DNA of 64,000 bases from positions 62,001 to 126,000 of the forward strand of contig JAHCLO010000010.1 in assembly GCA_026125285.1 (NCBI GenBank). The letters are read 5' to 3'. The notes below the pieces were generated by a model that saw only the letters and a list, made by a program, of their open reading frames with translations, was not told the origin of the DNA and made no database searches. Each line of letters begins with the position of its first letter. Position 1 is the first letter of the stretch. The translations under genes and the position numbers were made by a program. Source of the stretch: Verrucomicrobiia bacterium (lineage in GTDB: Bacteria; Verrucomicrobiota; Verrucomicrobiia; Limisphaerales; JADLHS01). Positions 1 through 64,000 of this stretch are shown piece by piece.

Positions 1-333
1 GAGGTTCGAAGTCCGAGATCCGGAATTGTGCTCGATTGGTCACCGATGATTGAGGCAATCATCAGGGACGTGGAGCGCGGGAACTCCGTCGGCGCAGTTT
101 CCGCCCGGTTCCACAACGCGCTGGCTGAGGCAATCGTCGTCATGGCAAAACGCCTCGGCGAATCGCGCATCGCGTTAAGCGGCGGCTGTTTTCAGAATCG
201 CTATCTGACGGAGCGGACGGTAAAGCGACTACGCGCCGAGGGTTTCCAGCCTTACTGGCATCAACGCGTGCCGCCAAATGACGGGGGAATTTCCCTGGGG
301 CAAATCGTTGCTGCCCGCCGTGCCACCCGCTAA
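1..333 (+). CDS. hypF: HypF carbamoyltransferase, C-terminal part (5' end outside window)
   Basis: This is the last ~110 codons of HypF, which makes thiocarbamate from carbamoyl phosphate for the CN ligands of [NiFe]-hydrogenase and passes it to HypE. The frame is open from base 1, so the gene starts upstream. The segments LDWSPMIEAI, FHNALAEAIV, LSGGCFQN and VPPNDGGISLGQ match the conserved Kae1-like C-terminal lobe. hypC follows 11 bp downstream, then hypD, so this is a maturation operon. Odd: codons 1-9 read EVRSPRSGI, a translated copy of the dispersed 'tccgaaatccg' type repeat lying in frame just before the conserved LDW motif. It looks like a small in-frame repeat insertion. Confidence 0.9.
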   Translation, partial: EVRSPRSGIVLDWSPMIEAIIRDVERGNSVGAVSARFHNALAEAIVVMAKRLGESRIALSGGCFQNRYLTERTVKRLRAEGFQPYWHQRVPPNDGGISLGQIVAARRATR

Positions 334-344
334 CTTCACGTCGC

Positions 345-662
345 ATGTGTCTCGCCATTCCAGGTAAGATCGAAAGCATCCAGGGCGATGATTTGCTCAC
401 GCGCCTGGGCAAGGTCAATTTCGGCGGCATTCTCAAAGAAGCCTGCCTGGCATACGTGCCGGAGGCCAAGGTGGGTGATTACGTAATCGTGCATGTCGGC
501 TTCGCGTTGAGCAAAGTGGACGAGGCCGAAGCTCAACAGATCTTCGAATACCTGAAAGAGATGGACGAACTCGACGACTTTGCGGAGGACCGGGGGGGCG
601 AGCGCCCTCGCGAGTCGGGCAACAACTCTTCGGCAGCCTTGCCTCGCCCACCTTTGCCGTGA
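345..662 (+). CDS. hypC: HypC/HybG hydrogenase assembly chaperone
   Basis: HypC is a small chaperone that carries the Fe(CN)2CO unit with HypD and delivers it to the hydrogenase large subunit. The N-terminus MCLAIPGKI has the essential Cys2 and the family signature; [21 protein letters not shown] is the OB-fold core, and IFEYLKEM closes the normal domain. The protein has 105 residues, longer than the usual 75-95. The last ~20 residues ([15 protein letters not shown]...) are low-complexity and lack family similarity. Its TGA overlaps the GTG start of hypD (GTGA), which implies translational coupling. Confidence 0.93.
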
Positions 663-1759
663 AGTATCTCGATGAATATCGCGACGGCGACCTGGCCCGG
701 AAACTGGCCCTTGAGATTCATCGCCTAACAACCCGGCCATGGAACATTATGGAGGTTTGCGGCGGGCAGACCCACGCCATTGTGAAGTTTGGCATTGATG
801 AACTTTTGCCGAAAGCCATCACGCTCATTCACGGTCCAGGTTGCCCGGTGTGCGTCACGCCGTTGGAGATGATTGACAAGGCCCTGGAAATTGCCGCGAA
901 GCCGAACGTCATTTTCACCTCGTTCGGCGACATGTTACGGGTGCCGGGCAGCACGACGGATTTGCTGTCGGTCAAAGCCAGGGGCGGCGACGTGCGGATC
1001 GTTTACTCGCCCTTGGACGCCGTGAAGCTCGCGGAGCAAAATCCTGCCAGGGAAGTAGTGTTCTTCGGCGTGGGCTTTGAAACGACCGCGCCCGCGACGG
1101 CGATGGCGGTGTATCAAGCCGCGCAGAAAGGATTGAAGAATTTCTCCATGCTCATCTCGCACGTGCTCGTGCCGCCGGCAATTGAGGCCCTGATGTCTTC
1201 GCCGGAGTGCCGTGTGCAGGCGTTTCTGGCGGCAGGCCACGTTTGCACGGTAATGGGCTACGAGGAATATCCACCGCTGGCGGCGAAGTATCGCGTGCCC
1301 ATCGTGGTGACGGGCTTCGAGCCGCTGGACATTTTGCAGGGCATCCTCATGTGCGTGCGGCAATTGGAATCCGGCCGCGCCGAAGTCGAGAATCAGTATG
1401 CCCGCTCGGTGCGCCCGGAAGGCAATCGTCCGGCGCAAGACCTGATCCGCAAGGTGTTCAAGGTCGTACCGCGGAAATGGCGGGGCGTAGGGGAGATACC
1501 GCAAAGTGGTTTGGGGTTGAATGACGAATACGCGGGTTTTGATGCCGAAAAGAGGTTTGACCTGACGAGCCATACCGTCGAAGAACCAGCGGAGTGCCTG
1601 AGTGGATTGGTTTTGCAGGGCTTGAAGAAACCGCACGAATGTCCGGCTTTCGGCGGGAAATGCACGCCGGAGCACCCGCTGGGCGCGACGATGGTTTCGA
1701 GCGAAGGCGCGTGCGCGGCGTATTATCGGTATCGGCGGCATCATTGCTCCAACGGATGA
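659..1759 (+). CDS. hypD: HypD, Fe-S scaffold for hydrogenase Fe(CN)2CO assembly
   Basis: HypD assembles the Fe(CN)2CO cofactor together with HypC and HypE. Visible motifs are CGGQTH near residue 35, GPGCPVC near residue 60, the [13 protein letters not shown] loop, and a C-terminal cysteine-rich region ([18 protein letters not shown]...[11 protein letters not shown]) that binds the 4Fe-4S cluster. The length of 366 residues is normal. Start is GTG, overlapping the hypC stop. Odd: the final residues CSNG and the TGA stop lie inside the left arm of a 72-bp palindromic repeat, so the original C-terminus may have been replaced. Confidence 0.96.
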
Positions 1760-1819
1760 AGCGAGCCAACGGATGAAGAACTTGGGGACAAAATCCGTTG
1801 GCACGTTTCATCCGTTGGA
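1748..1819. repeat. 72-bp inverted repeat containing the hypD stop codon
   Basis: The left arm (1748-1774) and right arm (1793-1819) are 27 bp each and match at 25 of 27 positions after reverse complementing; both contain CCAACGGAT twice. The central 18 bp form a loop. The element spans the hypD 3' end and the space before the next gene. It is a REP-like palindrome, different in sequence from the GTAG family seen elsewhere in the window. Confidence 0.8.
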
Positions 1820-1832
1820 ATATAAACTCCGC

Positions 1833-2633
1833 ATGCCGCTTCTCTTTGAAGAGCAAACGCGAGTCGTGCGGCGTTGCCTTTTCGACGTTCACAACGAAGT
1901 TGGCGTTGGTTATCCGGAGGAGGCATATCACGTGGCGTTCTTGATCTGCTGCGCCAAGCGCGGGATTGCCGTCGTCTCGAAACAGGCTGGCCAGCTCTAT
2001 CATCGCGACCAACGGGTTCATACGTTTCAGTACGACGCGCTGGCATTGGAGGAAGTCCTGTTGGAGCTCAAGTCCCTGCCGGGCGGGTTTGCGCAGGAGA
2101 ATTTTTTCCAGATCATCTCCTATCTGAAGTTCTGGCGAAAGTCCCTCGGCCTGCTCGTCAATTTCGGCCAGGACCGGGTGGAAGTGGAGCGCGTGCCGTT
2201 TGAGCCGAAGCCCCTCGTGGTTCGCGAGGACTACGAGCACGTCCGTTCGTTGCTGACGAAAAGTGCCCGAGCGGTGTTGCGGCCAATGCGGGCCGGGATT
2301 CTTACCGTGGCAAAGCAGCACGGGTTGGGCTACGGCGAAAATGTGTGTTCCAAACTGCTGGCGGTCGAATGGCGGCATCTTGGCCTGACAACGCGCCGTG
2401 GATTGTTCAGCACGGTCAGGTTTGAGGAAACCAATGTGGGCGATTTTCCCGTGGATGCGATGTTGGTTGCGGATCAGATCCTGTGTTGCATCAGCGCGTT
2501 GAAGGATGACATCGGTCCCTATGAACTTGGCAAGGCACAAGCCTACCTGCGGGCGCTCGGGTTGCCTGTGGGTTTGACTGTGAACTTCGGCAAGCGAGCT
2601 CTGCACATTCGCGGCGTCCGCGCACCTCAATGA
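1833..2633 (+). CDS. Tandem two-domain GxxExxY protein
   Basis: About 267 residues containing two copies of the GxxExxY fold (a PD-(D/E)XK-like small family of uncertain function). The first copy starts VHNEVGVGYPEEAYH and ends GLLVNFGQDRVEVERV; the second starts AKQHGLGYGENVCSK and ends GLTVNFGKRALHIRGV. Single-domain members are about 120-130 residues, so this is an internal duplication. The first copy keeps G-x-x-E-x-x-Y; the second has GYGENVC, without the final Tyr. I chose the ATG at 1833 because the in-frame start at 1773 would translate the palindromic repeat. It lies inside the hyp operon, between hypD and hypE, with no known role in hydrogenase maturation. Confidence 0.75.
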   Translation: MPLLFEEQTRVVRRCLFDVHNEVGVGYPEEAYHVAFLICCAKRGIAVVSKQAGQLYHRDQRVHTFQYDALALEEVLLELKSLPGGFAQENFFQIISYLKFWRKSLGLLVNFGQDRVEVERVPFEPKPLVVREDYEHVRSLLTKSARAVLRPMRAGILTVAKQHGLGYGENVCSKLLAVEWRHLGLTTRRGLFSTVRFEETNVGDFPVDAMLVADQILCCISALKDDIGPYELGKAQAYLRALGLPVGLTVNFGKRALHIRGVRAPQ

Positions 2634-2727
2634 CGAAACAACCTCCTCAACCGATGCCATGTGCCGATGGGTTTGATTTTGAATATCTTCAACCTTTGGA
2701 ACTGTTCATTCATTGGAGAATCCGGCC

Positions 2728-3765
2728 ATGACGACGAGTTGCCCCATTCCAATCCAGCAATACCCGCACGTGCTGATGGCGCACGGCGGCGGCGGAAGGT
2801 TAATGCATCAATTGCTGGAAACCGTGTTCGGCACGGCGTTCAGCAATCCGATCCTCGATGCGCGGCACGACGCGGCACAATTCGCAGTTCCCCCAGGCAA
2901 GCTGGCGCTGACGACAGACTCCTACGTGGTGCGACCGCTTTTCTTTCCCGGGGGCGACATCGGCTCAATGGCGATTCATGGCACAGTGAACGATCTCGCC
3001 ATGAGCGGCGCGCGTCCGCTTTACCTGAGCTGCGGGTTCATCATCGAAGAAGGGTTGCCGATGGAAACGCTCTGGCGGGTGGTCTGTTCGATGCGCGACG
3101 CGGCGCAACGCTGTGGCGTGCAAATCATCACCGGTGACACCAAGGTGGTGGACAAAGGCAAGGGCGATGGCTTGTTCATCAACACCAGCGGGATTGGTGT
3201 TATCGAACACCCGATGAACATCGCCCCGCAAACGGTGCAGCCCGGGGACGCGGTCATCGTGAGCGGCGATTTGGGCCGGCACGGTATGGCGATCATGGCC
3301 GTGCGCGAGGGCCTGCAATTCGAGAGCACCATCGAAAGCGACTCCGCCCCGGTGCATGAACCGGTGCGGGCCTTGCTGAAGGCGGGAATTGAAATCCACT
3401 GCCTGCGCGATCTCACCCGCGGTGGCTTGGCGAGTGCGCTGAATGAAATCGCCGAAGCCGCGGGAGTGCGTATTGCCATTGAGGAGAAGTTGATTCCCGT
3501 GTGCGAAGCGGTGCATGCCGCCTGCGAAATGTTGGGGCTGGATCCACTGCAGGTCGCCAATGAAGGGCGTTTCGTGGCGTTTATGCCGGCGCCGGCGGCG
3601 GAGCAGGCTCTAGCCATCGTCCGCGAGCATGAAGTTGCCGCCGGGGCCACGCGCATCGGGACGGTTACCGACAAGGGAAACCCGCTGGTCGTTCTGAAGA
3701 GCCGGATTGGGGCGAACCGGATCCTGGACATGCCCAGCGGCGAACAATTGCCGCGGATTTGCTGA
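2728..3765 (+). CDS. hypE: HypE carbamoyl dehydratase, [NiFe]-hydrogenase maturation
   Basis: HypE dehydrates a thiocarboxamide on its C-terminal cysteine to thiocyanate, the CN donor for HypD/HypC. It belongs to the PurM/AIRS ATP-binding family. Motifs seen are [14 protein letters not shown] at the N-terminus, [21 protein letters not shown] (Mg-ATP site), [17 protein letters not shown] and a C-terminus ending PRIC with the required terminal Cys. Start is ATG at 2728, preceded by TTGGAG; a TTG at 2713 would add five residues. The final hyp gene in the window; no hydrogenase structural gene is visible, so it probably lies upstream of position 1. Confidence 0.96.
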
Positions 3766-3996
3766 AGGTTTCCGCGCTGACCGTTTCGGGCGAGCCAGCC
3801 GGTCAAGGCTTTACGATCACTTTGATCGGGAACGAATCTGCCCGCCAACTCACCACCGGAATTTGTTGTCGCCGGAAGGGCAACTTCGAACCCTTGAGAC
3901 GGGCGCCGGCGGGGAAAAGCGATCCCTCCCACCGGGAGTGGCGCGCACAGCAGGGAAGCCCCTGCGGAAGGAGTTGGAGACGGTTTCGTGGTATCT

Positions 3997-4803
3997 TCAT
4001 CGGCTGGTGGTGACTTGTTTCAGACGGAGCCAGTCTGCGTTGTAATGGCTGATGCGCACTTCGGGTGATTGGGTTTTGGGATCGCGCAGCTTGAAGACTT
4101 CCGCGTGGCCATCCGCGAAGTTCAGGCCGTATCCGTGTTGATGCTGGGTGCCGGGAAAACTGGCGAAGGGCCGGCTGTCGTCCATGGTCACGAGAAACCA
4201 CCCGTCATCAATGCTCGCGGCATGTTCGTCGGACATCACCCACAAGGTGGACGGTCCGGCAACGGCGGTTTCGGTGTCGCGGACGAACGTGCGGAAGCCA
4301 GTTTGCCGAGGATAGGACTCCATGTGGCGGCTGCCCATCCAGGAATTCATGGCGTAACTGCGCACGCACGGCACGCCACTGGTGTGCGCGGAATCAGCGG
4401 GACACCGATAGGTGCCGGTCTGGCTGGCGTAGGGATACAGTTTGCCCTGGCGGAGCAACGTGGTGTTGGTGGCTTCGGCAGCAACCTTCAGATTCCCGGT
4501 GACCCAGGAATCGCCGTTGTGGGGTGTCGGCAGGTTCTCCGCCAGTCTGCCCTGGTTGTCGGCGGCATACATTTGGGTGGCGAACGCCAGTTGTCTGAGA
4601 TTGTTGAGGCAACCGGCTTGCTGCCCGCGGGCTTTGGCTTTACTGAGCGCCGGTAGCAGCAGTGCGGCGAGGATGGCAATGATGGCGATCACCACCAACA
4701 CCTCGATCAGGGTGAACCCGCCGCGCCCGACGCAAAAAACTCCGTTCCGCCGAAGCATCTGCGTCACGGTTCGCCGGTCTCTTGATTGCGCGTGTCTGGC
4801 CAT
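3997..4803 (-). CDS. Type II secretion/type IV pilus-like pseudopilin (H-X9-DG family)
   Basis: The prepilin peptidase site and helix [20 protein letters not shown] lies ~30 residues from the start, followed by [25 protein letters not shown], typical of the abundant Verrucomicrobiota/Planctomycetota pseudopilins. The C-terminal [14 protein letters not shown] is the H-X9-DG-type tail. The ectodomain has paired cysteines (residues in YRCPADSA and GVPCVRS). The ATG at 4803 is chosen because GGGAG sits 8 nt upstream; a TTG at 4818 would overlap that site. The gene diverges from the sensor kinase at 4929, leaving ~125 bp for two promoters. Substrate or pilus assignment cannot be made. Confidence 0.85.
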
Positions 4804-4928
4804 CCAGGATTCTCCCAAGTCTTTGCGCTATTCTTACGTCACTTTATCGGTGGCGGGAACTGTGCGTTTGGCCGCACACCCTCCGGCTTCTGGTTGCGTT
4901 GCCGCGGTGGACCGAGAATAATCCCGCC

Positions 4929-7900
4929 ATGACGCCGAAGGGATGGCACCTTCTCATCGGAGCAGCGGTGTTGGCGCTGGCAGAAACCGGTTGGAGCCAA
5001 CCAGCCGCGAACTGGCGCGTCTTCAAGCGGGCAGACGGCCTGCCCGAATCAGTGGGGCTGGCGGTTACCTTCAGTCAACAGGGTAAAGTACTCGTCAAAC
5101 ATCCCAACCTCGATTTCGTCAGCGAACTGGACGGTTACTCGGTGAATGTCATCCCGGCCCCGGACGCAGCCATGCCCCACCGCGTTTATGGCAGCCCGGC
5201 AGGCCAACTATGGACGGTTACTGCCCAAGGCTTGCGCGAGTTTCGGGACGGCAACTGGATGGTTCATCCCGTGGCCGAGATTGGGGAAGCGCTTCGGGCC
5301 GGGATTTCACCTCCGGTGCGGGCCGTGCCGCTTTGTCCGGTTCGGCAAGGCATCGTGTTGGTTTTGCTGCCTGACCGGTTGCTGGAGTTCAATGCGGAAA
5401 CGCCGGACAAGCCGCAGACCCGGGTGCTACGCACGGCGGCGCAGACCGGGATGGGGAGTTTCTCCGGCATGACGTTGGCGCGTGATGGCGGACTCTGGAT
5501 CGCGGGACGGCACGGTTTGACCAAGGTAGCGGGGCCGGTGCGTAACTTGCGACTCGAGAGTGATTGGCAAGAATGGCTGCCACCGGCGTCGGCCGGGTTC
5601 CGCAACCTGCAAGAGCCGTGGGAAGACCCGGACGGCGGCATCACGTTGCTGGCGGAGACTTCGGAAACCGGCCGCAAGCTGGTGGTGCGATTTGACGGAC
5701 AGCATTGGACGGCCATTCCGATGGGCAGCGAGCGCCTTCGGTTTGCCTGGTCCGGCCCGGACCGAAGTCTGTGGGCCGCCAGTATCAATTCCCTGTTTCA
5801 ACGCGGCGCAGGCGAGATGGAATTGACCGAAACCAGTGAACTGGCAGCGCGAAGTTATTTTGATCTGGCCGTCGAACCGAGCGGCGCCTTCTGGCTGGCG
5901 ACTTCCGACGGTTTGTTCCGGTATGCGTTACCGCTGTGGCGCAGCCCGGAGCCGGCCCAAAGAATCAATTCCTTGGTTCACAATTTCGTGGAGGACGTCG
6001 CCGGACGACTTTCTTTCCTTGCCGGTCCCAGCCTGCACCTCCTCGATAATGACCTTCACCGCGAACATCCGCTGCCGGCGAGCGCCGCCGGGATTGGCGC
6101 AACTGTCCAGACGCTGTTTCCGCTCAAGGACGGAAGTCTGCTGTTGGATGCGGGCGATCAGTTGCTCCAATTCCAGCCGGGTACGGGAACATTCACAGTC
6201 CTCGCGCCGACTCCGGGCCAACGTCTGTTCCGTCCTTTGGGTGTGCTGACGGATGGTCGCCTTTGCGTTCTGAATCCGGGCCGCGCAGCCGAATCGGTGG
6301 ACGCCCGGTTGGAGGCGTTTGATGGCCGGAATTTCGAGACGCTGCCGTATTCGTTGCCGGAGGCAGTGGATTTCGCCCGCCCACTCCGCCTGTTCATGGC
6401 CCGCAATGGGGACCTGTGGCTGTACGGCGAGGCGGGGATCGCGTGGTGTCACGAGCGAAAATGGCGGAGTTTTCCGGTCGGGGACAGCACCGTGCCCGAA
6501 GACGCGCAAGGCTTCATGGAAATGCCCGATGGTCGAATCTGGTGCGCTTCGCCGGATCGCGTCTGGGAATTTGACGGTAAAGACTGGCTGACGGTGCGGA
6601 GCGGTTTCGATCACGTCAACCATCTGCTGCGCGGCCGCGACGGCAGCGTGTGGGTGGCCACCAACAGCGGGCTGCACCGGTTTCGTCAAGGAGCCTGGAT
6701 CGAGAACGGATTGGAAGAGGGTCTGCCCGGCGCGAATGTGCGCGAGGTGTACGAAGACCGGCGTGGACGCTTGTGGGCGGGCACGACTCACGGCCTGAGT
6801 CTCTACCATGCGGACGCCGACCCCGACCCCCCGCAGACCCAGATTCAATCGCGCACCGAACTGGAAAACCTGATCCCGGAAGGCGGCACCATCACGATCA
6901 ATTTCAGCGGCCAGGACAAGTGGAAGCATACGCCCCGCAATCGGTTGTTGTACTCCTACTGGCTGGACGAGCGCGATTGGTCGCCCTTCCAGGAAGCCAC
7001 CACCGTTTCCTTCACGGATCTGCCGCCGGGCAAACATTACTTTCAGGTTCGCGCCATGGACCGCAACGGCAACGTTGACCCCAAACCCGCGAAGCTGGAA
7101 TTCGCCGTCGCGCTGCCCTGGTTCAAAGAGCCCCGCTTGCTCTACATTTCGCTCGCCGGCCTCGCGGTGGCGCTGTTCTTTGCCGGTCTCGCCTTCAATC
7201 GTCACCGGCAGTTGTTGCGCAGCTACGCTGAAGTCGAACGGAAGGTCGCCGAACGCACGCAAGAACTGGAACGGGCCGGGCGCGAACTGTTGCATAGCCA
7301 GAAGATGAACGCCCTCGGCACGCTTGCCGCCGGCCTCGCCCACGATTTCAACAACATCCTCTCCATCGTCAAAGGCTCGGCGCAGATCATCGAGGACAAC
7401 CTGGACAAGCCGGAGAAGATTCACACCCGCGTGGACCGCATCAAGATGGTGGCCGACCAGGGCGCGGGCGTCGTGAAGGCGTTGCTCGGCTTCAGTCGCG
7501 ATTCTGCCCGCTCCCCGGCAGCGTGCGACCTGAACGCCGTGGTGGACGACACGCTTAAGCTGCTCGGTGACCGGTTCCTGCGCGAGGTGGAAATCCGTTT
7601 TGAACGCGCGCCGGATTTGCCGGAGGTAACGGTCATCCGCGACTGTGTTCAGCAGATTCTGCTTAACTTCATTTTCAACGCCGCCGAGTCCATGACCGAC
7701 CGCAAACGGGTGGTCGTCACGACGCGGCGGTTGGATTCCCTGCCCGCGGGCACGGTGCTGGCGCCCGCGACAACCAAGAACTACGTCACCATCTCCGTCC
7801 AGGATTTCGGCTGCGGCATTTCCCCGGAGCATCTCCCGCGCATCTTTGAGCCGTTCTTTACCACCAAGGCCCTCTCCACCCGGCGCGGCACCGGCCTGGG

Positions 7901-8054
7901 ACTTTCGATGGCTTACGAGCTGGCAAAAAAAATGGAGGCCGGCCTGGCGGTGGAATCAGTTGTCAACCAAGGCAGCCTGGTAACGCTGATTTTGCCGGTG
8001 CGCGATCTGCCCGCTGTACCAGAATCTGAAACCCATGTTCACCACGCTCCATAA
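4929..8054 (+). CDS. Sensor histidine kinase with periplasmic beta-propeller and Y_Y_Y domain
   Basis: About 1041 residues. After a signal peptide (MTPKGWHLLIGAAVLALAE, cleaved after SQ) comes a long periplasmic propeller with two-component-propeller type repeats such as DGGLWIAGRHGLTK, GSVWVATNSGLHRF and GRLWAGTTHGLSLY. A Y_Y_Y domain follows (YSYWLDERDWSPF...FQVRAMDRNGN), then one membrane helix near residue 740, a coiled linker (VERKVAERTQELERAG), the H-box GLAHDFNNILS near residue 803, and an HATPase with NFIFNAAES, DFGCGIS and GTGLGLS. Unlike many family members it has no fused receiver or AraC domain; the response regulator is the next gene. The TAA stop lies inside a repeat. Confidence 0.88.
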   Translation: MTPKGWHLLIGAAVLALAETGWSQPAANWRVFKRADGLPESVGLAVTFSQQGKVLVKHPNLDFVSELDGYSVNVIPAPDAAMPHRVYGSPAGQLWTVTAQGLREFRDGNWMVHPVAEIGEALRAGISPPVRAVPLCPVRQGIVLVLLPDRLLEFNAETPDKPQTRVLRTAAQTGMGSFSGMTLARDGGLWIAGRHGLTKVAGPVRNLRLESDWQEWLPPASAGFRNLQEPWEDPDGGITLLAETSETGRKLVVRFDGQHWTAIPMGSERLRFAWSGPDRSLWAASINSLFQRGAGEMELTETSELAARSYFDLAVEPSGAFWLATSDGLFRYALPLWRSPEPAQRINSLVHNFVEDVAGRLSFLAGPSLHLLDNDLHREHPLPASAAGIGATVQTLFPLKDGSLLLDAGDQLLQFQPGTGTFTVLAPTPGQRLFRPLGVLTDGRLCVLNPGRAAESVDARLEAFDGRNFETLPYSLPEAVDFARPLRLFMARNGDLWLYGEAGIAWCHERKWRSFPVGDSTVPEDAQGFMEMPDGRIWCASPDRVWEFDGKDWLTVRSGFDHVNHLLRGRDGSVWVATNSGLHRFRQGAWIENGLEEGLPGANVREVYEDRRGRLWAGTTHGLSLYHADADPDPPQTQIQSRTELENLIPEGGTITINFSGQDKWKHTPRNRLLYSYWLDERDWSPFQEATTVSFTDLPPGKHYFQVRAMDRNGNVDPKPAKLEFAVALPWFKEPRLLYISLAGLAVALFFAGLAFNRHRQLLRSYAEVERKVAERTQELERAGRELLHSQKMNALGTLAAGLAHDFNNILSIVKGSAQIIEDNLDKPEKIHTRVDRIKMVADQGAGVVKALLGFSRDSARSPAACDLNAVVDDTLKLLGDRFLREVEIRFERAPDLPEVTVIRDCVQQILLNFIFNAAESMTDRKRVVVTTRRLDSLPAGTVLAPATTKNYVTISVQDFGCGISPEHLPRIFEPFFTTKALSTRRGTGLGLSMAYELAKKMEAGLAVESVVNQGSLVTLILPVRDLPAVPESETHVHHAP

Positions 8055-8149
8055 TCTTAATCTTGATTGTAATCCTAATCCTGATCCCTGGTACGATCTG
8101 AGCGGGTTGAGATTAAGATTAGGATTAAGATCAAGAGTAAGCGGAGCGC
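8046..8149. repeat. Imperfect palindrome of TAATC/GATTA units between kinase and response regulator
   Basis: The left arm (about 8046-8087) has repeated TAATCTT/TAATCCT units; the right arm (about 8110-8149) has the complementary GATTAAGATTAGGATTAAG. Both outer ends carry GCTCC/GGAGC. The arms match imperfectly over about 40 bp. The TAA stop of the kinase gene is part of the left arm. Confidence 0.7.
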
Positions 8150-8162
8150 GAATGAGAATTGT

Positions 8163-8825
8163 ATGAACTCGAACCGTCCCATGATCCTGATTGTTGAAGA
8201 CGACGATCTGCAATACGAGATCTACGAGGAGGCGTTGGCACAATATCAACTGGTCCGCGTGAAAAGCGGCAGCGAAGCGCTCGCCGGTATCGCCCAGTGT
8301 GCGCCGCACGTATTGATCCTGGACCACGTGCTTGAGGCCGGCGAACTGGGCCTGGATTTCCTGCCCGAATTCAAAGAACTGCTACCGTTCGTGCCCATCG
8401 TCATCGTTTCCGGCGCGCTCGAAGTGCAGCAACAACTGGAGGCGCTGCAAGGACCGCGCCGCGCCCATTACTGTTTGCCCAAACCGGTGGATGTGCATGA
8501 ACTCCAGCGCACCGTGGCCACCGCGTTGAAGGAATGTGGCGAGGCCGAGGTGGTGCGCCAGTTTGAAGCGCTGGAACGCTCGCACCGCGTGGATGCACTG
8601 GAGTTATTAAGCCGCTCGACCGACCGTCTCAGCCGCCAAAATCAAATTCTGGAAATCGTCAGCCAATCACGCGAACGTCCCAACATTTCTGCGCTGGCGC
8701 GGCAATTCAAAGTGGCCCGCCGCACCATCATCCGGGACCTCGAAGAATTGATCCGTCGCGGCCAGTTGAAAGCGGAAGTGTATCCCGAATGGGAGAACCC
8801 AAAGCTGCCGGAAGACCAATCGTGA
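8163..8825 (+). CDS. Response regulator with C-terminal winged-helix domain
   Basis: A 220-residue regulator. The receiver domain (1-125) has the acidic pocket VEDDD, phospho-acceptor Asp54 in LILDHVLEAG, Thr/Ser-like switch SGAL and Lys in YCLPKPVDV. A linker follows, then a C-terminal HTH, ISALARQFKVARRTIIRDLEELIRRGQL, resembling a DeoR/HTH_11 fold rather than the OmpR or LuxR types. It lies 108 bp after the propeller kinase, on the same strand, and is the likely partner. Targets are not visible; the following subtilase is a candidate only by position. Confidence 0.85.
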   Translation: MNSNRPMILIVEDDDLQYEIYEEALAQYQLVRVKSGSEALAGIAQCAPHVLILDHVLEAGELGLDFLPEFKELLPFVPIVIVSGALEVQQQLEALQGPRRAHYCLPKPVDVHELQRTVATALKECGEAEVVRQFEALERSHRVDALELLSRSTDRLSRQNQILEIVSQSRERPNISALARQFKVARRTIIRDLEELIRRGQLKAEVYPEWENPKLPEDQS

Positions 8826-8928
8826 GGGCCCCCATTCTCCGCTCGCTCCTGGGGCCAACCTGGCGAAGTAATTCGGCATTACCCTGTGGTCCCCAAAGTG
8901 TGTACGGCTCTTTGCGTTTCGAGCGCAG

Positions 8929-10449
8929 TTGCTTTATGATTGCCCCCGACGTCCTTTGAAGCCGGCCCCAACATTCCGCCCACCCTTTCACCATCGGGCA
9001 ACCCGATGCTGGTTGGTCACCGCCATCTGGCTGGCGCTGGTGTTCGGGGCAGATGCGGGCACAGCCCTCAGTTCCTATCATCCGGAACGGATTCTGGTAT
9101 TGCCACGAGATGCTTCCCGTCTCGACGCGCTCGCACAATTACACGCGGCGCACCAACACCGGGTCGTTCGCTCACTTCCAGAGCCAAGCCATGTTCAGGT
9201 CGTCCAACTTGCGGACGGCGAAACGGTACCGGTTGCTGTGGCGCGTTATCAAGCCAGCGGACTCGTGCTCTTTGCCGAGCCGGATTATGCGGTGTCAGCC
9301 GCCAGCACGCTGCCCAATGACCCGCGTTTCCAGGACGGCACGCAATGGTGGTTGAACAACTACGGTCAAAACGGTGGCCTGCCAGATGCGGACATTGACG
9401 CGCCGGAAGCCTGGGACATCGTCCGCAATGCCAGCAACGTGATTGTGGCCATCGTGGACAGTGGCATCCGCCACACCCACGAGGACCTCGCCGCCAACCT
9501 CTGGACCAATCCGCTGGATGGGACGCACGGTTTCAACGCGCTCACCGGCAATCACGATCCCTGGGATGACAACGGTCACGGCTCGCATCTGGCCGGAATC
9601 ATCGGCGCGGTGACAGACAATGCCAAAGGTGTTGCCGGCTTGGCGTGGCGGGTGCGGTTGATGGCGTGCAAATTCCTCGATGCGGCCGGGAACGGTTTCA
9701 ATTCTGATGCCATGGCCAGCATCGAGTTCGCGCGCACCAACGGCGCCCACATCATCAATCTGAGCTGGGGTGGCTCTGAGTTCTCCGCAATCGTGTCGAA
9801 TGTGATCTGGTCGGCGCGTGCTGACGGTATTCTATTTACTGCCGCTGCCGGTAACAATGCTCAGAACACCGACGTGTTGCCGTTCTATCCGGCGAGCCTG
9901 GCGCTGGACAACCTCGTGGCCGTCGGCGCCTCCACGCGCACCGACGCGAGTTGGAGCTTCTCCAACTATGGCGCGACCAATGTGGCGTTGTTCGCGCCCG
10001 GCGCCGCCATTTACTCAACGGGGTTCACCAATGACTTCCACTATGCCAGCCGCAACGGCACGTCCATGGCGGCGGCGGTTGTCGCGGGCGCACTGGCGCT
10101 GTTGCGCGAACAACACCCGCAGGCCCCTGCCCCGCAGTTGATCGAACGGTTGCTCACCTCGGTGGATGCCCTGCCCGCCTTCGCGGGCCGCTGCCGGTCG
10201 GGTGGACGGTTGAATGTGCGCAAGGCGGTGGATCGCCCGGCCATTGCGGTAATCCCGGAGGTCTGGCCGGTTCAATTGCGCATCACTGGTGTTCCCGGCC
10301 ACCGCTACCTACTGACCGCTTCCACCAACCTCAACGCCTGGACGGCCCTGCGAACCAACTTTGCCGATTTCAACGGCGACTGGGTTTACGAAGATCACAC
10401 ATCCACGAATACACCGCTGCGGTTCTACCAGGCACTGCCTGGTCCTTGA
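8929..10449 (+). CDS. Secreted S8 (subtilisin-like) serine peptidase
   Basis: The catalytic triad is complete: Asp in VAIVDSGIRHTHEDL, His in DDNGHGSHLAGII and Ser in RNGTSMAAAVVAGALAL. The N-terminus has basic residues followed by a hydrophobic stretch (RCWLVTAIWLALVFGADAG), a signal peptide, and a propeptide region up to about residue 125 (AEPDYAVSAASTLPNDPRF). The C-terminus (LRITGVPGHRYLLTASTNLNAW...) resembles the short beta domain common at the end of secreted Verrucomicrobiota proteins. The start is uncertain: TTG at 8929 gives the whole signal sequence, and no nearby ATG is in frame. Confidence 0.9.
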   Translation: MLYDCPRRPLKPAPTFRPPFHHRATRCWLVTAIWLALVFGADAGTALSSYHPERILVLPRDASRLDALAQLHAAHQHRVVRSLPEPSHVQVVQLADGETVPVAVARYQASGLVLFAEPDYAVSAASTLPNDPRFQDGTQWWLNNYGQNGGLPDADIDAPEAWDIVRNASNVIVAIVDSGIRHTHEDLAANLWTNPLDGTHGFNALTGNHDPWDDNGHGSHLAGIIGAVTDNAKGVAGLAWRVRLMACKFLDAAGNGFNSDAMASIEFARTNGAHIINLSWGGSEFSAIVSNVIWSARADGILFTAAAGNNAQNTDVLPFYPASLALDNLVAVGASTRTDASWSFSNYGATNVALFAPGAAIYSTGFTNDFHYASRNGTSMAAAVVAGALALLREQHPQAPAPQLIERLLTSVDALPAFAGRCRSGGRLNVRKAVDRPAIAVIPEVWPVQLRITGVPGHRYLLTASTNLNAWTALRTNFADFNGDWVYEDHTSTNTPLRFYQALPGP

Positions 10450-10642
10450 GATTTTGAACCAGCGGGACGGAGGCCGAGGCAACGAACTTTGGCCGCACCT
10501 GCAACCAGAGTTCGTACTGGCCGGCCAAGGGTTTCTTCCCCCAGTCTTGATCGTGCCGCCGGCGCATCCGGCATGCGGGAGCATTGCTGCGGACATTTCG
10601 TCTAATAAACCACGCCGTCAGGTGTCACTCTAATGGAACACG

Positions 10643-11275
10643 ATGTCCTTCACGGACCAGCACGCCGGGAAGATTCGCGCCACGGAAACCGATCGTGAAA
10701 ACGCGCCAAACAGGGCCGTAATGCGACCAGAAGCAGCCAGTGCCGAACCGCCCGGAGCGGAAACGATTCAGGAGCTGTTTGCAGCCCTTGAAACGCCCCT
10801 GCTCAATTACGCCGTGCGTCTGGCGGGCGCGCGCGAACTGGCCGAGGACCTCGTTCAGGAAGCATTCATGAAACTACACGCCCAGTTCGAGGAGGTGCGC
10901 GAGCCAAGACGCTGGCTTTATCGCACCGTCCATAACCTGGCCCTGAACCACCGGCGCGACTCGGCGAAGTTGGTCACCTTCGATCCCCTTCCGTCGCACG
11001 AGTCGCCTGAGTCCCATGCGACGGAGGCGACCGATGAGTCCCCTCTCCCCGATGAACAAATCGCCCGCCTGGAAGGCATCGGCCTGGTGCGGCTCAGTCT
11101 CGAAACGCTCGATGCACGCAGCCGTGAACTCATCCGGCTCAAGTTCAACGAAGACCTTTCCTACCAACAAATCGGCGAACGCACCGGCCTGAAGAGCGGC
11201 CACGTCGGCTATCTGCTGCATCACGCGCTCAAAGCCCTCGCCGCTGAACTCGCCAAAAGCGGAGTTATCCCATGA
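10643..11275 (+). CDS. ECF-type RNA polymerase sigma factor
   Basis: 210 residues. Region 2 is seen in LLNYAVRLAGARELAEDLVQEAFMKLH and PRRWLYRTVHNLALNHRRD; region 4 in LDARSRELIRLKFNEDLSYQQIGERTGLKSGHVGYLLHHALKALA. The first ~45 residues are a variable extension. The downstream vWA protein begins with a short cytoplasmic segment and one membrane helix, the layout of an anti-sigma factor, so the pair may form a sigma/anti-sigma module. This is inferred from position and topology. Confidence 0.88.
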   Translation: MSFTDQHAGKIRATETDRENAPNRAVMRPEAASAEPPGAETIQELFAALETPLLNYAVRLAGARELAEDLVQEAFMKLHAQFEEVREPRRWLYRTVHNLALNHRRDSAKLVTFDPLPSHESPESHATEATDESPLPDEQIARLEGIGLVRLSLETLDARSRELIRLKFNEDLSYQQIGERTGLKSGHVGYLLHHALKALAAELAKSGVIP

Positions 11276-11313
11276 ATGTATCTTTTCGCAATTGCCAGGC
11301 CGCCCGCGACGCC

Positions 11314-11447
11314 GTAGCGCAGGTTTCCAACCTGCTGTATCGCAGATTTTCAATCTGCGAACCGTTCGTTATCATGGCGCACCCAGACAAGTGGAACGCC
11401 TGGCCGAGTGCAACTCGGCGATACGGCAGAATTCAATTCTGCGCTAC
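11314..11447. repeat. REP/BIME element copy A (GTAG...CTAC)
   Basis: 134 bp, starting GTAGCGCAGG and ending CTGCGCTAC. It has four hairpins: AGGTTtccAACCT, CGCAGATTttcAATCTGCG, CCGAGTgcAACTCGG and CAGAATtcAATTCTG. Same architecture and length as copies C and D. It fills the sigma factor-vWA gene gap and is not coding. Confidence 0.85.
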
Positions 11448-11455
11448 GCCTGCGG

Positions 11456-11524
11456 AGCACGGACAGCCATGTCCGCGCGAATCCCAGCGGGCAATAGAAA
11501 CTCGCGGACAAAGCTGTCCGCGCT
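11456..11524. repeat. Second palindromic element (AGCACGGACAGCC...GCTGTCCGCGCT)
   Basis: The arms 11456-11477 and 11503-11524 are inverted repeats differing at three positions (core GGACAGC / GCTGTCC). It lies directly after REP copy A and 7 bp before the ATG of the vWA gene, so it occupies the ribosome-approach region of that gene. Confidence 0.75.
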
Positions 11525-11531
11525 CCTGCCC

Positions 11532-14500
11532 ATGAACCCGGACTCTCCCCAAACGCCACGCGAGGAACTCGAGGCGCGCCTGACCGCGCTGCTGCTGGGT
11601 GAATTGTCAGCCGAGGAAGCCGCCGCGTTGCGCGTCCAACTCGCACAAGACCCGGAACTCGCCGCTCTGCACAAACGGCTGAAACAAACCATCGGTCTCG
11701 TGCGCGAGGTCAGTGTCCGTCAGAGCGAGCCGGCAACTGCCCAAGCCGCGCCGCTCACACTTTCCGAGGAACGGCGTGAGCAGCTCTTGGCCGAGTTCAA
11801 AACCATCAAGGCGCAACCACTGCTCCCACCGCTCCCGCGCCGACAGAGGTGGCTTGTGCCCGTTGCCGCCGCCGCGATCCTCCTTCTCCTGGCGGCCATT
11901 ACGCTGCCCAATTTCATCCGTGCGCGGAACACTTCCGCCTCGAATGCCATGATGAACAACCTCCGGCAGATCGAAGCCGCCAAGCAACAGTGGGCTGTGG
12001 ACCATAACAAACTTGCCAATGCCGTGCCCACGATGGAGGATTTGAAGCCTTACATGAAAGGCGGTGAATTGCCCGCGTCAGTCGCCGGCGAAACATACGT
12101 TCTCGGCCCGGTGGGACTTCCGCCCACAGTCGAGTCCGCCAAGGCTACACCTCGGACTTGGTTTTTCGGGCGATCTGCCAGCACCCCGCAGCAGGTAACG
12201 AGGCTTGCCAAAGAATTGGATCCTGTGAGCAAGCGCCTGGATGAGGCGATCAGTTCTGCGATTCGACCTAAACCGGTTCCTCCACCGCAGCCTGAGCGTG
12301 CGCGGGGCGATCAGTTGTCGGAGCGATATGACAACACCGTGACATACCGCAATCAAATTGTCCTACCCACGCCGACCGAGCCTGAGGCTGAGGTGTCCGC
12401 GAGAGCGGTTCACGATGCTTCGGAATTCGGTCTCCAATTTCGGACTTGGGGGAGTGGCGGACGTCCCAGCAGCGTTGCCGAAGGCAGGAAAGCTGGCGCG
12501 GCGGTCGTGGCGCAGAGTGTGAGCGACCCGGAATGGGCGGGAGCGCTGGAGCGACCGGCATTGCCCCACTCCACTGACGATCGTTTCGTTACCCGTTACG
12601 ATCACACAGAGGACCGTGGCGCATCACCAACCACCGGCCTGCCCTTGCCGGCTGCCGGCATTTTGCCGGAGGTAGCCGCCGAAGGTAAGGCAGCGGCCGG
12701 GATTCCTTTGGCATTTGCTGACTCCGATAGTGAGCGGAGGTTGGGACTCTCTCCGAGTGTCGGCCGACCCGCCGCCGGAACGATGGCGGGTGAATTTCAA
12801 AATCGTTACGGACTACCCGCCGCTCCGGCGCAAGGAGTCGTGCGTGGCCGACTCGCGGAATCTGTTGAGAGCAAGGTTGCGCCATTGCCGGCCTTGGCAC
12901 CGCCCCCATCACCCCGGGAGATCACCGCAGGAATCGCCGGCGCCGCGCCTGCGGATCCAACGGTGGAGTCGGTATCAGCCCCACCTGGCTATGCGGCATT
13001 TGGTGAGTTGTCAGTGGGGCGCAAACCTGTGGCCAAACCGGAGGCCGACAAAGTGCCCGTGCTGGGCGATTTGCCCGCGGTGGGTGGTGCGCTTCAAATG
13101 GAGAGGCCAACTGCTGAAGCCCGGCCACGCGGCTTCTCCCTGCTTGGGCCGGTTGCTCCGGCGGCGCAGCCAGAACCGCAAGTGGCGGCAACAGAGCGGT
13201 ACGCCTTTGACACGCTCGGACGAACTGCCCCGCAGTCGCCCGCGACTGGTCGCGTTCCAGCGAGTTCGCCCCAACCAGTCCCGCGCGTCAACGTAGCCGG
13301 GGCTGCTTCCCTGCCAATCCCAGGTTCGCCGACTCCGCAGGTCATTTATTCCACTAACGTTGTAGGCTACACGGTGGTTCCATTGGAGTCTTCACCCGTG
13401 GCGCTTGAGGCCGCCAAGCAGCCGTTGGGCCGGAGTCAAAGCAGCATCGTGCTGCCACCAACCTCGGCCGGTGCAGGTGTAGTGAACGCAGGCGTGGCGA
13501 GAGCAGGCGATGCCCTTCAGGACGCCAGAATCTCAATGGAATTCGGCAGACCCGCTGACGCGGAAGTCAAGTTGCGGGAAGTCCTCCAGCGCGAACCCGA
13601 CAATCGCGCGGCAGGCTACTACCTGAACCTGGCCAGGGAGCAACAACTGGCCAATGCCAGAAAACTGGGCGAACACGAGTCGAAAAAGGGCGTTGTGCAA
13701 ACTGCGCTTCTGCGACAAGAGCTGGAAAGCCTTCGATTGGGTTTGGCGGTTTCAGAAACTGACGCTGCGGGGGCAACTCCAGCACCAATGCTCGAAACTG
13801 GCGCGTTGCGCAACATTGAGGCTGCCCGCGTCGAAAGCGCAGCCCGATACCTCAGAGAGCAGAAGCAACTTGACCAGTTAAGGGCCTACAACAAGGAACA
13901 GTTGATGGAAGCGCTTCCCCAAATTGTGCCCGGGGCCGGACTAAGTGAGCAACGAGTTCAACTTGGACGGGCTGAACAACGGTTGGTAGAAGTCGAAAAG
14001 GTTTACGGACAGGAACACCCCGAAGGCAAGCGTGCGAAGGCCCAGGTGGATGAACTGCGAAGGAGAACCGATGATCTCGCTGTCAGCGTGATGTCCAACC
14101 TGGAAAGTCAGGTTGCCATCGCAAAAGGCGAAGCCGATAGCTGGGCCAACGTGGTGGAAGAAGCCAAGGAATTGGATCGGGAAAAAGCAGACAAGTCCCG
14201 TGCCTATTTCGACAAGAAACGTGAGTTGGCGGAAGCCGAGCGTTTCCAGCAGTTGCTTGCCGAAAAGAACGCTTCAGAAGGAATTGACCAGACCCTGCCC
14301 AAAGACACTGGGGTTGTAATTGTGGACCGCGCGGAAGCCACACCTTCGGATGGCCAAGGGCTTTGGTCACGCCTTCGCCGTGGTTTAAGCCGTGAAAGCG
14401 ATGCCGTAGCGCGTATCAAAATTGAACCTGGCGCTTCCGAAATCTCGGGATTGAGTTTGAGTGCGAGGCAATCGCCGGACCAGCACGTGTACGATCCGTA

Positions 14501-16274
14501 TTTCATCCAGACTGAGTTTGAAGCCATTCAGTCCGAGGCGGTGCTCGGCAAAGTTGTAAACGGCCTGAAGCTGGACGAAGCCTGGGCGGAGAAACGCGGC
14601 GGTGAATCGTTGAAGACGGAAGAAGCCATCGCCATGCTCAAGCAGCAACTCGATCTGCGACCGGCACGCGACACCGGCGTGGTGGAAATCCGCGCGAAAA
14701 GCGACAAGCCCGAAGAGGCGGCCAGAATTGCCAATGCGGTGGCCGAGGCTTATCGCGATTACCGCTCCGCACAAGGGCGGGAGTTGGCAGCCAGAAACGT
14801 GAGTGCTCTCCAAGACCGGTTGGGCGAGCAGGAGCAGAGGATACTTCAGACCAAAGCGGAATTGGAACGCCTCGGGCGTCAAGCCAGCGTTGATGCGGAC
14901 ATCGCCCCCAGCCGCAAGCCTGCCACCAACGCTCCCATTCCTCAGCCAGAAATCCAGACGACCGAAAACGCCTTCTCCACCTTTTCGCTCAACGTCAGCG
15001 ATGTGGCGTTCAAGCTGGCGGCGGCCAGTCTGGAGCAGGGCCAGATGCCGGATGCGGCTTCCGTGCGCGCCGAGGAATTCATCAATGCCTTCGATTACCG
15101 CGATCCCGAACCGCCGCCGGGTGTGCCGGTTGCGTTCGCGTGGGAGCGGGCGCGGTATCCGTTCGCACACAATCGCGATCTGCTGCGCTTCTCACTTAAG
15201 ACCGGCGCGGCAGGGCGGCAGGCGGGGCGCCCGCTGAATCTTGTGCTGCTGCTCGACAATTCCGGCTCGATGGAACGCGCCGATCGGGTGCAGATCATCC
15301 GCGAAGCGTTGCGCGTGCTCGCCGGGCAGTTGCAGCCCCAGGACAAATTGAGTGTCATTACTTTCGCCCGCAGCGCGCGGTTGGTTGCGGACGGACGCTC
15401 CGGTGACCAAGCCGGCGAAGTGCTTGATCAAGTGAGCGGTCTCGCGCCGCAAGGCGGCACGAATCTCGAAGAGGCGATGAATCTCGCCTACGCGACGGCG
15501 TTGCGCCACTACCTCGCCCACGGTCTCAACCGCGTTGTGTTGCTCACCGACGGTGCGGCGAATCTGGGAAACGTCGAACCGGAATCGCTCAAGCACGCGG
15601 TCGAGACGCATCGCAAGCAAGGTGTGGCGCTGGATTGCTTCGGCATCGGCTGGGAAGGGTTCAACGACGACTTGCTGGAAGTGCTCTCACGCAACGGCGA
15701 TGGCCGTTATGGGTTTCTCAATTCGCCGGAAGATGCGGCCACGGACTTTGCCGGACAACTGGCGGGCGCGCTGCAAGTGGCTGCGTCAGACGTGAAGGTG
15801 CAGGTGGAGTTCAATCCAAGGCGCGTCACGGCGTATCGCCAGATCGGTTACGCGAAGCATCAACTCACCAAGGAGCAATTCCGCGACAACACGGTGGACG
15901 CCGCCGAGATTGCCGCGCAGGAAGCCGGCAACGCGCTTTACACCGTGGCGGTAAATCCCGCCGGCGAAGGGCCGCTTTGCATCGTGCGCTGCCGGTTCAA
16001 GATTCCCGGCACGACCGATTATCGCGAACACGAGTGGGCCGTGCCCTACACCGGGAACGCCGCAACGCTGGAGCAGGCCAGTCCCGCGATGCGCCTCGCC
16101 GCGAGTGCCAGCGCGTTTGCCGAGTGGCTGGTGGTGAGCCCGTTCGCCGCCGAAGTCACGCCGGATGCGCTGCTCGGGTACTTGAACGGCGTGCCGGAGG
16201 TCTATGGCGCCGACGCGCGACCGAAGAAACTGGAATGGATGATCCGTCAGGCGAAGAGCCTGGCCGGGCGTTGA
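11532..16274 (+). CDS. Giant membrane-anchored protein: anti-sigma/pilin-like N-terminus, Wzz-like segment, C-terminal vWA domain
   Basis: 1580 residues. (1) Residues 1-100: acidic helical cytoplasmic segment (LTALLLGELSAEEAAALRVQ). (2) One membrane helix ~103-125 continuing into LPNFIRARNTSASNAMMNNL and KQQWAVDH, strikingly like a pseudopilin stem without its cleavage site. (3) A long Pro/Ala-rich low-complexity part (~150-650) with a VIYSTNVVGYTVV motif. (4) A TPR-like and coiled-coil segment (~655-950). (5) A Wzz/chain-length-determinant-like segment (~985-1115: YFIQTEFEAIQSEAVLGKVV). (6) A YfbK-type vWA domain with MIDAS DNSGSM, GGTNL and LLTDGAANLG. Start ATG 11532; upstream in-frame codons would translate two repeats. 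Function unknown; likely envelope stress or surface role. Confidence 0.85.
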   Translation: MNPDSPQTPREELEARLTALLLGELSAEEAAALRVQLAQDPELAALHKRLKQTIGLVREVSVRQSEPATAQAAPLTLSEERREQLLAEFKTIKAQPLLPPLPRRQRWLVPVAAAAILLLLAAITLPNFIRARNTSASNAMMNNLRQIEAAKQQWAVDHNKLANAVPTMEDLKPYMKGGELPASVAGETYVLGPVGLPPTVESAKATPRTWFFGRSASTPQQVTRLAKELDPVSKRLDEAISSAIRPKPVPPPQPERARGDQLSERYDNTVTYRNQIVLPTPTEPEAEVSARAVHDASEFGLQFRTWGSGGRPSSVAEGRKAGAAVVAQSVSDPEWAGALERPALPHSTDDRFVTRYDHTEDRGASPTTGLPLPAAGILPEVAAEGKAAAGIPLAFADSDSERRLGLSPSVGRPAAGTMAGEFQNRYGLPAAPAQGVVRGRLAESVESKVAPLPALAPPPSPREITAGIAGAAPADPTVESVSAPPGYAAFGELSVGRKPVAKPEADKVPVLGDLPAVGGALQMERPTAEARPRGFSLLGPVAPAAQPEPQVAATERYAFDTLGRTAPQSPATGRVPASSPQPVPRVNVAGAASLPIPGSPTPQVIYSTNVVGYTVVPLESSPVALEAAKQPLGRSQSSIVLPPTSAGAGVVNAGVARAGDALQDARISMEFGRPADAEVKLREVLQREPDNRAAGYYLNLAREQQLANARKLGEHESKKGVVQTALLRQELESLRLGLAVSETDAAGATPAPMLETGALRNIEAARVESAARYLREQKQLDQLRAYNKEQLMEALPQIVPGAGLSEQRVQLGRAEQRLVEVEKVYGQEHPEGKRAKAQVDELRRRTDDLAVSVMSNLESQVAIAKGEADSWANVVEEAKELDREKADKSRAYFDKKRELAEAERFQQLLAEKNASEGIDQTLPKDTGVVIVDRAEATPSDGQGLWSRLRRGLSRESDAVARIKIEPGASEISGLSLSARQSPDQHVYDPYFIQTEFEAIQSEAVLGKVVNGLKLDEAWAEKRGGESLKTEEAIAMLKQQLDLRPARDTGVVEIRAKSDKPEEAARIANAVAEAYRDYRSAQGRELAARNVSALQDRLGEQEQRILQTKAELERLGRQASVDADIAPSRKPATNAPIPQPEIQTTENAFSTFSLNVSDVAFKLAAASLEQGQMPDAASVRAEEFINAFDYRDPEPPPGVPVAFAWERARYPFAHNRDLLRFSLKTGAAGRQAGRPLNLVLLLDNSGSMERADRVQIIREALRVLAGQLQPQDKLSVITFARSARLVADGRSGDQAGEVLDQVSGLAPQGGTNLEEAMNLAYATALRHYLAHGLNRVVLLTDGAANLGNVEPESLKHAVETHRKQGVALDCFGIGWEGFNDDLLEVLSRNGDGRYGFLNSPEDAATDFAGQLAGALQVAASDVKVQVEFNPRRVTAYRQIGYAKHQLTKEQFRDNTVDAAEIAAQEAGNALYTVAVNPAGEGPLCIVRCRFKIPGTTDYREHEWAVPYTGNAATLEQASPAMRLAASASAFAEWLVVSPFAAEVTPDALLGYLNGVPEVYGADARPKKLEWMIRQAKSLAGR

Positions 16275-16280
16275 TATGCA

Positions 16281-16310
16281 ATTCCGAAATCCGAAATCCG
16301 AAATCCGAAA
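16281..16310. repeat. Tandem ATCCGAAA octamers
   Basis: Four tandem copies of ATCCGAAA (the first with a small variation) right after the vWA stop codon. Related copies appear in frame in hypF (positions 5-27) and in the 2396-residue gene (~22344-22370, read as NPNPKSENSQ). Confidence 0.75.
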
Positions 16311-16373
16311 AGCAATCGAAGTCCGAAGCCAAGCCGATCACGGTGGCGTGGCGGTCAGAAATCGTAGCGCAGA

Positions 16374-16497
16374 GTTGCACTCTGCCGTATCGCAGATTTG
16401 TAATCTGCGTCCGGTGGTAGAGATCGAGAGCGTTGGAATAATCCCGCGTCCTGCCGAGTGCAACTCGGCGGTACGGCAGATTGAAAATCTGCGCTAC
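16374..16497. repeat. REP/BIME element copy B, overlapping the RAYT stop codon
   Basis: 124 bp, starting GTAGCGCAGAG and ending TCTGCGCTAC. Four hairpins as in the other copies (GCAGAgttgcacTCTGC, CGCAGATTtgtAATCTGCG, CCGAGTgcAACTCGG, GCAGATTgaaAATCTGC). The terminal GTAG on the minus strand supplies the TAG stop of the neighbouring transposase gene. Confidence 0.9.
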
Positions 16498-17240
16498 GGA
16501 GCCGCCGCCGCTGCCGCTCGACCCCGCCCCGCGCTGCTCCACGGCCAATCTTCCGGCGCGACGCACAAGCGCGCCTTCACCGGATTGTTCTCCACGTAGC
16601 GACAACACCGCGCATGTTCCTCATCGTTGCGAATCCAGTGATCGTAAGCCTCCGGCTGCCAGAAACCCTGGCCGGTGCGGCCGAGAATGCGGTTGGCTTC
16701 GCGCGCGATGTGACGCTTCAGACTTTGCGCGATTTTGCTCAACGTGTGATTGGGCATCGGCCAGAGCACAAGGTGAACGTGGTTGGGCATCACCACCCAG
16801 ACATCGAGCCGGTACCGCTGTCCATTGAAGAAACGCAAAGCGTCCGCCACAACGGCAGCCAGTTCCGGCTGCTTCAACGAACATTCGCCCGCGCCCTTGT
16901 CCAGATACGCCTCCAGTTTGCGAAAGTAATCGCGCTCGATGTCCTCCACTGTTTCCACCCGGGCCCGCGCGCCGGTTCGGTTTGCGCCCGTCGCTGCGGC
17001 GTGGAAGCGATGCAGCCGTTCCGCGCGTTCGGCCTGGTATTTCAGCAACGCCTCCTTGGGCAACGAATCGGCCAGCCGGAAAGTGACGAAGTAACGCGCA
17101 CCCTCGCGTTTGACGTGCGGCAGGTAGCCGCGCGTGTGAATGCCGGAACGCAGAGGATTCGCGGCTTCCGGCTTCACACCCGTCGCGCGGAGTTCATGCG
17201 CAACGCGTTCGATGCGGGGGTTCTTCTCTTCCGGAAACAT
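16494..17240 (-). CDS. REP-associated tyrosine transposase (RAYT, Y1 family)
   Basis: 248 residues. RAYTs are single-domain HUH nucleases, related to IS200/IS605 transposases, that act on REP hairpins. The HUH motif is in VVMPNHVHLVLWP; the helix with the catalytic Tyr is near DHWIRNDEEHARCCRYVENN, followed by the conserved NPVKA and PWSSAG tail. The N-terminus has a RYFVTFRLADSLP strand typical of this branch. REP elements lie on both sides (copy B at its 3' end, copies C and D upstream), and its stop codon is inside copy B, fitting a RAYT with its own substrate. No flanking transposon ends or target duplications are seen, so it is probably domesticated. Confidence 0.9.
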   Translation of the reverse strand: MFPEEKNPRIERVAHELRATGVKPEAANPLRSGIHTRGYLPHVKREGARYFVTFRLADSLPKEALLKYQAERAERLHRFHAAATGANRTGARARVETVEDIERDYFRKLEAYLDKGAGECSLKQPELAAVVADALRFFNGQRYRLDVWVVMPNHVHLVLWPMPNHTLSKIAQSLKRHIAREANRILGRTGQGFWQPEAYDHWIRNDEEHARCCRYVENNPVKARLCVAPEDWPWSSAGRGRAAAAAAP

Positions 17241-17298
17241 GGTTCGACAGTAGGGCTAACCTGGCGCTGTGCGCAACACTTGCGTTCGGCTTTGGGCG

Positions 17299-17432
17299 GT
17301 AGCGCAGATTTGCACTCTGCTGTATCGCAGATTTGCAATCTGCGTCCGTCACGAGGATTTGAGAGCACTGCAAGGACCGGACGGCTTGCCGAATACAATT
17401 CGGCGATACAGCAGATTGAAAATCTGCGCTAC
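17299..17432. repeat. REP/BIME element copy C
   Basis: 134 bp from GTAGCGCAGAT to TCTGCGCTAC, with the standard four hairpins. It is nearly identical to copy D, which follows after 25 bp in the same orientation. Lies upstream of the RAYT gene in the 17241-17692 gap; the gap holds nothing else recognisable beyond copies C and D. Confidence 0.92.
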
Positions 17433-17457
17433 AAACGCCGCCGCACGCGGGCGAACG

Positions 17458-17591
17458 GTAGCGCAGAGTTGCACTCTGCTGTATCGCAGATTTGCAATCT
17501 GCGTCCGTCACGAAGATTTGAGAGCGCTGTAAGGACCGGACGGCTTGCCGAATGCAATTCGGCGATACAGCAGATTGAAAATCTGCGCTAC
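17458..17591. repeat. REP/BIME element copy D (tandem with C)
   Basis: 134 bp, differing from copy C at only a handful of positions, including the inner segment (caCGAAGATTTGAGAGCGC versus caCGAGGATTTGAGAGCAC). The near identity of the two complete units suggests recent duplication. About 100 bp separate it from the start of the 2396-residue gene. Confidence 0.92.
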
Positions 17592-17692
17592 GACCAAGAT
17601 CCGCGCTACGAGCCGAGCGCCGCGCCATTGCATCAGGCCAGCCCCAGCTTTCCAAGCGCCTCCCACCCATCCACCCACAAATCATCCGCCCT

Positions 17693-20600
17693 ATGAACAC
17701 CTCATTCGCACGTTTTTCCTGCTGTTTGTTGTTTTTGCTACAAGCCGTCGCAGCCGATGCCCCCGCCGCCACCCAGGCCGAGGTCAAGAACCTCTCCCTC
17801 ACCGGCGGCTTGGATGACGGCAGGGCAAAGCTCATTATTGAAGCGGATCTCCAAGGCCTGGACGCCGCCCGCGCCAAACCCATTTATGCCACCGCGCTGC
17901 AACACTCGCTCCGCGCGACCCTCGAAAAGTTCAGCCACTCCTTGCTCCTCAAGATTGACGTCATCCAAGGCGAGCCGAAGGAAATTGCGCTGGTCTTGTC
18001 CGGCGAAGGCGAACTTCGCTCCGTGACAGGCGATCGGTTGCTGGATTGGAGCCTCCGTGAAGAAGCCGGTGGCAGTCGCTTTCTGGTGCTCCGGCCCCAA
18101 CCCGGCGCGACACCGCTCACCAACTGGCTGATCACCGTCACGGCGGAAACCGAGTTCAAAGACCTTCCCCACACCGTCACACCGCTCACTCTGGCCTCGC
18201 CTTTGCCGGGCTTGTTTCAGGGTTTCGTGCGGGTGGATGCCGACGCGGCATTGCTGGTCTCCGTGCCGGCGCCGGTCGGCGCCGTCCCGGTCGAGTGGAA
18301 GTATCTGCCGGAATCCATGCGCCAGGCTCCGGTCACGACCGGAGCCGAGCCTCTGGCGTTCCGAATTCACGACGCCAGCTACGCCCTGCCCATGACGCTT
18401 TCGCTGGCGGACCCGGAATTGCGCCGGGTGGTCCTCCATAACACCCGGCTTGCCGGACGGCTTGGTGATGAGTCCGCCGCCTTCACGTTCACCGCCACTG
18501 CGAGGGTAAAGAATCCGCAAGGTGGCTCGCTGCCACTGCTGTCCGGCGGAGTCGCCCTCACCGACCTGGAGGCTCATCCCGGTTGGCGCATGAAACTCGA
18601 GGATGGCCGATTCGTTCTGGTGTGCGACCAGCCCGGTGAATTTCCCCTCAAGCTTCAGTTCCACGCCACGGTGCGTCAGGCGGAAGGGTGGAACTCGGTG
18701 AACTTTCAGGTTGCACCCAGCGCCCTCCAACCCATCGTCCTGCAAGGGTTGGCGGCGGACACGCAGTTTCAATTCGCCAACGCCGCGCGACCCGAACGTG
18801 CGGGCAGCGATTTTCTCAGTCACCTGCCCGCCGACGGCGCGGTGAAGCTGGCGTGGAAGGAAACGCGGAAAGAGCAGGAGGGCCGGTTGTTCTACGCGGC
18901 GGAAATGCTTTCCCAAATCACCGTCAGCCCCGGCCTCATGCGCCAGGTCGCGTTGCTGGAGGGCAAGGTGATGCAGGGCGAGATGAACCGCGTGACGCTG
19001 TTGTTGCGGGGAGCAGGCGAGGTCACGCGCGTTCTCGGCGATCAAGTTCTCGCCTGGACAGTCGAACCGGGAGAGTCGGAACGATTCCCTGGCGAACGCC
19101 GGCTCGTGATCCAGTTCAATCAACCGCAAAAGGACCAGTTCACCTTGCAGGTGCAAACGCAAACGCCACTGGGCGCGTTTCCGCAATCCGCCGACCCGCT
19201 GCAACTCCGCCCGGAAGGTGCGACCCGCTTTGCCGGTTATTTCCGCATTGTCAACGACGGCGCCGTGCGGCTTGAAGTGGTTCAGGCCGGCGGGCTTTCG
19301 CAGATTTCGCCCGAGCAGTTTCCCGAAACCGATGCGACCAAGGCGGCGTTGCGCGTGACCGGCGGCCAGCGTTTTGCCTATCGCTTCTCCGGCGCGGAGT
19401 TCGCGTTGCGGATTCAAGCCGACCAAATCCTGCCCGAACTGGCGGTTTCGCAAGTGCTCGCGTATCACCTCGGCGAAAACGAACTGGCGATTGACGCCGA
19501 ACTCGAACTGGACATCCGCGAAGCGCCGTTGCGCGAGTTGCTGCTGCGCGTGCCCAAGGGCTTTGCCCTCGCGCGACTCAGCGCTTCCGGGATGAGTGAT
19601 TATTTCCTGCGCGACCCGGCGGATGAAGCCGAGGCGGAACTGCGCATCGTTTACGGTCAACCGGTGGCGGCCCGCCAGGTGGTGCAGTTGCGCCTCGAAC
19701 GCAACAAACCGCTCGGCGAAACGAACTGGGCTTTGCCCAAACTCGAAGTCAGCAAGGCGAAATCCACCCGCGGCCACGTGGGCGTGTCGGCGGATGCAGG
19801 CTTCCGCCTGACGCCGGAACGGACGCAGGCGTTGACGGAAATCGCCACGGCGTTCTTCCCACGCAAGGTGGCGGGGATTCAATCGGCGTTCCGCCTGAGC
19901 GAACCCGCGTGGCAGGCGACGATGCGCGTCGAGCGTTTGCCACAAACGGTGCAGGCGGATGCGTTCCATCTTTTCTCCATCGGCGAAGGCATCGCGTATG
20001 GCAGCAGCGTGCTGAACTTTCACATCTCCGGCGCGCCGGTGTCGGCGTTTCGCATCGAGTTGTCCGAGGAATACTTCAACGTCGAGTTCACCGGCAAGGA
20101 CGTCCGCAATTGGGAGAAGACGACCAATGGATTCCTCGTGAAACTGCACACGCCGGTGGCGGGCGCCTACACGTTGCTGGCGACCTACGAACGGCCGTTC
20201 AAGGCGCAGGGCGACACGCTCGCGTTCACGGGTGCGCGTCCACTCGATGCGCAATCAGAGCAGGGTCACACGCTCGTCATCAGCGCCTACCAGTTCCGCG
20301 TGGAGCCGGTGGATGTTTCGAGCGGATTGCTGGCATTGGAAACCGGCGAAGTGCCGCCCGAGTATCGCTTGTTCTTCGACGCACCCATTCTGAAGGCGTA
20401 TCGTTACACGGCCCGCCCGTTCAACTTGCGGCTCGCCCTCAGCCCGCTCGCCCAGGGTGAAACCCTGAGCCAGGTGGTGGATCGCGCATTGCTCACCACG
20501 CGCATCTCGAAAGCCGGCCAGGTGGTGACGGACGTGCGTTACTTTGTGAAGAACCGCGGGAATTCACACTTCCGGCTGGCGTTGCCGGCGGGTGTGCAAC

Positions 20601-23600
20601 TCTGGTCGGCACAGGTGAACGGGGCCGCAGTCGTGCCAGTGACCGACCTGCGGACGAATCTGATTCCGCTGCCGCAACAAACCGATCCGAACGCGGTGCT
20701 GACGCTCGATTTGAAACTGGCCGCCACTTCTTCCGTACCGTCACGCGTGAGTGTGGCCGCACCGATGCCAGGCGCGCCGGTGATGCTGGCGGAGTGGAAG
20801 CTCGAACCGGACGCGGGCCGGCGGTTGGTCTTCCGCAAAGGCTCGCTCACTCCGGTGCAGGGCGGTGCGGACGTTTCTGGATTCGCCCAGTTTGCCCGCA
20901 CGTTCAGGGGCGCTCAGGGCGACGTGGCATCGCTCTCGGTGCTGGCGGTGCTGGTGCTCGTGGGAGTGGCTGGTGCGCTCTGGCGCTTGGCCGGCGGTGA
21001 AGGTGTTTACCGGTTTAGCGCGCGACATTGGGTTTGCATGGTGGTCGGCACGGTTGCGTTCCTCGTCGCCCTGCTGCTCCTCGTGAGTTTCGGCGACCTG
21101 CTTCGGGAACAGGCGCGTTCATTGCCAGGTGACATCACCATCCTGGCGCCCGTCCAGCAATCCAACAGCGCCCTGGCGGTGGAAGTGGCGAATGTGACCC
21201 ACGAGGTGTCGTTCTGGGACAACCTTGGATATGGATGGCCGGCCCTGCTGGCCCTGCTGGTCTGGGTTTATGGTTGGGTAAGGCCGGAACGGGAGACTAA
21301 GCTGGCTGCTGCGTTGTTGGGCTGGCTGTTGCTGGCGTGGACCACGCTCCGCTGGCCGAACGGAGCCGTTCTGTTCCTATGGGTGATGGTGACTTTCCTG
21401 CTGCTGCACGTTGTGCTTCCGTTGCTGCGACGCCTGGGGCAACTCCCGCGCAAACCGCAGTCCGGTCCGCCCACGGTTTCACCGGGCGGCATGGCTTCGG
21501 CAGCGGCGGCGTTCCTGGTCATGGCAACGCTGCAACCTGGTAGCGCCGAATTACATTCTGCGGTGTCGCAGATTTCCGATCAGCCCGTCCTCCAACTGGC
21601 ACAAGCCACTCCACCCAGCGAGGCTTCCGCAGTTCGCACTGCCAGCCGTTTGAAAATCGGCGATCCAGCAGATTCCAAATCTGCGCTACGCCGCGATGAG
21701 CCTCCGCTGGCTGCGGCGGTCACGCAACAGATTCGCGTCGAAGATCAATTCGCGCTGGCCACAACCAGGCTTCGCTGGCAGGCCACCCAGGGCCAACTGT
21801 TGCCGGTACTCTTTCCCCCGGCGGTGCTGACCCGCATCGCCTATCCCACCAACTCACTCAAGCTGGTGCAGGCGCCCGTTGGCGACCGAACCGCCCGACA
21901 ACTACTCGCACTGGAGAGCGGCGTCTTCGAGGTGGAAGCGCAGTATCAATTGCAGTTCACCCGACGCGAGGGCGAGAGTGGATTCATTCTGCCCACGCAA
22001 GCCGGTCTGGTTAACCGGCTCACTCTCACGTTGGTGAACCTGGACGTGGACGTGCGTTCACCGGCGGCCGTGTCGGTGCAACGAGACCTGGCCGACGGCA
22101 ACACCGTCGCGACCCTGGTGCTCGCGCCGACGCACGACGCCTGGATCGGCTGGCAGCCGCGCAGCCGCGATGTGAAACGGGAGAAGCCGGTGTTTTACGC
22201 GGAATGGACGCAACTCTACGTGCCCGCGGCGGGTGTGATTGAAGGGGTGCATCAGGCGGCAATCCGCCCCGCCCAAGGCGAACTGGGGGAGTTGCTTTTC
22301 AATGTGCCGCGCGGAGCGACCATTACGGACGTGAGCGATGCAAACCCAAACCCCAAATCCGAAAACTCCCAACCAGGTTCCATGGTCTCGCTCTGGCGGT
22401 TCGATCCGGACACACGGAAACTGCGGGTCACGTTGAATCCGTCGCAATCGCGTCCGTTTATGCTGATCATCCGCTCGCAGGTTGCCACGGGCACCTTGCC
22501 ATTCGAACAGTCGGTGGGCCTCGTGTCGGTGGAGAGCGCCGCCAGCCAGATCGGGTTGCTGGGCGTGGCCACGGGCAACGAAGTGCAACTCGATACGGTG
22601 GACGCCGCGGCGCTTTCGCCCATCAACCTTGAGGATTTTCCGGGCCCGGTGGCGCAATCGCTCGCGGCCCAGATTCCCGGACTCACAGTGCGCCGCGCGT
22701 TTCGTTATGCCGACCCGCAAACGACGGCTTTGGTGAAAGCTTCGCCGGTCGAACCCGACGTGCGCGTCGAGTCACAGGACACTCTGTCTTTGGGCGAAGA
22801 CCGGTTGGTGCTGGCCGCCAACCTCGTGGCGGACATCACCCGGGCGGGGGTCTTCCGGCTCAGTTTTGAACTGCCACCAGGATTGGAAGTGGAATCCATC
22901 AGCGGCGCGGCGTTGAGTCATTGGACCGAGTTGAAGACGGACACCGAACGGATCATCACGCTGCATTTGAAAGGCAAGACCGAGGGACGGCAACAATTCG
23001 CCGTCAGCCTCACCGGACCGGGCGTGAAGTCGGCGGGCGATTGGACAGTGCCGCGGCTGGTTCTGCGCGAAGCCAACAAACTCACGGGCACGTTGGTGGT
23101 CGTGCCGGAGCAAGGCTTGTTGGCGCAGGTGGCCGTTAGCGAGGGACTGACGCAACTGGACCCGCAGAAATCGGGCATCCGGCAGAAGGGCGTGCTGGCT
23201 TTTCGCGTTCTGCAAAACACCTGGCAACTGGCGCTCAAGCTGGAGCAGGTCGAACCGTGGATTCAGGTGACGAGTCTGCAACACGCGACGGTGAGCGAGG
23301 CGCAGGTGAAGGTGGCCGCCAATCTGCAATATCAAATCGAGAATACAGGGCTGAAGGCCTTTCGCGTCTGGTTGCCCGAGAATGCCGGGAGCGTGCGGTT
23401 TCAGGGGGATCAAGTGGCCGATTCCCTCGCCACGCCCGGCGCCATTACCAATGGATTGCAGGAGTGGGAGGTCAAACTGCATCGCCGGGTGATTGGCCGA
23501 TACTTCCTGCAAGTGTTTTGGCAGACCCCCGTCGCGGCGGACGCACCCCAGACCGTGCTGCGCGGGGTGCGGGCGGCGGACGTGAATTTGCAGCGCGGAT

Positions 23601-24883
23601 TTGTCACCGTGCAGGCTGCCGGCCGTTTGCAGGTGCGCCTGGAGACACTGCCCGAGGCGCTGCAAGCCACCGAGTGGCAGAGCATTCCGCGCGCGTTGCA
23701 GCAGGACCTCCCGGCCGCCACCGCCAACTTTGCCTGGCGGCTCATCGAACCGGACTTTCAACTGGCGCTGGCGCTCGATCGCCATGAAGCGGCCCGATTG
23801 CTCCCGGCGCGGGTGAACAGTGTGACGCTGAATTCCGTGGTTTCCGACGCCGGGGTGATGCTCACCCACGTCCGGTTGGAAATGCTGCCGGGAGACAAAC
23901 GCCTCCTGCAACTCACGCTGCCGCCGGGCGCGGAATTCTGGTTCGCCTTTGTGAACCAGAACGGCGCCTGGCCCTGGCGCGAACAGGATCGGATTCTCAT
24001 TCCGTTGGAGCAGGAATCGCGCAGCGGCAAGACCGTGCCGGTGGAATTGTTTTACAGCCGTCAGGCTGGGTCGCCGGGCACGCGGTCACTCGATCTCAAT
24101 TTGCTGGCGCCGAAGTTCGATCTGCCCCTCGAGAACGTGACGTGGCACATCCATCTGAACGAGAAGTGGCAGGTCGGGCGGCACACGGGCACGCTGGAAT
24201 TTCAAGCGACCCAATCCGTCGCCCGCGGCGCAACCCTGGACGTGCAGACTTACTTGCAGAACGAGGTGACCCTCCAACGCGAAAAGACCCGGACAGCCGA
24301 GGAGATGCTGGCCGTGGCCAACACGGCCCTCGAACGCGGTGATCCGCAACAGGCACGCCGCGCCTTCCAAGCGGCCTTTGGCCTGAGCCAGCACGATCTC
24401 GCCTTCAACGAGGACGCCCGCGTGCAGTTGAACAACCTCAAACTTCAACAAGCCCTGGTCGGATTCAACGTGCGGCAGGCGGCCGTGGCGGGGGAGGAGG
24501 GGGGCGTGGCCGGACGATTGCGCGAACTGCGCGGCCGCAAGGATGCGAATTACACGCAACGCGACGCGAAGGAAATCATTGACCGCAACACGGCGGAGGA
24601 GAACGCGGCGTTCATGCGTCTGGCCGAAAAACTGATTCAACAACAGGACGCGGCCGTGAGCAGTCCCGCCGTCATTCGGGCGAACATTCCCGAACAGGGT
24701 CAGGTGCTGACCTTCAAACGCGCGGTGGTGGTGGACCGCGAGGCCGACCTGCGGATCGCGCTCGAAGCCAGCGTCATGCGGGTGGTATCGTGGAAAGCAA
24801 AACTGTGCCTCCTGCTTGGCGCGGCCTTGCTCATGGCGGGGCTGCGCTGGCTGGCACGCGGCGCCAAACGCCCGGCCGGCTAA
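17693..24883 (+). CDS. Very large (2396-residue) membrane protein of unknown function with internal duplication
   Basis: N-terminal signal peptide (FSCCLLFLLQAVAADAP), a long periplasmic beta-rich region (30-1070), a cluster of about six membrane helices (~1080-1282: VLAVLVLVGVAGAL, VVGTVAFLVALLLLV, WPALLALLVWVYGW, ALLGWLLLAW, LWVMVTFLLLHVVL, AAAAFLVMATL), a second beta-rich region (1335-2250), a helical tail and a final helix (CLLLGAALLMAGLRWL). The periplasmic parts look related: FRLALPAGVQLWSAQVNGAAVVPV in the first half parallels LQLTLPPGAEFWFAFVNQNG in the second. REP copy E is translated in frame between them. I do not recognise the family. Beta-sandwich repeats flanking a helix bundle suggest an envelope assembly or sensing protein, but that is a guess. 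Confidence 0.85.
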   Translation: MNTSFARFSCCLLFLLQAVAADAPAATQAEVKNLSLTGGLDDGRAKLIIEADLQGLDAARAKPIYATALQHSLRATLEKFSHSLLLKIDVIQGEPKEIALVLSGEGELRSVTGDRLLDWSLREEAGGSRFLVLRPQPGATPLTNWLITVTAETEFKDLPHTVTPLTLASPLPGLFQGFVRVDADAALLVSVPAPVGAVPVEWKYLPESMRQAPVTTGAEPLAFRIHDASYALPMTLSLADPELRRVVLHNTRLAGRLGDESAAFTFTATARVKNPQGGSLPLLSGGVALTDLEAHPGWRMKLEDGRFVLVCDQPGEFPLKLQFHATVRQAEGWNSVNFQVAPSALQPIVLQGLAADTQFQFANAARPERAGSDFLSHLPADGAVKLAWKETRKEQEGRLFYAAEMLSQITVSPGLMRQVALLEGKVMQGEMNRVTLLLRGAGEVTRVLGDQVLAWTVEPGESERFPGERRLVIQFNQPQKDQFTLQVQTQTPLGAFPQSADPLQLRPEGATRFAGYFRIVNDGAVRLEVVQAGGLSQISPEQFPETDATKAALRVTGGQRFAYRFSGAEFALRIQADQILPELAVSQVLAYHLGENELAIDAELELDIREAPLRELLLRVPKGFALARLSASGMSDYFLRDPADEAEAELRIVYGQPVAARQVVQLRLERNKPLGETNWALPKLEVSKAKSTRGHVGVSADAGFRLTPERTQALTEIATAFFPRKVAGIQSAFRLSEPAWQATMRVERLPQTVQADAFHLFSIGEGIAYGSSVLNFHISGAPVSAFRIELSEEYFNVEFTGKDVRNWEKTTNGFLVKLHTPVAGAYTLLATYERPFKAQGDTLAFTGARPLDAQSEQGHTLVISAYQFRVEPVDVSSGLLALETGEVPPEYRLFFDAPILKAYRYTARPFNLRLALSPLAQGETLSQVVDRALLTTRISKAGQVVTDVRYFVKNRGNSHFRLALPAGVQLWSAQVNGAAVVPVTDLRTNLIPLPQQTDPNAVLTLDLKLAATSSVPSRVSVAAPMPGAPVMLAEWKLEPDAGRRLVFRKGSLTPVQGGADVSGFAQFARTFRGAQGDVASLSVLAVLVLVGVAGALWRLAGGEGVYRFSARHWVCMVVGTVAFLVALLLLVSFGDLLREQARSLPGDITILAPVQQSNSALAVEVANVTHEVSFWDNLGYGWPALLALLVWVYGWVRPERETKLAAALLGWLLLAWTTLRWPNGAVLFLWVMVTFLLLHVVLPLLRRLGQLPRKPQSGPPTVSPGGMASAAAAFLVMATLQPGSAELHSAVSQISDQPVLQLAQATPPSEASAVRTASRLKIGDPADSKSALRRDEPPLAAAVTQQIRVEDQFALATTRLRWQATQGQLLPVLFPPAVLTRIAYPTNSLKLVQAPVGDRTARQLLALESGVFEVEAQYQLQFTRREGESGFILPTQAGLVNRLTLTLVNLDVDVRSPAAVSVQRDLADGNTVATLVLAPTHDAWIGWQPRSRDVKREKPVFYAEWTQLYVPAAGVIEGVHQAAIRPAQGELGELLFNVPRGATITDVSDANPNPKSENSQPGSMVSLWRFDPDTRKLRVTLNPSQSRPFMLIIRSQVATGTLPFEQSVGLVSVESAASQIGLLGVATGNEVQLDTVDAAALSPINLEDFPGPVAQSLAAQIPGLTVRRAFRYADPQTTALVKASPVEPDVRVESQDTLSLGEDRLVLAANLVADITRAGVFRLSFELPPGLEVESISGAALSHWTELKTDTERIITLHLKGKTEGRQQFAVSLTGPGVKSAGDWTVPRLVLREANKLTGTLVVVPEQGLLAQVAVSEGLTQLDPQKSGIRQKGVLAFRVLQNTWQLALKLEQVEPWIQVTSLQHATVSEAQVKVAANLQYQIENTGLKAFRVWLPENAGSVRFQGDQVADSLATPGAITNGLQEWEVKLHRRVIGRYFLQVFWQTPVAADAPQTVLRGVRAADVNLQRGFVTVQAAGRLQVRLETLPEALQATEWQSIPRALQQDLPAATANFAWRLIEPDFQLALALDRHEAARLLPARVNSVTLNSVVSDAGVMLTHVRLEMLPGDKRLLQLTLPPGAEFWFAFVNQNGAWPWREQDRILIPLEQESRSGKTVPVELFYSRQAGSPGTRSLDLNLLAPKFDLPLENVTWHIHLNEKWQVGRHTGTLEFQATQSVARGATLDVQTYLQNEVTLQREKTRTAEEMLAVANTALERGDPQQARRAFQAAFGLSQHDLAFNEDARVQLNNLKLQQALVGFNVRQAAVAGEEGGVAGRLRELRGRKDANYTQRDAKEIIDRNTAEENAAFMRLAEKLIQQQDAAVSSPAVIRANIPEQGQVLTFKRAVVVDREADLRIALEASVMRVVSWKAKLCLLLGAALLMAGLRWLARGAKRPAG
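21540..21689. repeat. REP/BIME element copy E, inside a coding sequence
   Basis: About 150 bp, starting GTAGCGCCGAATTAC and ending CAAATCTGCGCTAC, diverged from copies A-D but with matching outer arms and CGCAGATTTCCGAT-type inner hairpin. It is read in frame as residues ~1283-1332 (GSAELHSAVSQIS...DSKSALR), right after the last membrane helix of the cluster. Confidence 0.8.
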
Positions 24884-24935
24884 ACGGATTAGAGCATTTT
24901 CACAAATGTCGTAGCCGCCGACGCGAGGAGGCGGA

Positions 24936-25040
24936 CCTAAATTCAGCAAGATGAAACAGAACCCGTTGGCGGGGTCGAGCACGGTCTCGTCGAGACGCAG
25001 GTCGGCGACGGTGACCATGAAGCGCACGACGGCGCGCTGG
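24936..25040 (-). pseudogene. Relic of type I restriction N-6 DNA methylase (HsdM) motif I region
   Basis: The minus strand reads QRAVVRFMVTVADLRLDET then VLDPANGFCFILLNL. This matches the conserved HsdM stretch that reads roughly P-R-A-V-V-x-F-M-V...R-L-x-E-x-V-L-D-P-A-C-G-T-G-G-F-L, including the start of the SAM-binding motif, which degenerates after DPA. Only about 33 codons survive, and both ends run directly into palindromic repeats. It cannot be functional. The similarity is from memory of the family, so moderate confidence. Confidence 0.6.
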
Positions 25041-25344
25041 AACGGAGCGCGGCTGTGTCTGAAAGACCAGCCGCAGCAGGTGGAGCGAGGCTACTGACGA
25101 GCCGGCGCCCGCGGGCGATTGCCCCACCGGTTGCGGGCCCGCCGCTTGTCCTGGATCGTGGAGAAATCAAACTGAGGGAACCACGAAATACACCAAACAC
25201 ACGAAAGCGAACCGCAAGCAGAGAAGCGACTGAAGAGGCAAGCTACTTGGCCGCCGCTTTGCGATACCGGCGCATCTGCCAGCCACCCCTTTGTCTCTTC
25301 TTCGTGTGGTTCGTGTACTTCGTGCTTCCACAACTTCGACGTTC

Positions 25345-25491
25345 AGGTTCGATCTCCATGTCCATGCCCTGATCCCTGACATTGAACTTCCGGGTGAACT
25401 GGTCCGCCAGCGTCACGGTGGAGATGACCTCGCCGACCAACGCGCGTTCTTTGCTCTGGTCCGCCGGCACCGCTGCGAACGCCGCATCTGA
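25345..25491 (-). pseudogene. Relic resembling a DUF4365 domain N-terminus
   Basis: The minus strand reads VGEVISTVTLADQFTRKFNV then RDQGMDMEIEPE, like the start of DUF4365 domains (…D-x-G-I-D-x-x-I-E…), proteins often found in defence islands. The frame then runs into the CACGAAGTACACGAACCAC-type repeat (read as STKYTNHTKK) and stops making sense. Truncated and not functional. Confidence 0.45.
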
Positions 25492-25495
25492 AAAG

Positions 25496-25692
25496 TCCCG
25501 TCAGGGACGCTTGAAAATAGCCCAGCGATTCATCGCTGGGACAACAATCACCAAACTCGTCCAAGCCCCGGAGGGGCGAAAGAACTGGCGCAAAATGCGA
25601 ATCCTTTCTTTCGTCCCTGACGGGACTCGTTCCTCCGTCGCCACGGCGCCCCAGCGTTGAAACGCTGGGCTATTCTCTTTCGCCCTGCGGGG
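25496..25692. repeat. Palindromic repeat cluster with CCCAGCG stems
   Basis: Contains GTCCCGTCAGGGAC, ATAGCCCAGCGattcatCGCTGGG, CCCCGGAGGGGCGAAAGA, then TCGTCCCTGACGGGAC and CAGCGTTGAAACGCTGGGCTAT. The outer parts are inverted copies of each other (TAGCCCAGCG at left, CGCTGGGCTA at right). The same general plan appears at 31885-31950. Confidence 0.75.
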
Positions 25693-25888
25693 TTGGGCCG
25701 CGCTGATGCTTGGCCGCCTGCCACGTCCGGATCACGGCCTGTGCGCGGGCGTTGATGCTCTCAGGCTCGAGTAGTACCCAACTGCCCATTCGCCCTCTCC
25801 GCACTGTCCTTCCTCCAATTCAATCTTCGGTCCCACTGGAGTCTTGGAGTGAAGAGCTGCAACTGCCCACGTCAGGAACGCGCCACGG

Positions 25889-28000
25889 TCAGAACGGAAA
25901 GCCTATCGAAAAATGCAGTGTCCCGGCGGGATCGCGCGGGCGGCGATTCAGGTTGTGGCCGTATTCGAGTCGCACGGGGCCGATGACCGTTTTCCAACGG
26001 ATGCCACCGCCCACGGAATACAGGCCTTCGTTGAACGGGTAATCGGCCAGGCGACCGGCCAAACCCACCGCATCACAGAACGCCACGAGGGACCACGCGG
26101 GGGTCAAGGCCTGCTCTAATTCCACGTTGCCCAGCAGAAACGCCTCCGCGCCCACGATGCGGCCTTCGTCGTCGCGCGGCGCGGCCTCGCCGTATTGATA
26201 GCCGCGCACAGAGTTCTCGCCGCCGGGAAAGAATCGTTTCGCGAGCGGGAGATCATCGCCCGCTTTCCCCAGCGTCAACGCCGCGCCGTGGGTCGCGCCC
26301 AGATGAATCCGCCGCCCGCCGCCCAGATCAAGATGATACGAGCCGCCCAGTTCGACGCGGTAGTAATTTACATTGCCGCCAAAAACTTCCGCGGCCAGTT
26401 CCTGGCTCAACGCCAGATGATAGCCGCGCCGCGGATCAATGGGACTGTCCCGGCGTTCGCGGGCGAGGTCGAGCACCCACGCGGACACCGTGGCATCCCG
26501 GAGGCCGATCTCCGGGTTGATTTCCGACTGGGTGGCCTGAACGCGCTGGTAGTTGAAGCGCAAACCCGCGTGAGTTTGCAGCACGGGCAGGAAGCGTTGC
26601 GCCCCCACACCGCCGCCGTACTCCCGCCGGAGAAAATCAATCTCTTCGCGCCGCAAATACGAACCGCGCACAAACACGTCGGTCTCGCCCCCAATCAAAT
26701 CGGGCATCGTATAAGCAAAATCGGCGCTGGTGGATTTGAACGATTGCACTGCGCGCAGGCGAGAACGATGGGCCAGTCCGAAGAGATTGCGCTGTTCGAC
26801 TTCCACCCCGCCGCGCAGCATTTCGTAACTGCCATAGCCCAGCAGCAGGCTGATGTCTGTGCGTTTGCCTTCTTCCAGCGTGAACACCGCGTCCCGCTCC
26901 GGCCCCTCGGGCGGGTCGTAGTCCAGCTCCACGCGATTGAACACGCCCAGCCGCGCCAGGCGGAAACGCGCCCGCTCCACGTCCACGCGGTCCAGCCATT
27001 CGCCCGGTTCGAGGGCGGCGCGCCGTTCGAGCACGGAACGCCGGGTGCGTTCCTCGCCCTCGAAGCGCACCGCGCCCAGCCGCACGCGTTCACCCGGCTC
27101 AACTCGCGCCAACAGGTCCACCTGGTTCAGGTCGCCCGCGGCGTCGCGGGCGTCCGGCGTCATGGCGACTTCGGCATCGGGAAAACCCTGGCGATACAGC
27201 TCCCGTTGCAGGGACTGCGCGTAGTTTTGTTCCCAGAGTCGTGAGTAAGGTGTGGCCGGCTCCGGCAGTGGCAATTTGACCGGGGTCGTTGTTTCGGGCG
27301 GATGAATTTCCTGCCGCACCGTTCGGACCACCGAGCGACGCCCCTCGTGGACGCTCACCACGAGCCTCACGGCGCCGCGTTCGTCGTCGCGCTCCAGGCT
27401 CGCGGTCGTTACTTCCGCATCCTCGTAACCTTGTTGCAGGAGGGCATCGGTCAGCGCGCGCAAGGCGCTGGCCAGCCGTCCGGGGGTATAGAGGCGCGTG
27501 CTCTTTTGCCGCAGCAAGAAATCCGTTCCCATAAAGAACCGATGCGCCTCGCGTTCGCGCAACGCGGTCAATCCCGCGAAGGACACCTCGCTAAAGTAGA
27601 ACCGCACCCCGCGGCGGATCTGAAACTGCACCCGTGTGGCGCGAAGGTCGCGCGGCAGCCGGGCATACAGTTGCTCATCCCCTTCCAGCGCTTGCGTACT
27701 GCCATCCGCCAAAGTGAGCCGGATCGTTACGGCGGGCACCAGGTAGCCCTCGTCCTTCAAGCGCGCCAGCAGGATGAGCGCCGCGTCTTCCACGTCCGCG
27801 GCGTCATAGTATGGCCGTTGGGCGGCATCGCTTTTGAGCAGACGGAGGGTTTGGACCAGTTGCCGATTCACCACGGGACCGCAGCCGCGGACGCGCACCT
27901 GAACCTGGTCGGTGTCATCATTGGCATCCTCAACGGCCATGACGGAACCCGCGCTGGCCAGCAGAATCAGAATCAAGCGGATAGCGGGCCGGATCTTCAT
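25889..28000 (-). CDS. tamA: TamA/BamA-like Omp85 outer-membrane protein
   Basis: About 703 residues. A signal peptide (MKIRPAIRLILILLASAGSVMA), then POTRA-like repeats (~35-340; for example RVRGCGPVVNRQLVQ, VRFYFSEVSFAGLTALRERE, VRLGAVRFEGEERTRRSV), then a 16-strand-type barrel. The barrel has the L6 motif RFFPGGENSVRGYQYGE and the C-terminal beta signal ending in Phe (LHFSIGFPF). Start is ATG 28000, overlapping the tamB stop (ATGA). With TamB it should form a translocation and assembly module in the envelope that inserts outer-membrane proteins or moves lipids. Confidence 0.92.
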   Translation of the reverse strand: MKIRPAIRLILILLASAGSVMAVEDANDDTDQVQVRVRGCGPVVNRQLVQTLRLLKSDAAQRPYYDAADVEDAALILLARLKDEGYLVPAVTIRLTLADGSTQALEGDEQLYARLPRDLRATRVQFQIRRGVRFYFSEVSFAGLTALREREAHRFFMGTDFLLRQKSTRLYTPGRLASALRALTDALLQQGYEDAEVTTASLERDDERGAVRLVVSVHEGRRSVVRTVRQEIHPPETTTPVKLPLPEPATPYSRLWEQNYAQSLQRELYRQGFPDAEVAMTPDARDAAGDLNQVDLLARVEPGERVRLGAVRFEGEERTRRSVLERRAALEPGEWLDRVDVERARFRLARLGVFNRVELDYDPPEGPERDAVFTLEEGKRTDISLLLGYGSYEMLRGGVEVEQRNLFGLAHRSRLRAVQSFKSTSADFAYTMPDLIGGETDVFVRGSYLRREEIDFLRREYGGGVGAQRFLPVLQTHAGLRFNYQRVQATQSEINPEIGLRDATVSAWVLDLARERRDSPIDPRRGYHLALSQELAAEVFGGNVNYYRVELGGSYHLDLGGGRRIHLGATHGAALTLGKAGDDLPLAKRFFPGGENSVRGYQYGEAAPRDDEGRIVGAEAFLLGNVELEQALTPAWSLVAFCDAVGLAGRLADYPFNEGLYSVGGGIRWKTVIGPVRLEYGHNLNRRPRDPAGTLHFSIGFPF

Positions 28001-31000
28001 TTGGAATAGACCTTCCATTTGATGCCGGCATTGAGCGCATTGAACTGGTCGTATTCCCCCACCACCGACCAGCGATCCGTCAGAATGTATTCCACCGAGT
28101 AAGTCTCGCGACCGTCAGAGGTGACGGATTCACCCGAGCGCACGATGAGCCGGTCGGCGGCCGTGTCGTTGAGCCACAACTCGGAGAACAGGCTCTTGCC
28201 CAGAAAAAACATCAAGCGCCCGGCGCGCTGGCGCTCCGTGAAGGTGACGCGGTCGCGCGGCACTTCGCCCGCCGTGACCATGAGGACAATGGCCTCGGGA
28301 CTGAGCGGCGGATTGGACGACATCTCCCACACCGGCGCGTCCACGAAACCCGTGACGTTGAGTTGCACGTCATAATCGAACGCGCGCGAGGTGCCCTCGA
28401 TGAACAACTCGGGCCGGTAAGGATTGTCCGACGCGAGCAGGATGCGGCTTTGGCTGATGGCGATGCCGGCGAAGGGAAACTGCGCGCGGCCTTCGTTGAT
28501 TCGCACTTCCCCGACGGCCCGGGGTTCGCGCAACGTGCCGCCCAGCCGCAGGTCGGGCGACAGTTCACCGCGGAACAACGGCGTGCGCACGCGCAAGCCG
28601 CGCTCCCCGGTCAGTTTCACGTCCAGCTTCCAGCCGGCGAACGGTTGCTCCGTGATGCTGAAATAAGGCGGGCGCAGTTGCGGCGATTCCGCGCGGCCCG
28701 GCAGCAACGTGCGCAGTTCCGTCAGATAAAAACTGTCTCGCAACCGCACCGTGCCCGTGAGGGCCGGCGGCGCGCCGTTGGTGGATGCCAGTAACAGGTT
28801 CACGTCGCCGCGCAGAATCAGGCCGGGTTCGCGGGCCAGCGGCACGCGCTCGCCCGCCAGGCGCAAGGCGAAACCGGGTTTGTCCCACTCGGGCCAGTCA
28901 AGCTGCCCGGTGACGCTGACGGTGCGGCCCGCGAGTTGACCGGTGAATTCCTCCACCAGCGCGGTCCGATCCGCGAACCGCAGCCGCGCTTTGACGTCAC
29001 GAATCGGTCCCATGGGCAGCCAGCCGCGGGTGGCGGCGTCGGCGAGCGTCAGCTCTCCGCTCAACCGCGCACCAGGTTTCACTTCCAGATCGAGGTTGAC
29101 CGTTCCTTGTGGACTGAGCAGGTCCGGCAGGAAACGCGCGAAAGCCGACACATTCGCGGCGGGCACCAGGAGGCGCCCGCGCGCCTGTTCCCAATCGAGC
29201 CAGTGCGCGCGTTCAGCGGGGCGCTGCCAGAAATCCGGCATCCAAGGCAGGTCGCCGGTTACGGTCAACGGTTGACCTTCCACGCGCGCGGTGAATTGCG
29301 TGAGCGCAACGTTGGTGCGATTCAATTCAACCTGCGCATCCAACTCTTCCACGCGGGGCACCGGCAGGTGCGTGACCGGAAACTCGGCGGACGCGGCGCG
29401 GGCGTGCAATCGTCCTTGGGGATTGGCCAGCGTGCCGTGCAGCGACAGCGTGCCGTGCGGTGAGTGCAAATTCACTCCGGTCAACTTCGCCAGCGCCGCC
29501 CAAAACTGGGCGCTTTGCCCGGCATTCATTTCAAAGTCCAGCGCTGCCTCGGTATGCGGTCGCCACCAACCGTCTGCGTGGGGCAGGTCAAATGTAACGG
29601 GCACGGTGCCGCGCGCGGTCAATGCCGGCCCGGCGGAATCGAACACCTGCGCCTGCTCGATCTGCACGCCGGTGCTTCCGCCGCGAAGCTTCACTTCGGC
29701 GCGCAAGGCATTGGTGGGATCGAGCAATCGTGCCTGGGTGAGGAGGTTGAAGTCCATCGGTCCGTTGTCCCACGCAGCTTCCAAGTCGCACCGCTCCATT
29801 CGTGTATCGCGCCAGGGTTCGCCCATTTCCCACCAGCGATGCAGTTCAATGCCGGACGCAGTGACCCGCAGGCGACCCGTGCGCGGCCACGTTGTTTCGC
29901 CGCTGATATTGATCTCACCACCCGGTCCGCGCGCGTGTAAATCCTCCACTTGCACCTGCCAGTCCGCATCGTCACGCGGTGGGTGAATCTGAATTCGTGC
30001 CGGGGACACCAGCGTGGTGAGCGGAAGGTTGCTCCGCACAATGGCAGCCCGCGCCAATTGCACCGCAAACTTTCCATCGGTCGCATCCAACGCACCACCA
30101 AGCGCCAGCGACCATGCCGGTGTGTTCAACGCTGCTGCGGCTTCCTCAAACACGAGTGCCGTGCCGCGCCAATTGGCTTCACCGCTCACGGGCGGCAGAT
30201 TCGAGTGAATGACGCCATTTCCGACTGCCAGACGTCCGGTGTGAGCCAGTCCACCGAAAGGTCCGCTCACGCGCCCTGTCAACACCAGTGAATCGGCAGC
30301 GACGCCGGCGGACAAAAAAGCGGGCAACACCGATCCACGCGCTTCGACTGCAGCTCCGATAATGCGGCCTTTTTCAAAGTCGGCCGCGCCGCGCACGGTC
30401 ACCACCGGCCCATCCGCCAGTTGTGCGCGGAAGTCATCGAACTGGAGCACCGGCCAGTGAAAGTCACCCCGCAGTTCCAGATTTGTTGCGGCCAATCCGT
30501 GCCCGTTGGCATCAATACCGGACAACTCGAAGCGCACCTCTGGCGAAGGTGGATTGGACAAACCTACGATGACATTGCCGACGAGATCACCGGTGAGTCC
30601 AAGCCACGGCAACTGCGTGAGCGAGGCCGATACCTGCCACGCGGCAGACGATTGGCGCCAAGATGCGAGCGTGAAGCCGCCATCCACCGGCTGCGCGAGT
30701 CTGGCGTCCAGTCCCGGGGCGGTGAGTTGGGCGTTCTCCAGGCGCACGGTTTGCGAATCGCCCACTGCCCGTAATCGCGCGTTGAGCGATGGCCAAGGCA
30801 GGGTGTTGGTGGATATCGGTTCGGCGCGGGCGGTCAGCTCGACCTCGAAACGATCCGACTGCCACTGCGCGTCAAGCTCGCCGCGGATGGACTGATAACC
30901 AGGGAGCACCTTCGCTACGCCGGGTAACTCAAGGTCAGCGCCGCGCACCGAGGCGGTTTGCGGCAACCAACCCTCTTGATTGAAGGTCGCCGCCAGTTCA

Positions 31001-31701
31001 GCGCGGTTGCTGTGCCACACGACGAATCCCGCTGCGGTCATCTCGTCCACCGAGCGCGTGAGATTGACTTCCAGTTTCAGTCCGAGCGCCATGGACTGAA
31101 GCGCGATCATAGCGAACCGGTGATCAGCTTTGGCGGGACGAAATTGCGCCCGCACTTGCGTCTCCGGCAAATGCGGCGGCCAGGCCGCGGCTACCGCCAC
31201 CTGGCTGTCCCGCCACCCCACTTCGCGGACGTGAAACTCATTCGTCCCAACGCGCACCACGCCGTTGGTGGCACTGGCCGAGGGCAGCCAGCGGTGTAAC
31301 GCGCGTAACGTCGTGTCCACGTCCGACGATGTCTGGTGCAAGGAACCTTCCGCTTCCTGACTCGAGGCGCTCAAGGAAAACTCCAATTCCCAATCTTGAA
31401 CTTTCACCAGCGACTGACCGTCGCCGGCGCCAAAGCATTTCCGCCAGAGCCACGCGCCCGGCAACGCGGATTCGACTCGCCCCGCAGTGAAGCTCACTCC
31501 CAATCGGTCCCCGCGAACCTCACGCAACGCGCCGCGCGTGTAACCCATCCGTTCGTAATCGCCGAAGCGGAGGCCTTGAGATGCCAGCAACGGGCGCAAC
31601 AGCCACGGCCACCAGAGTGGCATGGCCACAACGAGCAGCGAAGCTGCGCCGAAGGCGAGCAGCCCCAGCGTGCGAAGTCGTTTCCATTTGCGTTTGCCCA
31701 T
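27997..31701 (-). CDS. tamB: TamB-like translocation/assembly module protein (DUF490)
   Basis: 1234 residues. One N-terminal signal-anchor helix (LGLLAFGAASLLVVAMPLWW) followed by a long beta-rich (beta-taco) body and a C-terminal DUF490 domain (GEVRINEGRAQFPFAGIAIS; NVTGFVDAPVWEMSSNPPLS; EAIVLMVTAGEV; TDRWSVVGEYDQFNALNAGI). TamB spans the periplasm and works with TamA. Gene order tamB-tamA with a 4-nt overlap is the reverse of the enterobacterial order but joins the same partners. Confidence 0.9.
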   Translation of the reverse strand: MGKRKWKRLRTLGLLAFGAASLLVVAMPLWWPWLLRPLLASQGLRFGDYERMGYTRGALREVRGDRLGVSFTAGRVESALPGAWLWRKCFGAGDGQSLVKVQDWELEFSLSASSQEAEGSLHQTSSDVDTTLRALHRWLPSASATNGVVRVGTNEFHVREVGWRDSQVAVAAAWPPHLPETQVRAQFRPAKADHRFAMIALQSMALGLKLEVNLTRSVDEMTAAGFVVWHSNRAELAATFNQEGWLPQTASVRGADLELPGVAKVLPGYQSIRGELDAQWQSDRFEVELTARAEPISTNTLPWPSLNARLRAVGDSQTVRLENAQLTAPGLDARLAQPVDGGFTLASWRQSSAAWQVSASLTQLPWLGLTGDLVGNVIVGLSNPPSPEVRFELSGIDANGHGLAATNLELRGDFHWPVLQFDDFRAQLADGPVVTVRGAADFEKGRIIGAAVEARGSVLPAFLSAGVAADSLVLTGRVSGPFGGLAHTGRLAVGNGVIHSNLPPVSGEANWRGTALVFEEAAAALNTPAWSLALGGALDATDGKFAVQLARAAIVRSNLPLTTLVSPARIQIHPPRDDADWQVQVEDLHARGPGGEINISGETTWPRTGRLRVTASGIELHRWWEMGEPWRDTRMERCDLEAAWDNGPMDFNLLTQARLLDPTNALRAEVKLRGGSTGVQIEQAQVFDSAGPALTARGTVPVTFDLPHADGWWRPHTEAALDFEMNAGQSAQFWAALAKLTGVNLHSPHGTLSLHGTLANPQGRLHARAASAEFPVTHLPVPRVEELDAQVELNRTNVALTQFTARVEGQPLTVTGDLPWMPDFWQRPAERAHWLDWEQARGRLLVPAANVSAFARFLPDLLSPQGTVNLDLEVKPGARLSGELTLADAATRGWLPMGPIRDVKARLRFADRTALVEEFTGQLAGRTVSVTGQLDWPEWDKPGFALRLAGERVPLAREPGLILRGDVNLLLASTNGAPPALTGTVRLRDSFYLTELRTLLPGRAESPQLRPPYFSITEQPFAGWKLDVKLTGERGLRVRTPLFRGELSPDLRLGGTLREPRAVGEVRINEGRAQFPFAGIAISQSRILLASDNPYRPELFIEGTSRAFDYDVQLNVTGFVDAPVWEMSSNPPLSPEAIVLMVTAGEVPRDRVTFTERQRAGRLMFFLGKSLFSELWLNDTAADRLIVRSGESVTSDGRETYSVEYILTDRWSVVGEYDQFNALNAGIKWKVYSK

Positions 31702-32135
31702 CAGTTGAAACTTGTCCTTGAAGATTCATACCGTGCAAAAGTGACGCTGGCCAACGGATATTCGTCAGCCAACTCCGCCATCGCCCTGAATCCGCGCGTT
31801 TCAACACCTGCGCGGTTGGGGCGTAAGGTCGTCTCGGGATCACGCTGCGCCAGACGGAGTCTCCCCGCGAATGATGTGAGACAAGTTCTGTCGCCCCTGC
31901 CGGGGCTTCTTTCTGCTGCCCGTCCACCCACAGCTTACGCTGTGGGCTACGGTCTGCCGGCGCTCCGCGCCTGACCTTGGACGGTCAACCTCTGGATGCT
32001 CGCGTGGCCAAGGCAAGCAAAGCGTCTGGCCCGGAAATGTTCAGAAGGCGGGCAGGACTTTATCTCACCCTCCGCGCGAGGTCGCATCCGATTCTCAATT
32101 TGCCATGCGTTTGCCGCCCTTGGTAGGGTTGGGCC
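31702..32135. other. Intergenic region between divergent tamB and comM, with one palindrome
   Basis: 434 bp separating two divergently transcribed genes, so it must hold both promoters; I cannot pick them out. It contains a REP-like palindrome at about 31885-31950, whose minus strand begins GTAGCCCACAGC then GTAA then GCTGTGGG. No convincing ORF. Confidence 0.6.
31885..31950. repeat. REP-like palindrome (minus strand begins GTAGCCCACAGC)
   Basis: Hairpin CCCACAGCttacGCTGTGGG followed by CTAC on the plus strand, plus a second hairpin CCCCTGCCGGGG. Same GTAG-plus-hairpin plan as the RAYT-linked family but a different stem sequence. Confidence 0.65.
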
Positions 32136-33662
32136 ATGCTTTCCAGGGTTTGTTCCGCCGCCGTCAATGGCATCGAAGCCTATCCCGTCGAGGTCGAAGT
32201 CAACGCCGGCTGGGGCGAAACGATCATCGTCATTGTGGGTTTGCCAGATGCCGCCGTGAAGGAATCGCGCGACCGCGTGACCACGGCCCTAACCAATTCT
32301 GGATTCAAATTTCCCATGGGCCGCACCACGATCAACCTCGCGCCCGCCGATGTGAAGAAGGAAGGGCCGAGCTTTGATCTGCCGATCGCGCTGGGCATGT
32401 TGTCCGCCAGCGAACAAATTGAAACCGACCAGCTCGACAACTTCATCGCCGTCGGTGAACTCGCGCTGACCGGTGCGGTGCGTTCGTGCAAAGGCGTGTT
32501 GCCCGTTGCGATTCGCGCCAAAGCAGACGGCAAAACCGGCGTGCTGGTGCCACCGGAAAACGCCGCCGAAGCCGCCGTCGTGGAGGGCCTGCAAGTCATC
32601 CCGGTGCAGAACCTGCGCGAAGCCGCGAGTTTTCTGGAAGGTGAGATCAAAATTGCACCCACGAAGGTGGACCTCGCTCGCCTGTTCGATCAACCGCTGG
32701 AGGACGACGTGGATTTTGCGGAGGTGAAAGGCCAGGAATCCGTGAAGCGCGCGTTGGAGATCGCCGCCGCCGGCGGACATAACTTGCTGCTCATCGGTCC
32801 GCCGGGTACGGGCAAATCCATGCTCGCCAAACGGCTGCCCACCATTCTGCCGCCGTTGACCTTGGAGGAAGCACTGGAAACCACGAAGATTCACAGCATC
32901 GTCGGCCTGCTGGGTCCGGGCCAGGCGCTGGTCACGCGCCGTCCGTTCCGCGCGCCGCATCACACGGCCAGCGACGCCGGGTTGCTCGGCGGCAACATCA
33001 ATCCTACGCCCGGTGAGATTTCCCTGGCCCATCACGGCATTTTGTTCCTGGACGAGTTGCCCGAGTTCAAGCGCAGCGTGCTGGAAACGATGCGCCAACC
33101 ACTGGAGGAAGGTCGTGTTACCATCTCCCGCGCGGCGGGTACGATGACTTTCCCTTCGCAATTCATGTTGGTAGCAGCCATGAACCCTACGCCGGACGGA
33201 AAAATGCCGCACGAGTCCAAAAGCTCGCCGCGCGAGATTCAAAATTACCTTGGCCGCATCTCCGGCCCGTTGCTCGACCGCGTGGATTTGCACGTGGAGG
33301 TGCCGCCGGTAAAGTTCCGCGAGATTTCCGGCGACCGCACCGGTGAAACCTCCGACCAAATCCGCGAACGCGTGGTGGCCGCGCGCCAGCGGCAGCAGAC
33401 GCGCTTCGCGCACAAACCGAAGATCACCTGCAACGCGCGCATGGGACCGAAAGAACTGAAGGACTTCTGCGTGCTCGATGAATCAGCCAAGGAACTGCTC
33501 AAGTTTGCGATGAGCGACATGAACTTCAGCGCCCGCGCCTATGATCGCATCCTGAAAGTCGCGCGCACGATTGCGGACCTGGCCGGAACGGGAAACGTCT
33601 TGTCCGATCATATCTCCGAAGCGATTCAATACCGCTCCCTGGACCGGCAGATTTGGGGATGA
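32136..33662 (+). CDS. comM: YifB/ComM-type AAA+ ATPase (Mg chelatase-like)
   Basis: 508 residues, the usual length. ComM is a hexameric helicase that promotes branch migration during natural transformation. N-terminal ChlI-like domain (MLSRVCSAAVNGIEAYPVEV; GLPDAAVKESRDRV), Walker A LLIGPPGTGKSML, Walker B GILFLDELPEF, sensor region MLVAAMNPTPDGKMP, and the C-terminal Mg_chelatase domain FSARAYDRILKVARTIADL. Start ATG 32136 has an AGGG 9 nt upstream. Confidence 0.93.
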   Translation: MLSRVCSAAVNGIEAYPVEVEVNAGWGETIIVIVGLPDAAVKESRDRVTTALTNSGFKFPMGRTTINLAPADVKKEGPSFDLPIALGMLSASEQIETDQLDNFIAVGELALTGAVRSCKGVLPVAIRAKADGKTGVLVPPENAAEAAVVEGLQVIPVQNLREAASFLEGEIKIAPTKVDLARLFDQPLEDDVDFAEVKGQESVKRALEIAAAGGHNLLLIGPPGTGKSMLAKRLPTILPPLTLEEALETTKIHSIVGLLGPGQALVTRRPFRAPHHTASDAGLLGGNINPTPGEISLAHHGILFLDELPEFKRSVLETMRQPLEEGRVTISRAAGTMTFPSQFMLVAAMNPTPDGKMPHESKSSPREIQNYLGRISGPLLDRVDLHVEVPPVKFREISGDRTGETSDQIRERVVAARQRQQTRFAHKPKITCNARMGPKELKDFCVLDESAKELLKFAMSDMNFSARAYDRILKVARTIADLAGTGNVLSDHISEAIQYRSLDRQIWG

Positions 33663-33776
33663 GGAGTCCCCGACCCGCCTTGCGCCCCGTTGACCAGAGC
33701 ACGACACTTGGCTTTGTAGCGCCGTGCATGTATCAGCCCATTGCTCTTGGTTTGTGCGGGTGCTAGGCTCTGGTCC

Positions 33777-34700
33777 ATGGGCAAGCACCGAAAAAGCCAG
33801 AAATCCCAGCCGGGAATGACTCCGCCGCCCGCACCTGCCGCCCGGAGCGTGAAAACTTCGGCTGCAATGTTTGCCACCCCGGCGACGGGCTTGGCGCGGC
33901 GCATCCTTTGGCAGTGTGTGGCAATCGCCGCCTTGAGCGCCGTGTTGGGGTTGGCGTTCAATACGGCGAATCCCATCGGCGTGCGGTTTAATAAACGCAC
34001 TCCGGCGCTGGGCACAGACGCAACGCCCACCAACTTCAACCTGGCCCTGACCAGCAGCGTCGTCGTGGTAAAGCCGGCCACGGCGGTTACGACTGATCCC
34101 GCTCCGGTACCACCGGTCAGCGAGGCCGGCAAGGTCGTCCCGGCCACTCCCGTCACCGCGCCGCCCATGCTGCCGCCGATTCCCCGTCCTGTTCTCCCGC
34201 CCGCACCACCGGCGATGGCGCACGTGCATACTCCGCCGTTTCCCGCCACCGTGCCGTCGCAATCGCCTCACGTCTCAGTTATGCCGTTCCCCAACCTTCC
34301 GTCCGGGGACACGGTTTCACCCAACGCGTCCGCACTGCCGCCGACACATCTCAATCCCGCCCCCATTCACTGGCGCGAAGCCAAGCCGCTGGTGACCGCC
34401 GGCCAGGCGGTCCTGGTGGACGTGCGCGCCCGGCCGGCTTATGACGCCGGCCATATTCCGGGGGCGCTGTCGCTGCCGGAAAGCAGTTCGCCCGAGGAAT
34501 TCGCCGCATTTGTGCAGCAGCATCCGACTAACCTGACCTTGATTGTTTACTGTAGTAGCACCAGTTGCTCGCAATCCCAACGCATGGCCACCCGCCTGGT
34601 CCAGAGTTACCGTTATCCCTCGGTGAAGTTCATGACCGGCGGCTATCTGGAGTATCAACAGGAAGAACTCGTCAACCGTCAATCCGCTGTCCCGCGATGA
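33777..34700 (+). CDS. Membrane-anchored rhodanese-domain protein with Pro-rich linker
   Basis: About 307 residues. A cytoplasmic start, one membrane helix (RRILWQCVAIAALSAVLGLAF), a proline/alanine/valine-rich linker (~80-190) and a C-terminal rhodanese fold: VLVDVRARPAYDAGHIPGAL, then the active loop IVYCSSTSCSQSQRMA with the catalytic Cys. ATG 33777 is chosen over an upstream start that lacks a ribosome site. The stop overlaps the ATG of the next gene (ATGA), so the rhodanese and the MauE/DoxX-like protein are likely co-translated and work together in thiol or sulfur chemistry in the envelope. Confidence 0.85.
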   Translation: MGKHRKSQKSQPGMTPPPAPAARSVKTSAAMFATPATGLARRILWQCVAIAALSAVLGLAFNTANPIGVRFNKRTPALGTDATPTNFNLALTSSVVVVKPATAVTTDPAPVPPVSEAGKVVPATPVTAPPMLPPIPRPVLPPAPPAMAHVHTPPFPATVPSQSPHVSVMPFPNLPSGDTVSPNASALPPTHLNPAPIHWREAKPLVTAGQAVLVDVRARPAYDAGHIPGALSLPESSSPEEFAAFVQQHPTNLTLIVYCSSTSCSQSQRMATRLVQSYRYPSVKFMTGGYLEYQQEELVNRQSAVPR

Positions 34701-35221
34701 AGCCCGACACCCTCCTCCGCTGCCGTACCGCCCTGCGCTGGTTGCTCGGCGGATTGATGCTCTGGGCGGCCGTGTCCAAGCTGGCCGCGCCGACGGAATT
34801 CCTCGGCGCGATTTACTCCTACCAACTGCCGCTGCCGCAAGCGTGGCTGCAAGCCGCGGCCGTGGTGCTGCCGTGGTTGGAACTGCTTTGCGGACTCGCT
34901 TTGATGGCCGACAAATGGACGGAATCGGCCCTGACGCTCGTGCTGGGCTTGTGCGTGGTTTTTGTGCTGGCCACGGGTCAGGCCTGGCTGCGCGGGCTGG
35001 ACATCTCCTGCGGTTGCCTGGACTTCAGAATTCTTGGGGTGGTCAAACCAGCCGGCAATGCCATGAGTTTCTTCGAGTCCGCCGCCTTTGCTTTCTTCCG
35101 GGCCCTCCTGCTCGTGGCGATGACCGGATGGCTGCTGCGCCACCGACTTTCCGAAGTGACCACGCCGGATAGGACCCAAGCCGCAACTGAAACTGTTTCA
35201 ATCCGCGCCCCGCTCACGTGA
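34697..35221 (+). CDS. MauE/DoxX-like four-helix membrane protein
   Basis: 174 residues with about four membrane helices (WLLGGLMLWAAVSKLAA; WLQAAAVVLPWLELLCGLAL; ALTLVLGLCVVFVLATGQAW; FFRALLLVAMTGWLL) and an SCGCL motif near residue 115, typical of MauE/DoxX proteins linked to thiol redox. Overlaps the rhodanese gene by 4 nt. The last eight residues (VSIRAPLT plus the stop) are encoded by the first 27 bases of the outermost CRISPR repeat, so the native 3' end may have been replaced when the array formed or moved. Confidence 0.8.
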   Translation: MKPDTLLRCRTALRWLLGGLMLWAAVSKLAAPTEFLGAIYSYQLPLPQAWLQAAAVVLPWLELLCGLALMADKWTESALTLVLGLCVVFVLATGQAWLRGLDISCGCLDFRILGVVKPAGNAMSFFESAAFAFFRALLLVAMTGWLLRHRLSEVTTPDRTQAATETVSIRAPLT

Positions 35222-35447
35222 GCGGGGCGACGCGTCGGCCGGGTCTTTGGTGTCCACGCAAAGGCCGTTTCAATCCGCGCCCCGCTCACGTGAGCGGGGC
35301 GACGCGGCCACGGATTGACCGATCTCGCGAAGGATGAACGTTTCAATCCGCGCCCCGCTCACGTGAGCGGGGCGACCACTGTCTCACGCCCGAATCTGAG
35401 CGGACCGCAGGTTTCAATCCGCGCCCCGCTCACGTGAGCGGGGCGAC
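35195..35447 (-). CRISPR. Type I-C-like CRISPR array, 4 repeats and 3 spacers
   Basis: Four identical 37-bp repeats at 35195-35231, 35267-35303, 35340-35376 and 35411-35447, with spacers of 35, 36 and 34 bp. On the minus strand the repeat starts GT, then a perfect 24-bp palindrome (half-site CGCCCCGCTCAC), then CGGATTGAAAC, the I-C type 3' end. The 11 bases after the stem equal the usual 11-nt Cas5c-generated 5' handle. This orientation puts cas2 and the leader on the right, so new spacers should enter at 35447. Identity of all repeats, even the distal one, suggests a young or recently contracted array. Confidence 0.97.
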
Positions 35448-35634
35448 TGCGGCCCTGCCTTCCGACTGAGCCGCAACGACTTTGTAGCCCATTTGCGCGA
35501 ACCTGCCAGTTTTTCCTGCCCGCCAATGGTTTGGATTGTCAATGAACGAGAGAAAATGTGCGCCCGCATTGCCTTCGGGCCACAGCGCGAAGTCATGCGT
35601 GCCCGTCCGGCACTGGAGGTTCGCGGAGAACGGT
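35448..35634 (-). other. Leader-position region with an open, start-less reading frame
   Basis: The 187 bp between cas2 and the array should be the leader. It is not AT-rich. One minus-strand frame is open for about 65 codons without a start, reading for example THDFALWPEGNAGAHFLSF then IDNPNHWRAGKTGRFAQMGY, and continues into the first repeat. This looks like ordinary protein sequence, so it may be a gene relic. I do not recognise the family. If so, the functional leader may be missing or lie elsewhere. Confidence 0.4.
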
Positions 35635-35925
35635 TCACAAGATTAAAGGCTCGGTGAGGTCCACGGGTTTCTGATTGCCATGATGTTCGATTTTACTTTT
35701 GGCCGTTTCGTCCAGATGGTAGAAGCGCAACGAGTCTTCATCAGCCTTGATTTCCCGGAGCAACCGGTCCTTGAGTTGCACCCACTCGGTCTGGCCGACC
35801 TGGCACTCAAAAACGCTTTTCTGGACGCGCACGCCGTAGTCTTCGCACGCGCGGGCGACGCGGCGCAACCGGCGCTGACCGGCCTTCTCAACGGTGGAAA
35901 CATCGTAGGTGACAAGGATAAGCAT
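35635..35925 (-). CDS. cas2: Cas2, spacer acquisition
   Basis: 96 residues, normal for Cas2. The N-terminus MLILVTYDVSTVEKAGQRRL has the conserved Asp after beta-1; VRVQKSVFECQVGQTEWVQL is the second signature. Forms the Cas1-Cas2 integrase core. Located 36 bp after cas1, with one copy of the dispersed GAGATTTGAGATTCC-type repeat in between, and next to the leader side of the array as usual for I-C systems. Confidence 0.95.
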   Translation of the reverse strand: MLILVTYDVSTVEKAGQRRLRRVARACEDYGVRVQKSVFECQVGQTEWVQLKDRLLREIKADEDSLRFYHLDETAKSKIEHHGNQKPVDLTEPLIL

Positions 35926-35961
35926 GGCGTTTATTGCTATTGGAGATTTGAGATTCCAAAT

Positions 35962-37054
35962 TCACTTGGGGACGAACGGAAGGTAGTCCGCCAAATCCCC
36001 GCGCAGGTAGCGCGCCAACACGCGCGCTTGCACGAATGGTAATTGCGCGACGCGGAATTCCTGCTCGAGGAGCGGGTGCGTGAGCCGTTCCTGCTTGCGT
36101 TCCTGATACGCCTTGATGACGCGCTTGCGTCCCGCATCGGTAAACTCGACCGCGCCACCCTCGCGCAACTTGAAATCGTCCGGGCCAATTTGCTGCCGGT
36201 TGATCAAAGTGACGGCCAGGCGGTCAGCCAGCCAGGGGCGAAACTCCTCCATCATGTCCAGCGCCAATGCGGGACGATTCGGGCGCTCGGCATGGAGATA
36301 ACCGACAAACGGGTCCAAGCCGATGCTCGTCAGCGCGGCAATGCAATCGTGCCGGACCAAAGCGTAAAGGAAACTGAGCAGACAGTTGATGCGGTCGCGG
36401 GGCGGGCGGCGGCTCCGCGTGGTGAAGCTGAAATCGTCACGCTGCTGTTTGAGCAAGAGGGCAAACACCCCAAAGTAGGTGGCGCCACCCATGCCTTCCG
36501 CACCGCGCAGTTCATCAATCTGAGATGTACGGTCTGAGATTTCAAATTCCGCCAGCCGGCGGATTTGCCGGGCGAGCGCGTCGGTGGCTTCGCCGATTTG
36601 AGCTTTCAGATTCGCGCGCGCCGCGCAAGAGACTGTTGCGGCTGTTCTGGAGTTTGCCCGCGATGATCTGCCGGGTGATGGCGGCGCACTTGGCCGGGTC
36701 GTCGGCCGCGCGGAACTGGGCGCGGCGCAGGGTCACGCTGGTGTCGGCTACCCCCGTCAGGCGCGCTTGCAGGTAACCGGACTCACTCAGAAAATTCACC
36801 GCCACGCCGTTCTCCCAGCACAAATCCAGCGCCGGCGGACTGATAGTGCTTGGCCCGAAAACACAGATGGATTCGAGATGATGGATGGGGATGCTCAGGG
36901 ATTTGAAATTTGAAATTTCAGACTTCAGATCTTCCGCGGTCGCGGGCGAGCCGTCGGGCCGCAGCGGCACCTTGACCTGCAAGGTCAGGTGGTCGCGCGC
37001 AACGTATGTGCCCGGCGTGGTCAGGTAGAGAGTGTTTTGGGCAATATCGGGCAT
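35962..37054 (-). pseudogene. cas1: Cas1 integrase, full length but frameshifted
   Basis: Two frames together give a whole type I-C Cas1. The first (37054 to ~36620) starts MPDIAQNTLYLTTPGTYVAR and runs to IAGKLQNSRNSLLRGAR; the second (~36625 to 35962) goes on as ANLKAQIGEATDALARQIRR, IDELRGAEGMGGATYFGVFA and ends LRGDLADYLPFVPK. Metal ligands are present: Glu in LRGAEG, His in GYLHAERP and the acidic ALDMMEEF. The shift lies in a GC-dinucleotide run (36613-36626), as expected from loss of one GC unit or a sequencing or assembly error. The gene also holds in-frame copies of the dispersed repeat (DLKSEISNFKS, FEISDRTSQI). If the shift is real, acquisition is probably lost. Confidence 0.9.
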
Positions 37055-37069
37055 CAGGGATTTGAAATT

Positions 37070-37351
37070 TCAGATTTGAGATTTGAGATTGTCACCCGGC
37101 AGGTTCGGCGCGCAAAACAGCTTCGCAAACAACTCCTCCGCCCGGCGCACGCCTTCCTCCGTGAGCACGACCGATTTGGCCTTGCCCACCGGGTCGCTGA
37201 TGTAGCCCTGGGCATGCAGGCGAGCCAAGGCGTCCCAATCGTGACCCTTCCAGGCGCGAGTGACTTTGAAAGGTGGGCGGCCCTCGGTGAAGCTGGTCAG
37301 ATGCAGGAGCGCCAGCACCGCATCATCAATCTTGTCGAGATCGGGTTTCAT
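37070..37351 (-). CDS. DUF6429 family protein inside the cas operon
   Basis: 93 residues: DKIDDAVLALLHLT, ARAWKG-like segment TRAWKGHDWDALARLHAQGY and SDPVGKAKSVVLTEEGVRRA match the small winged-helix-like DUF6429 family, of unknown function. It is on the cas strand, between cas1 and the four-helix-bundle gene, 15 bp before cas1. The last residues (DNLKSQI) are encoded by the dispersed repeat, so the C-terminus is probably altered. It could be a passenger or a DNA-binding accessory; nothing here decides. Confidence 0.75.
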   Translation of the reverse strand: MKPDLDKIDDAVLALLHLTSFTEGRPPFKVTRAWKGHDWDALARLHAQGYISDPVGKAKSVVLTEEGVRRAEELFAKLFCAPNLPGDNLKSQI

Positions 37352-37400
37352 GGCTCGTGGGAACTTCGAATCTCACGTTTCAGATTTCAGATCACCGATT

Positions 37401-37928
37401 TCAGATGAGGCCCTTTTCCTCGGCCTCCTTGCGTTTGGGATGCCAGGCGGGCAGATGGCGGAGCAACGTCACGTTCAACGCCGCTGCCCGTTTCTTCCTG
37501 TCGTCCTCCGCGCGCGACTTGTCGGTCAAATGCCGCTGGCCCTGGATATCGGAGTTTTGCAGCGAGTCCGCCCAGCCGCGCAACTGGCGGGAGCACGACT
37601 CAGCCACAGATTTGAGATTTGAGATTTCTGATTTCAGATTGGCCGGCCACCGCGATTTCTCGGCCCGGCGCAATTTCAATGTGAGCAGCGAGCGCACTTC
37701 GCCGGCCGAGCCGCGCGCGATGTAGATGAACGCCAGCAGTTCGTTCGTGGTGCCACGCTCGAAGCCCTCGGCGATGTTGTTGGAAACGGAGAGGCTGGCG
37801 CGGTCCAGTTGGTCGCGGAAGCCGCGCGTGGCCTGGAACGCCTCGTTGTCCAGCAGGTCTTCGGTCAATTCATACAGTTCGGCGGCCTTCTGCCACACGG
37901 GCAGGTCTTCAAACGATTTGTAGGTCAT
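37401..37928 (-). CDS. Four-helix bundle protein (S23/IVP/bAvd-like) inside the cas operon
   Basis: 175 residues. The first ~90 (SFEDLPVWQKAAELYELTED, FRDQLDRASLSVSNNIAEGF, ELLAFIYIARGSAGEVRSLL) are a classic four-helix bundle protein of the 23S rRNA intervening-sequence/Avd family. The family is normally ~120 residues; here a repeat-derived NLKSEISNLKS lies in frame and a basic tail follows (DKSRAEDDRKKRAAALNVTL). The family is known from rRNA IVSs and, as Avd, from diversity-generating retroelements; no reverse transcriptase is in this window. It separates cas4 from cas1 on the same strand. Confidence 0.85.
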   Translation of the reverse strand: MTYKSFEDLPVWQKAAELYELTEDLLDNEAFQATRGFRDQLDRASLSVSNNIAEGFERGTTNELLAFIYIARGSAGEVRSLLTLKLRRAEKSRWPANLKSEISNLKSVAESCSRQLRGWADSLQNSDIQGQRHLTDKSRAEDDRKKRAAALNVTLLRHLPAWHPKRKEAEEKGLI

Positions 37929-38003
37929 AAGCAGGTTGAGAGTTGATGGTTGATTGGTGGGTGGTCACTGTAGCGTGGAGTCTGGGATTTGAGATTTGGA
38001 ATT

Positions 38004-38693
38004 TCAAATTTGAAATAGCGAGCGGGCCAGCCGCTCTGCCCGGCTGTCCGCCGCGGTCGCCTTGGGCAGACAGATTTCGTAGAGCGAACATGCTTCGCAG
38101 GCCGGCTTGAACACCGCCGCCGGAACGCGTTGGTCATTCATCAACCCGTGAAGCTCACGCACCGTTGCCTCCGTCCGCCGGCGCAACGCAACGGTGAACT
38201 CGACTTCGCGGCGCCGCTTGCTGTCCGCATGAAACACCGCGCCACACGGGATGGAAGCGTTGAACATCTCCTCCAGGCAAAGCGCATGGGCGCAGAGTTG
38301 CACGTCGTCATTCTCCCATTGGCGGCGTTTGCCGACTTTGAACTCGACGGGGAACAACGAGCCAATCCCTCGCCCATCGGATGGGAGAGGGTGGCCGGAG
38401 GACGGGTGAGGTCGAACTTCCACGATATCGCACTTGCCGTTCAATCCCATCCGCTCAGACCACACGGGCAACGCCCGCAAAAGCGTCGCCCCTTTGACCA
38501 CCTCGTAGCCCGCCAGGTCCGAATGTTCGTGGACGATGTCACCACGGGCAGTGTGCTCGTTGGCTGAACGCCAACCTTCCACGAGCTTCAACGCCGCGCG
38601 ACGTGGGCAGTAGAGATAATCGTTGAGGAGCGAGAGCGGGAGTTGCTCGCGCGACTCTGAAATCTGGGATTTTGAATTTTCGATTGGCGTCAC
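38004..38693 (-). CDS. cas4: Cas4 exonuclease with an in-frame hairpin-element insertion
   Basis: 229 residues. Cas4 is a RecB-type Fe-S nuclease that trims prespacers and sets PAM. Seen: first cluster Cys in NDYLYCPRRAAL, motif Asp in LNGKCDIVEV, the E-x-K in FPVEFKVGKRR, the Q motif DDVQLCAHALCLEE and C-terminal cysteines in CEACSLYEICLP. Start is GTG; residues 4-16 (IENSKSQISES) come from the dispersed repeat. Between the D and ExK strands are ~18 extra residues (RPHPSSGHPLPSDGRGIGSL) encoded by a 45-bp hairpin element. The catalytic motifs remain, so activity may survive. Confidence 0.93.
   Translation of the reverse strand: MTPIENSKSQISESREQLPLSLLNDYLYCPRRAALKLVEGWRSANEHTARGDIVHEHSDLAGYEVVKGATLLRALPVWSERMGLNGKCDIVEVRPHPSSGHPLPSDGRGIGSLFPVEFKVGKRRQWENDDVQLCAHALCLEEMFNASIPCGAVFHADSKRRREVEFTVALRRRTEATVRELHGLMNDQRVPAAVFKPACEACSLYEICLPKATAADSRAERLARSLFQI
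38366..38410 (-). repeat. 45-bp hairpin element, copy 1 (in cas4)
   Basis: Matches copy 2 (45045-45089, opposite strand) at 42 of 45 positions. Inner stem CCCATC-C-GATGGG, outer CCCTC/GAGGG. Two of the three differences from copy 2 are compensatory across the stem. Confidence 0.9.
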
Positions 38694-38741
38694 GGATTCA
38701 CGATTTGCGCTTTACGACCGCCCCCCGGCGGCCGGGAATTG

Positions 38742-38765
38742 AATTTCCTCCGCGCGGAGGAAATT
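38742..38765. repeat. Perfect 24-bp palindrome between cas7 and cas4
   Basis: Half-site AATTTCCTCCGC followed by its exact reverse complement. It sits 49 bp upstream of the cas4 start, and with 38843-38874 forms a pair of perfect palindromes in the 206-bp cas7-cas4 spacer. Confidence 0.9.
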
Positions 38766-38842
38766 GAATGTTGTCCGCTCCCTCGCGCCTGAGCTGGAAT
38801 GTGAAATTCTGCATCTGCCATCCCCGGCAGGGTTGCCGCCGG

Positions 38843-38874
38843 GCCAGATTTCCGCCGGCCGGCGGAAATCTGGC
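38843..38874. repeat. Perfect 32-bp palindrome between cas7 and cas4
   Basis: Half-site GCCAGATTTCCGCCGG followed by its exact reverse complement, 25 bp after the cas7 stop. As RNA it would form a strong 16-bp stem with a minimal loop. No T-run follows on the minus strand, so it is not a clear intrinsic terminator; it could protect the 3' end of the upstream mRNA or be a REP-type element. Confidence 0.9.
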
Positions 38875-38899
38875 GTCCCGGTCGTGACAGCCCCACGTA

Positions 38900-39763
38900 T
38901 CACAACAGTTCCAGCAATTCGATTCCCGCCGGCAACCCGTCGCGATTGATTTTCAGGTGCGGCCTGTAATCGGTGAAGTCGCGCGCGGGCGGCAGGTCTT
39001 TGGGCCGCTCGATGGTCACGCGCTCGAACAGCTTGTGCGCGGGGGCATTGCCGAGCATTGACTGGTGTTTGAAAACGATGAGCTTCTGCGGTGACATTGT
39101 GCCGCGCGAGGCGGAGCGGTCGTGATCGAACATTTGCGAGAGTGCCTGCCAGAACAGTTCGAGGTCGGCTTCGCTGAAGCCGGTTTCTTTCGCGAGGTGC
39201 GCGCTGATGAAGCCGTGGCAGCGGTAGAGGCCGTAGGGGATGAGGTTTTTGCGGCCCATGGTTTGGTTGGGCGCATCGGCTTCTTTGGCTTCGGTCACAG
39301 CCATGCGGGTGATGCTCAAGTCGAGCGGCAGAATGGGATCAATGCTGCGGCTAAAACTGAGTTGCACCGGGCCGCGGACCTGGCCCGCATTTGAGCCAGT
39401 GGACATGACAGCGCCGAAGGTGCGGACATCGTAGAAGCGTTTGCACATTTCGGCGCGAGCGGATTGAACCTGTTTGCGGTCGGCGGTTTTCTTTTTGCCA
39501 TCCACGTCATTTCCAGCGGCTTTGTGGCCGTCGAGAATCTTGTCGTTCAACACCGAGCCTTGCTGCACGAAAATGTCGAAGGGCGGTTGGCCGTTTTTCG
39601 CGAGCAACGCGAAGTTCCGAATCTTGCGCTTGAGGCAGACATCGGAGACGAGGCCGTGCATGTCCTGGGGATCAATGCGCGGGGAATTGGCGGCATCGGG
39701 ATCGCCGTTGGGATTGCCGTCTTTGCAGTCGAAGAGATAAACGAAGTCGTAGCGGTTGTTCAT
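38900..39763 (-). CDS. cas7: Cas7 (Csd2), type I-C Cascade backbone
   Basis: 287 residues. Starts MNNRYDFVYLFDCKDGNPNG then DPDAANSPRID, the Csd2 signature; RFYDVRTFGAVMSTGSNAGQ, GPVQLSFSRSIDPILPLDLS and TRMAVTEAKE follow, with YGLYRCHGFISAHLAKETGF in the second half. Multiple copies coat the crRNA spacer. ATG 39763 is chosen because upstream in-frame codons are low-quality basic sequence overlapping cas8c. Cas8c ends 52 bp before, and a repeat copy lies in between. Confidence 0.96.
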   Translation of the reverse strand: MNNRYDFVYLFDCKDGNPNGDPDAANSPRIDPQDMHGLVSDVCLKRKIRNFALLAKNGQPPFDIFVQQGSVLNDKILDGHKAAGNDVDGKKKTADRKQVQSARAEMCKRFYDVRTFGAVMSTGSNAGQVRGPVQLSFSRSIDPILPLDLSITRMAVTEAKEADAPNQTMGRKNLIPYGLYRCHGFISAHLAKETGFSEADLELFWQALSQMFDHDRSASRGTMSPQKLIVFKHQSMLGNAPAHKLFERVTIERPKDLPPARDFTDYRPHLKINRDGLPAGIELLELL

Positions 39764-39815
39764 AATTTTGTTATTTGTTCGATTTGAGATTTGGAATCGC
39801 TGATTTTCGATAGGG

Positions 39816-40238
39816 TCAAACGGCGGCGGTTTGTTCGGCTTTGGCTTCGGCTTCCTTCCGCTCGGCTGTGCGCCGGCGGTATTCAGCCTTCTGGTGGTAG
39901 TAGCCGAGCGCGAAACGGCCCTGACCTTCGAGGTCGAGCGTGGCGGGGAATTCATTACCAAGCGCAGTGGCAATCGCCTCGAAATCCTTTTGCGCGTTGA
40001 TTGCTTTGCCCTTTTTCCACCCGCCCTCGCCCTCGGCTTTAGCACTGTGAAATTGAGCGTTGCGGAACAATCGGCCCATCACCAACGCGGGCGTGGTGCT
40101 GGCGCTGGCGTAGTATCGTTCGACGACGCCAGCGTTGACGTTGTTGAGTGCGGCGCTTTGAAGTTCATCAAAGACCGCAAACAAGCGACCGCATAGGTAC
40201 GCGGGATCACTGGATTCGGAATTCAGACATTCAGTCAT
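39816..40238 (-). CDS. cas11c: Probable internal Cas11c small subunit
   Basis: Type I-C systems are known to make a small subunit, Cas11c, from an internal start in cas8c. Here an in-frame ATG at 40238 starts MTECLNSESSDPAYLCGRLF and gives 140 residues, ending at the cas8c stop. The segment SDPAYLCGRLFAVFDELQSA is just where the helical C-terminal domain begins. Upstream is GAAAG about 9 nt from the ATG, a weak ribosome site. Inferred by analogy with the known arrangement. Confidence 0.55.
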   Translation of the reverse strand: MTECLNSESSDPAYLCGRLFAVFDELQSAALNNVNAGVVERYYASASTTPALVMGRLFRNAQFHSAKAEGEGGWKKGKAINAQKDFEAIATALGNEFPATLDLEGQGRFALGYYHQKAEYRRRTAERKEAEAKAEQTAAV

Positions 40239-41615
40239 GGTTTCATCTTTCGTTTGGATGTTGTTGTTTTGTGAATTGGGAGTACGGAGCAGGCAGGCTT
40301 TGATGAGAGCCAGGCGCGCGACAATCACCGCATTTCGGAGGGCATCCTCGCCTTTCGGTTCGATTTGTTGCCGCTTCAATGCTGCGGCCAGAGCCGATTG
40401 AGGCAAGGGCGTCCCACGCAACGCCGCATGAAGCAATTGGGTGGAAACTTGCGGCGGAAGTTCGTCCAATTCTTTGCGCACCATGCCGAACAGCAGCGCA
40501 TAGAATTTGAAATCGCGTTTCACCCCCACCCCATCCGGTGATACGATACCGAGGTCTTCAAACCATTCCGCGACGTGCTGCCGAACTTCGGGCACGGTGC
40601 TTTCGAGCCAATCGCGCACCATCACGCGTGCGCCGTTGCCGGAGAGGCTGAGGGCGTAATAGGCGTTGTCGTCGAAAGCGGCTGGGGTTTGCCCGGTGTG
40701 AACGGATTTCAGGAGCGAGGCGACGGCTTGTTCATCGGCGGTGGCCAGAATATCGAACGGGTCGTAATCCAGCGGCTTGCGGGTCCAGTGGAGGTGAACC
40801 GTGTTATTGAACACCAGTTTTTGGGCGCGGCTCTTTTCGATGAGGGTGTTGAGCGCGGACCGAATCTTCAATTCGGCGGGCGCGGACAACGCGGCGTTTT
40901 GCGCCTGCTCCAATCCGAACGAGCAAAATGAGTCTTTATCGAAGCTGATGAGGTTTGTGCCAGTGGCGAGGCCGCCGGGCACGCCCTTGATTTTCTCCGT
41001 CGTGTCGAGGGTTTCCGCGAATTCACCCGTGGCGAGGCAGATGCGCTGGCTGCGAGGCTTCGTTCCTCCAGCGGATTGGCTGCGGCGTTTGCGCCAGAAA
41101 TTCTTGAGGCTTTCGGCGTCCAACAGATTCCTGCCATCCACGGAGAACGTGGCGTTATCGGAGGGCTTGGCCTTGGCCGTGGATAGTTGGCGGTGAAGTT
41201 CCGCCACGCCCGGCGCGTTGCGCAGAAACGAAAGCACGGCCTGCAACTTGCCCGACTCATCCGGGCAAGCGATGGCTGCTTCTTCCAGCAATTTCTGGAA
41301 ATAGCCATGCTGAACGCGCCGGGCTTCCGCCTTTTCCGCCGCCTTCGGATCCAGCCACAGCGTGGCGCGCTCCAATGTATCGCAGAGAAAATGCGACTTC
41401 GTGCCTTGATTGAGTTCGTTCGGAGAAGTGAACGGGCGGATCAACACTTTGGGGCGCGGCTTTTTGTCATCGGGATTCTCCACCAGCGGAATTGGCCCGC
41501 CAGCGAGATTGCCGGAACGATCCAGCGGGATGAGCCAGCGGACGGCGACGCCTTCAAAATTCGCGTCCCCGAGGTTTTCGCGTTCCGCGTAAGCAATGAG
41601 GGCTTGGAGCATCAT
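39816..41615 (-). CDS. cas8c: Cas8c (Csd1), type I-C large subunit
   Basis: About 599 residues. Starts MMLQALIAYAERENLGD then WLIPLDRSGN; KSHFLCDTLERATLWLD, CLATGEFAETLDTTEKIKGV, LISFDKDSFCSFG and YYALSLSGNGARVMVRDWLE are typical of Csd1. Cas8c recognises PAM and recruits Cas3. ATG 41615 follows AAGGAG by 8 nt; upstream in-frame codons translate a palindrome. The C-terminal ~140 residues form a separate helical domain that can also be made alone from an internal start (see 39816-40238). Confidence 0.96.
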   Translation of the reverse strand: MMLQALIAYAERENLGDANFEGVAVRWLIPLDRSGNLAGGPIPLVENPDDKKPRPKVLIRPFTSPNELNQGTKSHFLCDTLERATLWLDPKAAEKAEARRVQHGYFQKLLEEAAIACPDESGKLQAVLSFLRNAPGVAELHRQLSTAKAKPSDNATFSVDGRNLLDAESLKNFWRKRRSQSAGGTKPRSQRICLATGEFAETLDTTEKIKGVPGGLATGTNLISFDKDSFCSFGLEQAQNAALSAPAELKIRSALNTLIEKSRAQKLVFNNTVHLHWTRKPLDYDPFDILATADEQAVASLLKSVHTGQTPAAFDDNAYYALSLSGNGARVMVRDWLESTVPEVRQHVAEWFEDLGIVSPDGVGVKRDFKFYALLFGMVRKELDELPPQVSTQLLHAALRGTPLPQSALAAALKRQQIEPKGEDALRNAVIVARLALIKACLLRTPNSQNNNIQTKDETMTECLNSESSDPAYLCGRLFAVFDELQSAALNNVNAGVVERYYASASTTPALVMGRLFRNAQFHSAKAEGEGGWKKGKAINAQKDFEAIATALGNEFPATLDLEGQGRFALGYYHQKAEYRRRTAERKEAEAKAEQTAAV

Positions 41616-41635
41616 GGCTGTTTCTCCTTTTCGTT

Positions 41636-41704
41636 GTAGCAGCCGACGTGAGTCGGCTCTGACTGAAGACCGGTGCGTTGGAGCGGACTCACGTCCGCTG
41701 CTAC
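41636..41704. repeat. 69-bp GTAG...CTAC palindrome between cas5c and cas8c
   Basis: The left arm starts GTAGCAGCCGACGTGAGTCG; the right arm is its reverse complement with two differences (ends ACTCACGTCCGCTGCTAC). It lies just upstream of the cas8c ribosome site. Same GTAG-headed plan as the RAYT-linked elements but another stem family. Confidence 0.88.
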
Positions 41705-41718
41705 AGGGGAATGGGATT

Positions 41719-42435
41719 TCACACCGCACCTCCGAGTTGAGGTTTCATTTCGTTCCAATCGGGCACGTTCACTACGCCGTCTTTGAGTTTGGCGGGGAAA
41801 AAACTGATGCGCGGCACGGGCTTTTCCACTTTGCCGGGCGGCTGGTTCTGGGCCACGTCGAGATTGAACACGTCGTAAAGCATGAGGCCGAGGTCAGTGT
41901 CGGGATTCAGGCCGGGGGCGACGCGCATGGCGGATTCGTCGGCCAGTTCGAAGTGCGCCGGGAACTCGCGGCAGCCAAAGCAGGGCTGGGCAAAGCATTG
42001 GCCCTTCTCGGCGCGGCGCTGAAACATGGCGAGATATTTCACCAGTGAATCGTCGCCGTGATCCTCGTCATTGGCGGGAACGCGGCGCGGCAGACCGGCC
42101 AGCGGCGTCAGGTGGAGGCTGGCTTCGATTATGTATTCCACGTCGCGGAGAGCGAGGGTGTTGCGCTGGGTGCGGTCATCGTCGGCCAGCAATGGCTCGG
42201 GTTTGCGGGGCGAGAGGCGGGACTTCACTTCGTTGCGCCGGAAGGCGAGAAAGCGGACGGGCTTCTTCACGGCAATGCGCCGGATGCGCCAGCGGAATTG
42301 CGGTTTGTAGAGGATGGCTTCCAGCAAGCCGCGGGCGGCGCTGGGCGTGATAACGGCGTAGCTCACGCGTTCCACTTTCATTTCGGGCCGGGTGAAACAG
42401 GCGAGGTCGCCCCAGGTGCGGAGATGGATGGTCAT
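41719..42435 (-). CDS. cas5c: Cas5c (Cas5d), crRNA-processing subunit
   Basis: 238 residues. In type I-C systems Cas5 cuts the pre-crRNA, replacing Cas6, and caps the 5' handle. Seen: MTIHLRTWGDLACFTRPEMK, VSYAVITPSAARGLLEAIL, VRFLAFRRNEVKSR, QRNTLALRDVEYIIEASLHL and CFGCREFPAHFEL. No cas6 is present, consistent with this role. ATG 42435 is chosen because the family starts there; the frame extends to 42498 and would overlap cas3. Cas3 ends 13 bp before. Confidence 0.94.
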   Translation of the reverse strand: MTIHLRTWGDLACFTRPEMKVERVSYAVITPSAARGLLEAILYKPQFRWRIRRIAVKKPVRFLAFRRNEVKSRLSPRKPEPLLADDDRTQRNTLALRDVEYIIEASLHLTPLAGLPRRVPANDEDHGDDSLVKYLAMFQRRAEKGQCFAQPCFGCREFPAHFELADESAMRVAPGLNPDTDLGLMLYDVFNLDVAQNQPPGKVEKPVPRISFFPAKLKDGVVNVPDWNEMKPQLGGAV

Positions 42436-42448
42436 AAGTTTTATCGAG

Positions 42449-44737
42449 TCATTGGCAAAAGGCGCTGGCGTCGAGATGCCCGAGGCCAAGGTTGTCATCG
42501 TAATCCGAATTCCAGACCCAGAAGTTCCAATCCTCGGCGGGCTGGTAGATGTAGCCCCTGGCCTGCGCCTCGAAGAATTCGCTTTGATACAGATTCACGC
42601 AGTAGCGCTGCGCTTCGCGACATTCGGGGGCAGTCAGGTGTTTTTGCTTCTCCAGTTTTTCCGCCAGTTCCGCGCCGCGTCTCCACTTCACGAGGACGGC
42701 GCGGGTTTCGTTGCCGACCAACTGGCACGCTTGCGCGGCCTTGGGAAAATTAAATTCTTCGCTCGCGGCAAACACCGGATCGTCCTGGCGCGATTCCGGG
42801 CCGAGCAAACCGTAGAGTTCCGCAAAGTATTCGGCATAGAACGACGGCTGGTGAATCCTTGATTGCGCCCCGGCAAAGCGGGCGAGGAAACTTTCCGTAA
42901 TCTTCATCACCTGCTCATAGCCCTTGGGCAAATGCCCGCCGTCCTTGGGCCGGAACACGATCACCGGGCAGGGTGCGGCGTGGTGGCCTTCGCGATTGCA
43001 GCGCCCGTCGCTTTGGATGATGGAATCCAGCGGGCCAAGCGCGCGAAACGCGATGGGAAAATCCACGTCCACGCCCGCTTCGATGAGTTGGGTGGAAACG
43101 AGGCGGCAAGGTTTGCCATCCGCCAAGCGGACGCGGACAGCTTGCAGTTTTTCCTGGCGATGCGCCGGACACAGGCGCGCGGACAGGTGGAAGGCGGATT
43201 GCGGCCCGACCTGTTGCACCAGGCGGAATAGTTCGCGCGCGTCTTTGGTGGTGTTCACGACGCACAACGATTGAGGAACGGCGGTCAGCTTTGCGGCGAG
43301 ATCAGGCCAGGAGATTTCTTCATGCGGTTGCGGAAGCTGGATGTGCGTGCGCCGTAGAGTTTCCGCCATTGCGCCCGGATTGGATGAAATTTCCACCGGC
43401 TTCCAATCGTAGGGCAAGGCTTTGCCGGCAGTGGCAAAGGCGGGTTGCGTCGCAGTCATGAAAACCGCGCTCACCCCATAATCCCGCACCAGCAAGCTCA
43501 CGCCGGACAACAGCGAGGGAACAAGCCGCGGCGGCAGCGTTTGCACTTCATCGAACAGAACCACCGAACGCCCAATGTTGTGAAGTTTGCGACAATCCGA
43601 CGGGCGATTGCTGAACAGACTTTGGAAGAACTGCACATTGGTAGTGACCACGAGCGGCGCCGCCCAGTTTTCCGCAGCAAGCCGGGCGCGCCGCAGGCGT
43701 TCGGCTTCGGCATCGCGGCCTTGATCCTCCTTCCGTTCGCGCGGGGCGACGGCGCTGTGATGCTCCAGCACAAAGTCCGGGCCGAACCCCGGCTCAAACA
43801 GTTCGCGATAAACGCGGGCGGTTTGCTCGATGATGCTCGTGAACGGAATCACCACAATGATCCGACGGAAGCGGCGGGGATCGTTTTCCGGCAACCGGGC
43901 GTTGTGATGAACGATGTGTTGCAAGGCGAAGGCGAGCGAAGCCAGCGTTTTGCCGCTGCCGGTGGGCGCGGTGAGCGTGAACAGGCCGGAAGGTTTTGTG
44001 GCAACACTCAAGCAGTCGTGGAGCAGTTGCTTGCGCAGCGCATTGACCGAACCGTCCGCCGGCTTGGCCTCCAAGCACTGGCGAAGGAGCTGTAAAGCGC
44101 GTTCCGGCTGAAGCTCGGGAACGATTCGCTGGGCAGTCTGGCTCGCGTTAAAATGTTCCTCGGTGTCGAGAAAGTCCGCGTCAACCAAGCAACTGAAAAG
44201 CATCCGAGTGCGGAGTGCTTCTTCAAAGCGCTGTTGCTTCCCAATGGGGCGCGGTGCTAATGAAGGCAGACTCAGACCGTCGTGATTGAATCGCGCCAGC
44301 AGAGTGGCGATGTCTTCAGGGCATTGGCCGGTTAGCTCCAACCGGCGGGTGGAGTCGGCAAAATTCGCAACGGTCTGACGCAATGGCGTTCCCAAATCGG
44401 CTTCGCTCAACGCGGGAATTCCGGTGTGATGACCGTCCGCAGCGAATGCTACCGCCCAAGCTTTCAGCGCGGCAGCATGAGCTGTCCCCGCAGCCCAATG
44501 ATTGATGCCGTGAATGGCGGGATTGCGAAGTCGCGCTTGAAAGCGCCCGGCATATTTCCCTAAATCGTGCAGCAGTCCGGCTAACTCGGCTTCCGCCCCG
44601 AGGCCGAGCGGCACGGCGAATTCTTGGGCCAACTCCGCGACGTTTCGGAGATGCACATCCAGTGGCTGCCACTTGCCGGAGTGTTCAGGCAGTGGCCTGC
44701 CAAATCCATCATTAGCGGTGTGCGCGTAGAACTTCAT
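42449..44737 (-). CDS. cas3: Cas3 HD nuclease-helicase
   Basis: 762 residues. N-terminal HD domain (EHSGKW; AGLLHDLGKYAGRF; AADGHHTGI), then the DExD/H helicase with Walker A TLTAPTGSGKT, motif II VVLFDEVQTLPP, motif III FMTATQPAF and motif VI QSDGRCNREGHH. Cas3 is recruited by Cascade and degrades the target strand. All nuclease and helicase motifs look intact, so interference should be possible. Lies between the extra cas5 (13 bp before) and cas5c (13 bp after). Confidence 0.96.
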   Translation of the reverse strand: MKFYAHTANDGFGRPLPEHSGKWQPLDVHLRNVAELAQEFAVPLGLGAEAELAGLLHDLGKYAGRFQARLRNPAIHGINHWAAGTAHAAALKAWAVAFAADGHHTGIPALSEADLGTPLRQTVANFADSTRRLELTGQCPEDIATLLARFNHDGLSLPSLAPRPIGKQQRFEEALRTRMLFSCLVDADFLDTEEHFNASQTAQRIVPELQPERALQLLRQCLEAKPADGSVNALRKQLLHDCLSVATKPSGLFTLTAPTGSGKTLASLAFALQHIVHHNARLPENDPRRFRRIIVVIPFTSIIEQTARVYRELFEPGFGPDFVLEHHSAVAPRERKEDQGRDAEAERLRRARLAAENWAAPLVVTTNVQFFQSLFSNRPSDCRKLHNIGRSVVLFDEVQTLPPRLVPSLLSGVSLLVRDYGVSAVFMTATQPAFATAGKALPYDWKPVEISSNPGAMAETLRRTHIQLPQPHEEISWPDLAAKLTAVPQSLCVVNTTKDARELFRLVQQVGPQSAFHLSARLCPAHRQEKLQAVRVRLADGKPCRLVSTQLIEAGVDVDFPIAFRALGPLDSIIQSDGRCNREGHHAAPCPVIVFRPKDGGHLPKGYEQVMKITESFLARFAGAQSRIHQPSFYAEYFAELYGLLGPESRQDDPVFAASEEFNFPKAAQACQLVGNETRAVLVKWRRGAELAEKLEKQKHLTAPECREAQRYCVNLYQSEFFEAQARGYIYQPAEDWNFWVWNSDYDDNLGLGHLDASAFCQ

Positions 44738-44750
44738 CAGCGGGCTAGGT

Positions 44751-45353
44751 TCAATTCATCCCATTCAGCATCTGGTCGAACACCATCCGCAGCATGGTGG
44801 GCAGTTCGTGGTTCTCGGTTTCGCAGACGCGCGTCTCCGGGCGAAACGGACCAACATAGTCAGGCGCGAATTCCTTCCAACCCAGGCAGGGCGTGTAAAA
44901 CCATTGCCCGCGATCCAAGGCGCGATTGAAAACGTCGTGATAGGCGTGCGGCGGCCAGGTAGTGCCGTCGTGATGCCCGGCAAACTCGGCTTGCGCGTAA
45001 AGGCGGTAGCACACGTTGACCAGCACCACGGTGTAAGACCTACCCTCACCCGGCCTCCGGCCACCCTCTCCCGTCCGACGGGCGAGGGAATACGACGCGC
45101 CCTTGTTCATCGCGTCGCTGGCGCGCAACGGCCCGCCGTAATTCGTAGTGTAGCGATGGAATTGCACCGGCGCGCAAATCTCGACTCTTGTAGGCCGCAC
45201 ATTCACCGATTTCCAGCGCAGCACGGATTCAAAGATGCCCTTGACCGCGCTGAACGTGGGCGCGACATACGACACGGGCGACGAGCCGGTGTCGGGCCGC
45301 GTCCATATCGCGGTCGGGCCGGAGATTTCGAGTTGGATCGGATACGGTTTCAT
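44751..45353 (-). CDS. Second, divergent Cas5-family protein at the head of the cas operon
   Basis: 200 residues, clearly related to Cas5c in the same operon. IQLEISGPTAIWTRPDTGSS aligns with the Cas5c HLRTWGDLACFTRPE; VSYVAPTFSAVKGIFESVL with VSYAVITPSAARGLLEAIL; CAPVQFHRY with KKPVRFLAF; and YTPCLGWKEFAPDYVGPF with AQPCFGCREFPAHF. It is ~40 residues shorter than Cas5c. A 45-bp hairpin element is translated in frame (SLARRTGEGGRRPGEGRS) just before the conserved strand YTVVLVNVCYRLYA. It is the first gene of the operon, 13 bp before cas3. A canonical I-C operon has one cas5. It may be a processing partner, an alternative Cascade subunit or an inhibitor-like decoy; the sequence does not say. 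Confidence 0.85.
   Translation of the reverse strand: MKPYPIQLEISGPTAIWTRPDTGSSPVSYVAPTFSAVKGIFESVLRWKSVNVRPTRVEICAPVQFHRYTTNYGGPLRASDAMNKGASYSLARRTGEGGRRPGEGRSYTVVLVNVCYRLYAQAEFAGHHDGTTWPPHAYHDVFNRALDRGQWFYTPCLGWKEFAPDYVGPFRPETRVCETENHELPTMLRMVFDQMLNGMN
45045..45089 (+). repeat. 45-bp hairpin element, copy 2 (in the second cas5)
   Basis: Inner stem CCCGTC-C-GACGGG, outer CCCTC/GAGGG. Relative to the host gene it is inserted opposite to copy 1 in cas4, so different reading frames of the element are translated, both open. Confidence 0.9.
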
Positions 45354-45666
45354 CAGACAATTTTCCTCAATTCTTCCCGGGAGCGACTTGGGAGTGCTTC
45401 ATTGGTTCTAAGCTTCAACTCATTCTCTCACAAGGCTTAGTTGTTCAAGTTGTTCACATCATTGGCCGCACCATAACAGGCGCGGTGGGACAAATACTGT
45501 CCAAGCCGTAAGATTCCGTCGGCACAGGTCCGGCAGGCGGGAACGCAATGGGTCACCCGGTTTCCGATAACCGGCCAGGCAGAAGCGGTAGAGGTCTGGC
45601 TCGGTCAGCCGGAACAGGATTGAACCGCGCGGCTTCGGGGCAGACGCGTCCGGCTGGGCGGGCAGA
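45354..45666. other. Upstream region of the cas operon and 3' side of the oxidoreductase gene
   Basis: 313 bp. The part next to the cas genes (45354-45475) is AT-richer than its surroundings and must hold the minus-strand cas promoter; I see no clear -35/-10 pair. The rest (45476-45666) is GC-rich with a small CCGGTT/AACCGG hairpin and no T-run. No gene is convincing. Confidence 0.5.
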
Positions 45667-46974
45667 CTACAGGGTCCAACCGGCGCGATATTGATGCCGG
45701 ATGAATGCATCCGCGGCCGCACAATTCCGGGCGCGCAGATTCCGAGCATCCCAATCCAGTTTTTGCCCCACGCGGAACGCCACGTTGCCCAGCAAGGCGG
45801 CTTCGGTAAGCGGACCAGAGTAAGCGAAATCACAACTGGCAGGCTGGCCGGTTTTGACCGCTTGAATCCATTCCTGGTGATGCCGGGCAAAGTCGCCGGC
45901 CAGTACTTGCGGAGCGGCGTAGTCGGTGAAGTCGGTCTGGCGCATGACCGCATGGCGGGTGTAATCAGCCAACAACATGCCGGTTTCGCCCATGAACAAA
46001 ACTCCGCTGGACCAGTTCTTCGCGAGCGATGCCGGAAGCAAGGCAGGTTTCCGACCGCCGTGATACCACGTGAGCGTAACCGGTCCTGGGCGGGAAACTG
46101 GGTTCAACTTCCGCGATTCTTTCGACGCGGGATACTCGTAGCGCACGACGAGCCACGGCGGGGTGGATTCCCGATGGACCGGCGGTCCGTCCACGACCTC
46201 GACGCTGGCAGGGGCGTTCAGGCCCAGCGCCCAATGGGGCAGGTCCAGATAATGGCAGCCGAAATCCGCCAGCGCGCCGCCGCCAAACGCCCACCAGTGT
46301 CGCCACCAGCGCGGGACTATGTCGGGATGATAGGGGTGCGCTGGCAAGGGGCCGAGCCACAAGTCGTAGTGCAGATTCGGCGGCACGGCGGGAGTTTCGC
46401 GCGGCAGGTCTTTGCCGCCGTAGGTGGCATTGACCCACACGTGAACTTCCTTCACCGTGCCGATCGCGCCCTGTTGGATCGTCGCCACTACGCGATGGTA
46501 ATTCTGTCCGGCGTGAATCTGCGTGCCGATCTGGGTGATGAGCCTGTGCTTGCGGGCAAGGTCCGTGACGATGCGACACTCGGAGATGGTGCGGGTGAGA
46601 GGCTTCTCACAATAGACGTGACAGCCGCTGCGCAAGGCGGCGGCAGCGGCCACGGCGTGGGTGTGATCCGGCGTGGAGATGACCACGGCATCGAGATCAC
46701 TCCGATCCAGCAGATGGCGGAAATCGTGGTAGGTCTTGGCTTGGGGAAATCGCCTGGCGGCCGCCGTCAGAACATCGTCGTCCACATCGCACAAGGCCAC
46801 GATGTTCTCGCTGGCCACGCCGTTCAGATTCTCGCGGCCCCGATTGGCGACGCCAATGACCCCAAGATTGAGTTTGTCATTGGCGGACGCGCGACGGGGT
46901 GCCGTGCGACATCCCGTCAGCCACAGGCCGGCAGTGACCAATGCGCTCCGTTGAAGGAATCGCCGGCGGTTCAC
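45667..46974 (-). CDS. Gfo/Idh/MocA-family oxidoreductase, Tat-exported, probable lipoprotein
   Basis: About 435 residues. Tat signal NRRRFLQRSALVTAGLWLTG with lipobox LTGC, so probably exported folded and lipidated. Rossmann part: LNLGVIGVANRGRENLNG and STPDHTHAVAAAAALRSGCH then VYCEKPLTRTISE with the conserved E-K-P. Second domain has ADFGCHYLDLPHWALG. These enzymes oxidise or reduce sugars with NAD(P). Start is GTG 46974, overlapping the stop of the next oxidoreductase gene (GTGA). Works beside a homologue and a double DUF1080 protein, a set linked in this phylum to keto-sugar breakdown. Confidence 0.9.
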   Translation of the reverse strand: MNRRRFLQRSALVTAGLWLTGCRTAPRRASANDKLNLGVIGVANRGRENLNGVASENIVALCDVDDDVLTAAARRFPQAKTYHDFRHLLDRSDLDAVVISTPDHTHAVAAAAALRSGCHVYCEKPLTRTISECRIVTDLARKHRLITQIGTQIHAGQNYHRVVATIQQGAIGTVKEVHVWVNATYGGKDLPRETPAVPPNLHYDLWLGPLPAHPYHPDIVPRWWRHWWAFGGGALADFGCHYLDLPHWALGLNAPASVEVVDGPPVHRESTPPWLVVRYEYPASKESRKLNPVSRPGPVTLTWYHGGRKPALLPASLAKNWSSGVLFMGETGMLLADYTRHAVMRQTDFTDYAAPQVLAGDFARHHQEWIQAVKTGQPASCDFAYSGPLTEAALLGNVAFRVGQKLDWDARNLRARNCAAADAFIRHQYRAGWTL

Positions 46975-48308
46975 GACAGGCCTTTGACCTCCCAACCCTT
47001 GCGATACTTGCGGCGCAGGAATTCGTTGGCGGCGCGAAGGTTGGTAAACTTGAGCGACTTCGCGTTCCATTGCAGCGTCGTGCTGGGAAAGCGCGAGGCC
47101 ACGCCGCCAAGCAATACGGCTTCGGTGAGCGGGCCGGAAAAATCGAATCCCGCCGTGGTCTTGCCGTTGCCGCGCACGGCTTCGAGAAACTGGGTGTAGT
47201 GATTGCCATCCTCGACTTTCGGCAGCGGCCGATCGGCGAATTCGCTGTCGGGGAACAGCCGGGGCCGCGCAATGTGCGGCAGCAACATGACGCCTTTGGT
47301 GCCGACGAAGATGGACCCCGTTCCCGGCAACGGCTCGCTGCCCAAGAGCGAAGCAACTTGTGCCGGTGGCCGCTGGTCGCCGTCGTACCAGGTGATATTG
47401 ACGGTCATCTCCGCCGTGTGAGGCGTGCCGGGGAAGACATAATGCACCCGGCCGTCGTTGGCCCAGTTCCATTGATTGGGCGCTGGGCCTTCGGAGCGAA
47501 CGGAAATCGGCGCCGTGAGTTCGAGCGCGTTGAACACGGGATCGAAAATGTGGCAACCCATGTCGCCAAAGGTGCCGGTGCCGAAGTCGAGCCGCTTGCG
47601 CCAGTTGCCCGGATGATAATAGCCGCCGCCGATGAACGGGCGCGCCGCTGCCACGCCCAGCCAGAGGTCCCAATCGAAGTTCGCGGGCGGCGTGTCCTGG
47701 CGGGCAGGCAAAGGGGCCGGGTCGCCCCAACCCTTGCCGCACCAGGAGTGGACTTCTTTGATTTTGCCGATGACGCCTTCGCGCACGATTTGGACGCCCT
47801 GGCGGTAGGCGGACGCGGAGTGGATCTGGATGCCCATTTGGGTGACCAGTTTCTTCTGTTGAGCCATGCGGGTCAGTTGGCGCGTCTCGTAAATGTCGTG
47901 CGTGAGGGGTTTCTGGACGTAAACGTGTTTGCCCAGTTGCATGGCGGCCATGGCGATGGGCGCGTGCATGTGGTCGGGCGTGGACACATTCACTGTGTCG
48001 AGTTGCTTTTCTTTTTCCAACAGCTCGCGCCAATCATGGTAAATCCGCACTTCGGGGAACCGTTCCTTCCACGGGGCGGATTTGGTGCTGTCCACGTCGG
48101 CAATGGCCACCAGCTTGACGAACGGATGATGGGCGACGAGCTGGAGGTCGCTGCCGGCCTGCCCGCTGCCGCCGATGGAGGCGTGCAGAATCGTGTTGCT
48201 GGGCGACGCGGCGCGGAGGCTGCGCGCGATGAACGGCGCCGAGAACGCGGCGGTCGCGGCAAAGGTGGCGCGACGCAGGAACTCGCGACGGGAGAAATGA
48301 TTTTTCAT
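46971..48308 (-). CDS. Gfo/Idh/MocA-family oxidoreductase, Tat-exported
   Basis: About 445 residues. Tat signal SRREFLRRATFAATAAFSAP, Rossmann segment ILHASIGGSGQAGSDLQLVA, STPDHMHAPIAMAAMQLGKH, VYVQKPLTHDIYE (conserved Q/E-K-P) and GTFGDMGCHIFDPVFNALEL. Related to the downstream oxidoreductase (45667-46974) but with divergent substrate domains, so probably sequential or alternative steps. Starts 4 bp after the DUF1080 gene stop. Sugar substrate unknown. Confidence 0.9.
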   Translation of the reverse strand: MKNHFSRREFLRRATFAATAAFSAPFIARSLRAASPSNTILHASIGGSGQAGSDLQLVAHHPFVKLVAIADVDSTKSAPWKERFPEVRIYHDWRELLEKEKQLDTVNVSTPDHMHAPIAMAAMQLGKHVYVQKPLTHDIYETRQLTRMAQQKKLVTQMGIQIHSASAYRQGVQIVREGVIGKIKEVHSWCGKGWGDPAPLPARQDTPPANFDWDLWLGVAAARPFIGGGYYHPGNWRKRLDFGTGTFGDMGCHIFDPVFNALELTAPISVRSEGPAPNQWNWANDGRVHYVFPGTPHTAEMTVNITWYDGDQRPPAQVASLLGSEPLPGTGSIFVGTKGVMLLPHIARPRLFPDSEFADRPLPKVEDGNHYTQFLEAVRGNGKTTAGFDFSGPLTEAVLLGGVASRFPSTTLQWNAKSLKFTNLRAANEFLRRKYRKGWEVKGLS

Positions 48309-48312
48309 AAGC

Positions 48313-49650
48313 TCACTGGGCGGGAAGTTCACGGATGTAGATGTTCTTGAACCAAACCGGCGTGTTATGGGCCTGCAATTCGATCTGCCCCGTGGGATAG
48401 ATCGGCTGGCTGCGATCCCAATAATTCTCCAGCGTCGTCTCGCGGACCACCAATTCGCCATTGAGGAAGATGTGGGCTTTCTCGCCGACCATGAGGATGC
48501 GGAAGCGATTCCATTCGCCGATGGGTTTGTCCGCCACCTTCAACGCTTTGCTGGGATTTTTCTGGTTGTTGTAGAAGCCGCCCGAACCCACTTCGCTCCC
48601 GGCCTTGGTCGGCTTGGTGTGGGGATCCCAGATTTGGACTTGCGGGCTGCCGCGGAGGTAAAGACCACTGTCGCTGTAAGGCTCGATCTTCCAGTCCACC
48701 AGCAGTTCGAAGTTGCCGTAGTCTTTCACCGTGCAAAGGTTGTCAAAGGATTTGCCGCGATAGGCGAGCGCGCCGTCCTCGATCTTCCAATTGGCGCGCA
48801 TGAGTTCATCCGCTTTCACCTGTTCCGCGGCGAGTTGCGCCGGCGTCATGGCGGCACGTTTCTTGGGATCCGCCACCAGGCCCTTCCAACCGGTCAGGTC
48901 TTTGCCATTGAACAAGGCAGTGAATCCATCGGGCGGAGTGTGGTCCTTTTCGGAGCGAGCCAGTTCCTTGATGCGGATGTTGCGAAATTCGAGGTAATCA
49001 TTATGGCCCAGGAAGCCGATATGCCCGCGATCACGGAACAATCCCGGATGCTTGCGGATGATGGCTGGATCGGTGATTTCATTGAGATCGGTGTCCGTGA
49101 TGGTCTGGCCGTTGAGCACAACCTTGATGCGACGGCCAATGGCGGTGATTTCTTGTTCGTTCCACTCGCCCACCGGCTTGAGCGCGCCTTTCCTGGCGGC
49201 GACGACATCATAGATGGAGCCGTGATACTGGGCCGGACGGAGCTTGCCCCATTTGCCGCGGTCCGCCGCGCCTTCGTCAAGGATCTGAATCTCCATGCCC
49301 AGATAGGCGGCGTCGCCCTCCGCGGGTGCGCGGATGCCCACGCCGTTGTTGGAGCCGTCTTCCAGCTTGAACTCAAAGCGCAGGATGAAATCGCTGTATT
49401 CCTTTTCGGTCAGCAAATTGCCGCCACCACCCCGCGCGCAATAAATCACGCCATCCTTGACGCCATAGCCATCGCCGCTTTTGCCGATGAGTTGCCAGCC
49501 ATTCAAGGTTTGACCGTCAAACAGGCTGACGAAGCCGGTGTCACGTTGCGCGGCAGCACAGGCGGCAATCAAGGAAATGCCGGCGACGAGTGTCAGGGAG
49601 GTTTTCGTTTGGTTGAGTTTTCGCAAAGCGGCGAGGAGGTAGTTTTTCAT
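48313..49650 (-). CDS. Secreted protein with two DUF1080 (3-keto-glycoside hydrolase-like) domains
   Basis: About 445 residues. Signal peptide ([19 protein letters not shown]) then two DUF1080 jelly-roll domains: the first starts [19 protein letters not shown] and ends [14 protein letters not shown], the second starts [18 protein letters not shown] and ends [12 protein letters not shown]. Family members hydrolyse 3-keto-disaccharides and similar glycosides. Position upstream of two oxidoreductases fits a periplasmic pathway in which a sugar is oxidised at C3 and then cleaved. ATG 49650 is used; an in-frame ATG at 49665 (MSHSI) is equally possible. Confidence 0.9.
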
Positions 49651-49769
49651 GATGCTATGAGACATGCCAGTTCGGTTGCTTGAGCGTTTGCAAATTCACG
49701 CAACCTGTCAAGCGGACGTTTGCTTCGCCGCGATAATTCAACGCGCCAGAAGCAAGAATGCCTTTCGCA

Positions 49770-49806
49770 TAGAAAACACGAGGGACGACTCGTGGCCGTC
49801 CCTCGT
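49770..49806 (-). terminator. Intrinsic terminator after the CpxP-like gene
   Basis: On the minus strand: stem ACGAGGGACG, loop GCCACGAGT, stem CGTCCCTCGT, then GTTTTCT. The stem is 10 bp and perfect. It sits 23 bp after the stop of the 49829-50260 gene. Confidence 0.75.
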
Positions 49807-49828
49807 CGAATCAAACGCTAAGGTACCG

Positions 49829-50260
49829 TCAGTTTCGTGGTGGTCTTTCGCCGCGCTTCGTCTCACCGCCGGGACGTCCCTCTCCGGGCCGGCCTTGCTC
49901 GCGGAGTTTCTGCCACTTCTCGTACTGCTCAGTGGTCAAAAGCTCTTTCATCTTTTTGTCCATGCCTTCGCGAAGCGCGCGGCCTTTCTCCCGGCGCTGT
50001 TCGGCGGTCAGGCTGGTATCCTCGCGCAAGGCGCGGGTCTTTTCCGCCTGTTCTTTCAGCGCGGCTTCCACTTTTTGCTTTTGAGCTTCGGTGAGCTTGA
50101 GTTCCTCCAACATCCGCGGGGGCAGCGCGCCGGCGCGCGGGCCGGCCTCACGGCGTTCGCGTTTGGGGGCTTCTTTTTGTTGAGCCAGCACTATCGGACC
50201 GCTGGCGAGCGTAGCAATCACCGTCAGTGCGGCGATCAAACCAACTTTATGGATTTTCAT
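49829..50260 (-). CDS. Spy/CpxP-like small periplasmic protein
   Basis: 143 residues. Signal peptide (IAALTVIATLASGPIVLAQQ), then a helical LTEAQKQKVEAALKEQAEKT...LTAEQRREKGRALREG...LLTTEQYEKWQKL pattern with two LTxxQ motifs, typical of Spy/CpxP/LTXXQ periplasmic chaperone or metal-sensing proteins. Basic glycine/arginine tail. Monocistronic with its own terminator. Confidence 0.8.
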   Translation of the reverse strand: MKIHKVGLIAALTVIATLASGPIVLAQQKEAPKRERREAGPRAGALPPRMLEELKLTEAQKQKVEAALKEQAEKTRALREDTSLTAEQRREKGRALREGMDKKMKELLTTEQYEKWQKLREQGRPGEGRPGGETKRGERPPRN

Positions 50261-50482
50261 AAACTGTTACCTCGTGTTTCTTGTTTCTTCTTTGCCGCAC
50301 CTTCGAGGAACGGCCACTACAGTTCTTGAGACGGTGGCAGGGAAAAATGGTTACGCCGATTTTGGCTGGGTACGTTCGCAAGGCCAGACGACGAGATCTG
50401 CGTACGTGCCCAAGCTGAATCTTTCGATCGCAAAATCCGCGCGTGACTTTGCCGGGCGAGCATGGAACATTGCGCCTCGTTT

Positions 50483-51166
50483 ATGAGAATACCGATGCTG
50501 TTTTGCGCGTTCAGCCTGGCGGTGGGACTCGTTTCCGCGCCCGGCCAGGAAACCCCAGAAGCCAAGAAGGAGGAGCCAAAGGCCGAGGCCAAACCCGCAG
50601 GCACGAATCTGCAGGAGGTTGCGGTCATAAAGACCAACGAGGGCGATTTGGTCGTAGAGTTGTGGTCGGATGTGGCTCCTAAGACGGTGGAGAATTTCAA
50701 GAAATTGGCCAAGCAAGGGTTTTACGACGGCACGGCCTCGCACCGCATGATCCCTGGCTTCATGGTGCAACTTGGCGATCCCAATACCAAGGACCCGACA
50801 AAAGAGGCCGTGTATGGCCAAGGCGATCCCGGATACAAGATCGATGCTGAATTCAATGAGCGCAAACATGTGCGCGGAGTCCTGTCCATGGCGCGAAGCG
50901 GCGATCCCATGGAACGGTCGGGCGCGATGCCTCGCCCTCAATACGCTAACACCGCCGGCAGCCAGTTCTTCATTTGCTTTGGACCGACCACCACGCTTGA
51001 TGGCCGCTATACCACGTTCGGCAAAGTGATAAAAGGGGATGACGTGCTCGGCAAGATTGAGAAGATTCCCGTGGAACTGAATCCCAATACCGGCGAACGA
51101 AGCAAACCCAAATCCCGCATCTCCGTGGAAAGCGTCAAGATCGTGCCAGCCGACTCCATCAAGTAA
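50483..51166 (+). CDS. Exported cyclophilin-type peptidyl-prolyl isomerase
   Basis: About 227 residues. Signal peptide (MRIPMLFCAFSLAVGLVSAP), a charged KEEPKAEAKP linker and a cyclophilin domain: VIKTNEGDLVVELWSDVAPK, TVENFKKLAKQGFYDGTASH, GFMVQLGDP, RGVLSMARSGDP and AGSQFFICF. Catalyses proline cis-trans isomerisation, here in the periplasm. The FHR of active cyclophilins reads SHR. It precedes a shorter cytoplasmic homologue by 18 bp. Confidence 0.9.
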   Translation: MRIPMLFCAFSLAVGLVSAPGQETPEAKKEEPKAEAKPAGTNLQEVAVIKTNEGDLVVELWSDVAPKTVENFKKLAKQGFYDGTASHRMIPGFMVQLGDPNTKDPTKEAVYGQGDPGYKIDAEFNERKHVRGVLSMARSGDPMERSGAMPRPQYANTAGSQFFICFGPTTTLDGRYTTFGKVIKGDDVLGKIEKIPVELNPNTGERSKPKSRISVESVKIVPADSIK

Positions 51167-51184
51167 TTCATCAGCCATTCACTC

Positions 51185-51685
51185 ATGAGCGAACAAGCAC
51201 TTATCGCCACTTCTGAAGGCGAAATGGTCCTCGAATTCTGGCCCGAGGTCGCGCCCGGACACGTGGAGAATTTCAAGAAACTGGCCAAGCAGGGGTTCTA
51301 CGACGGGACCTGTTTTCATCGGGTCATCAAAGGCTTCATGATCCAAGGCGGGGACCCGCTGACCAAGGATGAGGCGAACCAGTCCCGTTGGGGCACAGGC
51401 GGGCCGGGTTACCAGATTAAGGCCGAGTTCAATGACAAGGCGCACGAGCGTGGAGTGCTCTCCATGGCCCGTTCGCAAGATCCCAATTCCGCCGGTTCGC
51501 AGTTCTTCATCTGCCACGGCGACCCACGGTTTCTGGACAAGCAGTACACGGCTTTCGGCAAGTTGATCCAAGGCGACGACGTGTTGGAAAAGATTGCCAC
51601 CACGCCGACCAAACCCGGCGACCGCCCAGTCAAACGGATAAACGTCGAGAGCATCAAGATTGTGACCGCGGGTTCGATCCAGTGA
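51185..51685 (+). CDS. Cytoplasmic cyclophilin-type peptidyl-prolyl isomerase
   Basis: 166 residues with no signal peptide. LIATSEGEMVLEFWPEVAPG, HVENFKKLAKQGFYDGTCFH (keeping the catalytic FHR), GFMIQGGDPLTKD, RGVLSMARSQDPNSAGSQFF and FGKLIQGDDVLEKI. Clearly a paralogue of the exported upstream copy, likely a tandem duplication followed by loss or gain of the signal peptide. A terminator follows. Confidence 0.94.
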   Translation: MSEQALIATSEGEMVLEFWPEVAPGHVENFKKLAKQGFYDGTCFHRVIKGFMIQGGDPLTKDEANQSRWGTGGPGYQIKAEFNDKAHERGVLSMARSQDPNSAGSQFFICHGDPRFLDKQYTAFGKLIQGDDVLEKIATTPTKPGDRPVKRINVESIKIVTAGSIQ

Positions 51686-51698
51686 CTATTCCCGCCCA

Positions 51699-51734
51699 AA
51701 CGCGAATGAGGATTGGCTTCATTCGCGTTTTCCT
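51699..51734 (+). terminator. Intrinsic terminator after the cyclophilin pair
   Basis: Stem AACGCGAATGA (51699-51709), loop of 9 bases, stem TCATTCGCGTT (51719-51729), then TTCCTTT. Perfect 11-bp stem. It ends only a few bases before the ATG of the next small gene, so that gene may depend on read-through or a start inside this region. Confidence 0.75.
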
Positions 51735-51739
51735 TTGCC

Positions 51740-51934
51740 ATGAACCTGCCCGAACTCGCCGCGCTGCTTGAACGCTTGGGTTGCCCCGTGCAACGAACGG
51801 CGGAAATGGCGGCGCAATTGGATAAACGCGCGCGCCAATTGGCTGAACGGAAGGGGCGGAGCTACGAAGCAGCCATGGCACACTTGCTCAAACTGATGCA
51901 GCAAGGCTGGGCCGCGAAGGAAAGAATCCCGTAA
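51740..51934 (+). CDS. Small conserved-looking protein before a Nudix gene
   Basis: 64 residues: MNLPELAALLERLGCPVQRT then AEMAAQLDKRARQLAERKGR, helical and basic, with no motif I recognise. Its TAA is followed at once by the ATG of the Nudix gene, so they are probably co-translated. ATG 51740 is chosen because the longer frame would run through the terminator. Confidence 0.6.
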   Translation: MNLPELAALLERLGCPVQRTAEMAAQLDKRARQLAERKGRSYEAAMAHLLKLMQQGWAAKERIP

Positions 51935-52498
51935 ATGATCAAACCCTGGCCCAAACTCGGCACGACGCCGCTCGGCGATTTCAAGGTTTTCGCCCTGCGC
52001 ACCGACCGCAAGGTTTCACCGCGCACCGGGGCGGAACATGACTTTTACGTGATCGAAAGTGTGGATTGGGTGAACATCGTCGCCGTCACTCCGGATCAAC
52101 AGCTTGTGATGATCGAGCAGTATCGCCACGGTTCCAACACGATCGAGCTGGAAATCCCCGGTGGCATGATGGACGCGCATGAGTCTTCGCCGATGACCGC
52201 CGGGTTGCGCGAACTGCGCGAGGAAACCGGTTACGAGGGGTCGCCGGCACAAGTAATCGGCAGGATTTTTCCGAACCCGGCCATCATGAGCAACACGTGT
52301 TACACGGTACTGGTGGAGAATTGTCACTGCGTTCACCCGGTCGAGTTCGATCACGGGGAGGACTTGATAACGCGACTGGTCCCGGTCGGAGACGTGCCGC
52401 GATTGGTGGCGGACGGGAGAATCACTCACGCCATGGTGGTGGTGGCTCTGTACCACTATGATCTCTGGCACCGAGGGCTTAAAGCCGCTGTGAAGTAG
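51935..52498 (+). CDS. Nudix hydrolase, ADP-ribose pyrophosphatase-like
   Basis: 187 residues. Nudix region GGMMDAHESSPMTAGLRELR then EETGYEG, preceded by the LVMIEQYRHGSNTIELEIPG strand-helix typical of ADP-ribose/nucleoside-diphosphate-sugar pyrophosphatases. One oddity: eight residues, not seven, lie between the first Glu and the RE of the Nudix box. It follows the 64-residue protein without a gap. Confidence 0.9.
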   Translation: MIKPWPKLGTTPLGDFKVFALRTDRKVSPRTGAEHDFYVIESVDWVNIVAVTPDQQLVMIEQYRHGSNTIELEIPGGMMDAHESSPMTAGLRELREETGYEGSPAQVIGRIFPNPAIMSNTCYTVLVENCHCVHPVEFDHGEDLITRLVPVGDVPRLVADGRITHAMVVVALYHYDLWHRGLKAAVK

Positions 52499-52499
52499 T

Positions 52500-53333
52500 T
52501 CAAGCCGCCAGAGCGGCTGCCTGCACGCCCGCCAGAAAATCCGCCACCGCGCGGTTGAAAGCCGTTGGATTCTCCAGATGCAACCCGTGGGAAAGGCCGG
52601 GCAGGACAACTCGTTGCACATCCGGGATGGCGCCAGCCAGTTCGTCAAGGGTCAGAGCAAATGGGGCGGGAGTGTGTTCACCTTCCAATAGCAGGGTCGG
52701 CACGGAAATCCGGGCGGCATGATCCTGCGTGAACGGCGTGCCAGCGTTAAGACCATTGAGCATCGGCTCCAAGGTGTGAAGATTGTCGTGCATGACGATC
52801 CGCGCCCGCACGGGTAATCGCTCATAACCACCGGCTCCCAGAATGACGTCCAGGTATTGCCGCAAGGCGTCCGCCTTCCTTCCTTGGCGGAGGAGCGGGA
52901 CCACGGGCGCGATTGCCGCAACGGCATGGGCCAGGGCGCTTGCCCCAGCGCCATTGGCCGTCAACAGAGAAAAGAGCGACGGTTCAGCAAGCACCAGACT
53001 ATGCACCAGTTCAGGACGGTGAAGCGCCGCCGCCGCGGCGATGGCAGCGCCATAAGAATGCCCCACCAAGTGGGCCGGCCCGGTGACCTCCAAAATGGCC
53101 AGCAAGTCTGCTAGCTGCGCGTCCGGGGTGTAGTCCTCACCCTGCACAACCGCCAGACTGGGATAATGCCAACGGCGACTGTACGCCAGAACGCGATAGT
53201 TTCGGGTGAACGTCGCCATTTGCGTTCTCCACGTCCTGAAATCACCCAGTGCCCCATGCACCAGAACCAGTGGCTCGCCTGTCCCGCGAACTTCACAGGC
53301 AAAGTCCGTCCCGTTCGCATTCACAGTGTTCAT
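52500..53333 (-). CDS. Alpha/beta-fold hydrolase
   Basis: 277 residues. Oxyanion region EPLVLVHGALGDFRTWRTQ, nucleophile elbow HLVGHSYGAAIAAAAALHRP (Ser), acid in LLLEGEHTP region and catalytic His in LPGLSHGLHLENPTAFNRAV. General esterase/lipase-like family; the substrate cannot be told. It converges with the Nudix gene, ending only 1 bp from its stop. Confidence 0.88.
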   Translation of the reverse strand: MNTVNANGTDFACEVRGTGEPLVLVHGALGDFRTWRTQMATFTRNYRVLAYSRRWHYPSLAVVQGEDYTPDAQLADLLAILEVTGPAHLVGHSYGAAIAAAAALHRPELVHSLVLAEPSLFSLLTANGAGASALAHAVAAIAPVVPLLRQGRKADALRQYLDVILGAGGYERLPVRARIVMHDNLHTLEPMLNGLNAGTPFTQDHAARISVPTLLLEGEHTPAPFALTLDELAGAIPDVQRVVLPGLSHGLHLENPTAFNRAVADFLAGVQAAALAA

Positions 53334-53459
53334 ATTTCAGCCGCAAGTATCTTCTGATTGACCGCTTGCGCTGAAAAAGCAGGAAGCGCGCCTACGACTG
53401 GGCATACCCCAGGGACACCCTACACCATCATTGCTGCGGCCCCGGCAATCAGGAACCGG

Positions 53460-53747
53460 CTACGTTTGGGCCGTGGGTGTGCGGACTTGCTCCTTGCGAT
53501 CTTCCAGTTCGGCTTGCAGGGCCTTACGCTCGCTAAAGAATTGTTGCTGTAGTTGCTCCGCCTTCTCGAAGTCACCGGCGGCGCTTGTTTTGGTGAGTTC
53601 CTCCTGCAACGCCAGCTCGCGCTCTGCAATTTTGGCCTTGTACATCGAATCCAGGGCAGCGAGCTGTTTCTTTTGCGCGGTGCTGAGTTTGGCAACCGGC
53701 GACGCCTGATTGAGGCGTTCCATGGCGAGTTCGTAGGCGGTTTTCAT
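53460..53747 (-). CDS. Small coiled-coil protein of unknown function
   Basis: 95 residues, almost entirely helical and charged: MKTAYELAMERLNQASPVAK, ALDSMYKAKIAERELALQEE, FEKAEQLQQQFFSERKALQA. No family recognised. ATG 53747 starts the heptad-rich part; upstream codons look non-coding. Sits between the hydrolase and the TPR protein on the same strand. Confidence 0.65.
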   Translation of the reverse strand: MKTAYELAMERLNQASPVAKLSTAQKKQLAALDSMYKAKIAERELALQEELTKTSAAGDFEKAEQLQQQFFSERKALQAELEDRKEQVRTPTAQT

Positions 53748-53812
53748 GGTGATCAATACTCCGAATTTCAGGTTGCGAAAAGAAATGTACAAAAGGCTGT
53801 GGGATGCGATGC

Positions 53813-54268
53813 TTACGGTGTGTTCCCCGGCTTGGAAGCGGTCTTCTTCCAAGGCATGTCCGGGAACTTCTCAGGCAGTTTAACGGGTGGCGGTGGTGGT
53901 TTGGCCAACTCCAATTCAGGATCGCCCGTCGAACCGGTGCCGGGCGAGGTCTTGTCTTCTTTCCACGAGGCAATGCGTGCCTGAAGACCGTGATGCTCGG
54001 CTGTTTTCCTGTCGCCGCGCTTCATGTAAAAGAGGGAGAGATTGGTGTGGACGAGTTGTTCGCGGGGACGAAGTTGCTCCGCCCGGTGGCCCTCCTCAAT
54101 GGCCGCAGCATAGTCTCCCTTGCGGTAGTAGGCCATGCCGAGCGATAGCTGCGCGTCGAAGTGCTCCGGGTTCTCCGCGAGAATGGCCTTCAACTTGGTA
54201 ATGGCTCCGTCGAAATCACCCCGGCTGAAATCGAACAGCGCGTCGTCATATTGCTCCTGCAAAGTCAT
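53813..54268 (-). CDS. TPR-repeat protein
   Basis: 151 residues with at least three TPR units: YDDALFDFSRGDFDGAITKL, HFDAQLSLGMAYYRKGDYAA and QLVHTNLSLFYMKRGDRKTA, then a Pro-rich tail (LAKPPPPPVKLPEKFP). No signal peptide from ATG 54268. Probably a protein-interaction adaptor. It diverges from the HAD gene, with ~104 bp between. Confidence 0.75.
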   Translation of the reverse strand: MTLQEQYDDALFDFSRGDFDGAITKLKAILAENPEHFDAQLSLGMAYYRKGDYAAAIEEGHRAEQLRPREQLVHTNLSLFYMKRGDRKTAEHHGLQARIASWKEDKTSPGTGSTGDPELELAKPPPPPVKLPEKFPDMPWKKTASKPGNTP

Positions 54269-54372
54269 GTCTGGCAGAAGCACGCTAACGCACGATTGCC
54301 GGGCGACGCAAGCCATGCGTGTTGCCATGCGTGTTGCACCGGTTGTCATGGTTCTGGTATGCTGCCGCCAGA

Positions 54373-55200
54373 ATGTCTCAGGGAAGCAACATGCGGGAAT
54401 CGCCGGCGACGCTGCCAATCAAACTGATTTCAACGGATTTTGACGGAACGATCTTCACCGAGTTCGAGAAACCGCCGATCCCCGTGTCGCTCGAAAACCT
54501 GATCGCCGATTTGCAGGCACAAGGCGCAAAGTGGGTGATCAACACCGGGCGCGACATGTCCAGTCTGATGGAGGCGCTCGGTCGCGCCCGGATTTCAATT
54601 CAGCCGGACTATCTGGTGCTGGTGGAGCGGGAGATTTATCAGCACGATGGCGTGCGTTACGCGCCAATTGAAGCGTGGAACACTGCGTGTGCTCGCGACC
54701 ATGCCGAGCTTTTTGCTCGCGTGCGGCCCGAAGTCCCCGCGCTCACGGCGTGGATCAACGCCCGATTTCGCGCCACGGTCTATGAGGATGCATTTTCCCC
54801 GTTTTGCCTGATTGCTGGTAACAACGGCGATGCGGACGTCATCCACGCTTTTCTCGATGAATTCTGCACCCGCTTTCCGCAACTCACCGTGGTGCGAAAC
54901 GACGTGTATGCGCGATTCTGCCATGCGGCCTACAACAAGGGCACGGCACTCGCGGAACTGTCGAGACGCCTCAAGATTGGGCCAGGTCAGATTTTCGCTG
55001 CCGGCGATCATCTAAACGACTTGCCCATGCTCTCACGGGTTCATGCGCGCTGGCTTGCGGCGCCAAGTAACGCCGTGACCCCGGTGGCTGAGTCGGTTCT
55101 CGGGCAGGATGGATTTGTCAGTCAACTCCCGCACGGCGGCGGAGTGGCTGACGGATTGCGTCACCATTTGCTGCAAGCGGCGAGTCAAAAACAAACGTGA
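54373..55200 (+). CDS. HAD-superfamily hydrolase (Cof/SPP-like, type IIB cap)
   Basis: About 275 residues. Motif I LISTDFDGTIFTEFEKPP (nucleophile and acid Asp), motif II VINTGRDMSSLMEAL, motif III Lys in NKGTALAELSRRLK and motif IV AAGDHLNDLPMLSRVH. The C2B cap lies in the middle (~90-190). Likely a sugar-phosphate or flavin-phosphate phosphatase. Either ATG 54373 or ATG 54391 could be the start. Confidence 0.88.
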   Translation: MSQGSNMRESPATLPIKLISTDFDGTIFTEFEKPPIPVSLENLIADLQAQGAKWVINTGRDMSSLMEALGRARISIQPDYLVLVEREIYQHDGVRYAPIEAWNTACARDHAELFARVRPEVPALTAWINARFRATVYEDAFSPFCLIAGNNGDADVIHAFLDEFCTRFPQLTVVRNDVYARFCHAAYNKGTALAELSRRLKIGPGQIFAAGDHLNDLPMLSRVHARWLAAPSNAVTPVAESVLGQDGFVSQLPHGGGVADGLRHHLLQAASQKQT

Positions 55201-55314
55201 TTGCCACAAGCCAATAAATCACCACCACTTATGGCCAATTTTTGCCAGCGTAGCGAACGACCCGGATGTTGCGCAACCAACTATCGGACAACAGGATAAA
55301 TTGAGGATTAGAAA

Positions 55315-55342
55315 TTGACACACCCAGCGACAATGCTAGTGT
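55315..55342 (+). promoter_or_regulatory. Probable sigma-70-type promoter of korAB
   Basis: Perfect -35 TTGACA (55315-55320), 16-bp spacer, extended -10 TGCTAGTGT (hexamer TAGTGT at 55337-55342). It lies in the 229-bp gap upstream of the 2-oxoacid oxidoreductase genes and gives a leader of ~80 nt. Based on consensus matching only. Confidence 0.5.
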
Positions 55343-55429
55343 GACTGGGCAACGGTGTTTGGACTGAAATGGCTTCAGTGCTACCTCACCTTGCGGGACA
55401 TTGGCCACAGGCTTGATTCGAGAGGATTC

Positions 55430-57253
55430 ATGAGTGATTCAACATTGACCGCCCAAACTGCGGGCGGCACGCCCAAGTTAACGCGGGTTTCCGAGGCGGT
55501 GATCCGCATTGCCGGCAATTCACAGGATGGCATTCAAGCCATCGGCGGTTTCTTGGCGAGGCTGGCTGGGCGCAGTGAGCAGGAGGTCATGACCTTCATG
55601 ACCATTCCCTCAACCATTTCCGGCGGTCCTTCCATCTTTCAAGTCCGGATCGGCTCCGGCGAAGTTCTTAGCGCCGGCGATGAGGCGGATGTGTTGCTGG
55701 CGTTCTACCAACACTCCTACGAAGGGCACATTGACTCGCTGAAGAAGGGGGGCATCGTCATGTTCGATGCCGACCACGTCGAACCCAAGGCGGAATGGCA
55801 AAAGGATTACCACCACGTTGGCATCAAGATTTCGAGCCTGACCGTTGAGGCCATTGGCGGCACCGCCAAGGACAAGGGCAAGAACATCTTTTCGCTGGGG
55901 CTTATCGCCCGAATGTTCGATCTCAACGTACCCAAGTTGGAAAAGTTGGTGGCCGAACGTTTCACCGGCAAGGACCCCAGCATCGTCAAGAACGCGTTGT
56001 TGGCGTTCCACGCGGGCTACGGCTACTCGTTGGGCAACGTGATGGAGACGTTCAGGTTCATGGACAGCCGCGAGCGGGAAGGCGTGCAGGTGGTCATGAA
56101 CGGCAACGAAGCTCTGGCTTATGGATTGATTGCCGCCGGGGTGCGGTTTGGGGCGGGTTATCCCATTACGCCCTGGACCGATGTCATGGAGTTGCTGCGC
56201 CGTGAATTGCCCAAGTACGGCGGCTCGTTCATTCAGTGCGAGGACGAAATTGCCTCCATTTCCATGGCCTTGGGCGCAAGTTACGCCGGCAAGCTCGCCG
56301 TCACCGGCTCCAGCGGACCGGGGATTTCGCTCAAGAGCGAAGCCTTGGGTTGGGCAATCAACGCCGAGGTGCCGTTGATCGTTTGTGACGTTCAGCGCGG
56401 CGGGCCGTCCACCGGCATGCCGACCAACATCGAACAATCCGACCTGTTCATCGCCTGTTTTGGGAGCCACGGCGACGCCCCGCGCGTTGTGCTCGCTCCC
56501 GCCAATGTGGAGGATTGTTTCTACACCGCCATCGAGGCTGCACAAATCGCCAACCGATACAACGTTCCGGTCATCATTCTGAGCGACCAGGCCATTGCCA
56601 CGCGCATCGAGGCCTTCCCCGAACCCAATCTGGAGCAGGTTTGTCAGGATCTCGCTCCCGATTTCACGCCCGTGGCGGACCATAAGCCGTATGATCTGGC
56701 GGCAACCGATGGCATCGTAAAACGCGCCGTGCCGGGTACACAGATTCTCAGCGGCAAATACCCCATCGCCACAGGCTTGGAGCACGACGAATTGGGACAT
56801 CCAACTGGTTCTCCGAGGCTGCATCAGGCCATGACCGCCAAGCGTCGGAAGAAACTGCAGGCTCTTGCGGCCAACCTTCCGCTGCCGAAGATCTACGGTC
56901 CGCCGGAAGGCAATGCCTTGCTCGTGGGTTGGGGTTCAACCGAGGGACCCATGCGCGAGGCCGTGGACCGCGCCCGTGCTGCCGGGGATAGCATTTCCAG
57001 CCTGACCATCCGCCATCTCAATCCGCTGCCGGAAGGGCTGGAGAACATCTTCTCTGGATTTCATCATGTGCTGGTCGTTGAAAACAACGACGAGGGCCTT
57101 TACGGATACGGCGGGCAACTCTGCATGCTGCTCCGCGCGCGCTTCTGCAATTCACACATTCGCGGCATCAACAAGAGCGACGGTCTTACGTGGAAAGTCA
57201 AAGACATCCTGGAGCGCGTCAAGACGCACGTTGCCGCCGCCAAGCAAGCCTGA
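55430..57253 (+). CDS. korA: 2-oxoacid:ferredoxin oxidoreductase, fused gamma-alpha subunit (KorA type)
   Basis: 607 residues. The N-terminal gamma domain (~20-200) starts RIAGNSQDGIQAIGGFLARL; the alpha domain has NGNEALAYGLIAAGVRFGAG then YPITPWTDVMELL, QCEDEIASISMALGASYAGK and TGSSGPGISLKSEALG. Typical of bacterial 2-oxoglutarate:ferredoxin oxidoreductase, which makes succinyl-CoA with reduced ferredoxin. Paired with the TPP-binding subunit 24 bp downstream. Start ATG 55430 with AGAGG upstream. Confidence 0.93.
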   Translation: MSDSTLTAQTAGGTPKLTRVSEAVIRIAGNSQDGIQAIGGFLARLAGRSEQEVMTFMTIPSTISGGPSIFQVRIGSGEVLSAGDEADVLLAFYQHSYEGHIDSLKKGGIVMFDADHVEPKAEWQKDYHHVGIKISSLTVEAIGGTAKDKGKNIFSLGLIARMFDLNVPKLEKLVAERFTGKDPSIVKNALLAFHAGYGYSLGNVMETFRFMDSREREGVQVVMNGNEALAYGLIAAGVRFGAGYPITPWTDVMELLRRELPKYGGSFIQCEDEIASISMALGASYAGKLAVTGSSGPGISLKSEALGWAINAEVPLIVCDVQRGGPSTGMPTNIEQSDLFIACFGSHGDAPRVVLAPANVEDCFYTAIEAAQIANRYNVPVIILSDQAIATRIEAFPEPNLEQVCQDLAPDFTPVADHKPYDLAATDGIVKRAVPGTQILSGKYPIATGLEHDELGHPTGSPRLHQAMTAKRRKKLQALAANLPLPKIYGPPEGNALLVGWGSTEGPMREAVDRARAAGDSISSLTIRHLNPLPEGLENIFSGFHHVLVVENNDEGLYGYGGQLCMLLRARFCNSHIRGINKSDGLTWKVKDILERVKTHVAAAKQA

Positions 57254-57277
57254 ACCACCCCCAACCGCTTTACCTGC

Positions 57278-58243
57278 ATGAGCCAAACCACTGTCGAGAA
57301 TCCCAAACCCATAAGTGCCACCGCGCCGGCGGTGGTCGCCAGGCCGTCAACTGCCACCGGTTCGACCACCGAGCGCAAAGGTTTGACCAAGAAGGAAATT
57401 GCCGCCGATCACCCGACCTGGTGTCCCGGCTGTGGCGATTTCTCCGTGCTCGCGCTGTATTTCAAGCTGATCGAGAAGCGCAAACTGCATCACGAGAAGA
57501 TCACCACCGTGGCCGGCATCGGCTGTTCGAGCCGGTTTCCATATTTCGTGCAGGCGCACGGCGCCCACTACATCCATGGTCGCGCGCTCCCCTTTGCCAG
57601 CGGCATTTCGTTGAGCCGCCCGGACCTGCACGTGTTTGCATTCGGCGGAGACGGCGATGCTTTCTCCATCGGCGGCAATCATTTCAATCACACCGCGCGT
57701 AAGAACATTAAGATGACCTATGTGGTCATGGACAACTGGGTTTACGGGCTGACGAAGAAACAGACTTCGCCCACCTCGCCGCTCGGTTTCAAGAGCAAAA
57801 CCGACCAATGGGGCGCCGTGGATTACCCCATCAACCCGATGAAGCAGGCCATTTCCGCCGGGGCCACCTTCGTCGCCCGCACCACGCACACGAACCCTAA
57901 TCATGTTCTCCAGATGATGGAAGCCGCCATGGATCATGACGGCTTCAGTTTCATTGAGTGTCTCAGCGAGTGTGTAGAGTTCTACGAAGGCGCCTTCGAT
58001 GCCAGCAATCCACGCAAGGGCGGCGTGTTCAACCTTGTGCCCGGCAGCCACGATGTGACGGATGAAGATGCAGCCTACAAGCTGGCCGGCGAACCGTTTC
58101 CCGGCCACTTTGGCATCTTCTACAAAGTCGCCCGAGCGACCAAGAACGCCAAGGAAGCTGAGATCATCCAGAATTTCCGTGGCAAAGTGACTGGCTTGAA
58201 GGACTGGCAGATTTTGCAGAAGAATTTTGACCGGATGAAATGA
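57278..58243 (+). CDS. korB: 2-oxoacid:ferredoxin oxidoreductase beta subunit (KorB type)
   Basis: 321 residues. HPTWCPGCGDFSVLALYFKL and VAGIGCSSRFPYFVQAHGAH carry the cluster cysteines; VFAFGGDGDAFSIGGNHFNH is the TPP-Mg motif and MDNWVYGLTKKQTSPTSPLG follows. The N-terminal ~35 residues are a low-complexity extension. With KorA forms the enzyme that decarboxylates 2-oxoglutarate or a related 2-oxoacid and reduces ferredoxin, tying central carbon flow to low-potential electrons. Confidence 0.95.
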   Translation: MSQTTVENPKPISATAPAVVARPSTATGSTTERKGLTKKEIAADHPTWCPGCGDFSVLALYFKLIEKRKLHHEKITTVAGIGCSSRFPYFVQAHGAHYIHGRALPFASGISLSRPDLHVFAFGGDGDAFSIGGNHFNHTARKNIKMTYVVMDNWVYGLTKKQTSPTSPLGFKSKTDQWGAVDYPINPMKQAISAGATFVARTTHTNPNHVLQMMEAAMDHDGFSFIECLSECVEFYEGAFDASNPRKGGVFNLVPGSHDVTDEDAAYKLAGEPFPGHFGIFYKVARATKNAKEAEIIQNFRGKVTGLKDWQILQKNFDRMK

Positions 58244-58352
58244 CCGTCGCCCTGGGTGGCCTCATTTCTCCGAACTGCGGGGCGGCGGCGTTTTCCGCAA
58301 CTCGCAAAATCTTCCGCCCCGCGAAACGTGAATCTGTAAATCGAAACACCCG

Positions 58353-58853
58353 ATGCCCATCTACGAATTTGGCTGTCCGAAGTGCCGACGCATCTTCAGT
58401 TTTCTCTCAAAACGGGTGAATCCGGACCGCACTCCGGTTTGCCCGAAATGCGGCTTTAAGAAGTTATCCAAGCAAATCAGCCGCTTCGCCATGACCCGCG
58501 GTTTGAAGGAACCCGCCGCCAAGGCTGAGGGGGTGGAAGACGGTCCACCGCTGCCGGATCTGGACGATCCGCGCATGGAGCGCGCCATGATGGAGATGGA
58601 GCGCGACATGGAACACCTGGATGAGAACAATCCCCGGCACATGGCCCACATGATGCGAAAGATGAAAGACCTCATGCCGCCGGGGACGATGCCCAAGGAA
58701 CTGGACGTGGCCATCAAACGCCTTGAAGCTGGCGAAGACCCGGAAAAGATTGAAGCTGACATGGGCGACGTGCTGGGTGATCTTATGGGTGGCCCGGAAG
58801 GCGGCGGGAGCGGCGCTGACTACACGCGCGACAGCGGGTTATACGACTACTGA
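58353..58853 (+). CDS. FmdB-type zinc-ribbon protein with acidic/Met-rich tail
   Basis: 166 residues. MPIYEFGCPKCRRIFSFLSK and PVCPKCGFKKLSKQISRFAM form the four-Cys zinc ribbon of the FmdB family. The rest is a long charged, Met-rich segment (MERAMMEMERDMEHLDENNP, HMAHMMRKMKDLMPP). The ribbon suggests nucleic-acid or protein binding; the role is not known. Follows korB by ~110 bp and may be in the same unit. Confidence 0.88.
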   Translation: MPIYEFGCPKCRRIFSFLSKRVNPDRTPVCPKCGFKKLSKQISRFAMTRGLKEPAAKAEGVEDGPPLPDLDDPRMERAMMEMERDMEHLDENNPRHMAHMMRKMKDLMPPGTMPKELDVAIKRLEAGEDPEKIEADMGDVLGDLMGGPEGGGSGADYTRDSGLYDY

Positions 58854-58935
58854 CCAAGCAGAGGGGTCTAATTTGACTGTCGCCGATACTTCCATGCCCG
58901 GAGCGTGGTATTCACGCCTCTTCTACCTCCGAAGC

Positions 58936-60060
58936 TCATAAATCGTTTTTCCAGCGAGTGAACATTAAAATCCCGCAAACGAGTGTGCTCGCCAGTAAGA
59001 AAGCATACACGGCATACCGAGTGAAGGCTTTGGCTTGCTGGCTTTTGGGTCTATTGCGACTCGATTTTTGAAAATACTGGTCATACTCTAATGCTTTGGA
59101 TTCAGATTTTTGGAAGACAGGATCGCCCACGTTGCGCCATTGCCCATTTGTAATACCGTATTCTATACAACCCGAGGTTATGGATGCGGTTGTGCGGTAA
59201 TCCCGCACGTAGGTGTTAGTCCGTATTTGAGGCAAACTGATGTGCCGCGCCGAATCCAAGCCGACATTCTGCGCGACTCCCGTCCAATCGGCCGCGATGA
59301 CCAACTGACTGTTTTCGGCGCCTCCTGGCTTGGGTCTGAAAAGCGCAAAGTAAAAGTTCTTTGGGAGTACCCCATCCCCAGCCTTGACGAAATCAGTTGC
59401 AGTGAAAACGCCGTTCGTGTACCCGACGTTGTAAGGGCCCGTTCGTGGAGAGAAACTATCCGTCTCCGCGCTGTAAACGGTTCCGTCCGAGAAAAATGCA
59501 GCATAGGCCGGCAAACGGGGACTATCGGGGTGTCTTGTGATCTCTGCTTGAGAATAAAACTTTGTGGACTTCGACAACCTCGGCGGTATCGCCCAGATTG
59601 GTTTGATGGGTTGGCCAACCCTCGTATCAAGATACCAAGAAGAACAATAGGCAAACCATATTGGCCCGATGTCCCCGTCCACCGCAAAGTATGGTACGGG
59701 GCCGGAAGTAATCATAGCCCCATCAATGAAGAAAGGCTCTGGAGGTTTTCGCTTGGTCTTGACGGACTTAAAGTAGTTTTCAAGGCTCTCGGAGGACGTT
59801 GCTCCTAGCGAAAACACATTTGAGCCATCATAACCAATCTCATAGTAGAGTTTAGCTGGCCGTTTCCCGGTCGGCGATAGATTTGTAGTAATGATTGACC
59901 AATTACGCCCATCAACCCAGCATGTAAACGCCTTTTTCGTTGAGAAAGCCAATTCCCCATCTTGCTTGTATGCACGATACATGATGATCCCATCCGCTCT
60001 AAATACCTCCGCCGCCACATCCGAGGCGCAGAGCAAAACCCCATAAAGAACACAAGTCAT
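58936..60060 (-). CDS. Hypothetical membrane-anchored secreted protein, lower GC than neighbours
   Basis: About 374 residues. Signal peptide-like start (MTCVLYGVLLCASDVAAEVF), a beta-rich extracellular part (ADGIIMYRAYKQDGELAFST, WSIITTNLSPTGKRPAKLYY, PYFAVDGDIGPIWFAYCSSW) and a C-terminal membrane helix (TRYAVYAFLLASTLVCGILM) with a short basic tail. I do not recognise it. Its codons are visibly less GC-rich at third positions than the genes around it. ATG 60060 is chosen for the signal peptide; the frame is open to 60156. Confidence 0.7.
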   Translation of the reverse strand: MTCVLYGVLLCASDVAAEVFRADGIIMYRAYKQDGELAFSTKKAFTCWVDGRNWSIITTNLSPTGKRPAKLYYEIGYDGSNVFSLGATSSESLENYFKSVKTKRKPPEPFFIDGAMITSGPVPYFAVDGDIGPIWFAYCSSWYLDTRVGQPIKPIWAIPPRLSKSTKFYSQAEITRHPDSPRLPAYAAFFSDGTVYSAETDSFSPRTGPYNVGYTNGVFTATDFVKAGDGVLPKNFYFALFRPKPGGAENSQLVIAADWTGVAQNVGLDSARHISLPQIRTNTYVRDYRTTASITSGCIEYGITNGQWRNVGDPVFQKSESKALEYDQYFQKSSRNRPKSQQAKAFTRYAVYAFLLASTLVCGILMFTRWKNDL

Positions 60061-60740
60061 AGGGAATTGCTTTTGGGACGCTACGCGGTTCAGGGAAGAC
60101 TGCTTTTGCGTCGGGATCATGTTCTGCGATCCTACTCCTTCGTCGGTTCCCGTCAACGGCTCTTTTCAGCTTTCGTTCCGTCATTCCGTCCGTCCCTAGC
60201 GCGAAGTGGAACGCGGCTCAGAGTCGCGGGCCGGTAGCTTGAGTCCCAATTGGAGCGACTCGCATTTGGTCTGAAAAATATGTCGTGCGAGGGATGCCGG
60301 GGGGAACAATTGAACTGCGGATGTGGTCACCAGCGGGATTGCGATTGCAGAAGCCTGCGGGCCGATTTCTCCGGCACCGCCAGGCAGAGCTCGAGGCAAC
60401 CGCAATCGCGCAAGCGAGACGTCCCGCCGACCGTATACAGCGGAACCCAGAATAACCTCCCTGACTCAAGAAGTTCGGCGAGACGTCTCGCGTGCGGCGA
60501 TGCGATGGTTCGGTTTATTCGAAACCAAATCCGGCAATTCAAAGAACTGCGCGTAACCTTAGTCAAACTCGCGGAAAGTGGAATACGGTGAAACCCTTAA
60601 TCCGATATTGATTGTTGCTGTAATAAGTATGGTTGGCCCGGCCTGGCGCAAAGCCGTCTTGCTCCGGGGCACAACCATGACCCGACAACTGTGACGCAAG
60701 ATTTGACGCCCGCCGCGGCAACCCGCAGAGTTCCGCCCGC
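60061..60740. other. 680-bp region without a supported gene
   Basis: Contains a palindrome at 60412-60493. Several overlapping frames on both strands are open for 60-110 codons, but none has a family motif, ribosome site or consistent codon pattern; one (60250-60591, plus) is Cys-rich at its start. Promoters for the flanking genes must lie here but are not clear. Confidence 0.5.
60412..60493. repeat. Palindrome with GCGAGACGTC arms
   Basis: Left arm AAGCGAGACGTCCCGCCG (60412-60429) and right arm CGGCGAGACGTCTCGCGT (60476-60493) are inverted repeats matching at 16 of 18 positions, separated by 46 bp. Confidence 0.75.
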
Positions 60741-61220
60741 ATGGCGCACATTCACGAGAAGATTGATTTCACGGTCGCGATCTTCGTGGTTCACCAACAA
60801 CGCGTGTTGCTCGTCCACCATCGCCGGCTGGAGAAATGGCTGCCACTCGGTGGCCACATTGAACTGGACGAAAACCCGGAGCAGGCCGCGCTGCGCGAGG
60901 CGAAGGAAGAAAGCGGTCTGGAGGTGGAACTGCTCGGCGAGCGTCCGCCGACCACCGAACCCGGCACCCGCGCCCTGATCGCGCCGCGTTTCCTGGACAT
61001 CCATCGCATTACCGACACCCATGAGCACATTGGCATGATCTATTGGGCGCGTCCGCGGAACGGCACCCTCACGCTCGCCGCCGAGGAACATCTCGATATC
61101 CGTTGGTGCGCGGCGTCCGACCTCGAGGCGCTTCAACCAGCGATGAGCGATGCCGTAAAGTGGTACTGCCGCAAAGCCATTGAGGAAATCTCCAGCGGCA
61201 ATTGTCTGGGCACGAAGTAA
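60741..61220 (+). CDS. Nudix hydrolase
   Basis: 159 residues with a canonical Nudix box: GGHIELDENPEQAALREAKE then ESGLEV. Starts MAHIHEKIDFTVAIFVVHQQ; preceded by FTVAIFVV-type strand and followed by HEHIGMIYWARPRNG. Probably hydrolyses a nucleoside diphosphate derivative; the substrate is unknown. Only 25 bp before the MFS gene, so likely co-transcribed. Confidence 0.9.
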   Translation: MAHIHEKIDFTVAIFVVHQQRVLLVHHRRLEKWLPLGGHIELDENPEQAALREAKEESGLEVELLGERPPTTEPGTRALIAPRFLDIHRITDTHEHIGMIYWARPRNGTLTLAAEEHLDIRWCAASDLEALQPAMSDAVKWYCRKAIEEISSGNCLGTK

Positions 61221-61245
61221 GCACGGCTCACGCATCTCGCTCCCC

Positions 61246-62424
61246 ATGCCGCGCCAGCTCAAAACCGGCTACTTCGTGATCGAGGGTTTGAACTCCTTCG
61301 GGACCACCTACTATTTCTACTACTTCTACTTCTTCATGCAGCAGCAGTTTGGGTTTGGGGACAAAGCCAACCTGCTGCTGGCGGCGCTGAATGGCTTTAT
61401 TTATGTCTTCGCCGCGTGGTGGGGGGGACGATTCGCGCAACGCGCGGGATACTTCACCGCCCTTAAAGTGGGCTTTGCCATCATGATCGGCGCGCTGCTG
61501 GTGGGGGCGCAGCTTGAATCGGCTGCCGGCCAGATCATGGTCATGGTCGCCGCCGTGATTGGCATGTGCTTTACCTGGCCGACGCTGGAAGCCCTGGTGA
61601 GCGAAGGCGAGACGCCATTGGGCCTTCAGCGCATGGTGGGTATCTACAATGTCGTGTGGGCCGCGACTGGCGCGATTGCGTACTTCATCGGTGGCGCGCT
61701 GCTGGATCAGTTGGGACTGCGAAGCATGTTCTTCGTGCCCGCGACCGTGTTTGGGATTCAACTGGCGCTCACGCTCTGGCTGGAACGCGGCGTCAGGTCC
61801 GTTCCGTCCGCACCCACTACGATTTCGCCCGAACCCTACGCGCCCCGCGCCAACCCGCGGCCCATCGCGCGCACGAAAATGTTCCTGCGCCTGGCTTGGC
61901 TGGCCAACCCCTTTGCCTACATCGCGATCAACACACTGGTCGCAGTGATGCCCGGTGTGGCGCAACGCTTGGAACTATCCACGACCCAGGCCGGGTTCTT
62001 CTGCTCGGTATGGTGCTTTGCGCGGCTCGGGGCGTTCTGGGGTTTATGGTTCTGGCCGGGTTGGCACTATCGGTTCCGCTGGCTGGTGACGTCGTACTTG
62101 GCGCTGCTCGGCACCTTTGTTTTGATTCTCACCGTCCCCAGCCTGCCGGTGCTGGTGCTCGCCCAACTGGTCTTGGGCGCGGCCATCGGGTTGATCTATT
62201 ACTCCTCACTGTTCTATTCCATGGACGTGGGCGAAACCAAGGGTGAACACGGCGGCATCCACGAGGCAGCCATCGGTTTGGGTAATTTCGCCGGCCCGGC
62301 CGTGGGGGCGGCCTCCCTGCACTTCCTGCCGCACTATGCCAACAGCGGCGCTCTGGCTGTCAGCGCGCTGTTGCTCTGCGGTTTGGGCGGCTTGCTGACC
62401 ATCCGGTTCAAGACGAAAACTTGA
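61246..62424 (+). CDS. MFS transporter
   Basis: About 392 residues with roughly 12 membrane helices. N-terminal half begins LKTGYFVIEGLNSFGTTYYF, then AALNGFIYVFAAWWGGRFAQ with the loop 2-3 GGRFAQR; second half has LAWLANPFAYIAINTLVAVM and VLAQLVLGAAIGLIYYSSLF. Solute unknown. ATG 61246 is chosen because the longer frame overlaps the Nudix gene. Confidence 0.88.
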   Translation: MPRQLKTGYFVIEGLNSFGTTYYFYYFYFFMQQQFGFGDKANLLLAALNGFIYVFAAWWGGRFAQRAGYFTALKVGFAIMIGALLVGAQLESAAGQIMVMVAAVIGMCFTWPTLEALVSEGETPLGLQRMVGIYNVVWAATGAIAYFIGGALLDQLGLRSMFFVPATVFGIQLALTLWLERGVRSVPSAPTTISPEPYAPRANPRPIARTKMFLRLAWLANPFAYIAINTLVAVMPGVAQRLELSTTQAGFFCSVWCFARLGAFWGLWFWPGWHYRFRWLVTSYLALLGTFVLILTVPSLPVLVLAQLVLGAAIGLIYYSSLFYSMDVGETKGEHGGIHEAAIGLGNFAGPAVGAASLHFLPHYANSGALAVSALLLCGLGGLLTIRFKTKT

Positions 62425-62499
62425 TAACTGCCCGGTTTCCCTTCATGCTTGCGGACGATTCACGGTGAATGGCCCGATATCCTAACCCGTTTAACCAAC

Positions 62500-63270
62500 A
62501 TGTCATTACTTGCAGGCAAACTCGGCATCGTCTTTGGGGTCGCCAACAAGCGCTCCATCGCTTGGGCCATCGCACAGGCTTGGGCCCGGTCCGGCGCCCA
62601 ACTTGCCTTCACCTACCAGGGGGAACGTCTCAAGGAGAACGTCGAGGAACTCGCCGGCACCTTCGGCGCCGATACCCTCATCCTGCCCTGTGATGTAACC
62701 AAGGATGAAGACATCGCGCGCGTCTTCAGCGAAGTCGGCGCCAAGTTCGGCAAGTTGCACCTATTGCTACATTCCGTGGCGTTCGCGCCCAAGGATGCGC
62801 TGGAAGGTGAATTCGTGAACACCAGCCGGGAAGCGTTCCGCATCGCGCACGATGTCAGCGCGTATTCCCTCGTCGCGCTGTCCCGCGCCGCCGCACCGCT
62901 CATGCCCGACGGCGGCAGCATCATTGCCATGAGTTATTACGGCGCGGAAAAAGTCGTGCCCCACTACAACGTCATGGGCGTGGCGAAGGCCGCACTGGAG
63001 GCCAGCACCCGTTATCTGGCCTACGACCTCGGCCCGAAGAAAATCCGGGTCAACTGCATCAGCGCCGGCCCCGTGAACACCCTGGCCGCGCGCGGCATTG
63101 CTGGCTTCACCGACATGCTCAAGCATTACGAAGCCAAGTCCCCGCTCAAACGCAACGTGCTGTCTGAGGAACTCGGCGCCACCGGCACCTTCCTCGCCAG
63201 CGACGGCGCGGGCGCCATCACCGGACAGGTCATTTACGTGGACAGCGGCTACCAGATCATGGGCATGTAA
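62500..63270 (+). CDS. fabI: Enoyl-[acyl-carrier-protein] reductase (NADH), FabI type
   Basis: 256 residues. FabI reduces enoyl-ACP in the last step of each fatty acid elongation cycle. Starts MSLLAGKLGIVFGVANKRSI, the family's modified nucleotide-binding loop; LHSVAFAPKDALEGEFVNTS; the active site SYYGAEKVVPHYNVMGVAKA has both tyrosines and the Lys of Y-x6-K; the C-terminus has TGQVIYVDSGYQIMG. ATG 62500 preferred over an upstream in-frame start at 62449. Confidence 0.96.
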   Translation: MSLLAGKLGIVFGVANKRSIAWAIAQAWARSGAQLAFTYQGERLKENVEELAGTFGADTLILPCDVTKDEDIARVFSEVGAKFGKLHLLLHSVAFAPKDALEGEFVNTSREAFRIAHDVSAYSLVALSRAAAPLMPDGGSIIAMSYYGAEKVVPHYNVMGVAKAALEASTRYLAYDLGPKKIRVNCISAGPVNTLAARGIAGFTDMLKHYEAKSPLKRNVLSEELGATGTFLASDGAGAITGQVIYVDSGYQIMGM

Positions 63271-63394
63271 CCTCGGTGGGTGAGCCCCTGCCAGCGGGTG
63301 GGTGTGAGTCTGCCGCTCCTCCGCCCCCCGCGATTCGATATCGTATGATGCCGGTTCACACGTCACGGTGCGGAGTTCTGAACTCAACCAGAAC

Positions 63395-64000
63395 TCAACG
63401 GCCCAGCAAGAAGTGAAACGCCCGCTTTAGCGTCGCCAGCTTGACTCGCGGCGGTGGGTAGCGCAATCGCGGGTCAAAGCCGAGCGCAGCACGTAACACG
63501 GAGCGCCGGTGACTGAAGCACTCAAAACTGGCCTGCCCGTGATAAGCTCCGAAACCGCTGTCGCCCAGTCCGCCAAAGGGAAGATCATTGCCGATCATGT
63601 GGGTGACCACGTCGTTCAGGCCGACCCCGCCGGAGCGGGTTTGTTCGAGCACCTGTTCCTGTGTCGTCCGATTCCGGGTGAACAAATACAACGCCAGCGG
63701 CGTGGGCCGGTCGCGCAGCAACGCCAGTGCCTCTTCGAGGCGCGAAAATTCCACCACGGGCAGAACTGGTCCAAAGATTTCCTCAGCCATTACGGGAGCG
63801 TCCATCGGCACGTCGGTCAGGATGGTCGGCGCGAGGTAGAGGCTCTCGGCGTCGTGCTGTCCGCCGTGCGCTATCTGGCCGTTGTCCAGGTAGCTGGTCA
63901 GGCGATCAAAATGGCGACGGTTGATGATGCGTCCGTAATCGGGGCTGGTGGCTGGATCGGCACCGTAAAACTCGCCGATGGCCTGCTTCACCGATGCCAG
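63395..64000 (-). CDS. Aldehyde dehydrogenase, C-terminal part (5' end outside window)
   Basis: About 200 residues of an NAD(P)-dependent aldehyde dehydrogenase, open to the window edge. LAPTILTDVPMDAPVMAEEI then FGPVLPVVEF is the conserved E-x-FGP segment, followed by GGVGLNDVVTHMIGNDLPFG and GLGDSGFGAYHGQASFECFS. The layout and hydrophobic/basic C-terminus (RVKLATLKRAFHFLLGR) suggest the class 3, fatty-aldehyde-type branch. The catalytic Cys would be upstream of the window. Confidence 0.92.
   Translation of the reverse strand: MASVKQAIGEFYGADPATSPDYGRIINRRHFDRLTSYLDNGQIAHGGQHDAESLYLAPTILTDVPMDAPVMAEEIFGPVLPVVEFSRLEEALALLRDRPTPLALYLFTRNRTTQEQVLEQTRSGGVGLNDVVTHMIGNDLPFGGLGDSGFGAYHGQASFECFSHRRSVLRAALGFDPRLRYPPPRVKLATLKRAFHFLLGR

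Follow-up and report, generated by a model that had tools for sequence, protein, structure and literature searches.

The window analysed here, 64,000 nucleotides from the 7.16-Mb genome of a Verrucomicrobiia bacterium (genome G000), contains on its minus strand, at 16494–17240, a gene for a protein of 248 amino acids. The protein scored 94.3 bits against the NCBIfam model NF047646 (REP_Tyr_transpos; cut-off 80) and 30.7 against Pfam Y1_Tnp (cut-off 23), and an alignment showed that the HUH motif NHVH (N153, H154 and H156) and Y215 are invariant across 17 aligned relatives. TnpA-REP of Escherichia coli (4er8) was the nearest solved structure by sequence (E 8.8e-10) and also the best fold match of the predicted model (E 2.4e-8; mean pLDDT 75.4). 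These results bear out the original prediction of a RAYT (REP-associated Y1 tyrosine transposase) gene at this position; the reading frame is intact and the catalytic residues are present. The window RAYT has the HUH and tyrosine core in common with TnpA-REP, but its N-terminal part is longer and of low confidence (pLDDT under 50 for residues 1–43). Named records among its relatives include Limisphaerales and Verrucomicrobia subdivision 3, which suggest Verrucomicrobiota.

Three elements lie within 360 bp of the RAYT reading frame, one downstream at 16364–16497 and two upstream at 17299–17432 and 17458–17591, the upstream copies forming a tandem with a 159-bp period. Three flanking elements of 124–134 bp had been predicted, in a region starting at 16374; the number was right, but each element is exactly 134 bp long and the first begins ten bases earlier, at 16364. 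As predicted, each starts with GTAGCGC, ends with GCGCTAC and carries four hairpins, and the tandem copies are nearly identical (96%). The hairpins are 17 nt long with 7-bp stems and 3-nt loops, one stem of the 17299–17432 element having a mismatch. The downstream element is 78% identical to the 17299 element, and has outer heads GTAGC, inner heads GTATC and GTACC, and a 44-nt spacer. The REP of E. coli TnpA-REP also has GTAG at its hairpin foot; here, by comparison, the target stems are of 7 bp, perfectly paired and closed by 3-nt loops. A fourth intact 134-bp copy (11314–11447; 68% identity) lies 5 kb off with no RAYT adjoining, and a degenerate 150-bp copy (21540–21689) sits in frame within a 2396-amino-acid reading frame (17693–24883), five homologues of which have no element sequence at that place. 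DNA folding of the four window copies gave z-scores of -5.7 to -9.0, more structure than expected by chance. Other short repeats were also seen in the window: a run AAATCCGAAATCCG (16280–16310) just before the first element, similar to the GATTTGARATTTGARATTTC-type runs with 7-bp units scattered over 35931–39814, and four 40-bp repeats (GTTTCAATCCGCGCCCCGCTCACGTGAGCGGGGCGAC...) at 35195–35450 which, with their spacing of 71–73 bp, look like a short CRISPR array.

The stop codon of the RAYT gene (TAG, 16494–16496, minus strand) lies within the GTAG head of the element downstream, confirming that the element supplies the stop. The stop is likewise the TAG of a GTAG directly before a hairpin in eight of 19 close RAYTs, compared to none of 25 other RAYT loci; four more of the 19 end in GTAG without an intact hairpin, and one of the 25 ends in GTAG. 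A higher first count was dropped, since L036 and L049 have an earlier stop. The portion of PMC2817692 used here already describes REPs that directly follow rayt stop codons, and that of PMC3733652 marks overlaps of REPs with RAYT 3′ ends.

The genome-wide search proposed along with the original prediction showed that the element is dispersed. The hairpin pattern without mismatch gave 58 and 54 hits in the genome and a reversed-pattern control gave none on either count; reading the window and 35 stretches chosen because they contained hits gave 29 complete copies and, listed beside them, 12 lone halves. Each half consists of two 17-nt hairpins, the outer one headed by GTAGC and the inner one, after a single base, by GTATC; the halves are mirror images with the spacer between them. 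Short palindromes that bear GTAG at one foot and are scattered over the genome in many copies identify the repeat as a GTAG REP, and the arrangement of inverted REPs around a spacer of fixed length (42–45 nt in 26 of the 29 complete copies) is that of a REPIN. When 45 copies with such spacers were pooled from four genomes (27, 10, 5 and 3 copies), GTAGC was the outer head of 82 of the 90 halves; GTATC was the inner head of 72 and GTAGC that of one, showing that the inner hairpins are not GTAG-headed. The median identity between halves was 87% in G000 and 92% in a second genome, G001, compared to 47% and 37%, respectively, for the spacers. A C just outside GTAG was found in 34/51 and 36/54 non-redundant flanks, and no other flank base was strongly conserved. 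As the flanks are nearly unconserved beyond the exact ends of the element, the unit is discrete and lies at many unrelated sites. A search for direct repeats at the element's own edges gave 77 rows, 11 of which scored at least 8 (compared to 4.9% of unpaired flanks), and no listed repeat abutted both edges.

The structure was examined in an alignment of 26 of the 29 complete G000 copies, from which L097, L105 and the copy at window position 21540 were excluded. Pairing within the four local hairpins was 97.9%, and in 94 cells both sides had changed, compared to 30.2 in shuffles. Long-range pairing between left and right halves was 81.2% compared to 84.8% in shuffles (all 500 shuffles reached the observed value), and two left–right column pairs never paired in the 26 copies. 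For three of the four window copies, the DNA fold of lowest predicted energy has the outer parts of the two halves paired with each other. Exactly one inner stem begins with GCCG in all 45 pooled copies, which gives the element a polarity; this rule is broken by two further copies in genome G063 (L166 and L170) and by most pairs in G013. By eye, the two inner stems differ in 15/15 paired elements of G013 and 8/8 of G028, even where both begin with GCCG. We read the pattern as upkeep of the local hairpins together with avoidance of one long hairpin: if all four local hairpins must be kept, the halves would be kept unlike, and a single long 45-bp hairpin would be disfavoured. Shared descent of the copies partly accounts for the covariation and for the left–right rule. 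Many REP families prefer unlike dimers, for which protection from long-hairpin removal has been suggested (PMC3733652, in the portion used).

GTAG REPs in Verrucomicrobia are not new, and a RAYT paired with its repeats is selfish DNA of a familiar type. Di Nocera et al. (2013; PMC3733652) reported pairs of GTAG REPs and RAYTs in Verrucomicrobia (Opitutus terrae) and in other phyla, and the REPtrons described there resemble the present locus in their GTAG-tagged stem-loops beside RAYT genes, in the overlap of REPs with RAYT 3′ ends, in REPs inside genes and in the preference for dimers of unlike stems. The sections of that paper drawn on here describe dimers, however, whereas the unit found here has four hairpins in a fixed arrangement, with GTAG outside, GTAT inside and a 43-nt spacer; those sections also mention GTAG units joined to unrelated stem-loops in Pseudomonas only, and no MITE coats with duplications. 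The REPINs of Pseudomonas fluorescens SBW25, as described in part of Bertels and Rainey (2011; PMC3116915), are similar in that an inverted REP doublet with a RAYT nearby is the mobile unit and that conserved ends enclose a variable spacer of fixed length. They differ in having one REP per side, with the sides pairing into a long hairpin; in the present element there are two hairpins on each side, and left–right pairing seems to be disfavoured. Set against these sources, what is new is the polar double-REP architecture, an abundance that does not simply follow the RAYT, and the presence of the core inside several MITE-like coats.

The relation between the RAYT and the element was followed across 96 genomes (its own and those of relatives) searched with the window RAYT. 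A half-element with up to four mismatches within 600 bp of the gene was taken as proximity, and the same half-element pattern was used to count abundance, since the first loop base of the hairpin pattern is too strict for some relatives. At the top ten loci ranked by score (55–100% identity to the window RAYT, which is included), the double-hairpin unit was found near eight, L034 and L041 having no recognisable doublet nearby, compared to one of 36 other RAYTs: one of nine next relatives (with four mismatches), none of 16 other RAYT-family loci in G000 and none of 11 further loci. The ten closest RAYTs form one side of a branch in the tree (support 92, not starred), on which the doublet label requires two changes compared to 7.4 when shuffled. 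Half-elements occurred in all ten genomes with such a RAYT and in 31 of the 86 others. In G002, five of seven half-elements flank the RAYT; G017 has both RAYT and element, and G075, of the same genus, has neither a match to the window RAYT nor the element. This association of one RAYT clade with one double-hairpin unit upholds the prediction that the elements are likely RAYT substrates.

Around the RAYTs of the next relatives, the hairpins also have GTAG heads but differ in sequence, and often there is a single one on each side; at least one such hairpin was seen at seven of the nine loci. These data support the view that the GTAG head persists while the stem sequences change. A second GTAG repeat type (GTAGCAGCNGACGTGAGTCNGC) occurs in the window as an inverted pair at 41636–41704; it flanks a different RAYT subfamily in G000 (L015, L016 and L018) and was absent from 75,819 control bases. 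At L016 and L018, neighbouring RAYT genes are surrounded by several copies of GTAGCAGCNGACGTGAGTCNGC-type repeats. In other phyla, after the seven closest of 80 rows were dropped, GTAG heads were found on 42 of 306 hairpins near RAYTs compared to 17 of 392 far from them (p 8.7e-6); higher ratios were given by GTGA (10 to 1) and by TAGC (45 to 8; this tetramer overlaps GTAGC), and two GTAG hairpins were lacking at 62 of 73 loci. The proposal that the GTAG rule extends to this distant phylum was right, and the association is also seen near RAYTs of other phyla, but its novelty did not hold, as the paper of 2013 had already reported it. Translated in frame, the RAYT flanks at L043 and L046 yield VGQVSDLP...GLQRRPQPAGQRP peptides, which probably represent a further family of translated repeats.

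Given a dispersed element, conserved hairpins, clade-specific flanking of the RAYT, a GTAG head in distant relatives and a second RAYT subfamily of the genome with a GTAG repeat of its own, it is highly probable that the locus is a REPtron, in which a RAYT is kept beside copies of the repeat on which it acts and would move the element in trans. When a strand is exposed, for example at the replication fork, the RAYT would bind to each half at the outer hairpin by way of the GTAG head, and the catalytic tyrosine of the enzyme would cut at or near the element ends. The unit of 133–134 bp would then be copied or moved in trans as single-stranded DNA, with no target duplication. The inner, GTAT-headed hairpins may constitute a second module with a fixed place.

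Element abundance does not simply follow the RAYT. Equal abundance in relatives lacking this RAYT had been named as evidence against the pairing, and this was partly what was found: G029 has 84 half-elements and no RAYT match (in an assembly 89% complete and of 390 contigs), G063 has 398 with a best RAYT only 53% identical and flanked by single-hairpin REPs, and G013, counted among the genomes without this RAYT, has 51. Abundance is, however, a poor test of the pairing, because MITE-type spread of the core probably explains much of the number in G063. Some copies lie between short inverted repeats, and a few are flanked by direct repeats of 8–14 bp. In G000, eight composites (group 1) have a common 24-bp inverted repeat (GTAATGCC...), outside which three of the eight have an exact 8-bp duplication; over all eight, 37 of 64 positions matched, compared to a shuffled mean of 19.7, and 51 of 20,000 shuffles reached this value. 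A second coat, of GGCGCATCTCCGAATGAGGAC type, is common to G000 and G063, and 13-bp direct repeats with one mismatch were found with it at L089 and L093. G063 has at least five coats (alpha, beta, gamma, delta and epsilon): 17 of 42 distinct elements have alpha on both sides and others have beta, gamma, delta or epsilon, with mixed pairs at L278 (alpha–gamma) and L117 (alpha–beta). The alpha arm gave 222 hits in G063 and none in the control, and all 23 paired alpha arms that were read, in stretches chosen for element or arm hits, enclosed the core. Sixteen alpha spans are 212 bp long and two (L295 and L296) are 189 bp, exactly one 23-bp hairpin unit being gone; the hairpin left in L296 is a hybrid, made of the left arm of one hairpin and the right arm of the one that follows. 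Several unrelated inverted-repeat coats hold one REP core here. A literature search covering open-licence PMC papers found no matching report of a REP within a MITE.

Empty forms of the group-1 coat were sought in G000: among 16 arm hits there was no intact coat-only copy, and of four arm sites without a known core that were fetched, one (L125) turned out to hold a whole composite. A gene for an IS110-family transposase (Pfam DEDD_Tnp_IS110) starts near a group-1 arm at L142 (263–1549, minus strand) and at L122. It was considered as the parent of the coat and rejected, because the arm there runs into a broken-off GTAGCGC head. Some insertion sequences are reported to insert into REP hairpins, and this gene may have done so.

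Since many copies lie inside larger inverted repeats, other transposases probably account for part of the spread of the element, and MITE-like coats are the likely reason for its abundance without the RAYT. A stronger version of this, in which the element is for the most part carried along by DDE-type MITEs and moved by the coat transposases, with the RAYT acting rarely or having made the first copies only, has appreciable weight but falls short of an even chance. It is favoured by the 133-bp core inside several unrelated coats in G000 and G063, by the duplications of group 1 and the repeats at L089 and L093, and by the enclosure of the core by every paired alpha arm that was read. It is opposed by the lack of a recognised coat on the window copies, on the G001 elements as printed and on about eight of the 42 G063 elements, by the alpha coat (28-bp repeats), which showed no duplication of 2–12 bp in 13 G063 copies, and by the doublet following the RAYT clade; moreover, no autonomous transposon encoding the coats was found. 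We give roughly equal odds for and against a combined reading, in which several unrelated MITE families of this order have taken up a polar REP unit with four hairpins that is linked to a RAYT; the unit would be spread by both the single-strand HUH transposase and the coat transposases, and could swap coats by recombination between shared hairpins.

Movement may also have ceased. That the RAYT–element cassette is a decayed or domesticated remnant is less likely than not: the search turned up no empty site whose flanks match closely, and RAYTs are single-copy and not self-mobile according to the portion of PMC3116915 used, but the reading frame is intact with its catalytic residues and the tandem copies are 96% identical. 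It is very improbable that the elements act as structures at the transcript level (terminators or mRNA-stabilising hairpins) under host selection with the RAYT nearby by chance, for, although strong compensating local hairpins would suit RNA as well as single-stranded DNA, the elements cluster at RAYTs in a clade-specific manner, keep a GTAG head that is unpaired in the local hairpins, and have no Rfam family match within window positions 11000–18000.

With the REPtron as the preferred reading, the locus offers a comparative case of a RAYT co-inherited with the architecture of its substrate, in which GTAG stays constant and the stems change, and which includes two RAYT–repeat pairs within one genome. 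The unlike halves bear on the remark in PMC3733652, in the portion consulted, that there is no obvious explanation of why unlike dimers are preferred. If both kinds of transposase do spread the element, the REP load of such a genome would not be tied to the RAYT, and if unrelated MITE coats carry a REP core, REP counts could no longer be read as RAYT activity.

Follow-up and report, generated by a model that had tools for sequence, protein, structure and literature searches.

What is a second cas5 gene doing at the head of a type I-C-like operon that has a cas5c of its own? The question is raised by the 64,000-nucleotide stretch of Limisphaerales DNA analysed here (the window), in which a minus-strand open reading frame with an ATG start, encoding 200 aa and hereafter called cas5x, lies just upstream of cas3. 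An earlier note, made from the sequence alone, had inferred from this arrangement a distinct I-C variant in which the divergent Cas5 may have a role of its own.

The operon and its two Cas5 proteins

On the minus strand the genes follow the order cas5x, cas3, cas5c, cas8c, cas7, cas4, ORF175, ORF93, cas1, cas2 and array. The canonical I-C set (cas3, cas5c, cas8c, cas7) is complete, as it is in type I-C systems such as that of D. vulgaris (PMC7684278), from which the window differs by the foreign cas5 stub at the operon head. Two effector modules are distinguished below: module A, the canonical cas3-cas5c-cas8c-cas7, and module B, which consists of cas5x, a large cas8c, cas7 and cas3. The features are as follows.

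44751–45353, minus strand: cas5x stub, the Cas5 of a variant I-C (module B) effector (PF09704), leading the operon
45037–45090, minus strand: 18-aa in-frame insertion SLARRTGEGGRRPGEGRS in cas5x, a short interspersed palindromic repeat
44738–44772, minus strand: putative exchange junction, with the end of cas5x homology, the stop codon of the stub and a 13-nt gap to the cas3 ATG
42449–44737, minus strand: cas3 helicase-nuclease, first gene of canonical module A (PADLOC Cas3c, E 2e-187)
41719–42498, minus strand: cas5c, the canonical Cas5 of the operon (TIGR01876, 149 bits)
39816–41729, minus strand: cas8c/csd1 reading frame, true start probably internal (TIGR01863, E 1.6e-95)
38900–40045, minus strand: cas7/csd2 reading frame, true start probably near 39757 (TIGR02589, E 2.7e-110)
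38004–38693, minus strand: cas4, with repeat element, first gene of the adaptation module that was probably kept (PADLOC Cas4c, E 7e-64)
37401–37928, minus strand: 23S rRNA intervening-sequence-type protein, a passenger between cas4 and cas1 (PF05635, E 2.2e-20)
37070–37351, minus strand: DUF6429 small protein, a passenger (PF20008, E 4.8e-32)
35962–37054, minus strand: cas1, split by a frameshift, both frames combined spanning a full Cas1
35635–35925, minus strand: cas2, 70–90% identical across Limisphaerales loci with both effector kinds
35195–35447, minus strand: CRISPR array in which the 37-nt repeat GTCGCCCCGCTCACGTGAGCGGGGCGCGGATTGAAAC occurs 4 times

The presence of a second, divergent Cas5 before cas3 is confirmed. 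The protein scores 47.8 bits against PF09704 (Cas_Cas5d; cut-off 23, E 2.3e-12) and thus stays within Cas5/RAMP, in line with the earlier note; it is also matched by the PADLOC Cas5c profile (E 8.4e-22) and, by sequence, by solved Cas5c chains (3vzi, E 4e-12). As for TIGR01876, the NCBIfam profile of canonical Cas5c with a cut-off of 85 bits, cas5x reaches only 39.3 bits and the full-length Cas5 of locus L004 likewise only 46.7, and the operon's own Cas5c passes. The alignment of the two window proteins along their length, also pointed out earlier, is real but weak (26–29% identity). The L004 Cas5 is 95% identical to cas5x over residues 1–183, and relatives found by a contig scan of genomes from other Limisphaerales are 80–88% identical and head another kind of operon. 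A single copy is present in the window's genome. Judged by sequence, cas5x is a genuine Cas5 and not a copy of the operon's Cas5c.

The window copy is not complete. Compared with full-length copies (207–217 aa), about 25 C-terminal residues are gone, including the conserved V.KGVL.Y strand, which leaves the Cas5 domain unfinished. The structural comparison with Cas5 proposed in the earlier note gave an I-C Cas5 fold for the full-length L004 relative: the best Foldseek matches of its model (pLDDT 70) are the I-C Cas5 chains 8g9s, 3vzi and 8dej, with E values from 1e-11 to 1e-9, and the last strand of this model falls in the segment absent from the window copy. Cas5c is the pre-crRNA endonuclease, cleaving the repeat with an active site of Tyr/Lys/His type; in the alignment the cas5x family has H-A-Y at the positions of canonical K-H or K-Y. 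The 18-aa insertion is found in none of the full-length copies, and the same site is occupied in the stub of locus L021. The GC-rich palindromic element that forms it also lies in frame in cas4 (38367–38391), and its core has 7 exact copies in the genome, versus 0 for a reversed control pattern.

Regarding the remainder of the locus, the cas1 frameshift lies near mid-gene, and the split therefore means that adaptation may be dead in the window locus, or else an assembly error. The PF05635 protein is an odd cas-operon passenger that occurs between cas4 and cas1 or elsewhere in both A and B loci (window, L005, L006, L012, L035, L036, L056; 62–87% identical). The DUF6429 protein adjoins cas1 and is about 72% identical to its copies in the module-B loci L004 and L005. 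No Rfam RNAs were found within the locus. The genome also has a second CRISPR system, type I-E-like and with a long array (L071, contig 12); the idea that cas5x belongs to it was rejected, as that set has its own Cas5.

Module B and the remnants at other loci

At L004, cas5x is followed by a 731-aa Cas8c (PADLOC PDLC01562, E 4e-121), a divergent Cas7 and a divergent Cas3, and then by cas4-cas1-cas2. Thus, the distinct two-Cas5 variant suggested earlier is not supported: about a dozen Limisphaerales loci have a module B with cas5x as its only Cas5, and so, in a more divergent form, have L015 and L017. The I-C variant with the large Cas8c would be the source module of cas5x, of which the window retains the clipped cas5 alone. 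In the order-wide profile search canonical Cas5c proteins scored at most 58 bits, which set them apart from full or nearly full cas5x. Among the genomes sampled from the phylum, only 2 outside Limisphaerales have strong cas5x matches; assemblies labelled Clostridiales and Synergistaceae contain B modules of greater divergence, and those labelled Methanocalculus and Formivibrio contain partial ones. The module-B Cas8 has no match in the window's genome, a search made without a positive control and hence weak, and on this result the idea of a partner module B at another site of the genome was rejected. Viral contigs and plasmids gave no match for cas5x as mobile cargo. The A and B loci have repeats of one 37-nt class; the window repeat has a longer stem than the 32-nt repeat of locus L061. 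Between genomes, both ends of the 37-nt repeats are constant and the stems vary, mostly by complementary changes.

Window and L004 DNA are homologous in the array with cas2-cas1, in cas4 and in cas5x (84%), with no homology between these segments. Pieces of cas5x stand before module A in the window (residues 1–182), L014 (1–188), L019 (with an internal deletion), L020, L021, L056 (1–78), L057 (1–51) and L058 (1–78). No full-length cas5x precedes cas3 in the loci examined. A near-complete one before a complete A operon is found in the window and L014 only, L050 has one before a broken cas3, and most other remnants before canonical cas3 are stubs or fragments of 55–118 aa, so the survey of cas3 neighbourhoods did not bear out the proposed recurrent two-Cas5 order.

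The reverse arrangement is common. A stub lies directly upstream of module B in 11 of 14 loci, derived in 9 from cas3A or cas5A and in 2 from cas5x (L006, L053). The cas3A stub comprises the first ~59 residues (L004, L007, L011; weaker in L048), and the first part of canonical cas5 is present in L008, L010, L012, L013 and L050. None of the 15 control A loci (L030–L044, 3 of them with <1.5 kb of upstream sequence) has an upstream stub. Since cas5x itself served to find the A loci that contain it, the share of stubs among A loci is biased; the share of A stubs among B loci is free of this selection bias.

Some loci preserve layers. L004 and L006, which are sisters on the adaptation tree (100/100), have in common a contiguous cas3A stub and cas5x piece (1–178), after which L006 continues with a different cas5x'-cas8-cas7 and regains homology to L004 inside cas3B; these layers and the different effector would record two successive replacements. 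In L014 a cas3B remnant, with 69% identity to the L053 cas3 over residues 1–91 and further C-terminal pieces, lies between the A module and cas4, and this position on the right of the A module indicates that the latter sits inside a former B module. To the right of the window cas7 nothing convincing of cas3B was detected (one match of 23% at E 0.001 was discarded). Mapping the A and B labels onto the cas1-cas2-cas4 tree takes 5 changes, and the labels cluster no more than expected by chance; for instance, L032, an A locus, has as its sister (100/99) L011, a B locus that bears a cas3A stub. Related adaptation modules thus stand beside different effectors with identifiable breakpoints, which is the pattern of in situ effector-module replacement. 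The comparison of loci indicates that module exchange gave rise to the two-Cas5 layout, which is not a conserved architecture and does not stem from a lone duplication. Besides a profile match outside Cas5/RAMP, the earlier note had named against itself a lone recent duplication with no such layout elsewhere; the duplication does not apply given the 95% match to another module's Cas5, and the missing conservation of the layout does hold for the surveyed loci.

The most crowded arrangement is seen in L020 (positions 1–5342, the same as L059), where at least 5 cas5x pieces, 2 cas3A starts, a cas3B piece and a cas5c start precede an intact cas3, interspersed with small genes that by eye appear toxin-antitoxin-like. 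In L050 (5650–6030) a frameshifted remnant of cas5x stops directly ahead of the start of a gene resembling, by eye, a YhcG/DUF1016 nuclease, so stubs adjoin non-cas genes too. The L019 and L021 records are titled Akkermansia muciniphila; they seem identical to contigs from genomes classed in the window's order, and the titles are therefore probably wrong.

Origin and possible role of the clipped gene

The second Cas5 is very likely what remains of the first gene of a former B effector module, perhaps kept as a translated leader reading frame. In Limisphaerales, modules A and B swap for each other before one common cas4-cas1-cas2 module and array. Sequence comparison shows that in the window lineage an A effector took the place of a B effector; the left breakpoint lay close to the 3' end of cas5x, which left a 3'-clipped cas5x as the first gene. 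We are highly confident of the origin by module exchange, and an exchange scar is the best explanation of the truncation, the insertion and the lack of a detected partner Cas8 in the genome. As for the leader role, the spacing fits translational coupling and we hold the matter evenly balanced. The stub may bring a promoter and ribosome entry, with translation stopping just before the cas3 start, and its persistence would follow from this supply. The protein itself would then be dispensable, and the homology of the stub may favour later swaps.

The reading frames bear on this role. The stop codon of the stub frame falls −4 to +30 nt from the next ATG at 19 of 21 junctions, compared with 19 of 42 control cases read in the other two frames (Fisher P about 8e-4, a statistic that is overstated since the junctions share ancestry and are not all independent). 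Internal deletions in the L019 and L012 stubs are in frame, which fits the translated-leader idea. Pairwise dN/dS of the window cas5x against full-length copies is 0.05–0.12, similar to that of full-length pairs, and its identity to L004 along the gene is 82–100%; its unique changes are few, most of them at the insertion edge, with ~3 amino-acid changes elsewhere. These values mean that the gene was recently orphaned, has been refreshed by recombination or is still selected. The L014 stub is near-neutral, with 28 unique nonsynonymous and 13 synonymous changes, versus 4 and 12 for full-length L051. L021 has the same junction and insertion as the window in a decayed locus with a much more diverged cas3 start; the junction therefore already has some age, and this speaks against a very recent origin.

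The little-decayed state of the window copy fits a recent swap or recombination refreshment, but also selection on the protein, and a working second Cas5 has to be weighed accordingly: the stub would bind or cut the repeat, cap an alternative Cascade with canonical Cas7 and Cas8c, or compete with Cas5c as a regulator. The intact frame, preserved across the insertion, the low dN/dS, and the single repeat class of A and B loci, to which Cas5x would already be adapted, speak for such a protein. Nevertheless, it lacks the C-terminal V.KGVL.Y strand, the genome gave no match for a module-B Cas8, the comparable L014 stub evolves almost neutrally, and most stubs before cas3 are 55–118 aa remnants that cannot be a Cas5. 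The functional second Cas5 of the earlier note is therefore unsupported for the clipped copy; this reading is not favoured and we regard it as unlikely. Somewhat better placed, though still the lesser possibility, is a pure scar without any role, readable because of a recent swap or recombination refreshment. It agrees with the truncation, the repeat insertion, the few unique substitutions and the visible decay of other stubs, but does not account for the tendency of stub frames to stop at the next start codon despite internal deletions or insertions (L019, L012), nor for a junction common to the diverged L021.

The remaining explanations concern how the arrangement arose. A chimeric assembly, with a fragment of module B fused to an A operon, is very improbable: the assembly is a draft and the cas1 frameshift suggests that its sequence may not be flawless, but the locus is well away from the ends of its 194-kb contig, junctions of the same kind are seen in other assemblies (L014, L019, L020, L021, L056, L057), and L021 even has the insertion of the window. 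Least credible of all is that the operon's own cas5c was recently duplicated in this one place; the two Cas5 proteins can be aligned over their length, but this reading was rejected because their 26–29% identity is too low against 95% to another module's Cas5 in other genera.

A bolder extension of the preferred leader reading can be offered only tentatively, namely that the stubs are functional adaptors, serving both as translated leaders and as homology docks, and that the Limisphaerales I-C locus is a switchable effector slot. Effectors would be exchanged there repeatedly while the adaptation genes and the memory array stay. In its strongest form, the clipped Cas5x itself would still modulate crRNA processing or Cascade assembly.

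Relation to known module exchange

In situ effector replacement, in which the adaptation module stays and the boundaries can be placed at nucleotide level, has been described for I-A, I-B, I-D, I-U and types III and IV (PMC5704561; PMC6452270), and the proposed pressure behind it is escape from anti-CRISPRs (PMC6452270). In PMC5704561, I-C is reported to be compact in the Cas4 tree and falls outside the same-subtype search. The Limisphaerales loci resemble these published cases in the fixed adaptation module and the effector genes exchanged in place; they differ in that both of the exchanged effectors are I-C kinds, and in the layered, coding gene stubs that remain on the 5' side. No I-C operons with two cas5 genes were found in the open-access literature. 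The case thus appears to be a new variant of a known process, new within I-C and with recurrent coding stubs.

For annotation, an extra cas gene heading an operon may be a scar and not a new subunit. The 37-nt repeat set with its varying stems is suited to asking which Cas5 reads which stem. Leftover stubs recur across Limisphaerales and would record the history of module exchange as ordered layers, telling which effector replaced which next to one adaptation module and array. Such layers would make effector exchange, with its proposed role in anti-CRISPR escape, directly testable: whether the same crRNAs serve both the new and the old effectors, and whether these effectors differ in sensitivity to anti-CRISPRs.
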